Shown: piece by piece, positions 1 through 64,000 of the stretch
Position numbering within the stretch: the first letter of the stretch is position 1
Layout: each line of letters opens with the position of its first letter
Assembly (NCBI GenBank): GCA_036873135.1
Contig: JAPTYO010000015.1
Coordinates: 4,858,839-4,922,838 of the forward strand
Direction: 5' to 3'
Length of the DNA stretch: 64,000 nucleotides
Origin: Clarkia xantiana subsp. parviflora
Taxonomy: Eukaryota; Streptophyta; Magnoliopsida; Myrtales; Onagraceae
Made by a program: the position numbers and the translations under genes
The notes under the pieces: generated by a model
Seen by the model: the letters and a program-made list of their open reading frames with translations, nothing else
What the model was told of the DNA's origin: nothing
Databases searched by the model: none

Positions 1-422
1 AAGCATTCCACAGGCGAATGGCATGCGGAGAGAAGGTGGTCGGATGAGTTTTGTAATGCTGGCACATCTCGACCAGATTGCCACAAAAACGGAATCTGAT
101 CCCCGCTGATACTTGCCCCGTAGAGACAAATACCTCCCCTTTTCGGGGACGAGTAACCTCAAGGTTACCCGAGGGGCGAGGCCAGGGATACGGGAAACGA
201 GGTTCCCAAGTAGAAGTGATGCACCCCTCTCGGAGAGCTGCATCATAAGCGGTGTTGGAGGTTTCATTCAGAGCATAATCAAAGTTGAAGGGCTTTCTCC
301 CCTCAGAGCTGGATCCACTGTCTGAAAAGTAGCAATGGCAAGGAAGGCACAGTGGGATTTTCGGAAAGCTGCAAACAAGGAAAAGATGAACAAGCAACGA
401 AGAAGAAATCCTTACCAGACAT
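1..422 (-). CDS. Tat-1 antisense gene, 5' exons (partial)
   Basis: This is the start of the conserved antisense gene of Tat elements, cut by the window edge. The first coding exon is 422-416 (ATGTCTG), followed by a predicted intron at 415-322 (GTAAGG...TTTTCAG, 94 bp). Exon 2 runs from 321 to the window edge without a stop in the spliced frame. It carries the motifs GRKPFNFDYA, AYDAALREGC, TRPRKGEVFVSTGQ and FCGNLVEMC shared with Tat-2 and Tat-3. Without splicing the frame ends at 303, so the intron is needed. The family resembles the plant 'putative gypsy type transposon' domain (Pfam PF04195, from memory). Its molecular function is unknown. Expression is inferred only from the splice sites and the upstream TATA box. 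Confidence 0.6.
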
Positions 423-582
423 GACGAATTGGAAGTTGAAGGAATGAACGGGGCGTTGTCGGAAGGATGGTCGGAAAAGCACTAATGGTCTTCGGAATCG
501 CAAAAGCTTGAATTCACAAAGGTTGCAGAGAGCTCCTGAAAATTCGAAGACGGTAAAAGTGATACAACACCCACGGTTAGGG

Positions 583-590
583 TTTTATAG
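583..590 (-). promoter_or_regulatory. Antisense TATA box of Tat-1
   Basis: CTATAAAA on the minus strand lies 161 bp before the antisense ATG at 422. The same motif sits at nearly the same distance in Tat-3 (23149-23156) and Tat-2 (31097-31104), although the flanking sequence differs. It is a candidate core promoter for the antisense gene. Confidence 0.55.
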
Positions 591-972
591 GCAAATAGGA
601 CAGTTGAAGGGACACTTCGATCCGAGTCGTCGAAGTTGAAGAGTTTTAATCTGGACCGTTGAGATGGAACGTGCAGAAGGGTAACGGGCGTAATGATGAA
701 ACGGCCTGAAAAGCACTTTTCAGAAAAAACAGGCGCGAAAAATCAGGCACGAGTGCCGAAGACGTCGCTTCACTAGCTGCTGCATTTATTGAACTGGGGA
801 ATCGAAAAGTCCCTTCAGATTTGGCAGTTATCCGCAAAGTATCGAGGAAACGTGAAGGAGAAAGACTAGTATTGAGTGACTATGCCAAGGGAAAGATCCC
901 CGATTCCAATGTCGGGAGGTCGAGAGTTGAAAGACACGACGAACTAAAAGTCCCTCGTGTCTTGGGGGCAAA

Positions 973-1626
973 TGATGAGTTCGACTACAGCCGTTAGGCC
1001 CTTTAACGGTGAGGAAACGGCAAATAGGCCCGGTGGGCCCTAAACGAAGGCCAAGATGGCCCAGACAAAGGATCCCGACGAAGGGAGCCCGAGGATAAGA
1101 GGTCCCGACAGAGTCGGACCTGACAAGCGAGCTGAACGCTCCCGACGAGATGCCTCTGAGTAGGCCCCGATGACGAATCCCTGAGAACAATAGGCCCTGT
1201 CACGATGACGAGGGGCCCCGAGTTGTGACACAACGAGATAACTCTGGAGTCCCCGACATTAGTCGGGACTCGTTATCAGAGGATAAGGCCGAGATACGCG
1301 GGGCGTGGCCGAGATAAGCGAGATCATGGCCTAGATAGGCGGGATAACACCCGAGATACGCGGGATACGGGCTAACCACCCCCAACGGTTCACCAGGTAA
1401 CTGAGGCATCTCTTCGCCTATAAAAGGGCAAGAGGTCACCTCAGATCACTTACGTTGAAATACATTACTTGAGATTATTGCTTGCCAGTCCGGACGAAGT
1501 ACTCATTTAAGCATCGGAGAGGGATTCTGGGTCACCGCCCGGACTATCCCCTCTTGCAGGATTGCGTGGAGCGAAGGAGCTAGGATCGCCGTCAAAGACC
1601 GTACCGGAGTTCCACCGTGATCCACA
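973..1626 (+). repeat. Tat-1 3' LTR
   Basis: The LTR is 654 bp, bounded by TGATG and CCACA. It shares with the Tat-2 and Tat-3 LTRs the GGGGCCCCGAG block, the GAGATA(A/C)GCG repeats, a TATA box (CTATAAAAG, 1418-1426) and the GCATCGGAGAGGGATTCTGG block near its 3' end. It is the most diverged of the LTRs of this family here. Confidence 0.85.
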
Positions 1627-2209
1627 GCCGGAGGCCGGTGGCGGTGGCCGGAGCGTGGTGGCCTTAAGGGCATAATTAGTGTGTAGGGGTATTTTAGACA
1701 TTTCACATTTTATTAATTAAATTGATAAATTGTATAATAATTACAAAAGGGTATTTTTGTCTTTTCACGTGGTTTTGTTAGATTTAACAGAAAATTTGGA
1801 CGGAAACTTGAAAAAACACAAAACTCAAAATTCAGGCCCTAATAATACGTTTTTTTAATTCAGACCCCTTGTGGCAACATGGGCAAACATTCAGGCCCCT
1901 ATTGTATTCTTAACCCAAGATTAAATTAATTAAGGTTTCTTATTAATCTGTGTTTGGATAACTAAGTGAGTTTGAAATATAGAAAGAAGAATTATTGCAG
2001 TCAAGTCAATATCAGTTGCGCAAGACACCAAACGAATCATCATCACCCCCCAAAATACAAGAAGCATCAATCATTTTCATAACACAAAATCGCCCTCCCT
2101 CCCTTATCTGCTTGCTAATTATGCAGCAGAGCCTCCCCCAACAAATGTACGTCGCAATTACAAACAAGTATATCAATCAGATTCTGTTAGCACCAAATAC
2201 AGTCCGTGT
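1627..2209. other. Intergenic spacer between Tat-1 and the TPR/J-domain gene
   Basis: The first 50 bp are GC-rich and the rest is AT-rich. No coding frame with support was seen. The last 200 bp before 2210 probably hold the 3' UTR of the minus-strand gene. Confidence 0.5.
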
Positions 2210-5200
2210 TCACCATCGCGACTCTGAATTTCCGTGCGTCTTCCAGCTCTCCCTCCAATATCGCCTGCTACTTCCATACGAGTAATTACTGTCATATTCA
2301 TTTGATGATGATCTGTACCTTCCTCCATATGGACTACTACTCCTTTCTTCTTTTCGACCACCTCTCATTTCTTCATCCATATCATACTCTGCTCGCTGAA
2401 ACCACAACAACACACTTTAACCTTATTAATCTAATCTAATCGAATATCCACCCCATCTTTCAGCATTTCTGCAAAATAACATGGAATTGGTCCAAATTCT
2501 AAACCTTTGATGCGTCCGATAATACAGCATAAGCCTCTCCAATTATTTTGAAGAGCCGATCTGCATCCGAGTGAATCTCCTTGCCGATTGCTTTCCATAG
2601 ATGATGTCCCTCACTGCTGATTTCACTTCTTGCCAAAAACTGCCCAGCCTTAATTAATTGAACATCCAATAACTTCAGAATCCACACTAGAGAAGAGTAA
2701 TGTATTTGTTCCAACAATAATACGAGCTATTGAGGGAGCCGGAAAAACCTTATCGGGGTGATGTCTCAAAGCTGCTTTGCGGTAAGCCTTCTTGATGTCT
2801 GCGGCTGTGTCACATTTTTTCACTCCCCTGCCAGAGTGAGTATACAAGTATTACACAATTTATTATATATATATATATATGCAAAATAAAGGACTTTCAT
2901 TTCCAAATTTTACCCTACAAAATGCTTAAAATCCGACAAAAGAAACAATAATAAATTTGGGACTTGAACTCATGTTTTCTGCATTCACAATTCACAAGCA
3001 AAGATATCAATCACTATGCTAAGTTAATTCTAAAGGCTTTTTTTCCTGATGTAGACTATCTATGGTTAATTAAATATTATTGTTAACCAATTATGGAAAT
3101 ATATACACACATAGCGCATGTTCGCTCTTGTTCGTTAAAACGATTATACTAAAGATTCCCCTGTTTCTGCTTTTTAACAACGCACGAATACTGGCAAGAA
3201 TCTGAGCAACTTACAGTATGAGATAGAACTCTAATGGGATTGCCTTCTTAGCTTGCTCTTCTGCAGCAGATAACCGCTTCTGAGATTTCCTTAGATCATT
3301 GATTCTATCATTGCTTCCACTTGATCCAGTGGACGCTTTATTCTTGTGTTGGTCTTCAAGAATAGTGATGAGCCTCCGTAAATCATTTGCTGCGTGTCCA
3401 TGGTCTCTGATCAGCTCATGTAAGCTTGCTCTTCGAGAAATTGCCTGCACGGTTTTTAGTAGCCATTAAGTACTACAATAACTTGAGACATTTTACACAT
3501 GTAATATTTGATTTATGAAGTCACCAAGGCTAATTATAATGACGACACTCCTAGATCCTTCTTGAGCTTCACTGTTGTATGAACTACTTATCATTATTGT
3601 CATATCTACATATTAATTTAAACTAGTTACAACATGGAGATTATTAATATATTATGATGACTATTCCAAATCTCAAATCCTATCTTATGTCTAGCAAATC
3701 CGAATCTCATGTCTATCGATTAATCATTCAACGGTCAACCTTTTAGTTTCTAGTTGTATTTCCTTTTCTACCAGAAGAAGAAAAAATAAAAATACGATTT
3801 CGTAAATGCATATGTAAAGACGTGTTTTCCTATTTAATAAAAAATATTCCTATTAATAGATGTTGAGTGAGGATTGTTTAGGAAGCTCATTTTGCAGGAA
3901 ACAACCTTGCTTACATATTGCCAGTAGAGAGAAGATGTAAGATATAAAATTCAACGCTTAAGCTAGCAGAAGGGAAATTATTAATAACTAAAAGACTCAA
4001 CTTGCGTAATTCCTTAACACAATCTATTATAGAAATGTCTGTTCAGAGACAAACCTTAGTGTAACTTCCATTCAAGGAAATGGCTAGACTGCAGTCTGCA
4101 ATGGCATCAGTGATTTGGCCTAGCGCTTGATACGAAGCGGCTCGGTTGCAAAAACAGATTGCTGCAAAGGGATGTGATTCAATATTTGTTGATAAAGCAG
4201 CGGTGTAATGCTCCACAGCTTCAGCATACTTTTTTGATCGGAAGGCTTCATTGCCCATGTTCTGCAGTTGAATATGATACAAAAACCAATATTACTAATT
4301 AAAGAATAAAATCGATACATGTAACAAGTATGCAGCAAATTTGTATCAGGTGAAGCACCCTTGAGATGATGATGATAAATTAGTTATTAATCCCGAGCCT
4401 TTTCCTGGTAATTTCTACACTTGACAGCCTTCTCAAGGTATTTTAACTGTGACCTGAAGCACATCCCTAATTTTCTGGTGCATAATATGAATTGGCAGAT
4501 GATATATTTACAAGAATTTCAAAAGTAAAAAAGGAATAATGCATGCAAGTAATATCTACTACAGATCAAAATATGCAACCAATAACTGCATATGCAAATG
4601 AGGCGTAATAGCTACCCGATTACAACCTCATTACAGCAAATGGTACACAGTACGAAATCCCAAAACCAGGTAACAATTAATATTAGATACGAAACATCCA
4701 GGACTCCGTACCTTGCATTGTAAAAGTTTAGAAATGACAGTAGACAGAGAGAAAGACGATTCTATGATCTCTGACGACCTGAATGTTAAAAACACTGAGT
4801 TAGGGGACAGTTCAAGAAGCTTTATCAGTAGCCTATGCTGCAATAGGAAGAAATTTTTTAGCGTACTATGTAGCATAAATTGAAATATAGAAAATTATAA
4901 AATTTAAATTTCTCGAGCACCTTTTTGTGGTAGATCCTGCCTTCTCTACCTTCTGAAGTAAATCAAGTGCCTCATCAAGTTTTCCAAGGGAAAAGTGAGA
5001 CTTAGCCATCATGAAATATCTCCAAAGTTTAACATCGCTAATCCCTTCGTCTTTTCCATCAGAAAAATCAGCTGGAACCACACTTGATTTAAGAAAATTC
5101 TTTTCAGCAACTACAAGAGACTGCTCGCACAACTGAATAACCTCTTCATACTTCTGTAACTGCAAAGTTCCACAGACCAAAGTTCAGAGCAAGTTATGGA

Positions 5201-8200
5201 CCATAGTCTCTGCAGATCAATAGATATTACATCTCTCCTTTTGTTGAAAGGGCGTAGAAACCAAAAGAAAAATGCAAAAGAAGATAAAAGAAAACAAACC
5301 ATATAAAGTACTTCTGCTTTCATTTCAAGCAGTTTTTCTGAGAATTTGCTGACTGATATGGCCTCTGATATAACTTTCAAAGCTCTATCCGCGTCAGAAC
5401 CCTCAGCGATAAGTGTGGTAGCGAGATTCACATATTCAGCCACCTTCTGCTAGCAAGAGAAGAGAACAAGGTAAGTCTCAATATTATTTGATCATTCGGT
5501 ATCATCACAATAATGTCATCATATCATATTTCAAGAGTTAAACAATATAAGTTGATCACCGACCAAATTTTAGGAACATGGACTTATAATGTCACACAAC
5601 TATATTATTATGGTGCATCAACAACAAATAGATGCATCACCTTTGCTCTTTGCAGTCCATCTGCTGCTTCAATTAAGAGCCTTCGATCCAAACAGACACT
5701 AGCTCCAGATGCTATGCACTTGCTAAAATAGCCAATTGCCGCATCAATTTCCCCCAGAACGAGATAACAACTAAAAGGAAACAAAAGCCCAACCAACCAG
5801 TTAAATTCAGTCTCAGAGAGATAACTCTTAGATAGTATACCAACAGAGGAAAAACAGGAACATAGCTTTTTAATTTTTCTTCTCTATATGGTACCGTTGA
5901 GCAAAAGGATGTTTCGATCTTACAACATCCTCACATCAGCCAATGTCTACAAATATGTCTTATAACTGAGGAGCAACAGAACAAATGTTGCCTTCAATTT
6001 TTCCTTACCTTCTTAATGATAGAGAGTTTTATTGTTCATCATTATAACTGTATTTTTTTACGGGCTATAATTGATATTACTCTGTAGGAGGATCAAAAGA
6101 TCTAATGTGTATGGAGAGTATACTTAAAACAGTAGCTGCTGAATGAAGACAGGAAGACTAAAAATTAAACTTCTAAAATCTAGCCCTGCAACGATGTAGC
6201 AAAAGGATATTGGTTTGTCTCTTGGTTAAATACGAAGCTAGGACCTAGGGTATGTAGAGCAAGCCATCCATGTTGTGGAGTACCTAGAAAGTAGTGATAG
6301 ACCGTAGGGGTCCACTACCGTAGATTCAAGTACTCCAACAAAAACATACTTACTTTGCTGCCCTCATTTGTACTTTAAGGAAGTTGGGATCCAACTCCAC
6401 AGCCATGAAGCAATCATCAATAGCTTCCCTAATCCTCCCAAGAGACATTCTGCTAGCTGCTCGATTGCTGTAGCACAACAGAAGAGGTTTACAGCAGCTT
6501 GATGTTTCATCAGCAGGAACTGAATCTATTCCTTTTGTATAGAACCTCTCAGCTCTTGAGAAAAAACCACTCTGGTAAGCTTGATTTCCCCTGAAATCGA
6601 ATTTTGCTGAACTGTAAATATACATGACAATTTACAGAAAAATTAACAAAGATGAGTGAAATAGAAAATGAGAGATGCACCTGAACCGCCACTTCTCACA
6701 AGCTTCTTGTACTGCAGAAGGAAAGATTTTCTGTTCATCATGCATTTGCTCCTCACCAACATGAGTTTTGACTTCATTTTTTCGAACAGATGATCCATCT
6801 TCTTGTTGACAACCCATTGTTTCAGAAGACACAGAACCTCTGGAAGAGAAAGAAAACTGAGTGGAGGAAGATCCATCCTCGACAACGGGAAATGGAATAG
6901 TAGTAACAGTTCGCCTTTTACCCCTACTTTTCTTATCCCTGCTATTTCTTTGCATTGAGTTGTGCTGTGAAGAAAGTGAACCGTTGAAGACAAAACTCCC
7001 CTGACTAATATCTTCCTGTCCTGAAGAGAACGTAAACTGCACTGAAGAAAACCTTTCCTGAGATTGTGAAACAAAAACATTGCCATCCCCTGAAGCAGCA
7101 TACTCCGATTCCGAAAGTTTCTGCGTAGCATTAGTAGCGTCACTCCCCTGACTTGGCCTCTCAGTGTTTGAGGATGATAAATATTGAGAAGATGCATTTC
7201 TTTCCAGATTGAGATTTTTCATTCTGTTAGTGTCTTGGGCATTATTCTCCGTAGATAGTACATCCTTAAACGTGAAAGGTTCTGATGAACCATCTTCCTG
7301 GCCTTCAGTTGTATCAGACGGCAAGGAAGTATCAGCATAGTTTGGTAACTTAACTGAAGAAACTCTTTTTTCTTTACTATGGCGCTTATCTCTCATGGAG
7401 GTAGCTTGGGAATGGGGTGAGGCAGAGAAGACAAAACGTGTTTCATTAAATGTTTCCGAACCTGAAGTAAATCCATACTGCACCTTACTATCAAACTTTT
7501 GAGCCTCAGAATTGGATGCAAAGTCCTCAGTTCCAGGAAAAGCAGATGCATCTCTGGCACTGCTGCAGACACCCTCACCTTTGAAGCTTTTAACAGAAGC
7601 TTCACTTCCAAAACAAGTTTCCCAAAATTTTGATTCGTCATTCTCATTGCCTAGTCTGGTCCCTGCACCACCAAAACTATGAAAAACTTTTCCAGCAGAA
7701 ACTGAGGGTGTTGTATTGTTGTTCAAGGGCTTAGTCGGCTTCATTTGTTCCTCCAAATACTCATCTGTTCTGGCCTCTTGATAAGGTGAAAAGTCCATTG
7801 GGGAACAGCTAGGACTTCCAAAGCTCTCTTCAGCATTACTTTCCTCTTGCTTATGATACTTCTCAGCAAGTAGTTTGTCTGTACGTTGCCTCAACTTGAC
7901 CCTCCTCCTACCAGAATTTCTGATATTGGTTTTACTGAAAGTTGAAATCCCATTTTGATCTCTGGATTCATCACAGGTTTGATGATTAGAGGAGTTGCTA
8001 TCCAAACTCTCACTAGATCCTGCCTGAAATTCAAATTGCTTGCTGCTAGGAGTTTGAGTAGATCCACTAGTCATATTGCTACTGCAACCAAAGGTAAACT
8101 CATTAACATCATCCTTTTTCACTTCATTCCGTTCCCCAAAAATATCACATGGTTTTACATTTGGGTTGCTGGACTGGTCTGGGATGGCACTGAACATACT

Positions 8201-9163
8201 TCCTTGACGAAGCTCAGAGTCCTTGCTGCCACTTTTGAAAACAAATGCTGATGCTGCACTAGTAAAGGAATTTGTGCCTGATGCTTTCGTTATGGTAGCA
8301 GGATTCAAGTTCTCCTTTTCATTCCCTCTCTGATGAAAAGGATTTCCCTCACTGTTGCCTTTAAACACAAAAATACCATCATCATGATGCCTACTTGAAC
8401 TTGAGTTTTCATTGATGTAGGAGTTTAGAATAGGATTAGTAGCCTTTACTTTCTGAGTCTCTGCTGTTGTGTTATTATCACCGACACTCAGGTTTCCAAA
8501 CTGTTTACAGAACTCCGTCGTTCCGAAGTTAAATTTTGATGAGAGATGAACCTGACTGGAACCAAAGACAAAACTTGAACTAGCCCGCTTCTCCAGTTCA
8601 GGTTTGTCATCAGTTCCCCCGTTATTACAACCATCTGAACTCAACCTCTTATATTCAGCTGTGGAATGCTCTTCTTTCCCTAGCACCTCATCAACAGAAC
8701 CTAAATTTTCCGCATTTCCAGCAACCCTCTCCCCTTTCAGAGGAATCAATTGTTCAGTCTTCTCAAACTCTGAGTAAGCATTTACATTTCTATCATCTGT
8801 TCCTGAGGCTCCATGAAAAGCACCAAACGCAAAATTACCATTCTTGTCAAAGGAACTGCGATCCCCGACTGACGTATAATTACTATTACCTACAAATCTA
8901 CCACTCTTTAAAGACCCGGGATTAGCAGTGCTGCCAAATGTGGTTTGATCAGAAGCGTCAGGAATAGAAGAAAATTGATTAGAATTGGAATCGAGTCGAC
9001 CCCTTGACGCGGTCCCAGAACCTAAGTGCCTCCTCACCTTAAAAAACCTCGGGCGTGACAGCCGCGAAGATGCTAATCCATTTACCTCGGGATTTCCATC
9101 GGAAGAAACGCTGCCGTGAGTACCGGTTGTGAAGGAAAAAGATGAGGTTTCAGCCGCCGGCAT
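2210..9163 (-). CDS. TPR and J-domain (DnaJ) co-chaperone-like protein, 11 exons
   Basis: Coding exons by GT-AG sites: 9163-6681, 6611-6354, 5770-5641, 5446-5300, 5159-4921, 4778-4712, 4261-4055, 3444-3215, 2827-2749, 2648-2505, 2395-2210. They sum to 4170 nt (1389 aa plus stop) with matching phases at every junction. Residues 1-827 are low-complexity, rich in Ser/Asn, with scattered FxFG/FxFS motifs (FVFGSS, FTFGCS, FTFSSG). From about 830 to 1240 there are TPR repeats (AAGNEAF-type helices, NRAAS, AIADCSLAI). The J domain follows at about 1250-1328 with the HPD motif near 1278, then a basic Ser/Tyr/Arg-rich tail. The arrangement matches plant TPR-DnaJ proteins such as Arabidopsis AT5G12430 and AT2G41520 (family knowledge). 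J domains stimulate Hsp70 ATPase, and TPRs often dock Hsp70/Hsp90 tails. The exon 4 start could shift by one codon (CTAG or GCAG acceptor). Confidence 0.9.
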
Positions 9164-9297
9164 CGGAGTCGAGGGCGTCCTCCCGATGGGTGAAGAAATC
9201 TGCGACTAAGGAGGGTAGGGTTTTGGTTGATTTGGAAGAAGAAGGTGAGTCGTGAGAAGTAGTAACCAAGCGTGCGTGACAGTGACACAGTGCTGTG

Positions 9298-9305
9298 CTT
9301 ATATA
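9298..9305 (-). promoter_or_regulatory. TATA box of the TPR/J-domain gene
   Basis: TATATAAG on the minus strand lies 135 bp upstream of the ATG at 9163 and 138 bp from the edge of the upstream MITE. It is the only good TATA motif close to the start codon. Confidence 0.5.
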
Positions 9306-9442
9306 TGGATGGCTTTGGAGCGGTCCGTCCGTTTGAATTGGTTTCGCCGATGCCTATTCTGGATTTCTGGTGTTTCAAATAATATAATTATTTTCATTAA
9401 AAAAAAAACAGTTGTCCGTCATATCCGAAGCCGATGAAGTAA

Positions 9443-10175
9443 GGGGGTCTTTTCATGGATATAATGTGGGATGTAATCTCACATTACATCTCACATTACA
9501 TCATCATTACGTTGTTTGGTTTGATAAACGACGTAATGTGCATTGTAATGTAAAGTTCATTATAACTTGAGATCACGTTCAAACTTCATTCAACGTAATG
9601 TGAAATTACATCCAAAAACGGATATAATGTGACGATACGTCCAATATTACGGAGTGCTATTATTTTATTATTATTTACTAAATAGATAAAGTACTTTTAA
9701 TTAACTTTATAGTTTATTATGATAATAATGCACATAATGTTTGTATAAATGTGCAAATTTTTATCGTTGCATTGTTTATGTAAATTATTTTATAAAACAA
9801 TATATAATGTATTAATTATTAGAATTTTAATAGTTGTGCATATTGAGTTTACATATTTAGTTTTAGAATTCATAAATGACTATAGTATTAATAACCACAA
9901 AAATATAAACTTTAAGAAGTTAATTGTTGTCAAAATATATATTCTTTTAAATCTTATCATATAAAGATATAATATACTCTCATGTAGATTAATATAATAA
10001 TAATAAAGTCACGTTACAATGCACATTACAATTTATATCAAACACTGTAATCTTACTTTACATTCCACATTACAGCACAATCAAACACTGTAATCTATCA
10101 TTACATTACGTAGCTCAAATTACATGTAATCTCACATTTCAAGTAATCTCACATTACGTCCATCCAAACGCCCCC
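9443..10175. mobile_element. PIF/Harbinger-like (Tourist-type) MITE
   Basis: The 733-bp AT-rich element has imperfect terminal inverted repeats that begin GGGGGTCTTTTCATGGAT on the left and, read inwards on the other strand, GGGGGCGTTTGGATGGA on the right. Both ends are flanked by TAA (9440-9442 and 10176-10178), the 3-bp TWA target duplication of PIF/Harbinger elements. Subterminal repeats of a TAATCTCACATTAC motif occur at both ends. No transposase frame is present, so it is non-autonomous. It sits just upstream of the TPR gene promoter. Confidence 0.8.
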
Positions 10176-10251
10176 TAAGTGCACAACTAGGGCCTAGCAG
10201 CCTAGGGGTGTAAATTGTCAGTGTGGGGTGGGTTCGGCCAATTTTGGATCC

Positions 10252-10893
10252 TGATGGATTTCGATATAGCCGTTAGGCCCATTAACGACGACTAAACGGC
10301 GAAGTAGGCCCACTGGGCCCTAAAAGAGGATTAGAAGACCAATACGATAGGACCCGACAAGGTCGGTCCCGACATACGAGCTGAACGCTCCCGATGATAT
10401 GCCTTTGAGTAGGCCCCGATGATATGCCTTTGAGTAGGCCCCGATATTAAATCCCTGAGAAGACTGGCCCTGTCCCGATGACGAGGGGCCCCGAGCGGTG
10501 ACCAAAGGAGATAACTCTGGAGTCCCTGATATCCGTCGGGACTTGCCACCAGAGAACGAGGCCGGGAAACACGCCCACTATCGACATAGTGGGGAAGTGG
10601 CCTGAAAAGACGGAACGTGGGCAAGTGGCCGAGATAAACGGAACGTGGGCTAACTGCCCTCACAGTTATCGCAACAGGTAACTGGGGTAACTCCTCCCCT
10701 ATATAAAGGAAGGGGTTACCTCAGGATTGACGTTCATACTGATACTTGATAGCCTACATCGAGATACTCATTTAAGCATCGGAGAGGGATTCTGGGTCAC
10801 CGCCCGGTCTATCCCCTTCTTGCAGGATTACTTGGAGCGAAGGAGTTCAGACTTCCGTCAAGAACGTACCGGAGTTCCAACCGTGATCCAACA
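10252..10893 (+). repeat. Tat-2 5' LTR
   Basis: The LTR is 642 bp, TGATGG...CCAACA. The TATA box TATATAAA is at 10700-10707. It contains two copies of a 25-bp unit (GATGATATGCCTTTGAGTAG core, about 10393-10442) where the 3' LTR has three. Confidence 0.93.
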
Positions 10894-10910
10894 TTGGCGC
10901 CGTCTGTGGA
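10894..10910 (+). other. Primer-binding site of Tat-2
   Basis: TTGGCGCCGTCTGTGG follows the LTR end directly and is the tRNA primer site common in plant Tat elements. Tat-3 has the same motif at 13930-13945. The matching tRNA was not determined. Confidence 0.75.
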
Positions 10911-10930
10911 AAACGTAACGAAAAGCAAAA

Positions 10931-12423
10931 ATGGCTTCTACCCGATCAATGGCTGGCAAGCAAAAGAAGAGACAAGGACAATCTGGCGGTTCCCGCCACC
11001 CTACTGGAACTCTGAATTCAGGGCTGCCGGAGCGCACTGTTGATCGGAATGATCCTCCCCCTGCTGTTTCCCAAACAAGGGGGCATCATGATGATCGCGA
11101 AGATTCCATTCGAAACTCGTCGGAGAGCTGGAAAGAGATCCCGAGGAGGGACCAGGATGCACCTGCAAAGCCGGACTTGACAAAGGTTGTGATGGATGTC
11201 ATGCCAGTATTTTTGGAAGCTATGGAGGCTCTCCTGGACCGAAGGGAGGCCGCCAAGAAGAAGGAGGAGGAGTTGCCTCCGCCTCCGCCGATGGAGAATC
11301 GGGACGAGCATGAGGCCCAACCCGAGCACCAGGACAAGGGCAAGAAGCCCGCTCAGTCGGAGCAATTCGTGATTGACGGGTCTGGACCGGTGCATCATAG
11401 GACCATCCCTCTTAGTGGTCCTATCACCCCCGACCAGGTGGTGAAGATTGTGAACATCTGTATGGGAGACTAGAAGAAGATGATGTCGGAGCTGAGAGAT
11501 CGATCCACTCACCCCTTTGTTCCCCGATTGGTGAACACCACTGCCCCGCCAGGACTGGGTATCCCGACAATCAAAGAGTATGATGGCAAAGGAGATCCAG
11601 TTCGCCATGTCCAGAAGCATGTCATGGCTCGTCTAGGCAGAGCTCCGAATGACGATATAGTGTGCGTTCTGTTCCCGAGCACACTTGGTGAAAGAGCCCT
11701 GACGTGGTTCTTCAGCCTCCCTCCAGGGTGCATCTCTACATGGACCCAGATGCATGATCGGTTCATCCAGCAATACCAGGGCCGTCGGCGTCTCCTGAAA
11801 AGCACGAGGTCCCTGGCTGAAGTGGTACAGAAGCCCGACGAGTCTCTGGCACATTATTACCAGAGGTACACTGCTAGCGTGGCCGAGATTGATGAGGAAA
11901 TGTCGGAAGGAGAGACCATCCGCACCTTCATTCGGAACCTGACAGCACCATACGGTTCCGACCTGATGCACAGCGTGGCTGAGAAGGCCGTGTGGAACAT
12001 GGAGGCGTTGCAGAAAAGGGTGAAGCAACAAATCGACATCCAGGAGTCGAAGATAGCTGCCGGAGACCTCGATCCTCCAAAATCGAACAAGGGGAAGCAG
12101 TCGTTCAAACCCTCGGACGATCGCAGGAGGAAAGATAAACCCGAGAGCAATCGGGGTCGAGGCCGTCCCGATCGGAGGGAAGACAAGCGTCCCTCAAAGT
12201 CGGACAAGCGGGAGGACCACTATACTCCTCTCATTTGTTCCATGGGTACTGTGTTGGCGGTGATGGACCGACAGGGTATCGCCAGGTATCCCCCGAAGAA
12301 GGATGGAGAGTTCATGGGAGCTCGCACCGATCGTTTTTGTCGTTTCCATCGTGCCAGCGGTCACGACACTAACCATTGTCGGGAGTTGAAGAAGGAGATT
12401 GAGAAGGAAAGCTCAAGGAATTT
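10931..12423 (+). pseudogene. Tat-2 gag (nucleocapsid), with stop and frameshift
   Basis: The start ATG at 10931 lies 37 bp after the LTR. The frame is broken by TAG at 11471-11473, where Tat-3 has CAG. It resumes in the same frame at 11480 and runs through the capsid-like region (LGERALTWFFSLPPG, AHYYQRYTASV). A CCHC-like motif follows near 12336-12380 (CRFHRASGHDTNHC). A 13-nt deletion against Tat-3 near 12407 then shifts the frame into that used by the protease. Gag packages the element RNA; this copy could give only a fragment. Confidence 0.85.
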
Positions 12424-13269
12424 GTGGCTGGGCGACGGATCCGATCCCGTTCCCGGTCCCAGTCGCGGTCCCGTTCTCGATCCCGCGATCGATCCCCGAA
12501 GAAGGACAAACCTGAGTCTTCCAATGCCCGCAAGGAGAAGCGGGGGACCATTAACGTGATTCATGGAGGACTTGCTGCGGGAGGAGATACCACGGCATCT
12601 CGGGAGGTCTATGCTTCTCGAATTCCCATTGCTGTGGTGTTGGGCAAGAGGGCCCGAAATTGGACTCCGAAAGAAGAAATGGTGATTCCCTTCTCAGCGG
12701 AGGACCTGGTAGGTGTGGAGACCCCGCACGATGATGCTTTGGTCGTGACCCTGAGCGTGGATGGGTACGAGATGAAGCGAATCCTGATAGATGGAGGGAG
12801 CTCCTCCGATATTCTGTTCATGGATGCACTGGAGGCCATGGGAAAAACCAAGAAGGACTTGAAGCCTGCAGACTTCCCGATGGTCGGGTTTTCTGGCTCT
12901 ACTTCTTACCCGGTGGGGATGATTACTTTACCGGTTGAATTCGGTAGTGGCAGGAAGTCGGAGAAGAGGAACGTGGAGTTCGTGGTGGTCGAGTCCGCGG
13001 GGACCTATAATGCAATTATCGGGAGGACCACCATCAACCCACTGGGGGCAGTTGCCTCAACTGTCCAACAGAAGCTGAAGTTCCCGACCGACCATGGAAT
13101 CGGGGAGGTCCAGGGCGATCAGATAGCCTCCATGAGGTGCTACGTCAATGCCACTCGAAGGACGAATCGGGAGGTTATGCCTGTTTTCCAGACTGATGCT
13201 GATCCCCGAGAGGAGTTTGGGCGTCCCGCCCCGATGGAGGACTTGAAGGAGGTCGAGATCGATGGACTT
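12424..13269 (+). pseudogene. Tat-2 aspartic protease, cut by the Tat-3 insertion
   Basis: The frame continues from gag with an Arg/Ser-rich linker, then TINVIHGGLAAGG and the retropepsin-like domain with active-site motif ILIDGGSSSDILF and the second motif YNAIIGRTTIN. The frame ends three bases inside Tat-3. The missing downstream sequence resumes at 24185 after the nested element with the target GACCT. Protease would cleave the Gag-Pol polyprotein. Confidence 0.88.
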
Positions 13270-13929
13270 TGATGGGTTTCGCTATAGCCGTTAGGCCCTT
13301 TAACGATGAGTAAACGGTGAATAGGCCCACTGGGCCCTAAAAGGGGTCAAGAAGACCAATGCGAAGGGTCCCGACAAGATGGGTCCCGATGGTGAAGGGT
13401 CCCGACAAGGTCGGTCCCGATATGCGAGCTGGACGCTCCCGATGATATTCCTTTAAGTAGGCCCCGATATTGAATCCCTAAGAACGATTGGCCCTGTCAC
13501 GATGACGAGGGGCCCCGAGCGGTGACCTAATGAGATAACTCTGGAGTCCCCGATATTGGTCGGGACTTGCTATCAGAGGTTGAGGCCGAGAAACACGCCC
13601 ACTATCAGAGTAGTGGGGGAGTGGCCCGAGATAAGCGGAACGTGGGCAAGTGGCCGAGATAAGCGGAACGTGGGCTAACTGCCCTGGCAGTTCATCAGGT
13701 AACTGGGGTAACTCCTCTCCTATATAAAGGAGGAAGTTACCTCAGATCACATATACGCACTTACATACTGATACTTTTGCTTGCCTTGCCTGCCACGAGA
13801 TTCTCATTTAAGCATCGGAGAGGGATTCTGGGTCACCGCCCGGTCTATTCCCTTCTTGCAAGATTACGTGGAGCGAAGGATTTTGGATTCCCGTCAAGAC
13901 CGTATCGGAGTTCTAACCCTGATCCAACA
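13270..13929 (+). repeat. Tat-3 5' LTR
   Basis: The LTR starts TGATGGG and ends CCAACA, with a TATA box TATATAAA at 13721-13728. It is followed directly by the primer-binding site TTGGCGCCGTCTGTGGG at 13930. Confidence 0.95.
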
Positions 13930-13984
13930 TTGGCGCCGTCTGTGGGAAGCTAACAAAAAGTCAAAGATAGCTTCTACTCGTTCA

Positions 13985-15550
13985 ATGGCGGCTGGCAAGC
14001 AGAAAAAGCAAGGGCAGACTGGTGGTTCTAACATCCCTGCTGGAACTCAGAATTCAGAGCTTCCGGAGCGCAGTGTGGATCAAAATCTCCCTGCTGAGGT
14101 TTCCCGAACAGGGGGGCATAATGAAGTTCCTGAGGATACTGCTCGACACCAAGAGAATAGGGAGGAGGATGCTCCTCCAAACGCGGACCTGACGAAGGCT
14201 GTGGCGGATGCCATGCCGATGTTCTTGGAGGCCATGGAGGCTCTCCTAGAGCGGAGAGAGGCTGCCAAGAAGAAGGAGGAGGTGCCTCCGCCTCCGCCGA
14301 GGGAGATTCGGAATGTGCAGGAGGCCCAACCCAGAAACCGGGACAAGGGCAAGGAGCCCGCTCAGTCGGAGCGATTTGTGATCGATGAGCCTGGACCGGT
14401 GCAGCATAGGACCATTCCCCTTAATGGTCCCATCACCCCTGACCAGGTGGTGAAGATCGTGAACATCTGCATGGGGGACCAGAAGCAGATGATGTCGGAG
14501 CTGAGGGATCGATCCACCCATCCCTTTGTTCCCCGATTGATAGACACCCTCGCCCCGCCAGGGCTGGGTATCCCCACAATTAAGGAGTATGAGGGCGAGG
14601 GAGATCCAGTTCGCCATGTCCAGAAGCATGTCATGGCCTGTCTGGGCAGAGCCCCGGATGATGATACTGTGTGTGTGTTGTTCCCGGCCACATTGGGAGA
14701 AAGGGCCCTGACGTGGTTCTTCAGCCTGCCCCCAGGGTGCATCTCCAGCTGGGCTGATATGCACGATCGTTTTATTCAGCAGTACCAAGGTCGTCGGCGC
14801 CTCTTGAAGAGCGTGAGGTCCCTGACCCAGGTGGTGCAGAGGCCCGACAAATCGCTGGCGCATTATTACCAGCGGTACACTGCTAGTGTGGCCGAGATCG
14901 ATGAGGAGATATCGGAGGGAGAGACTATCCGCACCTTCCTTCGGAACCTAACAGCCCCCTATGGTTCCGACCTGATGCACAGCGTGGCCGCGAAGGCCGT
15001 GTGGAGTATGGAGGCGTTGCAGACGAGGGTAAAGCAGCAAATCGATGTGCAGGAGTCGAAGATAGCTGCCGGAGAGCAAGATCCTCCGAAGTCAAATAAG
15101 GGGAAGCAGTCGTTCAAACCATTGGACGACCGTAAGTAGAAGGATAAATCCGAGGGCAGTCGGAGTCGAGGCTGCTCTGATCGAAGGGAGGACATGCGTC
15201 CCCCGAGGAAGGACAAGCAGGAGGATCATCACATTCCTCTCAATAGTTCTATAGCTGCCTTGTTAACGGTGATGGATCGACAGGGTATCTCCAGGTACCC
15301 CCCGAAGAAGGAAGGAGAATTTTTGGGAGCTCGCATCGATCGTTACTGTCGGTTCCACCGCGCCAGCAGTCACGACACTAACCATTGTCGGGAGTTGAAG
15401 AAGGAGATCGAAAAGCTGATCCAGAAGGGGAAGCTTAAGGAGTTTGTGGCTGGGAGGCGGAGTCGATCCCGCTCCCGATCTCGATCGCGGTCCCGTTCCC
15501 GATCCCGCGATCGGTCCCCAAAGAAGAAGTCCGAGTCGGAGTCTTCTGGT
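13985..15550 (+). pseudogene. Tat-3 gag
   Basis: Where Tat-2 has its gag ATG, Tat-3 has ATA (13967-13969), so the first in-frame Met is six codons later at 13985. The frame runs through an acidic/proline-rich N-terminus and the capsid-like core to TAG at 15137-15139. It continues in the same frame through a CCHC-like motif (CRFHRASSHDTNHC, about 15345-15390) and a long Arg/Ser alternating stretch near 15460-15520. The boundary to protease at about 15550 is approximate, because gag and pol share one frame. The Arg/Ser run may bind RNA (inference). Confidence 0.85.
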
Positions 15551-17215
15551 GTCCGTAAGGAGAAGCGGGGCACCATTAATGTGATTCATGGAGGATTGGC
15601 TGCAGGAGGTGATACCACAGCCTCTCGGGAGGTCTATGCCTCTAGAATTTCCGCTGCTGTGGTGCTGGGCAAGAGGTCCCGATCCTGGACCGCGAAGGAA
15701 GAGATGGTGATTTCCTTTTCAGCGGAGGACCTGGTAGGTGTGGAGACTCCGCACGATGATGCTTTGGTCGTGACCCTGGACGTGGATGGGTACGAGATGA
15801 AGCGAATTTTGATCGACGGAGGGAGCTTTTCTGATATTCTGTTTATGGATGCGCTGGAGGCCATGGGGAAAACGAAGAAGGACCTGAGGCAGGTGAACTT
15901 CCCGATGGTTGGATTCTCTGGTTCTACCTCCTATCCGCTGGGAATGATCACCTTACCAGTGGAGTTCGATAGTGGGTGGAAAGCGGAGAGGAGGAATGTG
16001 GAGTTCGTGGTGGTTGAGTCCGCGGGGACCTATAATGCGATTATCGGGAGAACTACCATCAACCCGCTGATGGCAGTTGCCTCGACTGTTCACCAAAAGA
16101 TGAAGTTCCCGACTGACCACGGAGTCGGGGAGGTCAAGGGCGACCAGGTGGCTTCCAGGAAGTGCTATGTTAATGCCACCCAAAGGAGAAGACGGGAGGC
16201 TATGACTATCCTCCAGACCGATGCTGATCCCAGAGAGGAGTTTGGGCGTCCCGCCTCTATGGAGGATTTGAAGGAGGTCGAGATTGACGGACCACAGAGG
16301 AAGGTGAAAATCGGGTCCGCTCTGTCTGACGAGAGGGCCCGAGAATTGATTGAGCTGCTGAAGGAGTTCAAGGAGCTGTTTGCCTGGTTCCCGAGTGACA
16401 TGCCAGGAATCAGCCCCGATGTGATTGTGCATGAGTTGAAGATTGATCCCGCGATCAAGCCTATCGCGCAGAAAAGGCGTCCGATGAGCGCAGACAAGAG
16501 GATCGCGATCCAGCAGGAGGTGGGCAGGTTGCTCGATGCTGGATTTATCAAGGAGCTCCGATTCCAGACTTGGGTCGCCAACCCGGTTCTGGTGAAGAAG
16601 AGCAATGGGAAATGGCGGATGTGTGTTGATTTCCGCGACTTGAATAAGGCTTGCCCGAAGGATTGTTACCCGCTTCCGAGGATCGACCAGTTGGTGGATG
16701 CCACGTCGGGGCATGAATTGCTGAGCTTCATGGATGCTTACTCTGGCTATAATCAGATCAAGATGGCTAAGGAGGATGCCCCTCACGCTGCCTTTTATGC
16801 TGATAGTGACATCTATCACTACGATGTCATGCCCTTTGGATTGATTAATGCCGGGGCAACTTATCAAAGGATGGTGAACAAGCTGTTTGGGGACATGCTG
16901 GGGAAAACCATGGAGTCTTACGTGGACGATATGCTGGTAAAGTCCCGACAGGCCGAAGATCATGTAAGCAACTTGGCGGTGGCATTTGAGCGGATGAGGC
17001 TTCATCAAGTTCGTTTGAACCCAGTTAAGTGCACCTTTGGAGTGCACTCGGGGAAGTTTTTGGGCTTTATGGTAAGCCAAAGGGGAATTGAGGTGAACCC
17101 CGAGAAGCTGAGGGCAATCGAGGAGATGCAGTCTCCGACAAATCATCGGGAGGTGCAAGTGCTGAATGGCCGACTAGCTGCAATGAATCGCTTCCTATCT
17201 AAGGCAAGCGACTGA
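15551..17215 (+). pseudogene. Tat-3 protease and reverse transcriptase
   Basis: The protease carries ILIDGGSFSDILF; the second Ser after the catalytic DGG is changed to Phe against Tat-2. RT follows from about 16380 with the fingers/palm motifs QTWVANPVLVKKSNGKWR, VDFRDLNKACPKDCYPLPRID and MPFGLINAGATYQRM. The catalytic YVDD is at 16919-16930. A TGA at 17213-17215 replaces the CGA found in Tat-2 and ends the frame at the RT connection; the same frame continues after it. RT copies the element RNA into DNA. Confidence 0.9.
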
Positions 17216-17743
17216 TCCATGCCATTTTTAGAAGTGCTGAGGGCCAACAAGAAATTTGAGTGGACTGCCATGTGTGAAGAGGCATTCCAGGCACTCAAGC
17301 AGCACCTTCGCACCCTCCCACCATTGGCGAAACCGATTCCAGGCGAGCCGCTCTATCTATATTTGGATGTTTCTGAGTTTGCTATTAGCTCTGTGTTAGT
17401 GAAGATTGTCGAGGGTAACCAAGTCCCCGTTTATTATGTAAGCAAGGCGTTTGCCAAATCTGAAATGAATTATCCCGCCGTTGAGAAGTATCTTTTTGCG
17501 TTGATCATTACTGCTCGGAAGCTGAGGCCTTACTTCCATACGCATGAGATTACTGTGTTGACGAATAAGCCTTTGAAGCATTTTTTGAACCGACCTGATG
17601 CGTCGGGGAGATTAGTGAAATGGGCAGTCGAGCTTAGTGAGTTCCGCATTCACTTTTCTCCAAGAACGGCTATTAAAGGTCAGGCGTTGGCGGATTTCAT
17701 AGCAGAGTCTACAGCCCCGATCTGGAAGAAGCGGGTCCTATAG
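17216..17743 (+). pseudogene. Tat-3 gypsy-type RNase H (degenerate active site)
   Basis: This continues the RT frame (FEWTAMCEEAFQALKQHL, YLYLDVSEFAISSVLV, YYVSKAFAKSEMNYPAVEK). The usual TDH motif reads LTNKPLKHF, so the third acidic residue is Asn, and it is also Asn in Tat-2. A one-base deletion in a C run near 17720 shifts the frame and ends it at 17743. Loss of acidic residues in this domain fits Tat elements that gained a second RNase H. Confidence 0.85.
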
Positions 17744-17754
17744 AGGGGGCAACC

Positions 17755-19567
17755 ATGGAGGTCCCGATAGCAGAGCAACCAGAAATGGCAGAGCAATCAG
17801 AACAGCCAAATGAGGAAAATACTTGGGAAATGTACACTGATGGCTCTTCGAGTTCAGACGGATCAGGAGCAGGGTTCGTATTGATACCACCTGGCGGAGG
17901 CGAGCCCCTTCGATATGCTTTGGCCTTAATGTTTAGGGCCACCAACAATGAAGCTGAGTATGAGGCTCTTATCACAGGCCTCAAAATTGCCAAAGGTACG
18001 GGAGTTGGTCACTTAAGGGTGAAATGTGACGCTAGCCTGATTGTGAATCAAGTCCAAGGACGATATGAGGCAAAGAGCCCGGTGATGAGAAAGTACCTTC
18101 GTGAGGTGCAAGTCTTGAAGGAGAGTTTCAAAAGTTTCGATATTGAGGCAATCCCGAGGGAGGAAAACGCGGAAGCGGATGCCTTGAGCAAATTTGCCTT
18201 GAGCAAATTTGCCTTGGGGGCACCCCTCGAGGAAAATCGGAAGGTGCACTTCTTGGAGAAGGTGATCTTGTCGACCACCGATCCATCAGAGGTGTGTTCC
18301 ATTGAAGCAGGATCGGAGGAGGAGCCAACTTGGATGACCCCGATAGCCGCGTACCTGACCACGGGGGCAGTCCCCGATGATGAAGTAGTAGCTGACAGGA
18401 TACGTCGGATCGCGGTTAATTACATGGTGGTGGACAATCAGCTATACAAAAAGGGGTGGTTCTCAACTCCTTACTTGAAATGTGTGGCTGAGCCCGACGC
18501 AAATCGGATCCTTAGGGAGGTGCACGAAGGGGTCGCGGCTAGTCACGAAGGTGCCCGATCCATTGAGAGGAAAGTGCCGAATTTGGGCTATTACTGGCCT
18601 TCAATGAGCAAGGAGGCGACGATGTTAGTCCGATCTTGTGACGTGTGCCAGAGGTATGCCCCGAATATCGTGGCTCCGGCTGCTAATCTGACGTCCATCA
18701 AGAGTGCTTGGCCCTTCGCGCAGTGGGGTATCGACTTGGTGGGACCCCTCCCACAAGCAAAAGGTCAGTGCAAATATTTGCTTGTAGCCATTGATTATTT
18801 CTCAAAATGGATAGAAGCTAAGGCATTGGCCAAGACAACGGGGAACCAAATCGTCAAGTTTCTACAGACCCATATTATATCCAGATACGGGATTCCTAAG
18901 GTGTTGATCAGCGATAATGGTCCTCCGTTTAACGGGGCTCAAGTGAAGGAGTATCTGGAGGAGCTGAATATCGAGCATCGGACAGCCTCTGTCCATCATG
19001 CTCAAACTAATGGACAGGTGGAGTCAGCCAACAAAATCGTGATGGATGGCCTGAAGAAAAGGGTCTATGCCTTGAAGGGCAAATGGCTGAACGAGCTGGA
19101 AAATGTGCTTTGGGCTGTTAGAACGACACCCAAACGATCAACTGGGGAGAGTCCGTTTGGTCTTGTTTATGGCACGGAGGCAGTTGCTCCCGTGGAAATA
19201 GCTGTGGCGTCCCATCAGATGAGGTACTACGAGCCTTTGAACGAATGATGAAATGAGACGTCTGGAATTGGACTTGCTCGAGGAAAAGAGGCGGGATGTC
19301 GATGAAGTCCAGGCTCGAATGCGTTTGGCGACGGCCAGATATTACAATCGGCGAGTTAAGTCCCGACAGTTCTTTGTCGGAGAACTGGTTTGGCGTCGGA
19401 ACGAGTTCACCCTTTTGGATCGGATCAACAAGATGTCGCCAAAATGGGAAGGACCTTATAAGGTCGTGGGGATGCCAGCTCCAAATGCGTATAAGTTGGA
19501 AGACCTCGATGGCAAAGTATTGAGGCATTCTTTCAGTGGTGAACACTTGAAGAAATGTCATGTTTGA
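17755..19567 (+). pseudogene. Tat-3 second (archaeal-like) RNase H and integrase
   Basis: The RNase H domain starts MYTDGSSSSDGSGAG and keeps four acidic positions (TDGS, NNEAEYEAL, VKCDAS, EADALSKFA). An 18-bp tandem copy repeats LSKFA. Integrase follows: an HHCC zinc finger (HEG...HEGARS...CDVCQRYA, about 18510-18660), the DDE core (GIDLVGPL, LISDNGPPFNG, TNGQVESANK) and a C-terminal part after a frameshift at about 19240 that ends at 19567 (SFSGEHLKKCHV). No chromodomain is seen. Integrase inserts the cDNA and makes the 5-bp target duplications seen here. Confidence 0.9.
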
Positions 19568-20075
19568 TATTAAGTCGCCTTTAGTGGTGCAAGTTGTTAT
19601 TAAGTCGCCTTCAGTGGTGCACGATGTTATTAAGTCGCCTTTAGTGGTGCAAGTTGTTATTAAGTCGCCTTCAGTGGTGCACGATGTTATTAAGTCGCCT
19701 TAAGTGGTGCAAGTTATCTATCGTTTGATTCGATGTAAGCAGAGTTTGAGCCATCAATGAATAAAGAGGTTGCTTCCGATCAGATTGTTCTTAGATTTAT
19801 TCTAAGTGTTGTTAAGTCTCCTTAAGTGGTGCAAGTAAATAGCCTTAAGTGGCAAAGTCGCATTAAGTGGTGCGTGGTTCTTAGATTTATTCTAAGTGTG
19901 GCTAAGTCGCCTTAGATGGTGCGAATTGAATTGCCTTAGTTGGCACGATTAAATCGCCTTAAGTGGTGTGGGCTAAATCGTCTTAAGTGATGTGTTGAAA
20001 TGTCTTAGGTGACATGCTAAATCGCCTTAGGTGGCATAGTTAAGTCGCTTTAAGAAGTGCAACGATAAATCGGAA
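19566..20075 (+). repeat. Tandem repeat spacer between pol and the antisense gene (Tat-3)
   Basis: Five near-perfect 30-bp units (core TTAAGTCGCCTTCAGTGG) lie at about 19567-19716. Two variants alternate (CAAGTTG and CACGATG), giving a 60-bp higher-order unit. Degenerate copies built on CGCCTTAAGTGG continue to about 20075. No reading frame is conserved. Confidence 0.85.
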
Positions 20076-20163
20076 CTAAAATAGTTTGATATTTGTGAGG
20101 GCTCAAAGGCCCGAGGATTCATTACAAAGAGAGAAAAATTACAAGGACTATAAAGATAGAGCA

Positions 20164-22988
20164 TTAAGCTTGGTCCTCGTCAGCATCGGCGGAAGCAGGA
20201 TCCACGAGATCTGTGGCAGAAGGCTCCACAAGATCGGACCCTTGGAGGTCAGTCGGTGAAGGTTCAATTGCTGGAGGGTCGATTATCGGGGGATCAACTG
20301 TCGGGAGATCGGCACTAGGTAGCTCCGCCACGTCTTCAACACCCGCGGGGGTGTTTCCCTCATCACTCTCCTCCGAGAGGTCGAAATACCTCTTCGCAAA
20401 GGGGGCGAGAGTCGCAGACTTATCGAAATTAATGGCGTTGCCATACTCCAGATGGAGCTCCTCGACCGTGTTGAAGAGGGTGTTCTCCACCTCCGTGGTG
20501 CAGAATTTCACCGCGTCCGCTTGGAAGTCCTCAGAGCCCCGATAATCTTCCCGACCCTTGGTTTCAGCCTCGGCCAGCTTGGCAGGGACCTCAGCAATTT
20601 CCCGCTCCAGCCCCGCCTTGGCGTCTTCCAGAGCCTTCTTCTCGAGGACAAGTCTGTCCCGAGCCTCCGCATCCATTTTCCGCTCCTGCTGCTCCCGCTT
20701 CGGCAGCCCCTCGAAGTCTTGAACCTGCTTTTGGAGGTCCCGATTCTTTCGATTAAGGAGGGCCTGCTCCTTAGCCAATTTTCCCCTCGAAGACTCGGAG
20801 GCGGCGAGATCCTCCTCGAGCTTGGCTACAACCGCGGGAGCCCCCTTGGCCCGCTCCTGCTCCAGCGCCTCCTCGAGGGCCAGGATGTATTTGAAGCAGC
20901 GGTTTATGTCCGCCATCTCCTGCGAAGAAAAGAGGAAAAGGTTAGCACATGAATATCCTACCTTATCGATTAAAGGGTGAAAATAGGAACCTTACCTCCA
21001 GCCGACGAATGGCCATTCCACGGATATCCGCGTGGATGTCCTCCCGAGCCAGAGAGAGCGGAAGCTTCAGAGACGGCAGAACCGAGCCTGCCACCAAATG
21101 CAGACCCAGCTCCGGGTATGTATCACCCTGTCGGAGCTGGACTCCTTGCAGCGTCTGGATCGGGGTCCAGGGAGCCGCCTCCTGGTCGGGGTCGTAGACC
21201 TTGTAGAAGCTCCCGTCCAAGGGGAGAGGAGGAGGACCGACCGGAGTCGTGGAGGTTCGTATCTCCGAGTCGCCCTGGGACCCAGAGGGAGTCAAGCTGT
21301 GAATGGGTGAGTGCTGCTGCGAAGGAGATGAGGGGGGCAGCCCCCTGGAGGTTGGCTTCAGTGGGGACTGCCTCGTCCCCCGACGACGAACCAAGGCGAG
21401 GCCCTCACCTGTCTCATCGGAGGAGTCCAGATCTTCCACCTGACGAAACTGATCGCCTGTCGGGGTTTCTTCAGCCCTCGATCCCATCGGGGCAGGAAGT
21501 TGAGGGAGACCCTCTCCAACTTGAGCACCGAAAGGTGGTGCCCCTGCTGAAGCTCCAGCCCCCGACTGAGTTCCCGATTGACCTGCACCTGGAGGATGAG
21601 ATGCTTCAGAAAGATAGTCAGGAAGTTGGTCAGGATCCTTACACCAAATGACGCGCCGGGAGAGGTATTGGTCTTTCCCGTGGTAGTTGTAGTAACCCTC
21701 TTTGAGGATGCGGGGAGTTTCTCCTCCGAGGATGCGTATGATCTCTCTGATTCTGGCTTCCTTGCTGGAGGGGATTAACTCCTTAGGAATTTGCTTCCTG
21801 TACGACTTAATAGCTAGGCGGACCTGTTTACCTTCTTCGGCATTTTGGACATTGAAGAGCCTGTCCATCTCCTCTACTCGGGTCCGCTTAGTCCTCTCCG
21901 CGGAGGGAGATGCCGACGAAGCGGTGGCCTTCTTTGCCGACTTCCTCTTCCGCGCGGGGCGCTGGACAGCGTCGGTCTCTCCCTGCTTAAGGAGGAGATT
22001 GGTCAGCAGTGATACCTTCTTAGCTGCAAACAATGGAAAACAGAGACATGATCAGAAATATTACCCAAGGAACCATATTGGAGGGGCCATCGTGGAGTTG
22101 ACCTCCGGAGATCGTATCGAGGAGGCGGATCCCGGCATCCACCAGGTCCCGCTCCTTGAGGGAGTTAGCGTCGAGGGGAGTGTAAGATTCCCCCCAACGG
22201 TAAAGCTGGATGCAGTGAAGGATTTGGAAATCTTCATCGGAATAGGTGTGATAAGCGGGAGGAGAGTCCGCTTCAACCTCCCATCGGGGACATGGGATAG
22301 AACTGTTCTTAATGAAGAAGTAGTTCCTCTTCCACCCGCTGTTGTCGGACCCTGTGTCAGTGAGGAGCCCCCGACCCCTGACAACCTTCCAGGTGTCGCT
22401 GGTCCAACTACACCGCGCAAGCTGCTGCTTATTCCATTTAGGCATCCGAGGATAGAAGGCGCAAACCCCAGCCTCGTTGCACTTCATTCCGTAGAAGGTC
22501 CGGAAGAGTTGGAGGCTGTAGACCCACTTTTGTCGGAAACAGAGGACTTGAAAAGCATTCCACACGCGGATGGCGTGGGGGGAGAAGGTAGTCGGATGCG
22601 TCTTGTAATGGGCGCACATCTCGACCAAATTCCCACAAAAGGGGAATCGGATCCCTGCCGATATTTGTCCGGTGGAGACAAATACCTCCCCTTCCTCGGG
22701 ACGAGTGACCATAGGGTCGCTCGAGGCACGGTAGCGAGAGTAAGGAAGGCAGGGCTCCCAGGTTAAGGTGACGCATCCTTCTTGGAGAGCTGCAACATAG
22801 GTAGTCACCGATTTCATTGGGTGCGTAATCGAAGTTGAAGGGTTTTCTCCCCTCAGAACAGGATCCGCTGTCTGAAAATTAGCCATGGCAAGAAAAGGCG
22901 TGGTGGGTTTTCGGAAAAATGCAAGCAAACTGATCAAAGACAAGGGAAAAGCTACGCTAACATCAGAGAAGGAAGTCTTACCAGACAT
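20164..22988 (-). pseudogene. Tat-3 antisense gene, four exons, one 2-bp deletion
   Basis: Predicted exons: 22988-22982, 22871-22065, 21982-20996, 20919-20164. Introns begin GTAAGA, GTAATA and GTAAGG, end TTTTCAG, TTAAGCAG and TTCGCAG, and are 110, 82 and 76 bp. Exons 3 and 4 are whole codons. Exons 1+2 are 2 nt short because of a deletion near 22805; corrected length equals Tat-2 exactly (816 nt). The product would be about 853 aa. Its N-terminal third resembles plant PF04195-type proteins (RFPFCGNLVEMC, AIRVWNAFQVLCFRQ, CAFYPRMPKW). The middle is Pro/Ser-rich and starts with a basic patch (RPARKRKSAKK). The end is a long coiled coil (about 20380-20916) with an acidic tail. Function unknown; probably nuclear given the basic patch (inference). 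Confidence 0.7.
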
Positions 22989-23148
22989 GATGAATCGGAG
23001 CGAAAAGGATGATCTTAACGGTCGCCAGAAGACTGATCGGAAAACAGGAAGCTGAAGAAGAACTTGAGCTTTCGAAGTTGCAGAGCTTTTGAAATTGCAG
23101 AGAGTGAAACGGTAAAAGAGAAAGAAGAACAGTGCCCAGAATTGAGGG

Positions 23149-23156
23149 TTTTATAG
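23149..23156 (-). promoter_or_regulatory. Antisense TATA box of Tat-3
   Basis: CTATAAAA on the minus strand lies 161 bp before the antisense ATG at 22988. Position and sequence are conserved with Tat-1 and Tat-2. Confidence 0.6.
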
Positions 23157-23524
23157 GAGAAGGGATAGTCGAAAGGACATTCTAATCTGGACCGTTGAAG
23201 GTGAAACGTTTCAATCCGAGTCGTTGAGATAAAAGGGGGCAGAACGGAAATAGACGTTAATGATGAAACGACCTGAAAAGTGCTTTTTCAGAAAAAGCAG
23301 ACACGAGAACCCAAGCCGTCGCTTCCTTACCCACTGCATTTAATGGACGAGTAACCGAAGAGTCTTCTCGGATTTGGAAACTATCCCCGAGGTATCGAGG
23401 AATCGTGGACGAGAAGATCCGTGTTAATAAATTTTGTCAAGGGAAAAGCCTACGATACCGATATCGGGAGGTCGGGAGTTGAAAGACACGACGAACTGTA
23501 AGTCCCTCATGTCTTGGGGGCAAA

Positions 23525-24184
23525 TGATGGGTTTCGCTATAGCCTTTAGGCCCTTTAACGATGAGTAAACGGTGAATAGGCCCACTGGGCCCTAAAAGGG
23601 GTCAAGAAGACCAATGCGAAGGGTCCCGACAAGATGGGTCCCGATGGTGAAGGGTCCCGACAAGGTCGGTCCCGATATGCGAGCTGGACGCTCCCGATGA
23701 TATGCCTTTAAGTAGGCCCCGATATTGAATCCCTAAGAACGATTGGCCCTGTCACGATGACGAGGGGCCCCGAGCGGTGACCTAATGAGATAACTCTGGA
23801 GTCCCCGATATTGGTCGGGACTTGCTATCAGAGGTTGAGGCCGAGAAACACGCCCACTATCAGAGTAGTGGGGAAGTGGCTCGAGATAAGCGGAACGTGG
23901 GCAAGTGGCCGAGATAAGCGGAACGTGGGCTAACTGCCCTGGCAGTTCATCAGGTAACTGGGGTAACTCCTCTCTTATATAAAGGAGGAAGTTACCTCAG
24001 ATCACATATACGCACTTACATACTGATACTTTTGCTTGCCTTGCCTGCCACGAGATTCTCATTTAAGCATCGGAGAGGGATTCTGGGTCACCGCCCGGTC
24101 TATTCCCTTCTTGCAGGATTACGTGGAGCGAAGGATTTCGGATTCCCGTCAAGACCGTACCGTAGTTCCAACCGTGATCCAACA
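23525..24184 (+). repeat. Tat-3 3' LTR
   Basis: The 660-bp LTR is preceded by the polypurine-like CTTGGGGGCAAA. It differs from the 5' LTR at about eleven positions, including the T/G change in the GATATTCC/GATATGCC block. Confidence 0.95.
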
Positions 24185-25398
24185 GACCTCAAAGAAAGGT
24201 GAAAATTGGGTCCGCTCTGTCTGAGGAGACGGCCCGAGAAATGATTGATCTGTTGAAGGAGTTTAAGGAGCTGTTTGCCTGGTCCCCGAGTGACATGCCA
24301 GGAATCAGCCCCGATGTGATTACTCACGAGCTGAAGATTGACCCCGCGATCAAGCCGGTTACACAGAGAAGGCGCCCGATAGGTGCCGAAAAGAAGATCG
24401 CGATCCAGCAAGAGGTGGGTAGGTTGCTCGATGCTGGATTCATTAAGGAGCTCCGATTCCAGACCTGGGTCGCCAACCCCGTCCTGGTGAAGAAGAGCAA
24501 TGGCAAGTGGCGGATGTGTGTTGATTTCCGCGACCTGAACAAAGCATGCCCGAAAGATTGTTATCTGCTCCCGAGGATCGACCAGCTGGTGGATGCCACA
24601 TCGGGACATGAGTTGCTGAGCTTTATGGATGCATACTCCGGCTACAATCAGATCAAGATGTCCAAGGAGGAGGCCCCCCACACCGCCTTTTATGCTGATA
24701 GTGACATCTATCACTATGATGTTATGCCCTTTGGACTGATCAATGCAGGTGCAACTTATCAGAGGATGGTGAACAAGCTGTTCGGGGACATGTTGGGGAA
24801 AACAATGGAGGCCTATGTGGACGATATGCTGGTGAAGTCCCGACAGGCCGAAGATCATGTTAACAACTTGGCCACAGCGTTTGAGCGGATGAGGCTTCAT
24901 CAAGTTCGTTTGAACCCGACCAAGTGTGCCTTCGGAGTGCACTCAGGGAAGTTTCTGGGCTTCATGGTGAGCCAGAGGGGAATCGAGGTGAACCCTAAGA
25001 AGCTGAAGGCAATCGAGGAGATGAAGTCCCCGACGAACCATCGGGAGGTGCAGGTGCTGAATGGCCGATTGGCCGCGATGAATCGCTTTCTCTCCAAAGC
25101 AAGTGATCGATCCATGCCGTTCTTTGAAGTGCTGAGGGCCAACAAGAAGTTTGAGTGGACTGCCAAGTGCGAAGAGGCGTTCCAGGCACTCAAGCAGCAC
25201 CTCCGCACCCTCCCGCCATTGGCGAAGCCCATCCCAGGAGAGCCACTCTATCTGTATTTGGCTGTTTCTGAATTTGCTGTTAGCTCTGTCTTAGTGAAAG
25301 TCGTAGAGGGTAACCAAGTCTCCGTCTATTATGTAAGCAAGGCACTCGCCAAGTCTGAAATAAATTACCCCGCCTTGAGAAGTATCTTTATGCGTTGA
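24185..25398 (+). pseudogene. Tat-2 reverse transcriptase and start of RNase H
   Basis: This is the continuation of Tat-2 after the nested Tat-3. The residues that follow the interrupted protease (KIGSALSEE) match Tat-3 at 16312 onward. RT motifs include QTWVANPVLVKK, VDFRDLNKACPKDCY, MPFGLINAGATYQRM and YVDD at 24814-24825. The Arg codon that is TGA in Tat-3 is intact here. In the gypsy RNase H the first acidic residue is lost (YLYLAVSEF). A one-base deletion near 25374 shifts the frame, ending it at 25398. Confidence 0.9.
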
Positions 25399-26266
25399 TT
25401 GTCACCGCTCGGAAGCTGAGACCTTACTTCCATGCGCATGAGATTACCGTTTTGACGAATCAGCCCTTGAAACATTTTTTGAACCGACCTGACGCGTCGG
25501 GGAGATTAGTGAAGTGGGCAGTCAAGCTTAGTGAGTTCCGCATTCACTTTGCTCCGAGAACGACTATTAAAGGCCAGGCATTGGCGGATTTCATAGCAGA
25601 GTCTACAGCCCCCGATCTGGAAGAAGCGGGCCCTGTAGAGGGGGCAACTATGGATGTTCCGATAACAGAGCAGTCAGAACAGCCCAACGCAGAAAATACT
25701 TGGGAGATGTATACCGATGGCTCCTCAAATTCAAAAGGATCGGGAGCAGGTTTGTACTGATACCACCAGACGGAGGCGAGCCCCTCCAATATGCCTTGGC
25801 CTTGACATTTAGGGCCACCAACAATGAAGCTGAATATGAGGCTCTCATCGTTGGCCTCAAGATTGCTAAAGGAACAGGAGTTGGTCACTTAAAGGTGAAG
25901 TGTGATGCTAGCCTGATCATGAACCAAGTCCAGGGGCGATACGAAGCAAAAAGCCCGATGATGAAAAAGTATCTTCGCGAGGTACAAACCCTGAAGGAGA
26001 GTTTCAAGAGCTTCGATATTGAGGCAATCCCGAGGGAGGATAATGTGGAAGCAGATGCCTTGAGCAAATTCTCCTTGGGGGCACCCCTCGATGAAAGTCG
26101 AAAGGTGTACTTCTTTGAGAAGGTGATCTTGTCAACCACCGACCAATCGGAGGTATGTGCCATCGAGATCGGATCGGAGGAGCCCACTTGGATGACCCCG
26201 ATAGTCGCGTACCTGACTACGGGGGCAGTCCCCGATGATGAGGTAGAAGCCGACAGATTACGCTGA
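25395..26266 (+). pseudogene. Tat-2 RNase H domains
   Basis: The first part (25395-25760) is the end of the gypsy-type RNase H (VLTNQPLKHFL) and the start of the archaeal-like RNase H (MYTDGSSNSKGSGAG). A one-base deletion at about 25752 moves the frame, and the domain continues from there to 26266 (NNEAEYEALIVGLK, VKCDASLI, EADALSKFS). The frame ends at TGA 26264-26266, where Tat-3 encodes Arg. Confidence 0.85.
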
Positions 26267-27420
26267 ATCGCGGTCAATTATGCGATGGTGGACAATCAGC
26301 TGTATAAAAAGGGGTATTTAACTCCTTATTTGAGATGTGTGGCTAAGCCCGACACAGATCAGATCCTTAGGGAGGTGCACGAAGGATACTCGACCTGTCA
26401 TGAAGGTGCCCGATCTATCATGAGGAATGTGCTAAACCTGGGCTATTACTGGCCCTCGATGAACAAGGAGGCAACGATGATAGTCCGATCCTGTGACGCT
26501 TGCCAAAGGTACGCCCCGAATATCGTGGCTCCAGCTGCCGATCTAACGTCCATCAAGAGTGCTTGGCCCTTCGCGCAATGGGGAATCGATTTGGTGGGAC
26601 CCCTTTCAGTTGCAAAAGGTCAGTGCCGATATCTAGTCGTGGCTATTGATTATTTCTCGAAGTGGATAGAAGCTAAGGCGTTGGCCAAGACAACGGGGAA
26701 TCATATCCTCAAGTTCCTCCAGACCCATATCATATCCCGATACGGGATCCCCAGGGTACTTATCAGCGATAACGGCCCCCCGTTCAACGGGGCCCAGTGG
26801 AAGGAGTACCTGGAGGAATTGAAAATTGAGAATCGGACAGCCTCTGTCCGGCATGCTCAAACCAATGGACAGGTGGAGTCAGCCAACAAGATCGTGATGG
26901 ATGGCCTGAAGAAGAGGGTCCATGCCTTGAAGGGCAAATGGCTGGATGAGTCGGAAAATGTGCTTTGGGCTGTTAGAACAACACCCAAACGATCGACTGG
27001 GGAGACTCCGCTTGGCCTTGTTTATGGCACGGAAGCAGTTGCTCCCGTCGAAATAGCGTGGCATCCCATCGGACGAGGTATTATGAACCTCTGTCGAACG
27101 ATGAAATGAGGCGTATGGACTTGGACTTGGTCGAAGAGAAGAGGTGGAGTGTCGAGGAGGCCCAGGCTCGGATGCGCTTGGCAACGGCCCGATATTATAA
27201 TCGACGAGTCAAGTCTCGACAGTTCTTTGTCGGGGAACTGGTCTGGCGTCGGAACGAATTTACCCTTTTGGATCGGATCAACAAGATGTCGCCAAAATGG
27301 GAAGGGCCTTATAAGGTCGTGGGGATGCCAGCTCGAAATGCGTATAAGTTGGAAGACCTTGATGGCAATGTGTTGAAGCATTCTTTCAGTGGTGAACACT
27401 TGAATAATTGTCATGCTTGA
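26267..27420 (+). pseudogene. Tat-2 integrase
   Basis: The frame reopens after the TGA. It has the zinc finger (HEG...HEGARS...CDACQRYA, about 26378-26520) and the DDE core (GIDLVGPL, LISDNGPPFNGAQ, TNGQVESANK). A one-base deletion at about 27057 shifts the frame. The C-terminal part then runs to the stop at 27418-27420 (FSGEHLNNCHA). There is no chromodomain. Confidence 0.88.
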
Positions 27421-27945
27421 TATTAAGTCGCCTTCAGTGGTGCAAGTTGTTTATCGAAGTCGCCTTAAGTGGTGCAAGTTGTTTATCAAAGTCGCCTTCA
27501 GTGGTGCAAGTTGTTTATCAATGTCGCCTTCAGTGGTGCAAGTTGTTTATTGTTTTAATTTGACGTAAACAGGCTTTGGGCCATCAATGAATAAAGAGGT
27601 TGCTTCCGACCAGATTGTGCTTAGACTTATCATTCTAAGTATGCTTAAATCGCCTTAAGTGGCGTGGATAAATCGCCTTAAGTGGTGTGATTAAATCGCC
27701 TTAAGTGGCGTGGTTTCGCCTTAGGTGGCGTGGTTTTTGCCTTAAGTGGCGTGGTTTCGCCTTAAGCGGCACGATTAAATCGCCTTAAGTGGCGTGGTTT
27801 CGCCTTAAGTGGCACGATTAATTCGCCTTAAGTGGTGTGGGTAAAATGTCTTAAGTGACGCGTCGAAATCACTCTTAAGTGGTATGATCGAATCGCCTTA
27901 AGTGGCGTGGTTAATTCACCTTAAGTGGTGCAGCGATAATCGGAA
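27421..27945 (+). repeat. Tandem repeat spacer between pol and the antisense gene (Tat-2)
   Basis: About four 32-bp units (core GTCGCCTTCAGTGGTGCAAG) are followed by 20-27 bp units built on CGCCTTAAGTGGCGTGG up to about 27945. It occupies the same place as the Tat-3 array but has a different period and copy number. Confidence 0.82.
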
Positions 27946-28174
27946 CCAAAAGAGATTGATATTATAAAGATCTAAAAGGTTCACGACAAACGAAAGAAAT
28001 TACAAGGATTTGAAAATAAAGCAACTAAGCTTGATCCTTGGCAGCGTCGAGGGGAGCAGGGTCCACGAGGTCTGTGGCAGAAGGCTCCGCGGTCGGAGGA
28101 TCGGACCCTGGAAGATTGGCCGCGGGAGGATCAGACTCTGGGAAGTTTGCCGGTGAATGGTTGATCATCGGGGG

Positions 28175-30951
28175 CTAAGTTGTCGGGAGTTCTGCACTTG
28201 GAGGCTCCACCGTACCTTCAGCACCCGCAGCTCCCTCGGGGGTGTTGGCCCCGTCGCTCTCCTCAGAAAGGTTGAAATACCTCTCCGCGAAGGGGGCGAG
28301 GGTCTGAGACTTGGTGAAATCGATGGCACCACCATACTCCAGATGGAGCTCCTCGACAGCATTAAGCAAGGTGGTCTCCACCTCCGCCGTACAGAACTTC
28401 ACCGCGTCCACTTGGAAAGCCTCGGAGCCCCGATAATCTTCCCGACCCTTGGCCTCAGCTTCAGCCAGCTTGGCGGGGAACTCGGCAATCTCCCGCTCCA
28501 TCTGTTGGGATCGATTGGTGAGAAGGACCTTCTCAGCCTCCAGCCCCGCCTTGGCGTCCTCAAGGGCCTTCTTCTCGAGGACAAGCCTGTCCCGATCCTC
28601 CGCGCGCCCCTGCTGCTCCTCATTGAGCCTTTGGCGCTCCTGCTTCAGCAACCTCTCAAAGTCGTGGACCTGCCTCAGGAGGTCCCGAGTCTTCTGGTTA
28701 AGGAGGGCCTGCTCCTTAACCAACTTACCCCTCAACGATTCGGAGGCAGCCAGATCCTCCTTGAGCTTGGCCTGGACCTCGGGGGCCGCCTTGGCTCGCT
28801 CCTCCTTCAGGGCCTCCTCCAGGGCCAGGATGTACCCGAAACAGCGGTGCTGGTCCACCATTTCCTGTGGAAAAGAATGGAAGGTTAGTACATGAGAATA
28901 TCTTACATTATATACTAAGTGTAAAAATAGGATGCTTTACCTCCACACGGCAAACGGCCATAGCGCGAATGTCCGCGTGGATGACCTCCTGATCCAAGGA
29001 GAGTGGAACCTTCACAGACGACGGAACTGAACCTGCCAGCAGGTGCAGACCCAGTTCCGCTGATACATTGTCCCGACGCAGCGGGACCCCCCGCAATGAC
29101 TCGATCGGGGTCCAGGGAGCCGCCGCCTGGTCGGGGGTGTAAACCTGATAAAAACTCCCGTCCAAGGGGAGAGGAGGAATGAAGGACTGGATGTCGGAGG
29201 TGCGTGCCTCCGAGCCACCGTGAGAACCCGTCGTCCCTTCAGGAGTCAGGCTCAGGACCGGCGAATGCTGTTGTGCCGGGGAAGATGGAGGCAGACCTTC
29301 GAGTGTCGGCTCCAACGGGGTCCGCCTCACCCCCCAACGGCGAACCAGGGGCTGACCCTCGCTTGCCTCCTCAGAAGAGTGAGAAACATCCAGGTCCATC
29401 ACCCGACGGAACTGGTTGTCCGTCGGGGCGTCTTCAATCCCCGATCCTCCGGGGGCAGGAAGAGAAAGGAGGGGCTCCCCGACCCGTGCGTCGGAGGGAG
29501 GCTCCCCCGCCGAAGCTCCAGCTCCCGATCGACCTGCAGCTGGATGACGAGAAGCTTCAGAGGGAAAATCAGGAAGTTGATCGGGATCCTTACACCAAAT
29601 GACGTGACGGGAGAGATACTGGTCCTTCCCGTAGTAATTGTAGTAACCCGCTTTAAGAACGCGGGGTGTCTGTCCTTGCAGGATGCGGTTGATCCCTTCG
29701 ATCCTGACTCTCTTATCGGAGGGGATTAACTCCTTGGGGATACGCCTCTTGTATATTCGAATTGCTAAGCGGAGCTGTTTACCTTCTTCGGGAGTCTTGG
29801 TGTTGAAGATCTGCTCCATCTTTTCCACCCGGGCCCGCTTGATCTGCTCCGAAGTTGGATGTGCTGATGAGGAGGCGGCCCTCTTCGAAGACTTCCTCTT
29901 CCTCGCGGGGCGTTGGACAGCATCGGTCTCCACCTGCTTAAGCACGAGATTTGTCAGCAATGATACCTTCTTAGCTGCAAAGACGAAAACGAAAGTACAA
30001 TTAGAATATTACCCAAGGAATGAGGTTGGAAGGGCCATCGAAGAGTTGACCCCCGGAGGCGACATCAAGGAGTCGGATCCCAATCAGAACCAGGTCCCGC
30101 TCCCCGATGGAGTTGGCATCGAGGGGAGCGAAAGAGTCCCCCCAACGATAAAGTTGGATGCTGTGGAGAATCTGGAAATCCTCCTCGGAGTAAGTGTGAA
30201 AAGCGGGAGCAGGGTCCGCTTCAACCTCCCATCGGGGCCACGGAATAGAGCTGTTCCGGATGAAGAAGTAATTCTTCTTCCAGCTGCTGTTGTCGGGCCC
30301 CGAGTCAGTGATGAGCCCCCGACCTTTGGCGACTTTCCAGGTGTCACCATTCCAGCTGTACCGAGAGAGCTGTGCCTTGCTCCATTTAGGCATCCGCGGG
30401 TAGAAGGCACAGACCCCGGCATCATTGCATTTCATTCCGTAGAAGGTCCGGAAAAGTCGGAGGCTGTAGGTCCACTGTTGGCGAAGGCAGAGAATAAGGA
30501 AGGCATTCCACACACAGATGGCGTGGGGGGAAAAAGTAGTCGGATGTATTTTGTAATATTCACAAATCTCGACTAAATTCCCGCAGAAGGGGAATCAGAT
30601 CCCTGCCGATATTTGCCCGGTGGAGACAAATACCTCCCCTTCCCGGGGACGAGTGACCACAAGGTCACTCGGGACGCGAGGCCAAGGAAAAGGGAAGCGA
30701 GGCTCCCAGGTGGAAGTAATACACCCCTCCCGGAGAGCTGCATCATAGGCGGTTTCAGAAATCTCATTACAAGCATAATCGAACTTGAAGGGCTTCCTCC
30801 CCCCGGAACTGGATTCACCGTCTGGAAAATGATCAGAGCAAGAAAAGGCACAGTTGATTTCCGCAAAAGTTCGGGTAAGTTAAAGGAGATAAAAGGAAAA
30901 ACTATGCTAACAAGTTTCTTCGGAATCGAAGGAGGAAATCTTACCAGACAT
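28175..30951 (-). pseudogene. Tat-2 antisense gene, four exons, one nonsense change
   Basis: Predicted exons: 30951-30945, 30821-30013, 29933-28941, 28864-28175. Introns are 123, 79 and 76 bp with GTAAGA...TTTCCAG, GTAATA...TTAAGCAG and GTAAAG...CCACAG. Exons 1+2 total 816 nt and exon 3 993 nt, so the frame holds throughout. One TGA at 30597-30595 replaces the CGA of Tat-3, and a TAA at 28175-28177 ends the protein before the acidic tail seen in Tat-3. Domains as in Tat-3: N-terminal PF04195-like region (AYDAALREGC, TRPREGEVFVSTGQ, CVWNAFLILCLRQQW), a basic patch (RPARKRKSSKR), a Pro/Ser/Gly-rich middle and a C-terminal coiled coil (about 28370-28861). Function unknown. Confidence 0.7.
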
Positions 30952-31096
30952 GTTGAATCGGAGAAGAAAGGATGATCTTGATGGTCGGAGATCCTGGTCG
31001 CCGGAGTGTTGATCAGATTAGAAAGGAGAGCTTGAGCTTTTGAAAACACAGAGAATGAAACGGTAGAGGAAAACTGAATAGTGCCAAGATTTGGGA

Positions 31097-31104
31097 TTTT
31101 ATAG
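31097..31104 (-). promoter_or_regulatory. Antisense TATA box of Tat-2
   Basis: CTATAAAA on the minus strand lies 146 bp before the antisense ATG at 30951. It is conserved with Tat-1 and Tat-3. Confidence 0.58.
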
Positions 31105-31366
31105 GAGAGAGGATAGCCAAAGAGACGTTGCAATCCGGACCGTTGAAGATGAAACGCTTCGTTGAGGCACTAGCGACAAAATAGCTAAAAAGTGCTTTTT
31201 CAGAAAAGCAGGCACGGGCACCCAAGCCGTCGCTTCATCACCCATCGCATTTAATAGTTAAGTAATCGAGAAATCTTTTCGGATTCGGTGGTTATCCTCG
31301 GAATATCGAGAGGGTCGGAGTTGGAAGACACGACGAACTATAAGTCCCTCATGTCTTGGGGGCAAA

Positions 31367-32042
31367 TGATGTGTTTCCATATAGCCGTTAGGCCCATTAA
31401 CGAAGACTAAACGGCGAAGTAGGCCCACTGGGCCCTAAAAGAGGATTAGAAGATCAATACGATAGGACCCGACAAGGTCGGTCCCGACATACGAGCTGAA
31501 CACTCCCGATGATATGCCTTTGAGTAGGCCCCGATGATATGCCTTTGAGTAGGCCCCGATGATATGCCTTTGAGTAGGCCCCGATATTAAATCCCTGAGA
31601 AGACTGGCCCTGTCCCGATGACGAGGGGCCCCGAGCGGTGACCAAAGGAGATAACTCTGGAGTCCTCGATATCCGTCGGGACTTGCCACCAGAGAACGAG
31701 GCCGGGAAACAAACCCACTATCGACATAGTGAGGAAGTGGCCTGAAAAGACGGAACGTGGGCAAGTGGCCGAGATAAACGGAACGTGGGCTAACTGCCCC
31801 CAGCAGTTATCGCAACAGGTAACTGGGGTAACTCCTCCCCTATATAAAGGAAGGGGTTACCTCATGATTGACGTACATACTTAAATACTGATACTTGCTA
31901 TCCTACATCGAGATACTCATTTAAGCATCGGAGAGGGATTATGGGTCACCGCCCGGTCTATCCCCTTCTTGCAGGATTACTTGGAGCGAAGGAGTTCAGA
32001 CTTCCGTCAAGAACGTACCGGAGTTCCAACCGTGATCCAACA
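31367..32042 (+). repeat. Tat-2 3' LTR
   Basis: The LTR is 676 bp, TGATGTG...CCAACA, with a TATA box at 31841-31848. It is longer than the 5' LTR mainly because the 25-bp GATGATATGCCTTTGAGTAG unit occurs three times in a row (about 31506-31580). Confidence 0.93.
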
Positions 32043-32586
32043 GATCCAACCCTCTAGTTAAAAATTTTATTCCAGAACCGTCATATTATTTTCTTTAAGT
32101 TTAAGGATATTTTTTTCTTTCTTTCTCCCGGGGTGGTCTTATAAGGGACTCTTATTTGGAAGGTAACATTGTAGCATGATTGCTTCATCCTAAATTAATT
32201 CTCACTTGCGCCGGGTCAACCTTTAAGGAGTAAAGTGCTGTCCATGAATATATTTTGACTCTCATGGTTACTAGCGAGATTGAACATTAACCTCTGGTTA
32301 ATGATGTTTTTTTTTAACTTATTGTATCATTTTAGTTCGAGTGATCTTACTTTTTTGTTAAAATTGCATTCAAGATAAATTCCTTAATAAATTAAAGTAA
32401 TTATTTTGAAATACTTTCAATTAAACATTCAATTGCAACGAACAATTAGAATTGGTGCCATTTCAATTAATGTACTTCTCAGCAATCCTTTCAATTTTTT
32501 GACGAATTTATCATGGATGCACATCAAAAGACCTTATAGTATACTTTTATTTAATATGGCAAATATAATATAACAATATATCTATA
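32043..32586. other. AT-rich spacer between Tat-2 and the Helitron
   Basis: The spacer begins with the Tat-2 target copy GATCC. No coding frame, tRNA or clear repeat was recognised. A TATATATA run leads into the Helitron start. Confidence 0.5.
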
Positions 32587-32903
32587 TCTATATATATATT
32601 ATATAAGGTAGGAGGAAAGAGAGTAGAGTATTCTCATGCTGCCATGTCATCATTTTCACCACTCTTCTTGCTGCCACGTGTCTTCTCTAAAAGAATAAAT
32701 GAAACTCTATAAGGCTTCCACATAAGCCTCTTCATCCAATCATCTATCTATCTATATATTATATAAGGGAGGAGGAAAGAGAGTAGAGTATTCTCATGCT
32801 GCCATGTCATCATTTTCACCACTCTTCTTGCTGCCACATGTCTTCTCTAAAAGAATAAATGAAACTCTATAAGGCTTCCACATAAGCCTTTTCATCCAAT
32901 CAA
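32587..32903 (+). repeat. Duplicated 5' end of the Helitron
   Basis: Two direct copies of about 155 bp (32587-32743 and 32751-32903) share TATTATATAAGG, GGAGGAAAGAGAGTAGAG and the segment to TTCATCCAATCA. They differ at a few bases. Each begins with a Helitron-like TCTATATAT after an A. Confidence 0.85.
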
Positions 32904-33464
32904 CTTCCTCCACATCGACATTAAAACTCAACAAAACCTATATAATTGTTAGAAGAAAAAAAAACCTATATATTTGCAATATAAAATCAAACAAACATTA
33001 TGGTAATTATAATTTAATGTATTTATTAAAAAATTCAATGACAAAGTGGTAAGCAATATTTGTTTTTTCTAAATCGGTTAGTTGGACCGTTCGAATAAGA
33101 GTCGACACTTTTGTCAGTTTGATGTCTAAATTCGGTTCTAACAAACTTTTTAAATGCATATTGTAATAACACTACGAGAGTGCAATTTCTTTAAAATTAA
33201 ATAAAATGATTGCCAAAATAAAAAAAAATTAAAATTTAACTGTCTTGAAAATTCATAATCATTAAATTATATATATTTAATTTAACAAAAGTTGTAGATA
33301 TTTTTTATTCTAAAATAAACATTTTAAAAAAATCTTATACTTTTCTTACTTTATTTTGTTTACGCGTGAAATTATCTTCCTTTAGTTGTACGTTATATTA
33401 TATATTTTCATTTTGAAAAAATATATTATTGAATGTCCCGCGAGTAGCGCGGATCAGCACCTAG
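32587..33464 (+). mobile_element. Non-autonomous Helitron
   Basis: The 3' end has the hallmark structure: a hairpin with arms CCGCG and CGCGG (33438-33452), then the terminal CTAG at 33461-33464 followed by T. The 5' end starts TCTATATATATATTATA directly after an A, as expected for insertion between A and T. There is no Rep/helicase frame in its 880 bp. The first 157 bp are repeated at 32751-32903, so the element could also start at 32751. Confidence 0.75.
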
Positions 33465-33846
33465 TATATAATATAACAAAGATAAAAGTTTGATCTAAAG
33501 ATTAAAAGTTTACATAGTAAATTTTAAAATCAAAGTTTGAAGAGCTTTTTTATAACTAAATTAAAATTCAAATATTTATTAACCCTTATTTTTAGTATGG
33601 TTCTCAATGTTCCGAATTATGAGCATGGCTCTTGTTGTGAGATTAATGAACATGGTAATGAAACAACTTGGGATCATATAGGTATATTAAACTGAGTCAG
33701 TTATCAAATTGCTAGAATATGTTTTAACAATTGAATAAATTGATAATTGAAATTTTGATTTTTTAACATTTTCCTAGCTTATCTATTATATGCTTACAGT
33801 TTGATAGCTCCGAGAAATTTTGGTCTTTTTAACTGTCGTCCACGTG
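33465..33846. other. AT-rich spacer between the Helitron and Tat-4
   Basis: No gene, RNA or repeat was recognised. The GTAAG target of Tat-4 follows at 33847-33851. Confidence 0.5.
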
Positions 33847-33851
33847 GTAAG

Positions 33852-34499
33852 TGTTGGATCTTTTCCGGGTGGAGTGTCGGATCCTAGTAATGACGTTGGA
33901 AGAATGCCTCGGGTCGCTCAATCTTCGGGTCTTCGCACGTGTCGGGCTCGCGCGTCTCCGTATACCTGTAAGAGGGGCAATAGCGCACACCACGTAGGGG
34001 GTGGAGTGCGATGAACCCTCTCCGAAGCTTCAATCAGATATTTTAGAGAGAGAAAGTAGAGAGAGGGCAGAGCTTCCGATGTCAACTTAGTTCGAAATGA
34101 ATGATCAAGGCTCCTATTTATAGGAAACCTTGGAATCAAACCGGGTTTTGAACGGTCCGACGTCGGTTCAATGCAAAGTATGAACCGAGCGTAGACGGGA
34201 GTAAAGCTGACATCGGGAGGGTTTGCACGTGCAGTGTTTACGTAGGGGTTTACATGTCAATAATAGGAGGAATTCGGACCGTCCTGGAGTATCGCACGGA
34301 TCCCGGGAGGTCCGGGGTGATGGGACAATCCGGACCGGGTCCGGATTGTCCTGCAATCCGGACGCGTCACAAGTCCGGGGCACGTACCCCGGACCTTTTA
34401 GTACCTGCGGGTGAATAATTCGAAACCGTTTAGTGGGTTTGACGTGTATACGAAGTTCGAATAATATAAAACGAACCTGAATCAGACGTATACCCATTA
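33852..34499 (-). repeat. Tat-4 3' LTR
   Basis: The 648-bp LTR on the minus strand starts TAATGGGTATAC, where the 5' LTR has TGATGGG, and ends GATCCAACA. The TATA-like CTATAAATAG is at 34114-34123. It is clearly homologous to 57852-58501, with small indels around the CCGGACC repeats. Confidence 0.93.
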
Positions 34500-35037
34500 T
34501 TTGCCCCCGAGTCAAGTGGTGGCATGGCCTCGTCTTGACTCTATTTTCGATAGAGTATACGTTCGATTTAAGTTCGGGTGTTACCTCGTGATGAATTTTT
34601 TATACGTCGGCGTGTGGACCTTATTATGACGTATCCCTCCTTGGACTTGGACGGGAGCGATCATATCTGTCGACATGATTAGTGTAACAAGCATACATAT
34701 ATGACCTATACGTATATGACAATCCTAGTCCATGTATGTGATCATGGATATGACTAACACATATATGATTATGACGTGCATGTGTACGAGAGTCGGCATA
34801 CGATACGTAATGTTATGAAATTAAATCATATAAGTATGAGCATGTATATATACGATAATATGGATAAGAGTATATGCACGTCGGGGTTGTAATTGCAAAC
34901 ACGTGACATGAACATGTAAACGTGTGTGTGTTGATGTATGCGTGTATGCATGAATATGTAAACATGCATTGGTGTTAGGAGTTCCTTCCAAAGGAGATAG
35001 AAAAAATATGGAAGGGGAAAGATGTTACCCATAGGTG

Positions 35038-35045
35038 TATATAAA
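35038..35045 (+). promoter_or_regulatory. TATA box for the Tat-4 antisense gene
   Basis: TATATAAA on the plus strand lies 540 bp inside the 3' LTR edge. It is followed by a CT-rich, Gly/Arg-codon-free leader and a donor-like CGG|GTATGT at about 35259. A 5' UTR intron from there to an acceptor near 36159 (CCTTGTAG) would link it to the coding exons. Linkage is inference. Confidence 0.45.
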
Positions 35046-35639
35046 GGAGTGAATTCAAATAATTCCACACTTTGTCTTCTCCCTTTTTAGAATTGTCTTC
35101 CCCCTTTCTTAGAGAGTAAGTGACTTAGCACTCAAACCACTCACCCACCCACACCCATTCCACCACAGGCCAACCACCACTCACCGGAAGACCCAGCTCG
35201 TGGCGGCGAGTCCAGTGGCAGCCAGGGCGGCGGACGGCGGCACTCCGGCGACGATCTCGGGTATGTAACCTCATTTTTTGAGGTGATTCGGTTTTTTGGA
35301 GTTGATTAGAACCATGTCCAGGTGTGCCAATGCCTTTACTTGCATCAATTTGGTTAATATTTTCCTTGATTTTGAACTTGATCATCCATGCCCACCAAGT
35401 GTTTAATGAAATACCTAGGATACTTAAGCATAGCAAAAAAGAGCATAAAAATGGTTAAGTGTTTTACCACTTGTATGTATAGAGTAGGAGTGATACTTCC
35501 CTATTGATTGCCATCTTTGATTGCCAAAGGAATTGTTGTGACATGTATGTACACACTTGGTTGTATGGAGATGCTTGTAGCTATAGCTAAGCTTTGTATT
35601 TCCAAAGGGGATGTATGTATCCATATCCTACACATGTTA

Positions 35640-35990
35640 GATAAGCATATGCATATAGGTGTTAGTACTATGAGTATATTAACACTTGTTACCATGGGGG
35701 ATTTGCCTTAGGCCACGTAGGTGAGCATAGATGCATGTAAGCATTCGTAGATACACAGGAGCATGTGTAAGTGCATGTATGCACATGTTGGCACTCATAG
35801 GTACATGTAAGTGCATGTATGCACATATAGTTGCACATAGGCACGTAGAGTGGTGCATGAACACATACTAATGTATGCAAACACATATAGTTGAGCGCGG
35901 GTGTATGTAGGTACTCGTGGATACGTAGGCGTGCATAGACATGCGTAGGTGTGCATACGCACATGTAGATCATGTAAGTGTTGGGACGAG
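35640..35990. repeat. Low-complexity (TGCATGTA)-rich stretch in Tat-4
   Basis: Alternating purine-pyrimidine sequence built on TGCATGTATGCACAT and GTAGGTG. It lies inside the proposed 5' UTR intron of the antisense gene. A sequence of the same flavour occurs in Tat-5 (45900-46180), which hints that it belongs to the family. Confidence 0.6.
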
Positions 35991-36227
35991 GCCCTTACTA
36001 ACATAGAGTTTCCCCCGTATAGAGGATGTTCGCTATGTAGTAGTTGAACACTTTATAGATTTGTGAGCATGATGTTGCCCCCAAGGGGGGGGGGGGGGTT
36101 CGTTGCATAGTAGTTGTTAACACGTTGGGTGTAACGGGTTGTAGTTGTATCCTTGTAGGAGTTGTGTTGTGAGAAGCTGGGGCGTCCATCCTTAGGATTA
36201 CCTTCTCGACTTGCTGGCTTTGTGAAC

Positions 36228-38780
36228 ATGAGTAAGTCTCATATTCCTACCCTTTATGTTAGATTTCTTTCTGATTCGGATTCTGATTCCGAGTCGGAGT
36301 CTTCGGAGTTTATAGATTCTTCTGAACCGAAAACTATGGATGATATACCTTCTTCCTCCGAACTTGAGCCTCGCGTGGAGTCAGGGGACTTGGTGCAAAT
36401 CTTTGCGGGTAACAAATTGGATCGTGATGAGTATCAGCGCCTCGTCGTTCGTTCTAGGCTTTGTCCTTTGGGAGAGGCATTCTTCCCGTTTGATATTATC
36501 CCTGATGCTAGTCCGGGAATGCCCACTGTGCCTCCGGATGATTTGTCGGCTATTTACGCCTCCCAGATTCGAATGGATTGCGCTTCCCTTACTGTCCGGA
36601 CTTGCGGAAGTTGTGTCGTTATTATCGGATCTCTCCTCTTGATCTTGCACCTGCCGCGATACGGTACTGGGTTTGCTTCCGAGTACTATGCCATCAACAG
36701 TCCTGGAGTTACTCGACCTTACACTTTTGATGCTTCTTCCGGCTCCAGCGTCCGGATGCGTCAGGGTTATGTTCTATTTCTATCCGCTGGCCTTTGATGA
36801 GGGGGAAGGAGTTCGCTAATCTTGGATTGGGCGAAGTGAAGTGGGATAGAACCCTTCGCTTTGTTACTGCTATCGATCGGTCGAAGAGTCATTGGCAGAA
36901 ACACTATTTCTTTACTGACGATCCCGGGATGACTTGGCGTATTATTCGGATTACAAAACCTGATCACGTGCCGGCCTTTCGTGAATTTTCCGAGTCTGAC
37001 AAAGTAGCGATGAAGAAGGTGTATCGGGCGCACAAGGCGCGTTCATACACGGCCTTATCTTGTGTGAAGGAGCGAGATTTGGGCAGGGCTGGGATTTGCA
37101 CTCCTCCTTCGGGAGGTACTTCGGTATGTTATGAACCTTTATAACTTCCTTGTGTTGTGATGTAGGTTGGTGTCATGAAGAAACTTCCCGCTTGCAGGCG
37201 GGCTCTCAGGGTGGTGCTGATCCTGCTGCACGGAGCGGTCGCACGGATGTGTCTGCTGTTCTCCAGGGCATGAAGCCTGGACTTGGAAAAGGGAGTGTGG
37301 GTAAGTTGTATATTTGCGAGGTTGCTTTACTTTTCTGTGTTCAATGCCTTTGTTTTTATCTTGTTTTGTTCTTGTTTGTAGGTTGATCCCCACTCGTGGC
37401 GGAACGAGTTGTCACGGCTGTCGACACTCCACCTCGAGCCAAGGCGAAACGTCCCGACTCCGAGGTGCGGCCCTCGAGTGATCCTAAGCGCCCCAAGTCT
37501 GGCAGTGGCGAGGCTTCGAGAACTCCTCTTAGAAAGGGGAAAGGAGTTGAGGCCCGCGTGCCTGCGGTACTCGTGATGTCTGCCCCCCGATCGAGGGACC
37601 GGACTTCGGAGGAGGGGCCTCCCCGCAAAGGTATATTGGTTGTTCTTGTATTGCCGTTATACTTGGTGTATTTGGATCTTCTTGTTTATCTTTGCATATG
37701 TTTAGAGCTGTTCCGCCTGTTGCTGCCCTTACTCGGGCCGAGTTGGTTTGTCCCTCCAAGGACTCTGTTGTTGGTGATGAGTGGGTACCCTTCTCTGCTG
37801 GAGGACCTCGCTTTTCGAAGGAGGTTAGCTTGACCACTCCCGAGGTGGGAGTTCGTGTTTTTCAACAGGTTATTCCTCTTGGGGATCGGAGGATTCGCCC
37901 GAGTGACCCTGAGGGTCCACAAGCATGTGCTGAGGGTGCGCTGTCGTGCCTTGCTCCTGTGAGTATCTATTCTTACTCTTTCATGCCTTATGTGTATGCT
38001 TGTCTTTGTTGCCACTTCTTACTTGTTGTTGACTCTTGTGTTGCTCTTGTAGGTTGCCATTCAGATGGCCAACCTCTCCTCCTTTGTGATTGAACTCGCA
38101 GAGGAGAAGAAGACGTTTATGGAGAAGTGTGAGATTACCTGTCTCGAGGCTGAGGGTACTAATGAGAAGGCGCGCATCTTGGATATGAAGGTTGTTGACC
38201 TACAAGCGGAGAGTTCCGGTCATCAGGCTCGGATTGTGGCGCTTGAATCTGATATTGCTGCCCTTCAGGCGAAGGCCGTTGCAGATAGCGCGGATCATGA
38301 TCTTGCCTTGCGGGCCATGAAGGAGAAGTCCCTTGCAGATGGCAAGGTTATAGGCGTTGTGGAGTACAAGGCTTCCGAGTCTTATCATGCTGAAGTCCTT
38401 GCGGGTGCGGACGATGTGCTTTATGACTCTATTGAGGGTCTTATCGAGCATGTATATGCTCTTGTTCCGAACTTGCGTTTTGATCAGTTGGGTCCATATT
38501 CCAAGTTTGCCACTGGGCATGTGGCTGCCTTGAGGCTTAGAGACGGGATTGCTACCCCGCCTGTCGTGATGGATGCCCCCCGTTTGTTGAGGAGTATGTC
38601 CCTGCCATGGTTGTTAGGAATGCCCCTGAGGATATCGAAGCTGACACCCGTGAGTACGAGTTGATGTTCAATGATGCTGGATATCCGATTATCGTGGAGG
38701 GTACCACGTTTAGAGACGATGTTCCCGGGGCATGCGGAGATGCCGTTGATGGTGGTGCTCCTGATGTGGCGTCAGGTTGA
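36228..38780 (+). pseudogene. Tat-4 antisense gene (diverged homologue, several introns)
   Basis: It starts at ATG 36228 (MSKSHIP) in a Ser/Asp/Glu-rich region. Near 36554 the conserved reading moves to another frame, where residues match Tat-3: NGLRFPYC, AAIRYWVCFRVLCHQQ, SWSYS. That frame has one TGA at 36728-36730 before it rejoins the region with HWQKHYFFTDDPG. Splice-like introns: 37124-37165, 37301-37381, 37631-37705, 37959-38052, each GT...AG. The last exon (from 38053) is a coiled coil ending with YKASESYHAEVL, LYDSIEGLIEHV and LRFDQLGPYSKFA. Tat-3 has the equivalents YRGSEDFQADAV, LFNTVEELHLEY and INFDKSATLAPFA. A further frameshift near 38575 precedes an acidic tail ending at 38780. 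Function unknown. Confidence 0.65.
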
Positions 38781-39164
38781 GTGTTTTTTTTTTTCACAAA
38801 CTCTCTGTATATAGTTTTTGCTCCCCATGTTTGGGTTGAGGTTGCTTGTTGGGGTGTTATCCCTTTGAACTCTTTATGTTTACGTTTCTATGCTTTGACG
38901 TTTTCATATGGGACCTGTCATGAATGGTTTAGTAATGCCTGGTGATATGGTAGTAATATATCATACCTTTGTGTTTTGTGATTGTGCATATGATGTGGAC
39001 TATAGAGTAGAGTTGAGACTCGTCCTCTTATTGGATGAAGCATCAGTAGTTGTTGTTAGGAGACATACGTCCCTGCATTGCGTGCCCCTCTATATATACC
39101 AAGGCATGGCGAGATGCATGTGTCATGGACACATATGTTGTATGCTTGCTATATTCCATGAGTA

Positions 39165-39246
39165 GTAATGTGCAAGACTTAAGAGTGACACTTAGCATTT
39201 GTGGGTAGTAACGCGTAAGGCCAATGTCCCGGCACTTGGCATTTGT
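39165..39246. repeat. Tat-4 tandem repeats, left of the Tat-5 insertion
   Basis: Units built on ACTTGGCATTTGTGGGTAGTA occur here and resume at 47576 after Tat-5. This is the Tat-4 counterpart of the repeat spacer between pol and the antisense gene. Confidence 0.7.
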
Positions 39247-39943
39247 TGATGGATATACGCCCAATTTGAACCTGTTTTAATTCGGACTGTCTTTGACCCA
39301 AACACGCAGCCCACGAACTAAGGTAACCCGCCCGGGCCGTCGACCACCTGATCCCTGCCTATAGGGATCGGATGTGACACCTGATTTCTAGGGGTAGAGA
39401 TCGGGTGGCCACACCTGGACCAATCCCAGGCCTCGGGGGTCAGATTTTTCCATCTGACCCCGAGGGTCTCAGGACCCCTCCCGAACGTCGTACCCCCTCC
39501 CCCTCAGAGGTGTGCCCGACGTCCTGAACTCCGTCGCTTGGATCGCCCCCCGTGGCATCCTAACATCTCTTTACCCGACTCACACTTAGATTTTTCCACT
39601 CATCTCTCCATGCTATTAAGGATCTAATCCTATCGTTATGTGTTAATTAAGTACATTTAGGGATTAACGGTGTCATTAAGCCACCTTTTTAGCTCTGCCT
39701 TCTCTCTACTTTATCTATCTAGAATCTCGGGTTGACTTAGGCATCGGAGAGGGCTCATCGAGCACCACCCCCTCTATGTGGTCGATATTGCCCCTTGTGC
39801 AAGCCGGAAATGAGCGAGACGACGGACCACGTTGAGCCGACGGATTACATTTACGAGCTAACAGATCATTGAAGAAAGCAATCTACCCGTGAGAAGTGTC
39901 ATTCGGACCGAAGACCCATCGACCCGATACACATGACTTAACA
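39247..39943 (+). repeat. Tat-5 5' LTR
   Basis: The LTR is 697 bp. It lacks most of the palindromic minisatellite present in the 3' LTR and a short block after the AACTGTCTT motif. Its end (GCATCGGAGAGGGCTCATCG onward) shares the GCATCGGAGAGGG block with the Tat-1/2/3 LTRs. Confidence 0.9.
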
Positions 39944-39994
39944 CTTGGCGTTGTCTGTGGGTTTTGAACAAAAAGTCTGGCTATCACAAGATCA

Positions 39995-40700
39995 ATGAAG
40001 AACAACGTGCCATCTAGAGACAACCATCCACCGGGGGACAATAGGCCGCCAAACAATCAAGGAGGGCAGCCTACTCATTCACCACGACAGCCCATACCCC
40101 CGGCAAGACAACCTACCCCACAGGAGCAGCCTGTACCCCCTGCAAGTCAGACAATCGTCCACCGGGGGACAATAGGCCAAACAACCAAGGAGGACCGTCA
40201 CGCCCAGCTGGGGGTGAGTCTTTCACTGCTTCGACCCTTATGACTCGACGACCACAGGGGCAGGGTGTGCAACAAGGAGTGTCATCCCAAGGATATTAAC
40301 ACACAGCACCTCCACAGGGGTATTATTATGGAACACACCCTCAGGAGTATCCATATGTATTGCCAACACAAGGCATGCCAAGAAACAACAACCGGGCTCA
40401 TACCACCAATACAAGGCCTATGTATTCACAAGGAGCACAAACAGTGACTCCGGGGATCATGAATGCATTAGAGGAGCTATTGGCTTATAGGGAGGCTCTA
40501 AAAAACAACCAAGGAGGACCGTCACGCCCAGCTGGGGCTGAGTCTTCTACTACTTCGACCCCTATGGCAGTTAAGAAGATACCCAAATGCCTGCCGCGAT
40601 TTTTCATGCACGAAGGGTGCAATACAGAAGGTGAGCAAAGACACCAAGTTGGTTTATAGGTAACGAACCTCGTCCCGAGGATTCGAGACCACCACGTCAT
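39995..40700 (+). pseudogene. Tat-5 gag remnant
   Basis: Open stretches after the primer site encode Pro/Gln/Asn-rich sequence (39995-40243, 40360-40659). The second includes TPGIMNALEELLAYREALKN and PKCLPRFFMHEG, which recall the acidic/proline N-terminal part of Tat gag (FLEAMEALLERREA). Frames are broken. The assignment rests on position and composition. Confidence 0.45.
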
Positions 40701-42158
40701 CCAAGTAACAAGATACCAAGGGTAGTGATGCTAGTAAAGGAACCGCCTATACCAACCCCTCAAGGAATGCCACCAACGCCCGCTCCTGAAGGGATACCAC
40801 CCATTTAAGAGCTGCAACAGGAACCGCCGGTTCCTAATACTCAGAGGACCTACCATAGGAACCCCCCACAACATTTTTCTCATGGCATGCCGCCATAAGA
40901 TCAACCATTCGGGATGCCTAGCAACAAATTCAAATCAAATGATATGCCAATGTTCAATAGGCATACATACACCGCATCAGAACAACCGATGTTCTCCCAA
41001 GGTGAACTTCCAATAAAAGAAGGAATCCTGTCAGCCATAGATGAATTGATAGTATACTTAGGCAATGAGAGCTAGAAGATACAGACCACCGCCAGTGGAT
41101 CCGACTGACCACACCCCACTAAGGGACATTCCAAGGAGAGCTCAAAGTGAGGGACATCGTCCCGATAAATCGACAAGGCAACCACCTACTCATGATACAG
41201 GGAGACAGGTTCCAACCCCTCGTGCAAGACAACCCTCGGTACACCTCTCCCAGGGATAGAGAGGCAGTTTGAAAGACAAGGCTTTGAGCATGGAACTCAC
41301 GGAGTGACATACTATGTTACTACATCACTATTACAATGGGAAGTCTTACAGACAGGCACAGTGGAGTGAGATCACACATAGCGTGTACGAAGGATATACC
41401 TCCACCTAGTCCGCATCGGCAAGGAGGCGACCTTATAATTACCAAGTAAGTAGGGGATATCAACACCCCCACATCCATAACCTTCCCATATCCTCTTATT
41501 TAATTTAACTGCATAACAATTCAACTCCCTGAAATGGGTATATTTTGATACTTGATATCACCATATTGTCCAAGAATGATCATACTGGATGTGTTCGGGC
41601 TCCGTATTATATATATACACATGTTGACTACTAAAAGAGTCCATCAAAAACGCAGTCGCAACCAAGAGAGTCGGCACCAAGACTGCACATCACTGACAAA
41701 TGAAAGCATCGTCATTAATCAGAACACTCTCAACATCCTATAGAAGAATTACTATGAGGGTCACAAAGGACTACCCCCACTACAACCTTCCAACAAGAAT
41801 CTTAGTGCTACGTTCGTCGGAAGACACCATCGGGCTTTGATATGCAAGGGGGGCACAATCCAAGTCACAACATGCATTCCTCACAAAAATAAAGAGAATA
41901 CCTATTAGCATAAGAGGGGGCAGTCGCGAGCACATCCCTCCAAAAAACCGGGGAAACCATATCACATGGACAACGCCCACCTTCAGAGGAAAACGCCTCC
42001 AGTGGATCTATATGATTTCACAAAATAGCAGGAGATGCGACTACACCTAGTAAGCTAATCTCAGGTAATACAATACACTTCCATTAAGGACCTTTCAAGG
42101 GCACCAAGCCTAGCAAAGGAAGAAGGGCGACACCATCATCCAGCTTTCAAAAAAGGAT

Positions 42159-42479
42159 ATGGAAAACATAGTGTTTCCATACAGCGATATATTGGTCATA
42201 ACAGGGGGAATCACTAGCTTTGACATGAAGAGAATCATAGTGCATGAAGGGAATTCGCCAGACATCCCCCATGCTCAGCTATTGATGATACTAGGGAAGA
42301 GTCCGGCATACCTAATACCAAGGGACCCCCTACTAGTAAGGGTGGTCAGAACATCAACATACCCATTAGGGACACAACACTGCAAAAGAGGTTGGAACAA
42401 GGATGGAAGACGTATCCTTATAAGTATCCCTACAGTTATCTTTGCAAAAATGAACTCCCTAGATGGAGAGGTTATCTAA
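42159..42479 (+). pseudogene. Tat-5 protease remnant
   Basis: The 106-codon frame aligns by eye to the Tat protease: FDMKRIIVHEGNSPDI corresponds to YEMKRILIDGGSSSDI in Tat-2, and a STYPLGT segment corresponds to TSYPVGM. The catalytic Asp-Gly-Gly reads His-Glu-Gly, so it is dead. Confidence 0.6.
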
Positions 42480-44224
42480 TAGATGACCGTATTTCTGTTC
42501 TCAAAATATGATCCTAAGCCGAAGATCCTTGTACTTCGTATTATATATGCAATGAATGACATGTTTATCAAAGATATATATGTGAATATTCAAGATAGCG
42601 CCCTCAGGATTAGGCACATACCTCTACCAAGGGCGACACATTTGGGTGGTCATGGACACTCCTTCACCATCTCATAAGAAAGAAAGGTAACCAAGGATAC
42701 AAGTCCTAGCAGAACAGGCATCGGTAGAAAATCCTGCCATTGACGTCATGCAACAAGCGAGAAACTCTAAAGATGCAAGATTTGCAAAAGAGATAGTGCA
42801 ATACCCAGAATATGAAAAAGGAGATACACCTCCCATTAAGGGCCTTAGGGCAAGATAATAGTTCTAAAAAATCAACCAAGGAAGAGCTCAAAAGCTTGGG
42901 AAGTAAGGTTTCAAGATCGACCCTTACACTAGACGCACATCCTGATCAAGCACCTTGTCTGTGAATGGTAAGACATTTGCCTCTGACATCCCATCAAGAG
43001 GAAAACCCTGATAAAGAGAGCACTAGAGGAAGGTCTCGCCTTTAAGTTTATAAGCCAAACACTGGAAAAAAGAAGGAACCTGTCAGCTCGACACCCCCCA
43101 AACATGTATACGTACGCAACACAAACGCAACTTCTAATGAAGTTATCCAACAAGGAATAGCCAACAGGGGGGCAAACCCATGGAAAATCATGGAACATCA
43201 CCTGCAAACCTAAATGAAAATATTCTCTTTAAGTTCAAGTACTAATTCAAATGGAGCCTATAATCAAGATTGGAGGTGGGAGGAACATGACCAACGTGAC
43301 GCTCCCTAAAAACATTGAAAAATACTCCAATGTAAAGACGAAGCACACTATGTACCACAACGCTTCAAGAAGATTATTACAGCACGATTATACCCCCACA
43401 CCTGAGCAAGGGGCATGGGTCATACTCACTAGTCTGAAACATAGCTTCAAGCAAAACAACTCGAGACACCATGATATGAGAAAGTTCTTCAACTCAAATG
43501 CAACACCTTCCATGATACATTACTCCTACTCGATCATCACTGCAAAAGCACTTTACTCAAAACACAAGGAAGATGGGGCAATAATTTACAAGCCTTCTAT
43601 GGATATGGACACTACCACAACCAGTTACCAAGAAAATGAAAATCACCCCCACCCACCCAAAGCAAAAGCTTCCCTCCCAACCCTAAGAGATACATCCGGC
43701 AAAGGCATTGTCCAAACCATGGCTATGACTGAAAAAAGTAAGCATAAGAGAGAGTACGTCCTACGAGGGACACCCATCGCACCCAAACTAGCAGACATAT
43801 CAAATACAACACAAGATTAGGGAGCCCCAAGCATAAGGGGTACCCAACAAAGAAAATGAACGAGGGGCCTTCAACGGCCAAATAGGAAAGGCGGTGTGAC
43901 CACCAAGCAACTTGGGGGGGCACCAAACGAACAAGTGCTTGGTAGTCCACCTAAGTGTAAAAGAAGAGATCAGAAGCAGAAGGTCAAAAGAACATGCAAC
44001 ACCACTTCTCCTAGAAGAGGTCACATAAGAGGGAAAACATCATTAACTCCATATACGAACTCGTCCTAAGTTGGCAACATACAAGCATCGCCCTCGAAAG
44101 GTGATCTCCCACGCTCAAGAAAAGCCTAGGTAACAGGCAATATCATAGAAAGAAAACTCAAGTAAAGATTCAGACGACTTACCAAGGACACATCCTACCT
44201 AGAAAATACCATCAGGTAAAAGTC

Positions 44225-44820
44225 ACATTATGTGCCCTCCAGGAGCCTATTCTGCGAACAGTTTCTACGCCCCCAAGAGTGTATCTTGAGAGTAGTTTTA
44301 AACTACGACCAAAGTCTGCGCCCTCCGGGAGCCTGTCCCGTGAACAACTTCTACGCCCCCAAGAGCGTATCTTGAGAGTAGTTCTAAACTACGAAATTAT
44401 GCGCCCTACGGGAGCCTGTCCCGTGAATAATTTTGTGCCCTCAGAGAGCCTGTCCCGTGAATAGTTCTGTGCCCTACGGGAGACTATCCCGTGAAAAATT
44501 TCGACGTCCCCAAGAGCGTATCTTGAGAGTAGTTTAAACTACGAAATTCTGCGACCTCCAAGAGCCTATCTCGCGAACATATTTTGCGCCCTCCGAGAGC
44601 CTATCTCGTGAAAAAATTATGAGTCCTCCGAGAGCCTATCTCGCGAACTAATTCTGCGCCCTCCGAGAGCCTATCTCGCGAACATATTCTGCGCCCTCCG
44701 AGAGCCTATCTCGCGAACATATTCCGCGCCCTCCGAGAGCCTATCTCGCGAACTAATTATGTGCCCTCCGAGAGCCTATCTCGCGAACTAATTATGTGCC
44801 CTCCGAGAGCCTATCTCTCA
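44225..44820 (+). repeat. Tandem repeat spacer of Tat-5
   Basis: About 14 units of roughly 30-36 bp share the core GCCCTCCGAGAGCCTATCTC followed by GCGAAC. The last eight are nearly identical. The array ends where the antisense exon remnant begins, the same arrangement as in Tat-2, Tat-3 and Tat-4. Confidence 0.88.
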
Positions 44821-45160
44821 CGGCTTTCTTCTTCTTGGCGGTCGAGGGCCCGACCTCAGAATAAGGCTTCTGTGCCTTAGACTTGGATTGACTTGAACTC
44901 TTACCCACCGCAAGAACCCGCTCGGTAACCAGGGGCGAACGCTCTAACAACAAGAAGAAAACAACATGAGAACAGTCATAAGTATATCATAAAGAAAAGA
45001 GAATGGAAAAAGAACATACCGGAAGCCTCTGCAGCTTTCCCTGACTTAGAAGATTTCTTGGCCTTATGAGCAGAGCTGCAGGATGCCTTCTTCTTGTTCA
45101 CGACAATGGTGTGTACGGAACGCTCCACTTGCACATTATACGTTTTTCCATGAAACCAAC
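44810..45160 (-). pseudogene. Tat-5 antisense gene remnant (two exons)
   Basis: The exon 45160-45020 starts after a CTTGTAG acceptor with GTTGGTTTCATGGAAAAAC. Tat-4 has GTTGGTGTCATGAAGAAAC after its acceptor at 37165, so exon and boundary are homologous. A donor GTATGT lies at 45019-45018 and an acceptor TTGTTAG at 44945-44944, then a Lys/Ser-rich exon (KSSSQSKSKAQK). The encoded part is basic, like the middle of the Tat-3 antisense protein. Upstream exons were not resolved. Confidence 0.5.
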
Positions 45161-45779
45161 CTACAAGAGGAAAACAAAAGATGAATGAAAACAAGGAGGT
45201 TTATGACATACCAAGCTCACAGAAGGAGGGGTCAAGTAAATCCCCGCCTCATACAAGTCCACCTCGGACACCCAAGACACAGGACAATGAGAATCGATCT
45301 GATTGCTTTGATAAATGATCTTCATGGTCTCCTTGTCCGAAGCAGAAAACTCCGCAGAAGAGGGCCAGCCATGCGAGCGACCGGCGCAAAGGTCGACCCT
45401 TACTCATGGAAGGGCGAGATACGCCTATTACGAAGGCAACCTCAACATCAAGTTACGGAAGCAAAACCGCCACCCAAGAGATCCGACCATCAAAGTGCGA
45501 GGTACACCAACCAAGGGAACAAACCCTAGAGCATCACAAAGAGGGCGAACTTTTAGATTCCCCAAAAGAAGCGACGCTCCGACACATCCGAAGGAAGGGG
45601 CAACCCTTAACATATGTCGATGAACCCTTTCGCACGCGGCGGGTAAGAAGAAAGCTTGTAAGCATTTTCACCCCCACTTCTTTGTAGAACGAATTGCAGG
45701 GCAAGGGTCAAGAGCTATACACACGCTCCAGCAAATGAAGGAAAATGTCACACACGTCAAAAGCCGAGGTTAAAAGAAA

Positions 45780-46330
45780 ATGCTCGCGCTAGTACAGAGA
45801 AGGCAGAACGTTGTGTCCCATCGAGGAACAGAGCTCGCACTCTCGGATAAAAAGGAGGTATATACTCTCACCATTGCGCTTATATTCATATTTATGATTT
45901 ACATCTACAAGTGCACACATGCCATCACTCAAGCTTATGCTCACAACCCGTCCATGCATACATACATATCTATGCTTACTCTCACGCGCACGTACACATA
46001 CACACTCCCATGTATTCAAACACTTAGACATCCATGTACATGGTTGCCATATATTCCTGCATACATTCATGTCCACGATTGCAGCATGTCCACACCCATT
46101 TCCATACTTGTGTTCCTACTTGCTTGTATGTTAGTACACACCTTCATGTTCATGATATATCCATGTTCACTCAAATTAGCATTTTTCATATATATATATA
46201 TATACCCTACATTCCCATACTTGAAATTTTTTGGACCCGGTCTAAATATTTTCTCACGGACAGAGTTCACCCCGCATGTGCACGTATTGATTACGATAAC
46301 ATGAAATTGGATCACATTAGTCCATATTCA
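45780..46330. repeat. Low-complexity (ACATAC)-rich stretch in Tat-5
   Basis: CA/TG-rich sequence with CATGCATACATACATATC-like runs and a (TA)n tract near 46186-46203. Open frames here have no conserved product. It corresponds in place and flavour to 35640-35990 of Tat-4. Confidence 0.5.
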
Positions 46331-46617
46331 TGATTGCATTGCATCCCTATGCATGTACATTTTTTTAAAAAGACATATAAAAGAAGATCGGACTTTTTAT
46401 ATCCACATTTTTCGGGCACGTGTCTAGGCACGTGCACGTTCGCTCTAACGTTTATATTTCCTTTATTTTGAGAAACTAAGGATAAGGTCGGAAAAGGCGT
46501 CTATGGATGAGCAAAGGATACGTCAAGAGGTAAAGTCACGGTATCAAATTGCGCGTGTCATCCCATCATAAAATAGAGTCAATCAAGGGTTAAGCCATTG
46601 GTTGACTCGGGGGCATG

Positions 46618-47570
46618 TGATGGATATACGCCCAATTTGAACCCGTTTTAATTCGAACTGTCTTATTTTTATCACCCCACTTACGATTATAATTCGAAAC
46701 TTTGACCCGAACACGCAGCCTACGAACTAAGGTAACCTGCCCGGGCCGTCAACCACCCGATCCCTGCCCATAGGGATCGGGTGTGACACCCGATCTCTAG
46801 GGGTAGAGATCGGATTACCCCACCCGATCTATACCCATAGGGATTGGGTGTGACCCCACCCGTTCTCTACCCCTAGAGATCGGGTGTGACCCCACCCGAT
46901 CTCTACCCCTAGAGATCGGGTGTGACCCCACCCGATCTCTACCCCTAGAGATCGGGTGTGACCCCACCCGATCTCTACCCCTAGAGATCGGGTGTGGCCC
47001 CACCCGATTTCTAGGGGTAGAGATCGGGTGGCCATACCCGACCCCTGCCCATAGGGATCGGGTGTGGCATCTGGACCAATCCCAGGCCTCGGGGGTCAGG
47101 TTTTTCCATCCGACCCCGAGGGTCTCAGGACCCCTCCTGGACGTCGTACCCCCTCCCCCTCAGAGGTGTGCCCGACGTCCCGAACTTCGTCGCTTGGATC
47201 GCCCCCCTTGGCATCCTGACATCTCTTTACCCAACTCACACTTAAATATTTCAACCCATCTCTCCATGCTATTAAGGATATAATCCTGTTATGTGTTAAT
47301 TAAGTACGTTTATGGATTAACGGTGTCATTAAGCCACCTTAATTCCCTTGTAGTCTTTATATACTGCTCAAGTTCAATTCATTCGGATAATGTTGCATCT
47401 TTACACATTTTTAGCTCTGCCTTCTACAGGCCGGTAAGGAGCGAGACGACAGACCACGTTGAGCTGACGGATTACATTTACGAGCTAATGGATCATGGAA
47501 GAAAGCAATCTACCCGTGAGAAGTGTCATTCGGACCGAAGACCCATCGGCCCGATACACACGACTTAACA
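46618..47570 (+). repeat. Tat-5 3' LTR
   Basis: The 953-bp LTR is preceded by GACTCGGGGGCATG. It is longer than the 5' LTR because of a palindromic minisatellite (46755-47075). Confidence 0.9.
46755..47075. repeat. Palindromic minisatellite in the Tat-5 3' LTR
   Basis: About seven units of roughly 36 bp. Each holds an inverted repeat with 11-bp arms (CCCGATCTCTA and its complement) around CCCC, linked by GTGTGACCCCA. Outer units read CCCATAGGGATCGGG instead. Each unit could fold into a hairpin. Confidence 0.88.
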
Positions 47571-47575
47571 TTTGT

Positions 47576-48400
47576 GAGTAGTAATGCGCTAGTCCTTAGA
47601 GTGACCCTTGGCATTTATGGGTAGTAATGCACAAGGTCATTTTTCCGGTACTTGGCATTTATGAGTAGTAATGCACAAGTCCCATGTATACACGCAAACG
47701 TGTTGTTCCGATGAGGTGAAACCTTTGTTTTTACCGTCTCTTAGTCCACTCTAAGGCGACGTTGTTACAAGACGCTACTTGTTAATTTGTTGCGTTTTTC
47801 CATCTGTTATTTGGGAACTCTCCGCGTAACGTTGTTGCAGGGCGTTCTGTTGGCTAACCCAATTACTTGCCTTGCGATGCTAGTACGCCTCCACTTTGTT
47901 AGTCAAAGGGACGTGATGAAGGTCGTGTGATACGCCTTGTAGTTTATCCCATCTTTCGGACCATTCCGAAGCGACGTTGTAGCAAGACACGACTTGCCAA
48001 TTTTTGAATGTGTTTTGATCCGCTATTTGGGTACCCCCGTTATAGCGTTAAGGCGAGGTGTTCCTTGGCTAGTCCTTGTACTGACCTTGCGATACTACTA
48101 CATCTCATCCTGGTTATTCAAAGGGGTTGTACAAGTTTGTATTGCACAACCTGTAGTTTTTTCCGTCTCTTGGGCAATTCCAGGGCGACGTTGTGGCAAG
48201 ACACTGCTTGCTTGATTGGAGTGTTTTATTTCCGTTATTTGTTCACGGACAAGATAACGTTTTACAAGACTCGACTTGTATGTTTGGTGATTTTTTCGCT
48301 GCGTTGAGTATCGCGGCGATTGTTGTCTACGCTTCTGCCGGCGTAGAGTGTTGGTACGTAATAATGAACGCTACTTGTGGGTAGTAGTAGGTTCCCATGG
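47576..48400. repeat. Tat-4 repeats right of Tat-5
   Basis: 47576-47690 continues the TTGGCATTTATGGGTAGTAATGC units of Tat-4. From 47720 to 48390 there are three to four loose repeats of about 200 bp marked by GCGACGTTGTTACAAGAC-like segments. No gene was found. The copia element Cop-1 begins right after. Confidence 0.65.
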
Positions 48401-48405
48401 GGTTG

Positions 48406-50066
48406 CCATTGCCATTGTCAATGAGCACAAGGAGAAGCAGAAGTTGATGGCATTCCTTTTTGGGGCTGAATGATTCCTATGGACACATTATGAGGCAACC
48501 ACTTCCTTCCCTTAGCATTGCCTTCTCTGTGTTAGTACACGAAGAGAGCCAAATGACCATCTCTGGTTCCATTGGTGATGTGGGTGAGGCAACTGCCTTG
48601 TTCAATGGGAAGAATTCATCCTATGGATGTGGTAGAGGCAATGGAAGAGGATATTCAAGGGGTAGAGGTTTTGGAAGAGGCAATGACATTGGAAGAGGCA
48701 GAGGCAATTTCAATGCTTCAAGTGGCAAACCACTTCCTACTTGAAACTATTGTGGCATGAGAGGTCACAATGAGGAAACTTGCTACACCAAGCATGGCTA
48801 CCCATATGATCATCCAATCCATCAAAACAATCCAAATGCCCCTAAGAGGAATTGGAATTCAGCCAACATTGTTGAAGATTGTGGAACCTCAAGTGCAATT
48901 GAGCATGTGGCAGCCAAGGACAAGAGGATCTTCCATGGCACAGCTGACAAAAGGATTCAACATGTTGCTGCCCATGATGATCATTTTGATCATACACCTC
49001 TATGATTTGAAGATGTGGATCAAACTCATGTCAACATGGCAGGTATATCTAGTGATCCTATGGTTTGGATAGTTGACTCAGGTGCAGCTAACCATATCAC
49101 TCATCAAATTGAATGGCTACATGATTTGAAGAAGAGTGACTCTGATCACCAATATGTGCACTTGCCAAATGGTCACAAGTGTAAAGTGACTCATGTTGGT
49201 TCTTGCTCTTTCTCCAGTGGATTCACATTGACCAACATCCTCTTGGTCCCTGATTTCAAGTTCAATTTGATCTCAGTTTCTAGGTTGCCTAGCCAGTTAA
49301 ATTGCAAAGTGATCTTTACTTGTGATCATGTGTTGCTTCAGGGCCAAAGTGGCAAGTCCATGGTGATTGGACAATGGAATAAAGGATTGTACACCTTGAA
49401 GGATGTGGTACCTTCAAGTCCAAGGAAGATAGCAGCTGCTTGCTTGGGGAATAAGGATGAAGTATTGAGATGGCATAGGCATTTGGGTCATGTCTCAGAA
49501 CAATATTTGAATCATTTGGATGTTTTAGGCTTGAATAAGACCTATGGTTGTATCAAACAATGCACTATTTGTCCTCTTGCAAAACAATCTAGATTTTCAT
49601 TCCCAATCAGTGATTCAATTGCTTTAAAGCCTTTTGATTTGATTCACATGGACTTATGGGGTCCTTACAAGGTGCCTACCTTCAAGAACAATCAATATTT
49701 CTTGACTATTGTTGATGACCACTCAAGGGCAACTTGGGTCTATTTGATGAGACACAAGAGTGATACTTTCTTGCACATCAAGAATTTCTTGATCATGGTG
49801 AAGAATCAGTTTGGTACAATGGTCAAGACTTTGAGGAGTGACAATGGGACTGAGTTCATCAACTCAGTTTGCAAAGACTTGCTTCATCAATTTGGAATCC
49901 TTAATCAAACTAGTTTTCCGCATACACCACAACAAAATGGAAGGGTGGAACGCAAGCATAGGGAAATTCTCAACATTGCTAGAGCTATAAGGTTTCAAGC
50001 TTCTATGCCATTGAGGCATTGGGGGTATTGCATACTCAATGCTTGTTACTTGCTCAACAGGCTACC
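48406..50066 (+). pseudogene. Cop-1 gag, protease and integrase (5' part)
   Basis: The gag remnant has HKEKQKLM and SLSIAFSVLV. The zinc knuckle NYCGMRGHNEETC has its first Cys codon changed to TGA (48742-48744). A second TGA is at 49003-49005. Protease has the active site WIVDSGAANHITHQ. Integrase has the HHCC finger (HRHLGH...CTICPLAK), then the DDE core with HMDLWGP, TIVDDHSRATWVYL, RSDNGTEF and QQNGRVERKHREI. The sequence breaks at LLNRLP, where Cop-2 inserted. Confidence 0.9.
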
Positions 50067-50296
50067 TATAAGCTGGAAATTTACTTCATTGATCATTAGG
50101 GATTACAATCAAGGTGATACAATATATATACTAAGTGAAACTAGGCTCACCAACTAAGACTATACAAATAGTTGTGAACCAGATGCATAGTGTTTGCATA
50201 GCAAAACCGGGTGCATACATAGTGGCAGGGTGTATGCATAGTGAAACTAAGTGTATGCATAGTGTATTGAACATAGTCTTCATATACACTTCTATA
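50067..50296 (-). repeat. Cop-2 3' LTR
   Basis: The 230-bp LTR starts TATAGAAGTG on the minus strand and ends GCTTATA. The polyprotein stop codon TAG lies in its first bases. It contains imperfect repeats of a TATGCATACAC motif. Confidence 0.93.
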
Positions 50297-53200
50297 TTCT
50301 CCCATCCTTTTCTTCTTCTTCTTTTCTTTCTTGGAAGGCATCTTTAATTCCATACAATCTCAATAAGGCTAAGTGTTGGTTCTTCACTAAAGCCTTGGTA
50401 AGCAAGTCAACTAGTTGATCCTTGGAAGGAATGTAATGGACACCAATCATCCCAAGTTCAATGTGATGCCTTGTGAAGTGACAATCTAATTCAATATGCT
50501 TTGTACGCTCATGAAACATTGGATTTTTAGCAATCTTCACAGCTGCTTGACTATCTGTGTATATGGGAATAGTAAGGCTTACTTGCAAACCAAGTTCTTT
50601 AAGAATTCTGCCTACCCAAAGTGCCTCTTGAATTGCAACTCTTAGGCATCTATACTCTGCTTCAGCACTTGATAGTGAAATGGTATCTTGTTTCTTGACC
50701 TTCCAACCTATCATAGCTGCTCCAAGTTTTACACAATAGGCACTCACTGATTTTCTACTAAAAGGACAAGCAACCCAATCAGAATCACAAAACAAGCTCA
50801 AGTTGAGGTTGTTATTTGAGGGATAGATTAACCCTTGGCCAGGGGTGCCCTTGATGTACTTGATCACTCTTATGGCTGCATTGTAGTGTGATTTCTTAGG
50901 CTTGTCCACAAATTGACTAAGCCTTTGCACTGAAAAGCTAATGTCAGGCCTAGTCATGGTAAGGTATAGTAACTTACCAACCAATCTTCTAAAAGAAGTG
51001 GCATCCTCTAAAAGAAGATCATCTGAATTTGAGTTGGTTGCCTTGTCATACTCATATGTTGTGAGTTTGACGTTGAATTCCATTGGTGTATCAATAGGCC
51101 TAGCTGCTCCTAAGCCTGCATCTTCAATCAACTCCATAGCATACTTTCTTTGATTAATCACAAGTCCTTGATTGGATCTTGCAATTTCCAATCCCAAAAA
51201 ATATCTCAATTCCCCCAAATCCTTCAACTTGAAGTGTGTTTGTAGAATGCACTTCAATTGATTGATCATCTTGGCATTGGATCCTGTGATTAGCAAATCA
51301 TCAACATAAATGAGCAAGAAGACTTTGTCAACACCTTGAATCTTGGTGAACAAAGAATGATCAGAGGCACATTGCTTATATCCATTCTTCACCAAAGTTT
51401 GTGTGAGCTTGATATTCCATTGTCTTGATGCTTGTTTGAGGCCATATAGTGACTTGATGAGCTTGCACACACGTTTAGGAGACCCATCATTGGATTTGGA
51501 ATGATCAAAACCTTGGGGAATATCCATATACACTTCTTCAGTTAGATCACCTTGAAGAAATGCATTGTTAACATCCATGTGATATAGACCCCAAGATTTG
51601 GCAGCTGCCAATGCTAAGACAATCCTCACTGTGTCCATTTTGACCACAGGTCAAAATGTCTCATTGAAATCAGCCCCTTCAATTTGAGTAAAACCCTTGG
51701 CAACCAATCTAGCCTTGTATCTCTCAATTGATCCATCTGAATTGTACTTTACTTTGAAGACCCATTTGCATCCAATTGATGATTTGTTTAGAGGAAGATC
51801 CACCAATTGCCATGTGTTGTTGTCTTGAAGAGCTTGTATCTCCTCCTTCATTGCCATAATCTAGTTAGGATCCTTGATGGCTTGCTTGTAAGTAGTTGGT
51901 TCATTGACTTTGTCAATGGCAGTCAAGAAACACTTGTATTGAGGCCCCAAAGTGTCATAAGACAAAAATTTCTCCATGCCAAAAGTAGCATTGGAAGTGG
52001 TCTTGTTTTGTAGTTCAGCAATCCTTGCACTCCTCCTAAGAGGTGGTGGATGTAGTTTGGCAAGTCTAGCACTTCTCCTCAAAGTAGGTGGTTGAGGAGT
52101 ATCATTAGGAGCATCATCAATTGGTATTTGATTCTGAGCTTGATCAACACGTTGAGGTGGAGGGTCATCAAAGTATATTGGAGTCTCAGTTGGAAACTCC
52201 TCAAGATGTTGCTTGGCATCCAAGCAAGAAGGGATCAAAGCTCTCAAGGCCTCCTTTGACAAACTGAATGGGAAAATATCTTCATGGAATTGAACATCCC
52301 TAGATACATGAAAGACTGAGTTGGTCAAGTTCATAAGAAGGTACCCTTTTTGAGATGTGGAGTAACCCATAAGGATGCATGGCTCAGCCCTTGGACTAAA
52401 TTTGTCATGGTTGTTTAGCCTAGTTGCAAAGCATAAACAACCTATCACCCTTAAATGTTGTAGAGAAGGCACCTTCCCATATAATACCTCTATGGGTAAC
52501 TTGAAATTCAAGATAGAAGATGGTAGCCTGTTGAGCAAATAACAAGCATTGAGTATGCAATACCCCCAATGTCTCAATGGCATGGAGGCTTGGAACCTTA
52601 TTGCTCTAGCAATGTTGAGGATATCCCTATGCTTGCGTTCCACTCTTCCATTTTGTTGTGGTGTATGCACACAACTAGTTTGATGATGGATGCCAAATTG
52701 GTGAAGTAAATCCTTGCAAACTGAGTTGATGAACTCGGTCCCATTGTCACTCCTCAAAGTCTTCACCATAGTTGCAAACTGATTCTTCACCATTATCAAG
52801 AAATTCTTGATGTGCAAGAAAGTATCACTCTTGTGCTTCATCAAATAGACCCAAGTTGCTCTTGAATAATCATCAACAATGGTCAAGAATTATTGATTGT
52901 TCTTGAATGTAGGCACCTTGTAGGGACCCATTAAGTCCATGTGAATCAAATCAAAAGGTCTAGAAGCAATTGAATCACTGATTGGGAATGAAAATCTAGA
53001 TTGCTTTGCAAGGGGGCAAATAGTGCATTGTTTGATACAACCATAAGACTTATTCAAACCTAAAACATCCAAATGATTCAAATAAGTTTCTGACACATGA
53101 CCCAAACGTTTGTGCCATATCAAAACATCCTCCTTATTTCCCAAGCAAGCATTAGCTATCTTTCTTGAGGCTGAAGGCACCACATCCTTCAAGGTGTAAA

Positions 53201-54629
53201 GTCCTTTATTCCATTCCCCAATCACCATGGACTTGCCACTCTGGCCCTGAAGCAACACATGATCACAAGTAAAGATCACTTTGCAATTCAATTGATTAGG
53301 AAGCCTAGAAACTGAGATCAAGTTGAATTTGAAATCAGGGACCAAAAGTATGTTGGTCAATGTGAATCCACTAGAGAAAGTGCAAGAACCAATATGAGTC
53401 ACTTTGCACTTGTGACCATTTGGTAAGTGAACAAATTGATGATCTGAATCACTTCTTCTCAAGTCATGTAGCCAATCAATTTGGTGAGTGATGTGGTTAG
53501 TTGCACCTGAATCAACTATCCAAATCATAGGCTCATTAGTTGTACCTGCCATGTTGACATGAGCTTGATCAACATCTTCAAAGGTTAAATAGTCAAAGTG
53601 ATCATCATGAGCAGCTACATGGTGAATCCTCTTTTCAGTTGTGCCATGTACAATCCTTTTGTCCCCAGCTGCCACATGCATGATTGTACTTGAGCTTCCA
53701 CCATTGTCAACAACATTGGCCCTAGGCTTCTTGAATGGTTGAAGATGTGGTGGTACACCATTCTTAATGAAACAAGTATCTTCCAAATGACCCCTTTTTC
53801 CACAATAGTTACAAAACCTTGTGTCATTAGATCTTCCATAGCCCCTACCAGGATTGCCACCATTCCTTCCATTGCCCCTGCCAGGACCACCATTGCCTCT
53901 TCCAGCTCCAAATGATTGATTTCTTCTTGTATATAGGGCAGTAGTCTCACCAATATCTCCAATAGAACCAGAGATTGATCTCTGACTCTCTTCTTGAACC
54001 AAAACAGAGAAGGCAATGCTTAAAGAAGGAAGTGGTTGTCTCATCAACAAACTACTCCTAATGTGGCCATAGGAGTCATTCAGTCCCAAGAGGAATGCCA
54101 TAAGCTTTTGCTTCTCTTTGTGCTCATTAACAATGGCAATGTCCCCAGCACATTCAAGTTGCAAGTCATCAATGGAAGCAAGAGCATCCCAAAGTTGCTT
54201 CATCTTAGCAAAGTACTCAGTGATGGAAAGTGTGCCTTGAGAAGTTTGGTAAATTTCTCTAGTCAATTGAAAAATTTGAGTTCCATCCACTTTGTCATAC
54301 ATTTCCTTCAAGTCATTCCAAATTGAAGCAGCAGTTGGATTATAAATCAATCCAGAAACCAAGTCCTTTGCCACTGTGTTTCTGAGCCAAGCTTTTTCAA
54401 TGGCATTGGCTCTATCCCATTTCACCCTTTGATCAAGTGGAACACTGAGCCTTGTGAAAGTTCCATCAATGAAACCCAACTTGTTTTTTACCAACAAGCC
54501 TTCTTTGATTGAGGTGCTCCAGGCATGGTAGTTGGAAATGCCTTGCAATTGAAAAGGGATAAGGAGGTGGCCAGTTGTATCCGAGGGATGAATATAAAGA
54601 GGATCATCAATGCTATACTCATTAGCCAT
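50292..54629 (-). pseudogene. Cop-2 gag-pol polyprotein with three stop codons
   Basis: One 1445-codon frame. Gag (MANEYSIDDP start, zinc knuckle CNYCGKRGHLEDTC), protease (WIVDSGATNHITHQ), integrase (HKRLGH...CTICPLAK; TIVDDYSRATW; RSDNGTEF), RT (NNAFLQGDLTEEVYM; YVDD at 51297-51308) and RNase H (FCDSDWVACP, LSSAEAEY) follow in copia order. Stops: TAA at 52892-52890 (Tyr in Cop-1), TAG at 51863-51861 (Trp in Cop-1), TGA at 51653-51651 (Ser in Cop-1). No frameshift was seen. With three single-base changes and near-identical LTRs it is a recent insertion that is now dead. Confidence 0.93.
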
Positions 54630-55347
54630 CTTGCAATTCAGAAACTGGATTCAAACAGGGGAGAGGAATTCAAGGAATATAATCAGCAGATTTCCAAGAA
54701 AACCGAAAATGAACCAGCTACCACAAAGTGACAAAAGTGGCACACAACCAAACTTGCAATAGGACAAAGAATCAGCTAGCAATATCCAACTGAATTCGTA
54801 CAGATCCGCCCACAAATCTGAGTAAACCAATCAATAGAAGCCACCAACAATCAAATCTGAACAATCTCCAATGATTGTGGAAGCAGAAATCCACAATCTC
54901 AATGCAAAATTCTTCAGTAAACTGAAAGAACACCTTAGTCGAGCAATGAACTATCAAAGCTCAAAACGCAGAGAAACAATGGAGATCAAGCTATAAGCAC
55001 AGCTTAATAGTGAAATATGTTCACTATAATAACCAGGAATCAAGTGCAAACCCAAGAATTCAACAAGAGAATCCACGCAAATAGCAATCCATAGCTCAAT
55101 CCAGGAAGAACTAGGCAAATCAGCTTGAAGACTAGTTCAAATCACCAAAAAGATTCCTACGCAGCTCAGATCTTGAAATGAGACTTACCCAAAGCCTTTC
55201 TTAAGTAAAAGAAAGGTTAATACAAGCTGAATTGAGTAACCAAGAAGTAATCCAAGCTGAATCCAAGTTGAATCAATGGAAAATCACAAGTAGAAATGAA
55301 GAAGAACTAGGTTGCTTCATCTCCAAGTTTGCGCCGCCATTTACATA
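54630..55347 (-). other. Cop-2 untranslated leader
   Basis: The sequence between the primer site and the gag ATG is about 720 bp. No conserved frame or structure was recognised in it. Confidence 0.6.
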
Positions 55348-55359
55348 GCTCTGATACCA
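55348..55359 (-). other. Primer-binding site of Cop-2
   Basis: TGGTATCAGAGC on the minus strand is complementary to the 3' end of plant initiator tRNA-Met, the standard copia primer. It directly abuts the 5' LTR end TTATA. Confidence 0.92.
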
Positions 55360-55589
55360 TATAAGCAGGAAATTTACTTCATTGATCACTAGGAATTACA
55401 ATCAAAGTGATACAATATATATACTAAGTGAAACTAGGCTCACCAACTAAGACTATACAAATAGTTGTGAACCAGGTGCATAGTGTTTGCATAGCAAAAC
55501 CGGGTGCATACATAGTGGCAGGGTGTATGCATAGTGAAACTAAGTGTATGCATAGTGTATTGAACATAGTCTTCATATACACTTCTATA
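55360..55589 (-). repeat. Cop-2 5' LTR
   Basis: The LTR is 230 bp with TATAG...TTATA ends and about five differences from the 3' LTR. A TATATATA tract at about 55419-55426 may serve as its core promoter. Confidence 0.93.
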
Positions 55590-55594
55590 CTACC

Positions 55595-57053
55595 CACCTC
55601 TATCTTGAAGTTCAAGTCACCTATGGAAGTGTTGTATGGAAAAGCCCCTTCTCTTTATCATTTGAGAACCATAGGTTGTTTATGCTTTGCAACCAAATTG
55701 AACAACCATGATAAGTTTAGTCCAAGGGCTGAACCATGCATTCTTATGGGGTATTCAACTTCACAAAATGGGTACCTTGTGATGAACATTTCCAACTCAA
55801 TATTTCATGTTTCAAGAGATGTTCTTTTTCATGAAGACATCTTTCCATTTAGCATGTCCAAGGATGCTTTGAAGGCTCTTATTCCATCTTGATTGGGAGC
55901 CAAGCAATACATTGAAGACTTCCCACCTGAGAGTCCACCTTATTTTGAAGAGGATGTACCAAGATACACTCCTATCAATGAAGTTCCAACACCTCAACAA
56001 CCAATTGAAGATGATCCACCCCAACCTTCTAACCTAAGAAGGAGTCTCAAAATTGCACAACTCAATCCACCACCACCTAGGAGAAGTGCAAGGATTGCTA
56101 AGCTTCAACAAAAGCCAAGTTCCAAAGTTACTTTTGGCATGGAAAAGTATGTGTCTTATGACACTTTGGGTCCTCAATACAAGTGCTTCTTGGCTGCCAT
56201 TGACAAAATCAAGGAACCAAGCACCTACAAGCAAGCAATCAAGGATCCCAATTGGATTTTGGCCATGAAGGAAGAGATACAAGCCCTTCAAGACAACAAC
56301 ACTTGGGAGCTAATGGAGCTTCCTCAAGGCAAATCATCAGTTGGTTGCAAATGGGTCTTCAAAGTCAAGTACAACTCTGATGGATCCATTGAAAGATACA
56401 AGGCAAGATTGGTTTCCAAGGGATTCACTCAAGTTTAAGGGACTGATTTCAATGAGACATTCTCTCCTGTGATCAAGATGGACACAGTGAGGATTATCTT
56501 AGCATTGGCAGCTGCCAAATCATGGGGATTGTACCATATGAATGTAAACAATGCATTTCTTCAAGGTGATTTAACTGAGGAAGTGTACATGGACATCCCC
56601 CAAGGTTTTGATCCTTCTAAGTCTCTTGATGAGTCTACCAAACATGTATGCAAGCTTAAGAAGTCCCTATATGACCTGAAACAAGCTTCAAGGCAATGGA
56701 ACATCAAGCTCACCCAAACCTTATTAAAGAATGGGTACAAGCAATGTGCCTCAGACCATTCCTTGTTCAGCAAGATACAAGGTAATGACAAAGTGTTTCT
56801 GCTCATCTATGTTGATGACCTTCTTATCACTGGTTCCAGTACCAAACACATTGAATTGGATTGCCACTTCAAAAGACACCACATTGAACAAGGCAGGATT
56901 GGTGTTCATTACATCCCTTCAAAGGATCAACTAGCTGACTTGCTAACCAAGGCTCTGGTGAAGAACCAGCACTTGCCATTATTGAAACTATATGGGATCA
57001 AAGATGTCTTTCAAGAAAGAAAAGAAGAAGAAGAAAAGGATGGGAAAATATAG
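55595..57053 (+). pseudogene. Cop-1 integrase end and RT, RNase H mostly deleted
   Basis: This resumes Cop-1 after Cop-2 with SILKFKSPMEVLYGKAPS. Stops: TGA at 55890-55892 and TAA at 56436-56438. RT motifs include [30 protein letters not shown] and YVDD at 56808-56819. Just after LLITGSS the frame jumps to TKHIELDCHF. Against Cop-2 this removes about 230 residues: the RT thumb and almost all of RNase H. The frame stays open across the join. The stop TAG lies in the first bases of the 3' LTR. Confidence 0.9.
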
Positions 57054-57256
57054 AGTGTATATATTGATGCTCATATTATCACATGTTGCATACACTTACT
57101 TTTAGTTGCATACAATGGTGTATGCACCACTATGCACCCGGTTATAAGGTTAAGCTAGTATCTTCCTAGTTGGTGAGCCTAGTCTCACTTAGTATATATA
57201 GTGCACCCTTTAGTTTGTAATCCCTAATCATCAATGAAGTATGATTCATGTTTATA
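57049..57256 (+). repeat. Cop-1 3' LTR
   Basis: The 208-bp LTR, TATAGAGTG...GTTTATA, aligns to the Cop-2 LTR over the GGTGAGCCTAGT(C/T)TCACTTAG block and the ATCAATGAAGTA end. It is clearly more diverged than the Cop-2 pair. It has the same TA..TA ends. Confidence 0.88.
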
Positions 57257-57261
57257 GGTTG

Positions 57262-57793
57262 GGAATTTGATCTTTTGGTGTGCAGTTGAGGCTACAATAC
57301 CCCAAGCGTTCATAGTCGTGTATCCTAGAATACCACTGTACGCATCCAGTTTTTCCACTACTATGAAGGGTATCTCCATGTGTATTCTCTTGTCACCAGA
57401 TCCCAGAGTAACCGGTAGCTTGATTGTTCCCACCAGGTATTTGGTGTCGCCGATGAATCCTACAAGCGGTGAGTGCATCTGCTTGATGTTCCTTTTCCTT
57501 CCCAAGGCAAGGACCATCTCCTTGGTTATTATGTTGGGGGAGGTTCCTCCATCTACCAATATGCGTTTTATATCCATATTGTCTATCTCCATGGTTATGA
57601 CCAGAGCATCATCGTGTGGATACACTATATGCTCCTTGTCCCTTGCCGAGAAGTATATGATGTCCTCCATGGGTTCGTCCTCCTGCTGGTGTTTAGAAGG
57701 CTGTTGTATCATTTAGGATGCATATGCTTCCCTTGAGTACGATGTTTCGCCTCCGGCTCCGAAACCACCGTGGATGACGTTTGTGTTTGCCAT
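57262..57793 (-). pseudogene. Tat-4 protease-only reading frame
   Basis: ATG at 57793, about 55 bp after the 5' LTR, opens a frame that begins directly with NVIHGGFGAGGETSYSREAYAS. In Tat-2 and Tat-3 the same segment joins gag to protease. A TAA at 57715-57713 interrupts it. It then continues with PHDDALVITMEIDNMDIKRI, the active site LVDGGTSPNII and SGILGYTTMNAWG to KFPT, where Cop-1 is inserted. Gag is missing altogether. Protease without gag and pol suggests a deletion derivative that depends on other elements. Confidence 0.8.
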
Positions 57794-57833
57794 GCTGCTC
57801 TTGCTAGTAAGCGATTGCTTGTTCGTTCGAGCC

Positions 57834-57851
57834 TCGCAGACGGCGCCAAAA
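57834..57851 (-). other. Primer-binding site of Tat-4
   Basis: On the minus strand TTTTGGCGCCGTCTGCG follows the LTR end. It keeps the GGCGCCGTCTG core of the Tat-2/3 site but diverges at the 3' end. Confidence 0.75.
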
Positions 57852-58501
57852 TGTTGGATCTTTACCGGGTGGAGTGTCGGATCCTAGTAATGACGTTGGA
57901 AGAATGCCTCGGGTCTCTCACTCTTCGGGTCTTCGCAAGTGTCGGGCTCGTGCGTCTCCGTATACCTGCAAGAGGGGCAATATCGCACACCACGTAGGGG
58001 GGGTGGAGTGCGATGAACCCTCTCCGAAGCTCAAATCAAGTATTTTAGAGAGAGAAAGTAAGAGAGAGGGCAGAGCTTCCGATGTCAACTTAGTTCGAAA
58101 TGAATGATCAAGGCTCCTATTTATAGGAAACCTTGGAATCAAACCGGGTTTTGAACGATCCGACGTCGGTTCAATGCAAAGTATGAACCGAGCGTAGACG
58201 GGAGTAAAGCTGACATCAGGAGGGTTTGCACGTGCAGTGTTTACGTAGGGGTTTACATGTCAATAATAGGAGGAATCCGGACCGTCTCAGGGATCCCGGG
58301 AGGTCTGGGGTGATGGGACAATCCGGACCCGGTCCGGATTGTAATGACAATCCTGACGCGGCATAAGTCCGGGGCGCGTACGCGCGTACCCCGGACCTTT
58401 TAGTACCCGCGGGTGAATAATTCGAAACCGTTTAGTGAGTTTGACGTGTATACGAAGTCCGAATAATATAAAACGAACCCGAATCGGACGTATACCCATC
58501 A
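57852..58501 (-). repeat. Tat-4 5' LTR
   Basis: The 650-bp LTR, TGATGGGTATAC...GATCCAACA on the minus strand, has a TATA-like CTATAAATAG at 58117-58126. The GTAAG target copy follows at 58502-58506. Confidence 0.94.
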
Positions 58502-58506
58502 GTAAG

Positions 58507-58972
58507 CAGGTAATTAAAGAAGTATGTGACCCATTTTGTCCAAATTAGACGAAAATTCTTATGGGACTAACAATTTGTATATGTATAAAACTTGAGGTTG
58601 TGAAATCTTAAAAAAAAAAAAACTTACCTTACAAAATGATTGATAGTAATAATTAATATATATGTATATATCTAATAATAATAATAATATAATACATGTA
58701 CTGTAGTCCATCCATATTTAATTGTCCTCTTATATATATATATATATATATCTGATGACTGATCAATCAATGCTTGCACAGCATGCATGCATGTTGGCTG
58801 TTGCTATAATAATTTCCTCCTAGCTAGCTATTAGAAGATGTACTAACATTTGTAAACCAGATATCATCATAAGCTAGCAAGTCAGTAAGTAAGGTCAGGA
58901 GTCTTGATAAGCCTTCTCCTGGTCTTAACGCCATATTACTTGTCCGCCAAGATTCATATCACTCCCCTTACA
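58507..58972. other. Spacer between Tat-4 and the cytokinin dehydrogenase gene
   Basis: AT-rich DNA with an A run (58609-58621), AAT repeats (58674-58690) and a (TA)n tract (58733-58750). It should contain the 3' UTR of the minus-strand gene. No other feature was seen. Confidence 0.5.
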
Positions 58973-62177
<3,205 letters not shown>

Positions 62178-64000
62178 CTAGTGGTACTATATGATATATA
62201 GAGAGAAATTATTTGGTGCTACTTCTAATGTTGGAGAAATGAACAACTGCTAAGCAAGTAAGTACAAGGGGCATAGATTTAGAATTTAAAGGGAGGGAGA
62301 TAGCATATGGGTGTGTAGCTAGCTAGCTAGGTGTCATGCTCAACTATCATCTGACTAATTAATAAGACACTATATTATATTCATTCCACAATAAATAACT
62401 GAGTTTTATTCGTATACACATTTTTACTTTTGCATTTATTTTTTTCTAAATTAAAATAATTTGCTATCTAAATTATAACCAATTTATACGAAAAAACATG
62501 CATGCATGCTTCAAGTAAAAGAACTAACTAGCTAGTTCTAAAAAAAGTTTATCATGTACAAGGCTCTTATTACAAAAATCCAATTTTAAAATTGTTTATA
62601 CTTTAAAAAGTTCAGCTACCTATAAATATAATGATTAGGTTGAATGTGTGATTAGTTAAGCCAAAAATTTAGTTAGTTAGTAAAAGAAACGAGTAAACGG
62701 TCCGTCCATACTCTTAAATTAAGCTAGCATGCAAGTTACTAGTATTGTAACTTTTCATGTAGTTAAAAAGGCAGAAACGGACATGTGGGGTGACTAGGCT
62801 AGTAAAGGGTCTGAAAAGGTAGTTAATTTATTCAACACTCATAATGCACAATTTGCGTGGTTTTCCGACTCATCGTGCTACCTTCTAGGAGGCAAGACAT
62901 CAAGAGTAGTAGTGAGTGATAGATAGATATTATGGCACCTACCTAGCTATTCACTCTTTTATATGCACATATAAAATCTGTGTCATAATATAATTGAGCA
63001 ATCGAATCCATGTGTTGGATTAGAATTTGGTGAAACAGCCTACTAAATATCTTATATTTATACTCTGTTTCAACTCTTATAATCCTTCTGATGTTATATT
63101 ATTTATTCACATTTGGACTTCAAACAATTTGATTACTGCATGCATCGAAACTGATATGATCTATCTAAGTCCAACTACACCTACACAACTGAAATTTGTA
63201 ACAACTCATTACGGCTACTTTTTTTTTTGGCCAAAAAAGTACCCGTAATATATAGAGCATCAACAATCTGCTTTAAATAATAACATTATACAAATGTTTT
63301 TGTATGAAAAAAAAAAAAATAGTTATAATGGTATTACACAACATTTTTTAAAGGTGAGGTAATTTATTTTACATAATAATAATATATTTATTAAACTTAA
63401 AAAATACACTAAGTATCACATTATTATATATTTTATTTTTTAATAAAAAATTAATTCATTATATAACTAATGCTAATAGCAAAACTTGATCTTAATAATT
63501 CACATTTTTTTGGCCAAGTTAATAATTAACATTGGAATTGAGTAATTGCAAAACTGGATCTTAAAATTAGTGTTAAGAACCTATAAACAGTTCAAGGTTT
63601 GCTCAATGTTGAAATTTGACGTATGAAGTTTAAAATGTCAAAATAGACACTCCCAGGTTTTATTTTTGTTGAAATTTGGTGTCTTTACGCGTCTTTACCT
63701 CTAATCATTTTCATCAACATATTCACCCACTCATAATAACATCACTCTACACTTTTCATAAAATTGCTAAATTTATCCCAAAACTTAAACATCTGAAAGA
63801 TAAAGTTTCCAAGAGAGTGGTGTTGAGCGATTTCCAGCGACAACAGAGTCATCTTTATTTGCGCGATTGTGGCCAACTTCTTAGGTGACAGTCCCAGTAA
63901 GGTGGCGAGAAGGTATGGTGGCGAGAAGGGAGAATGCATGAGAGCTCCTATTTGACAGCCGGTTTTGTCGGGATTGACTTCTCTAAAGTAATCACACCGA
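62178..64000. other. AT-rich intergenic region upstream of CKX
   Basis: It holds the presumed CKX promoter, with GCTAGCTAGCTAG and ATATAT tracts close to the start codon but no TATA box at a convincing distance. Short A/T runs occur at 63218-63238 and 63308-63321. Open frames near 63676-63939 are short and match nothing recognised. No RNA gene or mobile-element end was identified. Confidence 0.5.

Follow-up and report, generated by a model that had tools for sequence, protein, structure and literature searches.

Among the closest described systems is gene23 of the maize element Grande, an accessory gene in antisense orientation, placed between pol and the 3' LTR, for which an upstream promoter of its own, ubiquitous antisense transcription and a nuclear protein have been reported in a review that also calls for a search for spliced antisense transcripts (PMC7264820). 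In a survey of Retand elements (Vicient 2025), antisense TRP28 was found in 97% of recently active clusters, about half with tandem repeats; DNA binding is predicted there for TRP28, the function of which is given as not known, and the antisense ORFs, of at least 600 bp, were obtained separately with an ORF finder (PMC11963269). An antisense retroelement gene with alternatively spliced transcripts and isoforms has been reported in HTLV-1, namely HBZ (PMC1459196). Introns inside plant LTR retrotransposons have been described in Ogre and EVADE (PMC6317226, PMC12786077), which a 2025 review includes among the exceptions to plant LTR elements being generally without introns (PMC12786077).

The window, i.e. 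the whole stretch of 64,000 nucleotides from Clarkia xantiana subsp. parviflora analyzed here, contains two nested LTR elements, the inner one sitting inside the outer one, and a third element truncated by the window start (the cut element). The outer element is flanked on both sides by the 5-bp target duplication GATCC. In an earlier sequence-only reading of the window, the inner, outer and cut elements were named Tat-3, Tat-2 and Tat-1, respectively. The features are summarized in Table 1. The host genome has a size of 695.6 Mb.

Table 1. LTR elements and putative antisense genes of the window, with positions counted from its first nucleotide.
Feature	Position	Strand	Remarks
5' LTR, inner element	13270..13929	+	98.3% identity with 23525-24184
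3' LTR, inner element	23525..24184	+	LTR pair comparison, 98.3%
5' LTR, outer element	10252..10893	+	92.5% identity with 31367-32042
3' LTR, outer element	31367..32042	+	LTR pair comparison, 92.5%
pol, inner element	15140..19248	+	RT, RNase H, second RNase H (RVT_3), integrase (Pfam)
Antisense gene, inner element	20164..22988	-	
TATA box, inner element	23149..23157	-	CCTATAAAA; in the internal region, 3' LTR about 370 nt away
Exon 1, inner element	22982..22988	-	ATGTCTG, 7 nt, ends in phase 1
Intron 1, inner element	22872..22981	-	110 nt
Exon 2, inner element	22065..22871	-	TRP28/Transposase_28 (PF04195) exon; copy carries a 2-nt deletion
Intron 2 of the long form, inner element	21983..22064	-	Donor 2 to acceptor a2b, 82 nt
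a2a-a2b segment, inner element	21983..22023	-	41 nt; long-form intron, proposed short-form codons directly after exon 1
Exon 3, inner element	20996..21982	-	Basic RKRK stretch, proline-rich
Intron 3, inner element	20920..20995	-	76 nt
Exon 4, inner element	20164..20919	-	Charged, heptad-like by eye; stop TAA
Antisense gene, outer element	28025..30951	-	
TATA box, outer element	31097..31105	-	
Exon 1, outer element	30945..30951	-	
Intron 1, outer element	30822..30944	-	123 nt
Exon 2 (TRP28), outer element	30013..30821	-	Copy carries one in-frame stop
Intron 2 of the long form, outer element	29934..30012	-	79 nt; final 41 nt (29934-29974) are the a2a-a2b segment
Exon 3, outer element	28941..29933	-	
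Intron 3, outer element	28865..28940	-	76 nt
Exon 4, outer element	28025..28864	-	Early stop near 28175 in this copy
TATA box, cut element	583..591	-	
Exon 1, cut element	416..422	-	ATG at 422
Intron 1, cut element	322..415	-	

Pfam searches showed that the domain order of the inner element, RVT_1, RT_RNaseH and rve, is the gag-pol order of the Tat/Retand lineage, and a second RNase H, RVT_3 (PF13456), was identified within 17677-19248 and 25571-26266. A second RNase H after the first is a mark of Tat/Ogre. Judged by the Pfam domains of pol, the host elements fit the Tat/Retand group of Ty3/gypsy. The region between pol and the 3' LTR is long, about 4.3 kb in the inner element, and is occupied by long ORFs on the minus strand; tandem repeat arrays are located at 19564-19715 and 27425-27928. 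A long region at this place, frequently containing tandem repeats, is another mark of the Tat/Retand lineage. The sequence-only reading had described the gene as antisense to pol, which is correct for its orientation, but the gene does not overlap pol, of which the integrase ORF ends at 19248.

The gene corresponds to the antisense TRP28 (Transposase_28, PF04195) gene already known from Retand/Tat elements, a type represented by gene23 of maize Grande. All 21 exon-2 proteins searched matched PF04195 at E<=0.01 (best 2.9e-11), and their alignment contains 16 invariant columns. Three proteins from the group of elements found in the window (hereafter T) scored 17.9, 18.7 and 19.6 bits, under the Pfam cut-off of 26.2, and were assigned to TRP28 because they align across the whole domain with families passing the cut-off. 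Exon 3 starts with basic stretches, e.g. RKRKSAKK. In one copy searched, neither exon 3 nor exon 4 matched a Pfam family, and a search of a public protein set with exons 2 and 3 found no relatives.

In position and orientation the Clarkia gene is as described for Grande gene23, the two being likened by description (PMC7264820). With regard to the promoter and nuclear protein reported for gene23, a conserved TATA box and basic stretches were observed in the Clarkia gene. The Clarkia gene differs in its predicted introns, none being mentioned for gene23 in the parts of that review consulted (PMC7264820), although splicing of gene23 may already be described elsewhere; among the titles and abstracts covered by our literature search, we found none describing introns in an antisense TRP28 gene. 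The antisense ORFs of Retand share with the Clarkia gene the TRP28 domain, the antisense orientation and the region between pol and the 3' LTR; they were counted separately in that survey, the main text of which does not contain the word 'intron', whereas we interpret such ORFs as exons of a single gene (PMC11963269). HBZ, again likened by description, differs in that its transcripts begin in the 3' LTR (PMC1459196), whereas the TATA box of the Clarkia gene is internal. In Ogre and EVADE, the introns are located within gag-pol and affect gag-pol expression (PMC6317226, PMC12786077), in contrast to the Clarkia introns, which lie in the antisense gene.

Every start, splice site and intron length given in the sequence-only reading was present in the sequence. 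The start and donor ATGTCTG/GTAAG (the slash marks the splice point) and the acceptor TTTTCAG or TTTCCAG were found in all three elements, with intron 1 measuring 94, 123 and 110 nt in the cut, outer and inner element, respectively, while introns 2 and 3 are 79/82 nt and 76/76 nt long in the outer/inner element. Exons 1 and 2 together comprise 816 nt in the outer and 814 nt in the inner element, 816 nt also being the length in 15/21 copies of the inner subfamily. Exon 2 of the cut element extends beyond the window start. Both complete window copies are broken genes, the outer with in-frame stops in exons 2 and 4 and the inner with a frameshift in exon 2, and the test must therefore come from other genomic copies.

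For each of three subfamilies, T1 (like the cut element), T2 (like the inner) and T3 (like the outer), the 20 best-scoring genomic copies beyond those of the window were collected and, together with two window copies, combined into one alignment of 62 copies. These copies were chosen by likeness to the window copies and are the best of far more, the initial genome searches having given 7227, 8764 and 4069 candidates. In one T1 copy, L059, the 3' part cannot be aligned to the gene, and another, L058, has a shortened spliced length; both are counted within the 62, except that L059 was excluded from the composition, distance and gap counts. The four-exon structure that the sequence-only reading had proposed as shared was recovered from all three subfamilies, as were the differing intron sequences, which are T-rich, gap-rich and diverged across subfamilies. 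Donors read GT in 62/62, 62/62 and 61/62 copies (introns 1, 2 and 3) and acceptors AG in 60/62 (intron 1), 61/62 at each of the two acceptors of intron 2 described below, and 59/62 (intron 3), so that each site is kept in 59-62 of the copies. Within a subfamily this conservation is weak evidence because the copies are alike; between subfamilies it is stronger, since introns 1 and 3 differ in 70/124 and 50/79 columns. Retention of introns 1, 2 and 3 would introduce an in-frame stop in 26/62, 62/62 and 44/62 copies, and their length is not a multiple of three in 43/62, 58/62 and 49/62. The spliced frame is fully open in a single copy and open to about 6 codons from the end in one more. The TATA box is located 153-169 nt upstream of the ATG, inside the internal region and not in the LTR, and is exact in 20/20 T1, 20/21 T2 and 18/21 T3 copies; the antisense gene thus probably has its own promoter.

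Comparison of the subfamilies shows strong purifying selection on the spliced antisense frame. The all-exon dN/dS of the gene frame was 0.21, 0.24 and 0.25 for the three subfamily pairs; by exon it was 0.12-0.18 for exons 1+2, 0.28-0.30 for exon 3 and 0.27-0.32 for exon 4, each comparison using up to 60 randomly drawn copy pairs. The gene frame (0.12-0.32) gave the lowest ratio of the six frames whichever exon and subfamily pair was compared, and it contained on average 2.1 stops per copy vs 9.5 to 37.8 in the other five (same exon columns, 62 copies). Nonsynonymous/synonymous changes fixed between subfamilies numbered 85/192, 106/182 and 89/164, vs 1161/624 for private changes (Fisher p = 6e-27, 3e-19 and 3e-19, the subfamily pairs being non-independent and the p values serving as guides). 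The private changes are nearly neutral, with a dN/dS of 0.57-0.72 and stops at 0.53-0.83 of the synonymous rate, and the constraint would therefore have acted while the elements were active. Gap lengths were multiples of three in 4803/6528 cases in exons and 432/3312 in introns (between-subfamily pairs, 12 copies per subfamily, the pairs sharing events). As a yardstick, pol gave a dN/dS of 0.06 and 0.14 between the two window elements, and the antisense gene is therefore less constrained than pol. The selection on a spliced antisense frame suggested in the sequence-only reading is thus supported by dN/dS, by the fixed versus private changes and by the kept splice dinucleotides.

Intron 2 of the T copies contains a second acceptor, absent from the sequence-only reading. 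Donor 2, TGG/GTAA in phase 0, is followed by a T-rich stretch of 34-41 nt ending in TTTGCAG (a2a), and after a further 41 nt by the acceptor a2b (CTTAAGCAG), which alone continues the frame of exon 2. The segment between a2a and a2b is 41 nt long in 62/62 T copies and has an exon-like GC content of 0.41-0.53 vs 0.31-0.34 before a2a. In 33 of its 41 columns the majority base is the same in all three subfamilies, compared with 54/124 columns in intron 1, 29/79 in intron 3 and 21/41 between donor 2 and a2a. Read with one carried nucleotide, exactly the one that the 7 nt of exon 1 supply, the segment is free of stops in 60/62 copies, while the other two frames are stopped in 60/62 and 62/62. Joining exon 1 to a2a yields a predicted short form that starts MSAKKVSLLTN... 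and continues into exons 3 and 4 without a frame change; this frame is stopped in two of the 62 copies; a2a and a2b are each missing in one. By this comparison, the a2a-a2b stretch, an intron in the long form, evolves like coding DNA, and the predicted splice sites are compatible with two products, of which the four-exon model is one.

Two other junctions were considered for this region. Joining donor 2 to a2a was rejected because in no family examined would it keep the frame of exon 3 (spacing 2 mod 3; for the divergent families below, the exon 3 frame is taken as the open frame after a2b) and because it would require an intron of only 34-61 nt. An alternative phase-1 donor inside exon 2, GGTCAAC, was rejected as the T1 copies displayed lack the GT there.

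The same layout was observed in five divergent families, A to E, represented by 13 copies taken from 150 scored TRP28 matches of 11371 candidates; the copies were picked for open frames and are thus not a random sample. Groups were assigned by DNA identity, except that L070, without a DNA match among those listed, was put in A by eye from its protein and a2a-a2b segment. In the exon-2 alignment, the A-E proteins share 24-34% identity with the first T protein. All 13 copies have a phase-0 donor 2 and the two-acceptor layout; one of them (L079) has lost a2b, the second AG reading AC. The a2a-a2b spacing is 32 nt in nine copies and 29 nt in four, always 2 mod 3, as with the 41 nt of T. Past a2b, phase 0 stays open for 51-122 codons in five long loci, where it exceeds both other phases, and in eight short loci it remains open until the sequence ends. 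As the families share ancestry, their equal phases do not count as independent events.

The long frame of A-E runs straight through from the ATG, intron 1 being unneeded, and a reading of the ATGA/GTAAG of these families as the equivalent of T intron 1 was rejected on that ground. Each of the five families nevertheless has a phase-1 donor at the start, with 1 nt carried over: ATGA/GTAAG in groups A, B and C, ATGC/GTAAGT in E and ATGGCTCTCCCCATTCCTGAAG/GTAAT in D. It is intact in 11/13 starts (L069, L071, L072, L076, L077, L073, L074, L079, L081, L082 and L084, the last two being the starts upstream of L078 and L080) and changed in L070 (GTGAA) and L083 (GTACG; upstream of L075). Similar short N-termini are predicted across the groups (MSWFQY, MSWFHY, MSWFYG, MSWFHG, MSWFDG, MSLFDG, MRLFAD and ..EGLFTR), with one leucine site coded TTG, TTA and CTA in families C, E and D. 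The short form is stopped in 2/13 copies (L072 and L073), the same-group relatives of which carry no stop. Reading on from donor 2 joined to a2a likewise meets no stop in the segment (0/13 stopped), and the openness of the segment in A-E therefore decides nothing for the short form.

Comparison of copies and families shows coding selection between the T subfamilies, a conserved exon-intron layout, conserved splice sites and matched phases. We consider the locus to be, with fair probability, a spliced antisense accessory gene of Tat/Retand elements, located between pol and the 3' LTR and probably spliced in two ways from one start codon. Two isoforms would thus arise by alternative splicing, and two products are preferred over one because of phase and spacing. 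A single product, the four-exon long protein, is unlikely. It would have the a2a-a2b stretch kept as, e.g., a branch point and splicing enhancer for a2b; the long-form frame does work in T and in families A-E, and a CTGAC motif, which we take to be branch-point-like, precedes a2b by about 20 nt in most T copies displayed. Against a single product stand the 2 mod 3 spacing seen in each of the six groups, the synonymous leucine codons at one site and a start donor of matching phase in every group. In A-E this donor lies inside long-form coding sequence and still reads GTAAG or GTAAT in 11/13 starts, although the amino acid encoded varies (S, R, G).

Less probable still are two separate proteins, with exon 2 alone encoding TRP28, exons 3 and 4 expressed through the short form only, and the splice from donor 2 to a2b unused. 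In T1 and T3, a retained intron 2 would terminate the TRP28 protein after a few codons, its retention giving a stop in 62/62 copies overall, and separate antisense ORFs are what the 2025 survey reports (PMC11963269). Against this, the distance from donor 2 to a2b is 75-90 nt in 74/75 copies (68 in L080; L079 is without the AG), that from donor 2 to a2a being 34-61 nt, and all families examined have a phase-0 donor 2 that is in frame with a2b.

That there is no functional splicing, the antisense ORFs being overlapping relics and the GT/AG pairs chance occurrences in T-rich gaps, is highly improbable. GT and AG are common, and patterns spanning the exon 1-2, exon 1-a2a and exon 2-3 junctions of the T family (1 or 2 mismatches allowed) gave 0, 1 and 0 genomic matches, the single one having no further similarity to the gene, so that no spliced genomic copy was found at these three junctions. 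The frame is, however, continuous only across the proposed introns, donor 2 is kept at 24-34% protein identity, and the selection statistics also argue against relics. Constraint from an overlapping sense-strand gene was rejected as having next to no probability: sense ORFs of 209, 225 and 356 aa do overlap the antisense gene and one sense frame has an all-exon dN/dS of 0.29-0.33, but the three sense frames contain 9.5, 26.4 and 30.0 stops per copy, the low-ratio frame is the one with 30.0 and is read as a mirror of the gene frame because of these stops and the third codon positions it shares with the gene, the ratio is lower for the gene frame exon by exon, and the 356-aa ORF has no Pfam match.

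Returning to a gene spliced in two ways, an antisense pre-mRNA would start near the internal TATA box, from its own promoter, and splicing of such a Pol II transcript is likely. In the long form, exon 1 would be joined to exon 2 (TRP28) and donor 2 to a2b, followed by exons 3 and 4; the protein would measure about 800-880 aa and contain basic stretches resembling nuclear signals. In the short form, the start-codon donor would be joined to a2a, skipping the TRP28 exon and keeping exons 3 and 4, and the protein would begin with MSAKK, or with MSWF, MRLF or MALPIPEGLF in other families. We lean towards a two-product gene in which a donor within or beside the start codon decides whether a protein with TRP28 or one without it is made, both having the same tail. 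An overlap design, in which the final 29-41 nt of the intron of one product serve as the first codons of the other, is likewise favored on balance. It also seems somewhat probable that this design is older than the split of families that are now 24-34% identical, and that it represents an antagonist pair or a switch.

The role of the products may be in nuclear regulation, the long form binding DNA through TRP28 and the short form, lacking TRP28, competing with or modulating it. More speculatively, the long protein could act on the DNA of the element in the nucleus, with the short one tempering the long. A precedent for an alternatively spliced antisense regulator is HBZ (PMC1459196). HBZ isoforms and transposase/repressor pairs would be analogues for a long/short pair. 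As they are not introns on the strand of the genomic RNA, we infer that the antisense introns persist in copying.

New here are the two acceptors of intron 2 and the segment between them, which evolves like coding DNA. The two-product reading predicts an exact junction sequence for each family, checkable in public RNA reads. If the two-product spliced gene is true, ORF-based gene models of these elements would be fragments, and the introns would be a natural case of introns surviving retrotransposition. The element would also gain a post-transcriptional switch, and with it a regulated accessory gene.

The inner of the two Tat/Retand elements (13270-24184) is inserted within the outer one, the whole nest spanning 10252-32042. 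The target duplication of the outer element is perfect (GATCC), and that of the inner element carries one mismatch (GACTT/GACCT). Both elements contain tandem repeats, with units of ~22 to 84 nt that include TCGCCTT; arrays of this kind are reported for about half of the Retand clusters covered in PMC11963269.

Coordinates of features in the window
Feature	Position	Strand	Remarks
Tandem repeats	19564-19715, 27425-27928		One array region per element, between pol and the antisense gene
Open frame	6632-9205	minus	857 codons
Copia-type pol and gag domains	49006-55892	both
Direct repeats	33849-34497, 57849-58499		92% identity, 24 kb separation
FAD_binding_4 domain	61461-62177	minus

Elsewhere in the window, the Copia-type domains on both strands, together with 230-nt repeats at 50067 and 55360 (98% identity), suggest a Copia element inserted in another. 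The direct repeats could be the LTRs of a single large interrupted element, and the FAD_binding_4 stretch is perhaps an exon of a host gene. No Pfam match to the 857-codon frame was obtained at E<=0.001.

In the genome searched (G000), TRP28 hits lie near one another at ~626-955 kb of contig C12 (626434, 636615, 703736, 935046, 944416, and 954576), perhaps as clustered element copies.

By eye, the divergent families A-C (copies L069, L071, and L072) show extra donor/acceptor pairs in exon 3, downstream of the far intron 2 acceptor a2b, which are absent from T, the three subfamilies resembling the window elements; intron number may thus differ among families. Intron 1 is required in T only, where it may be a gain.
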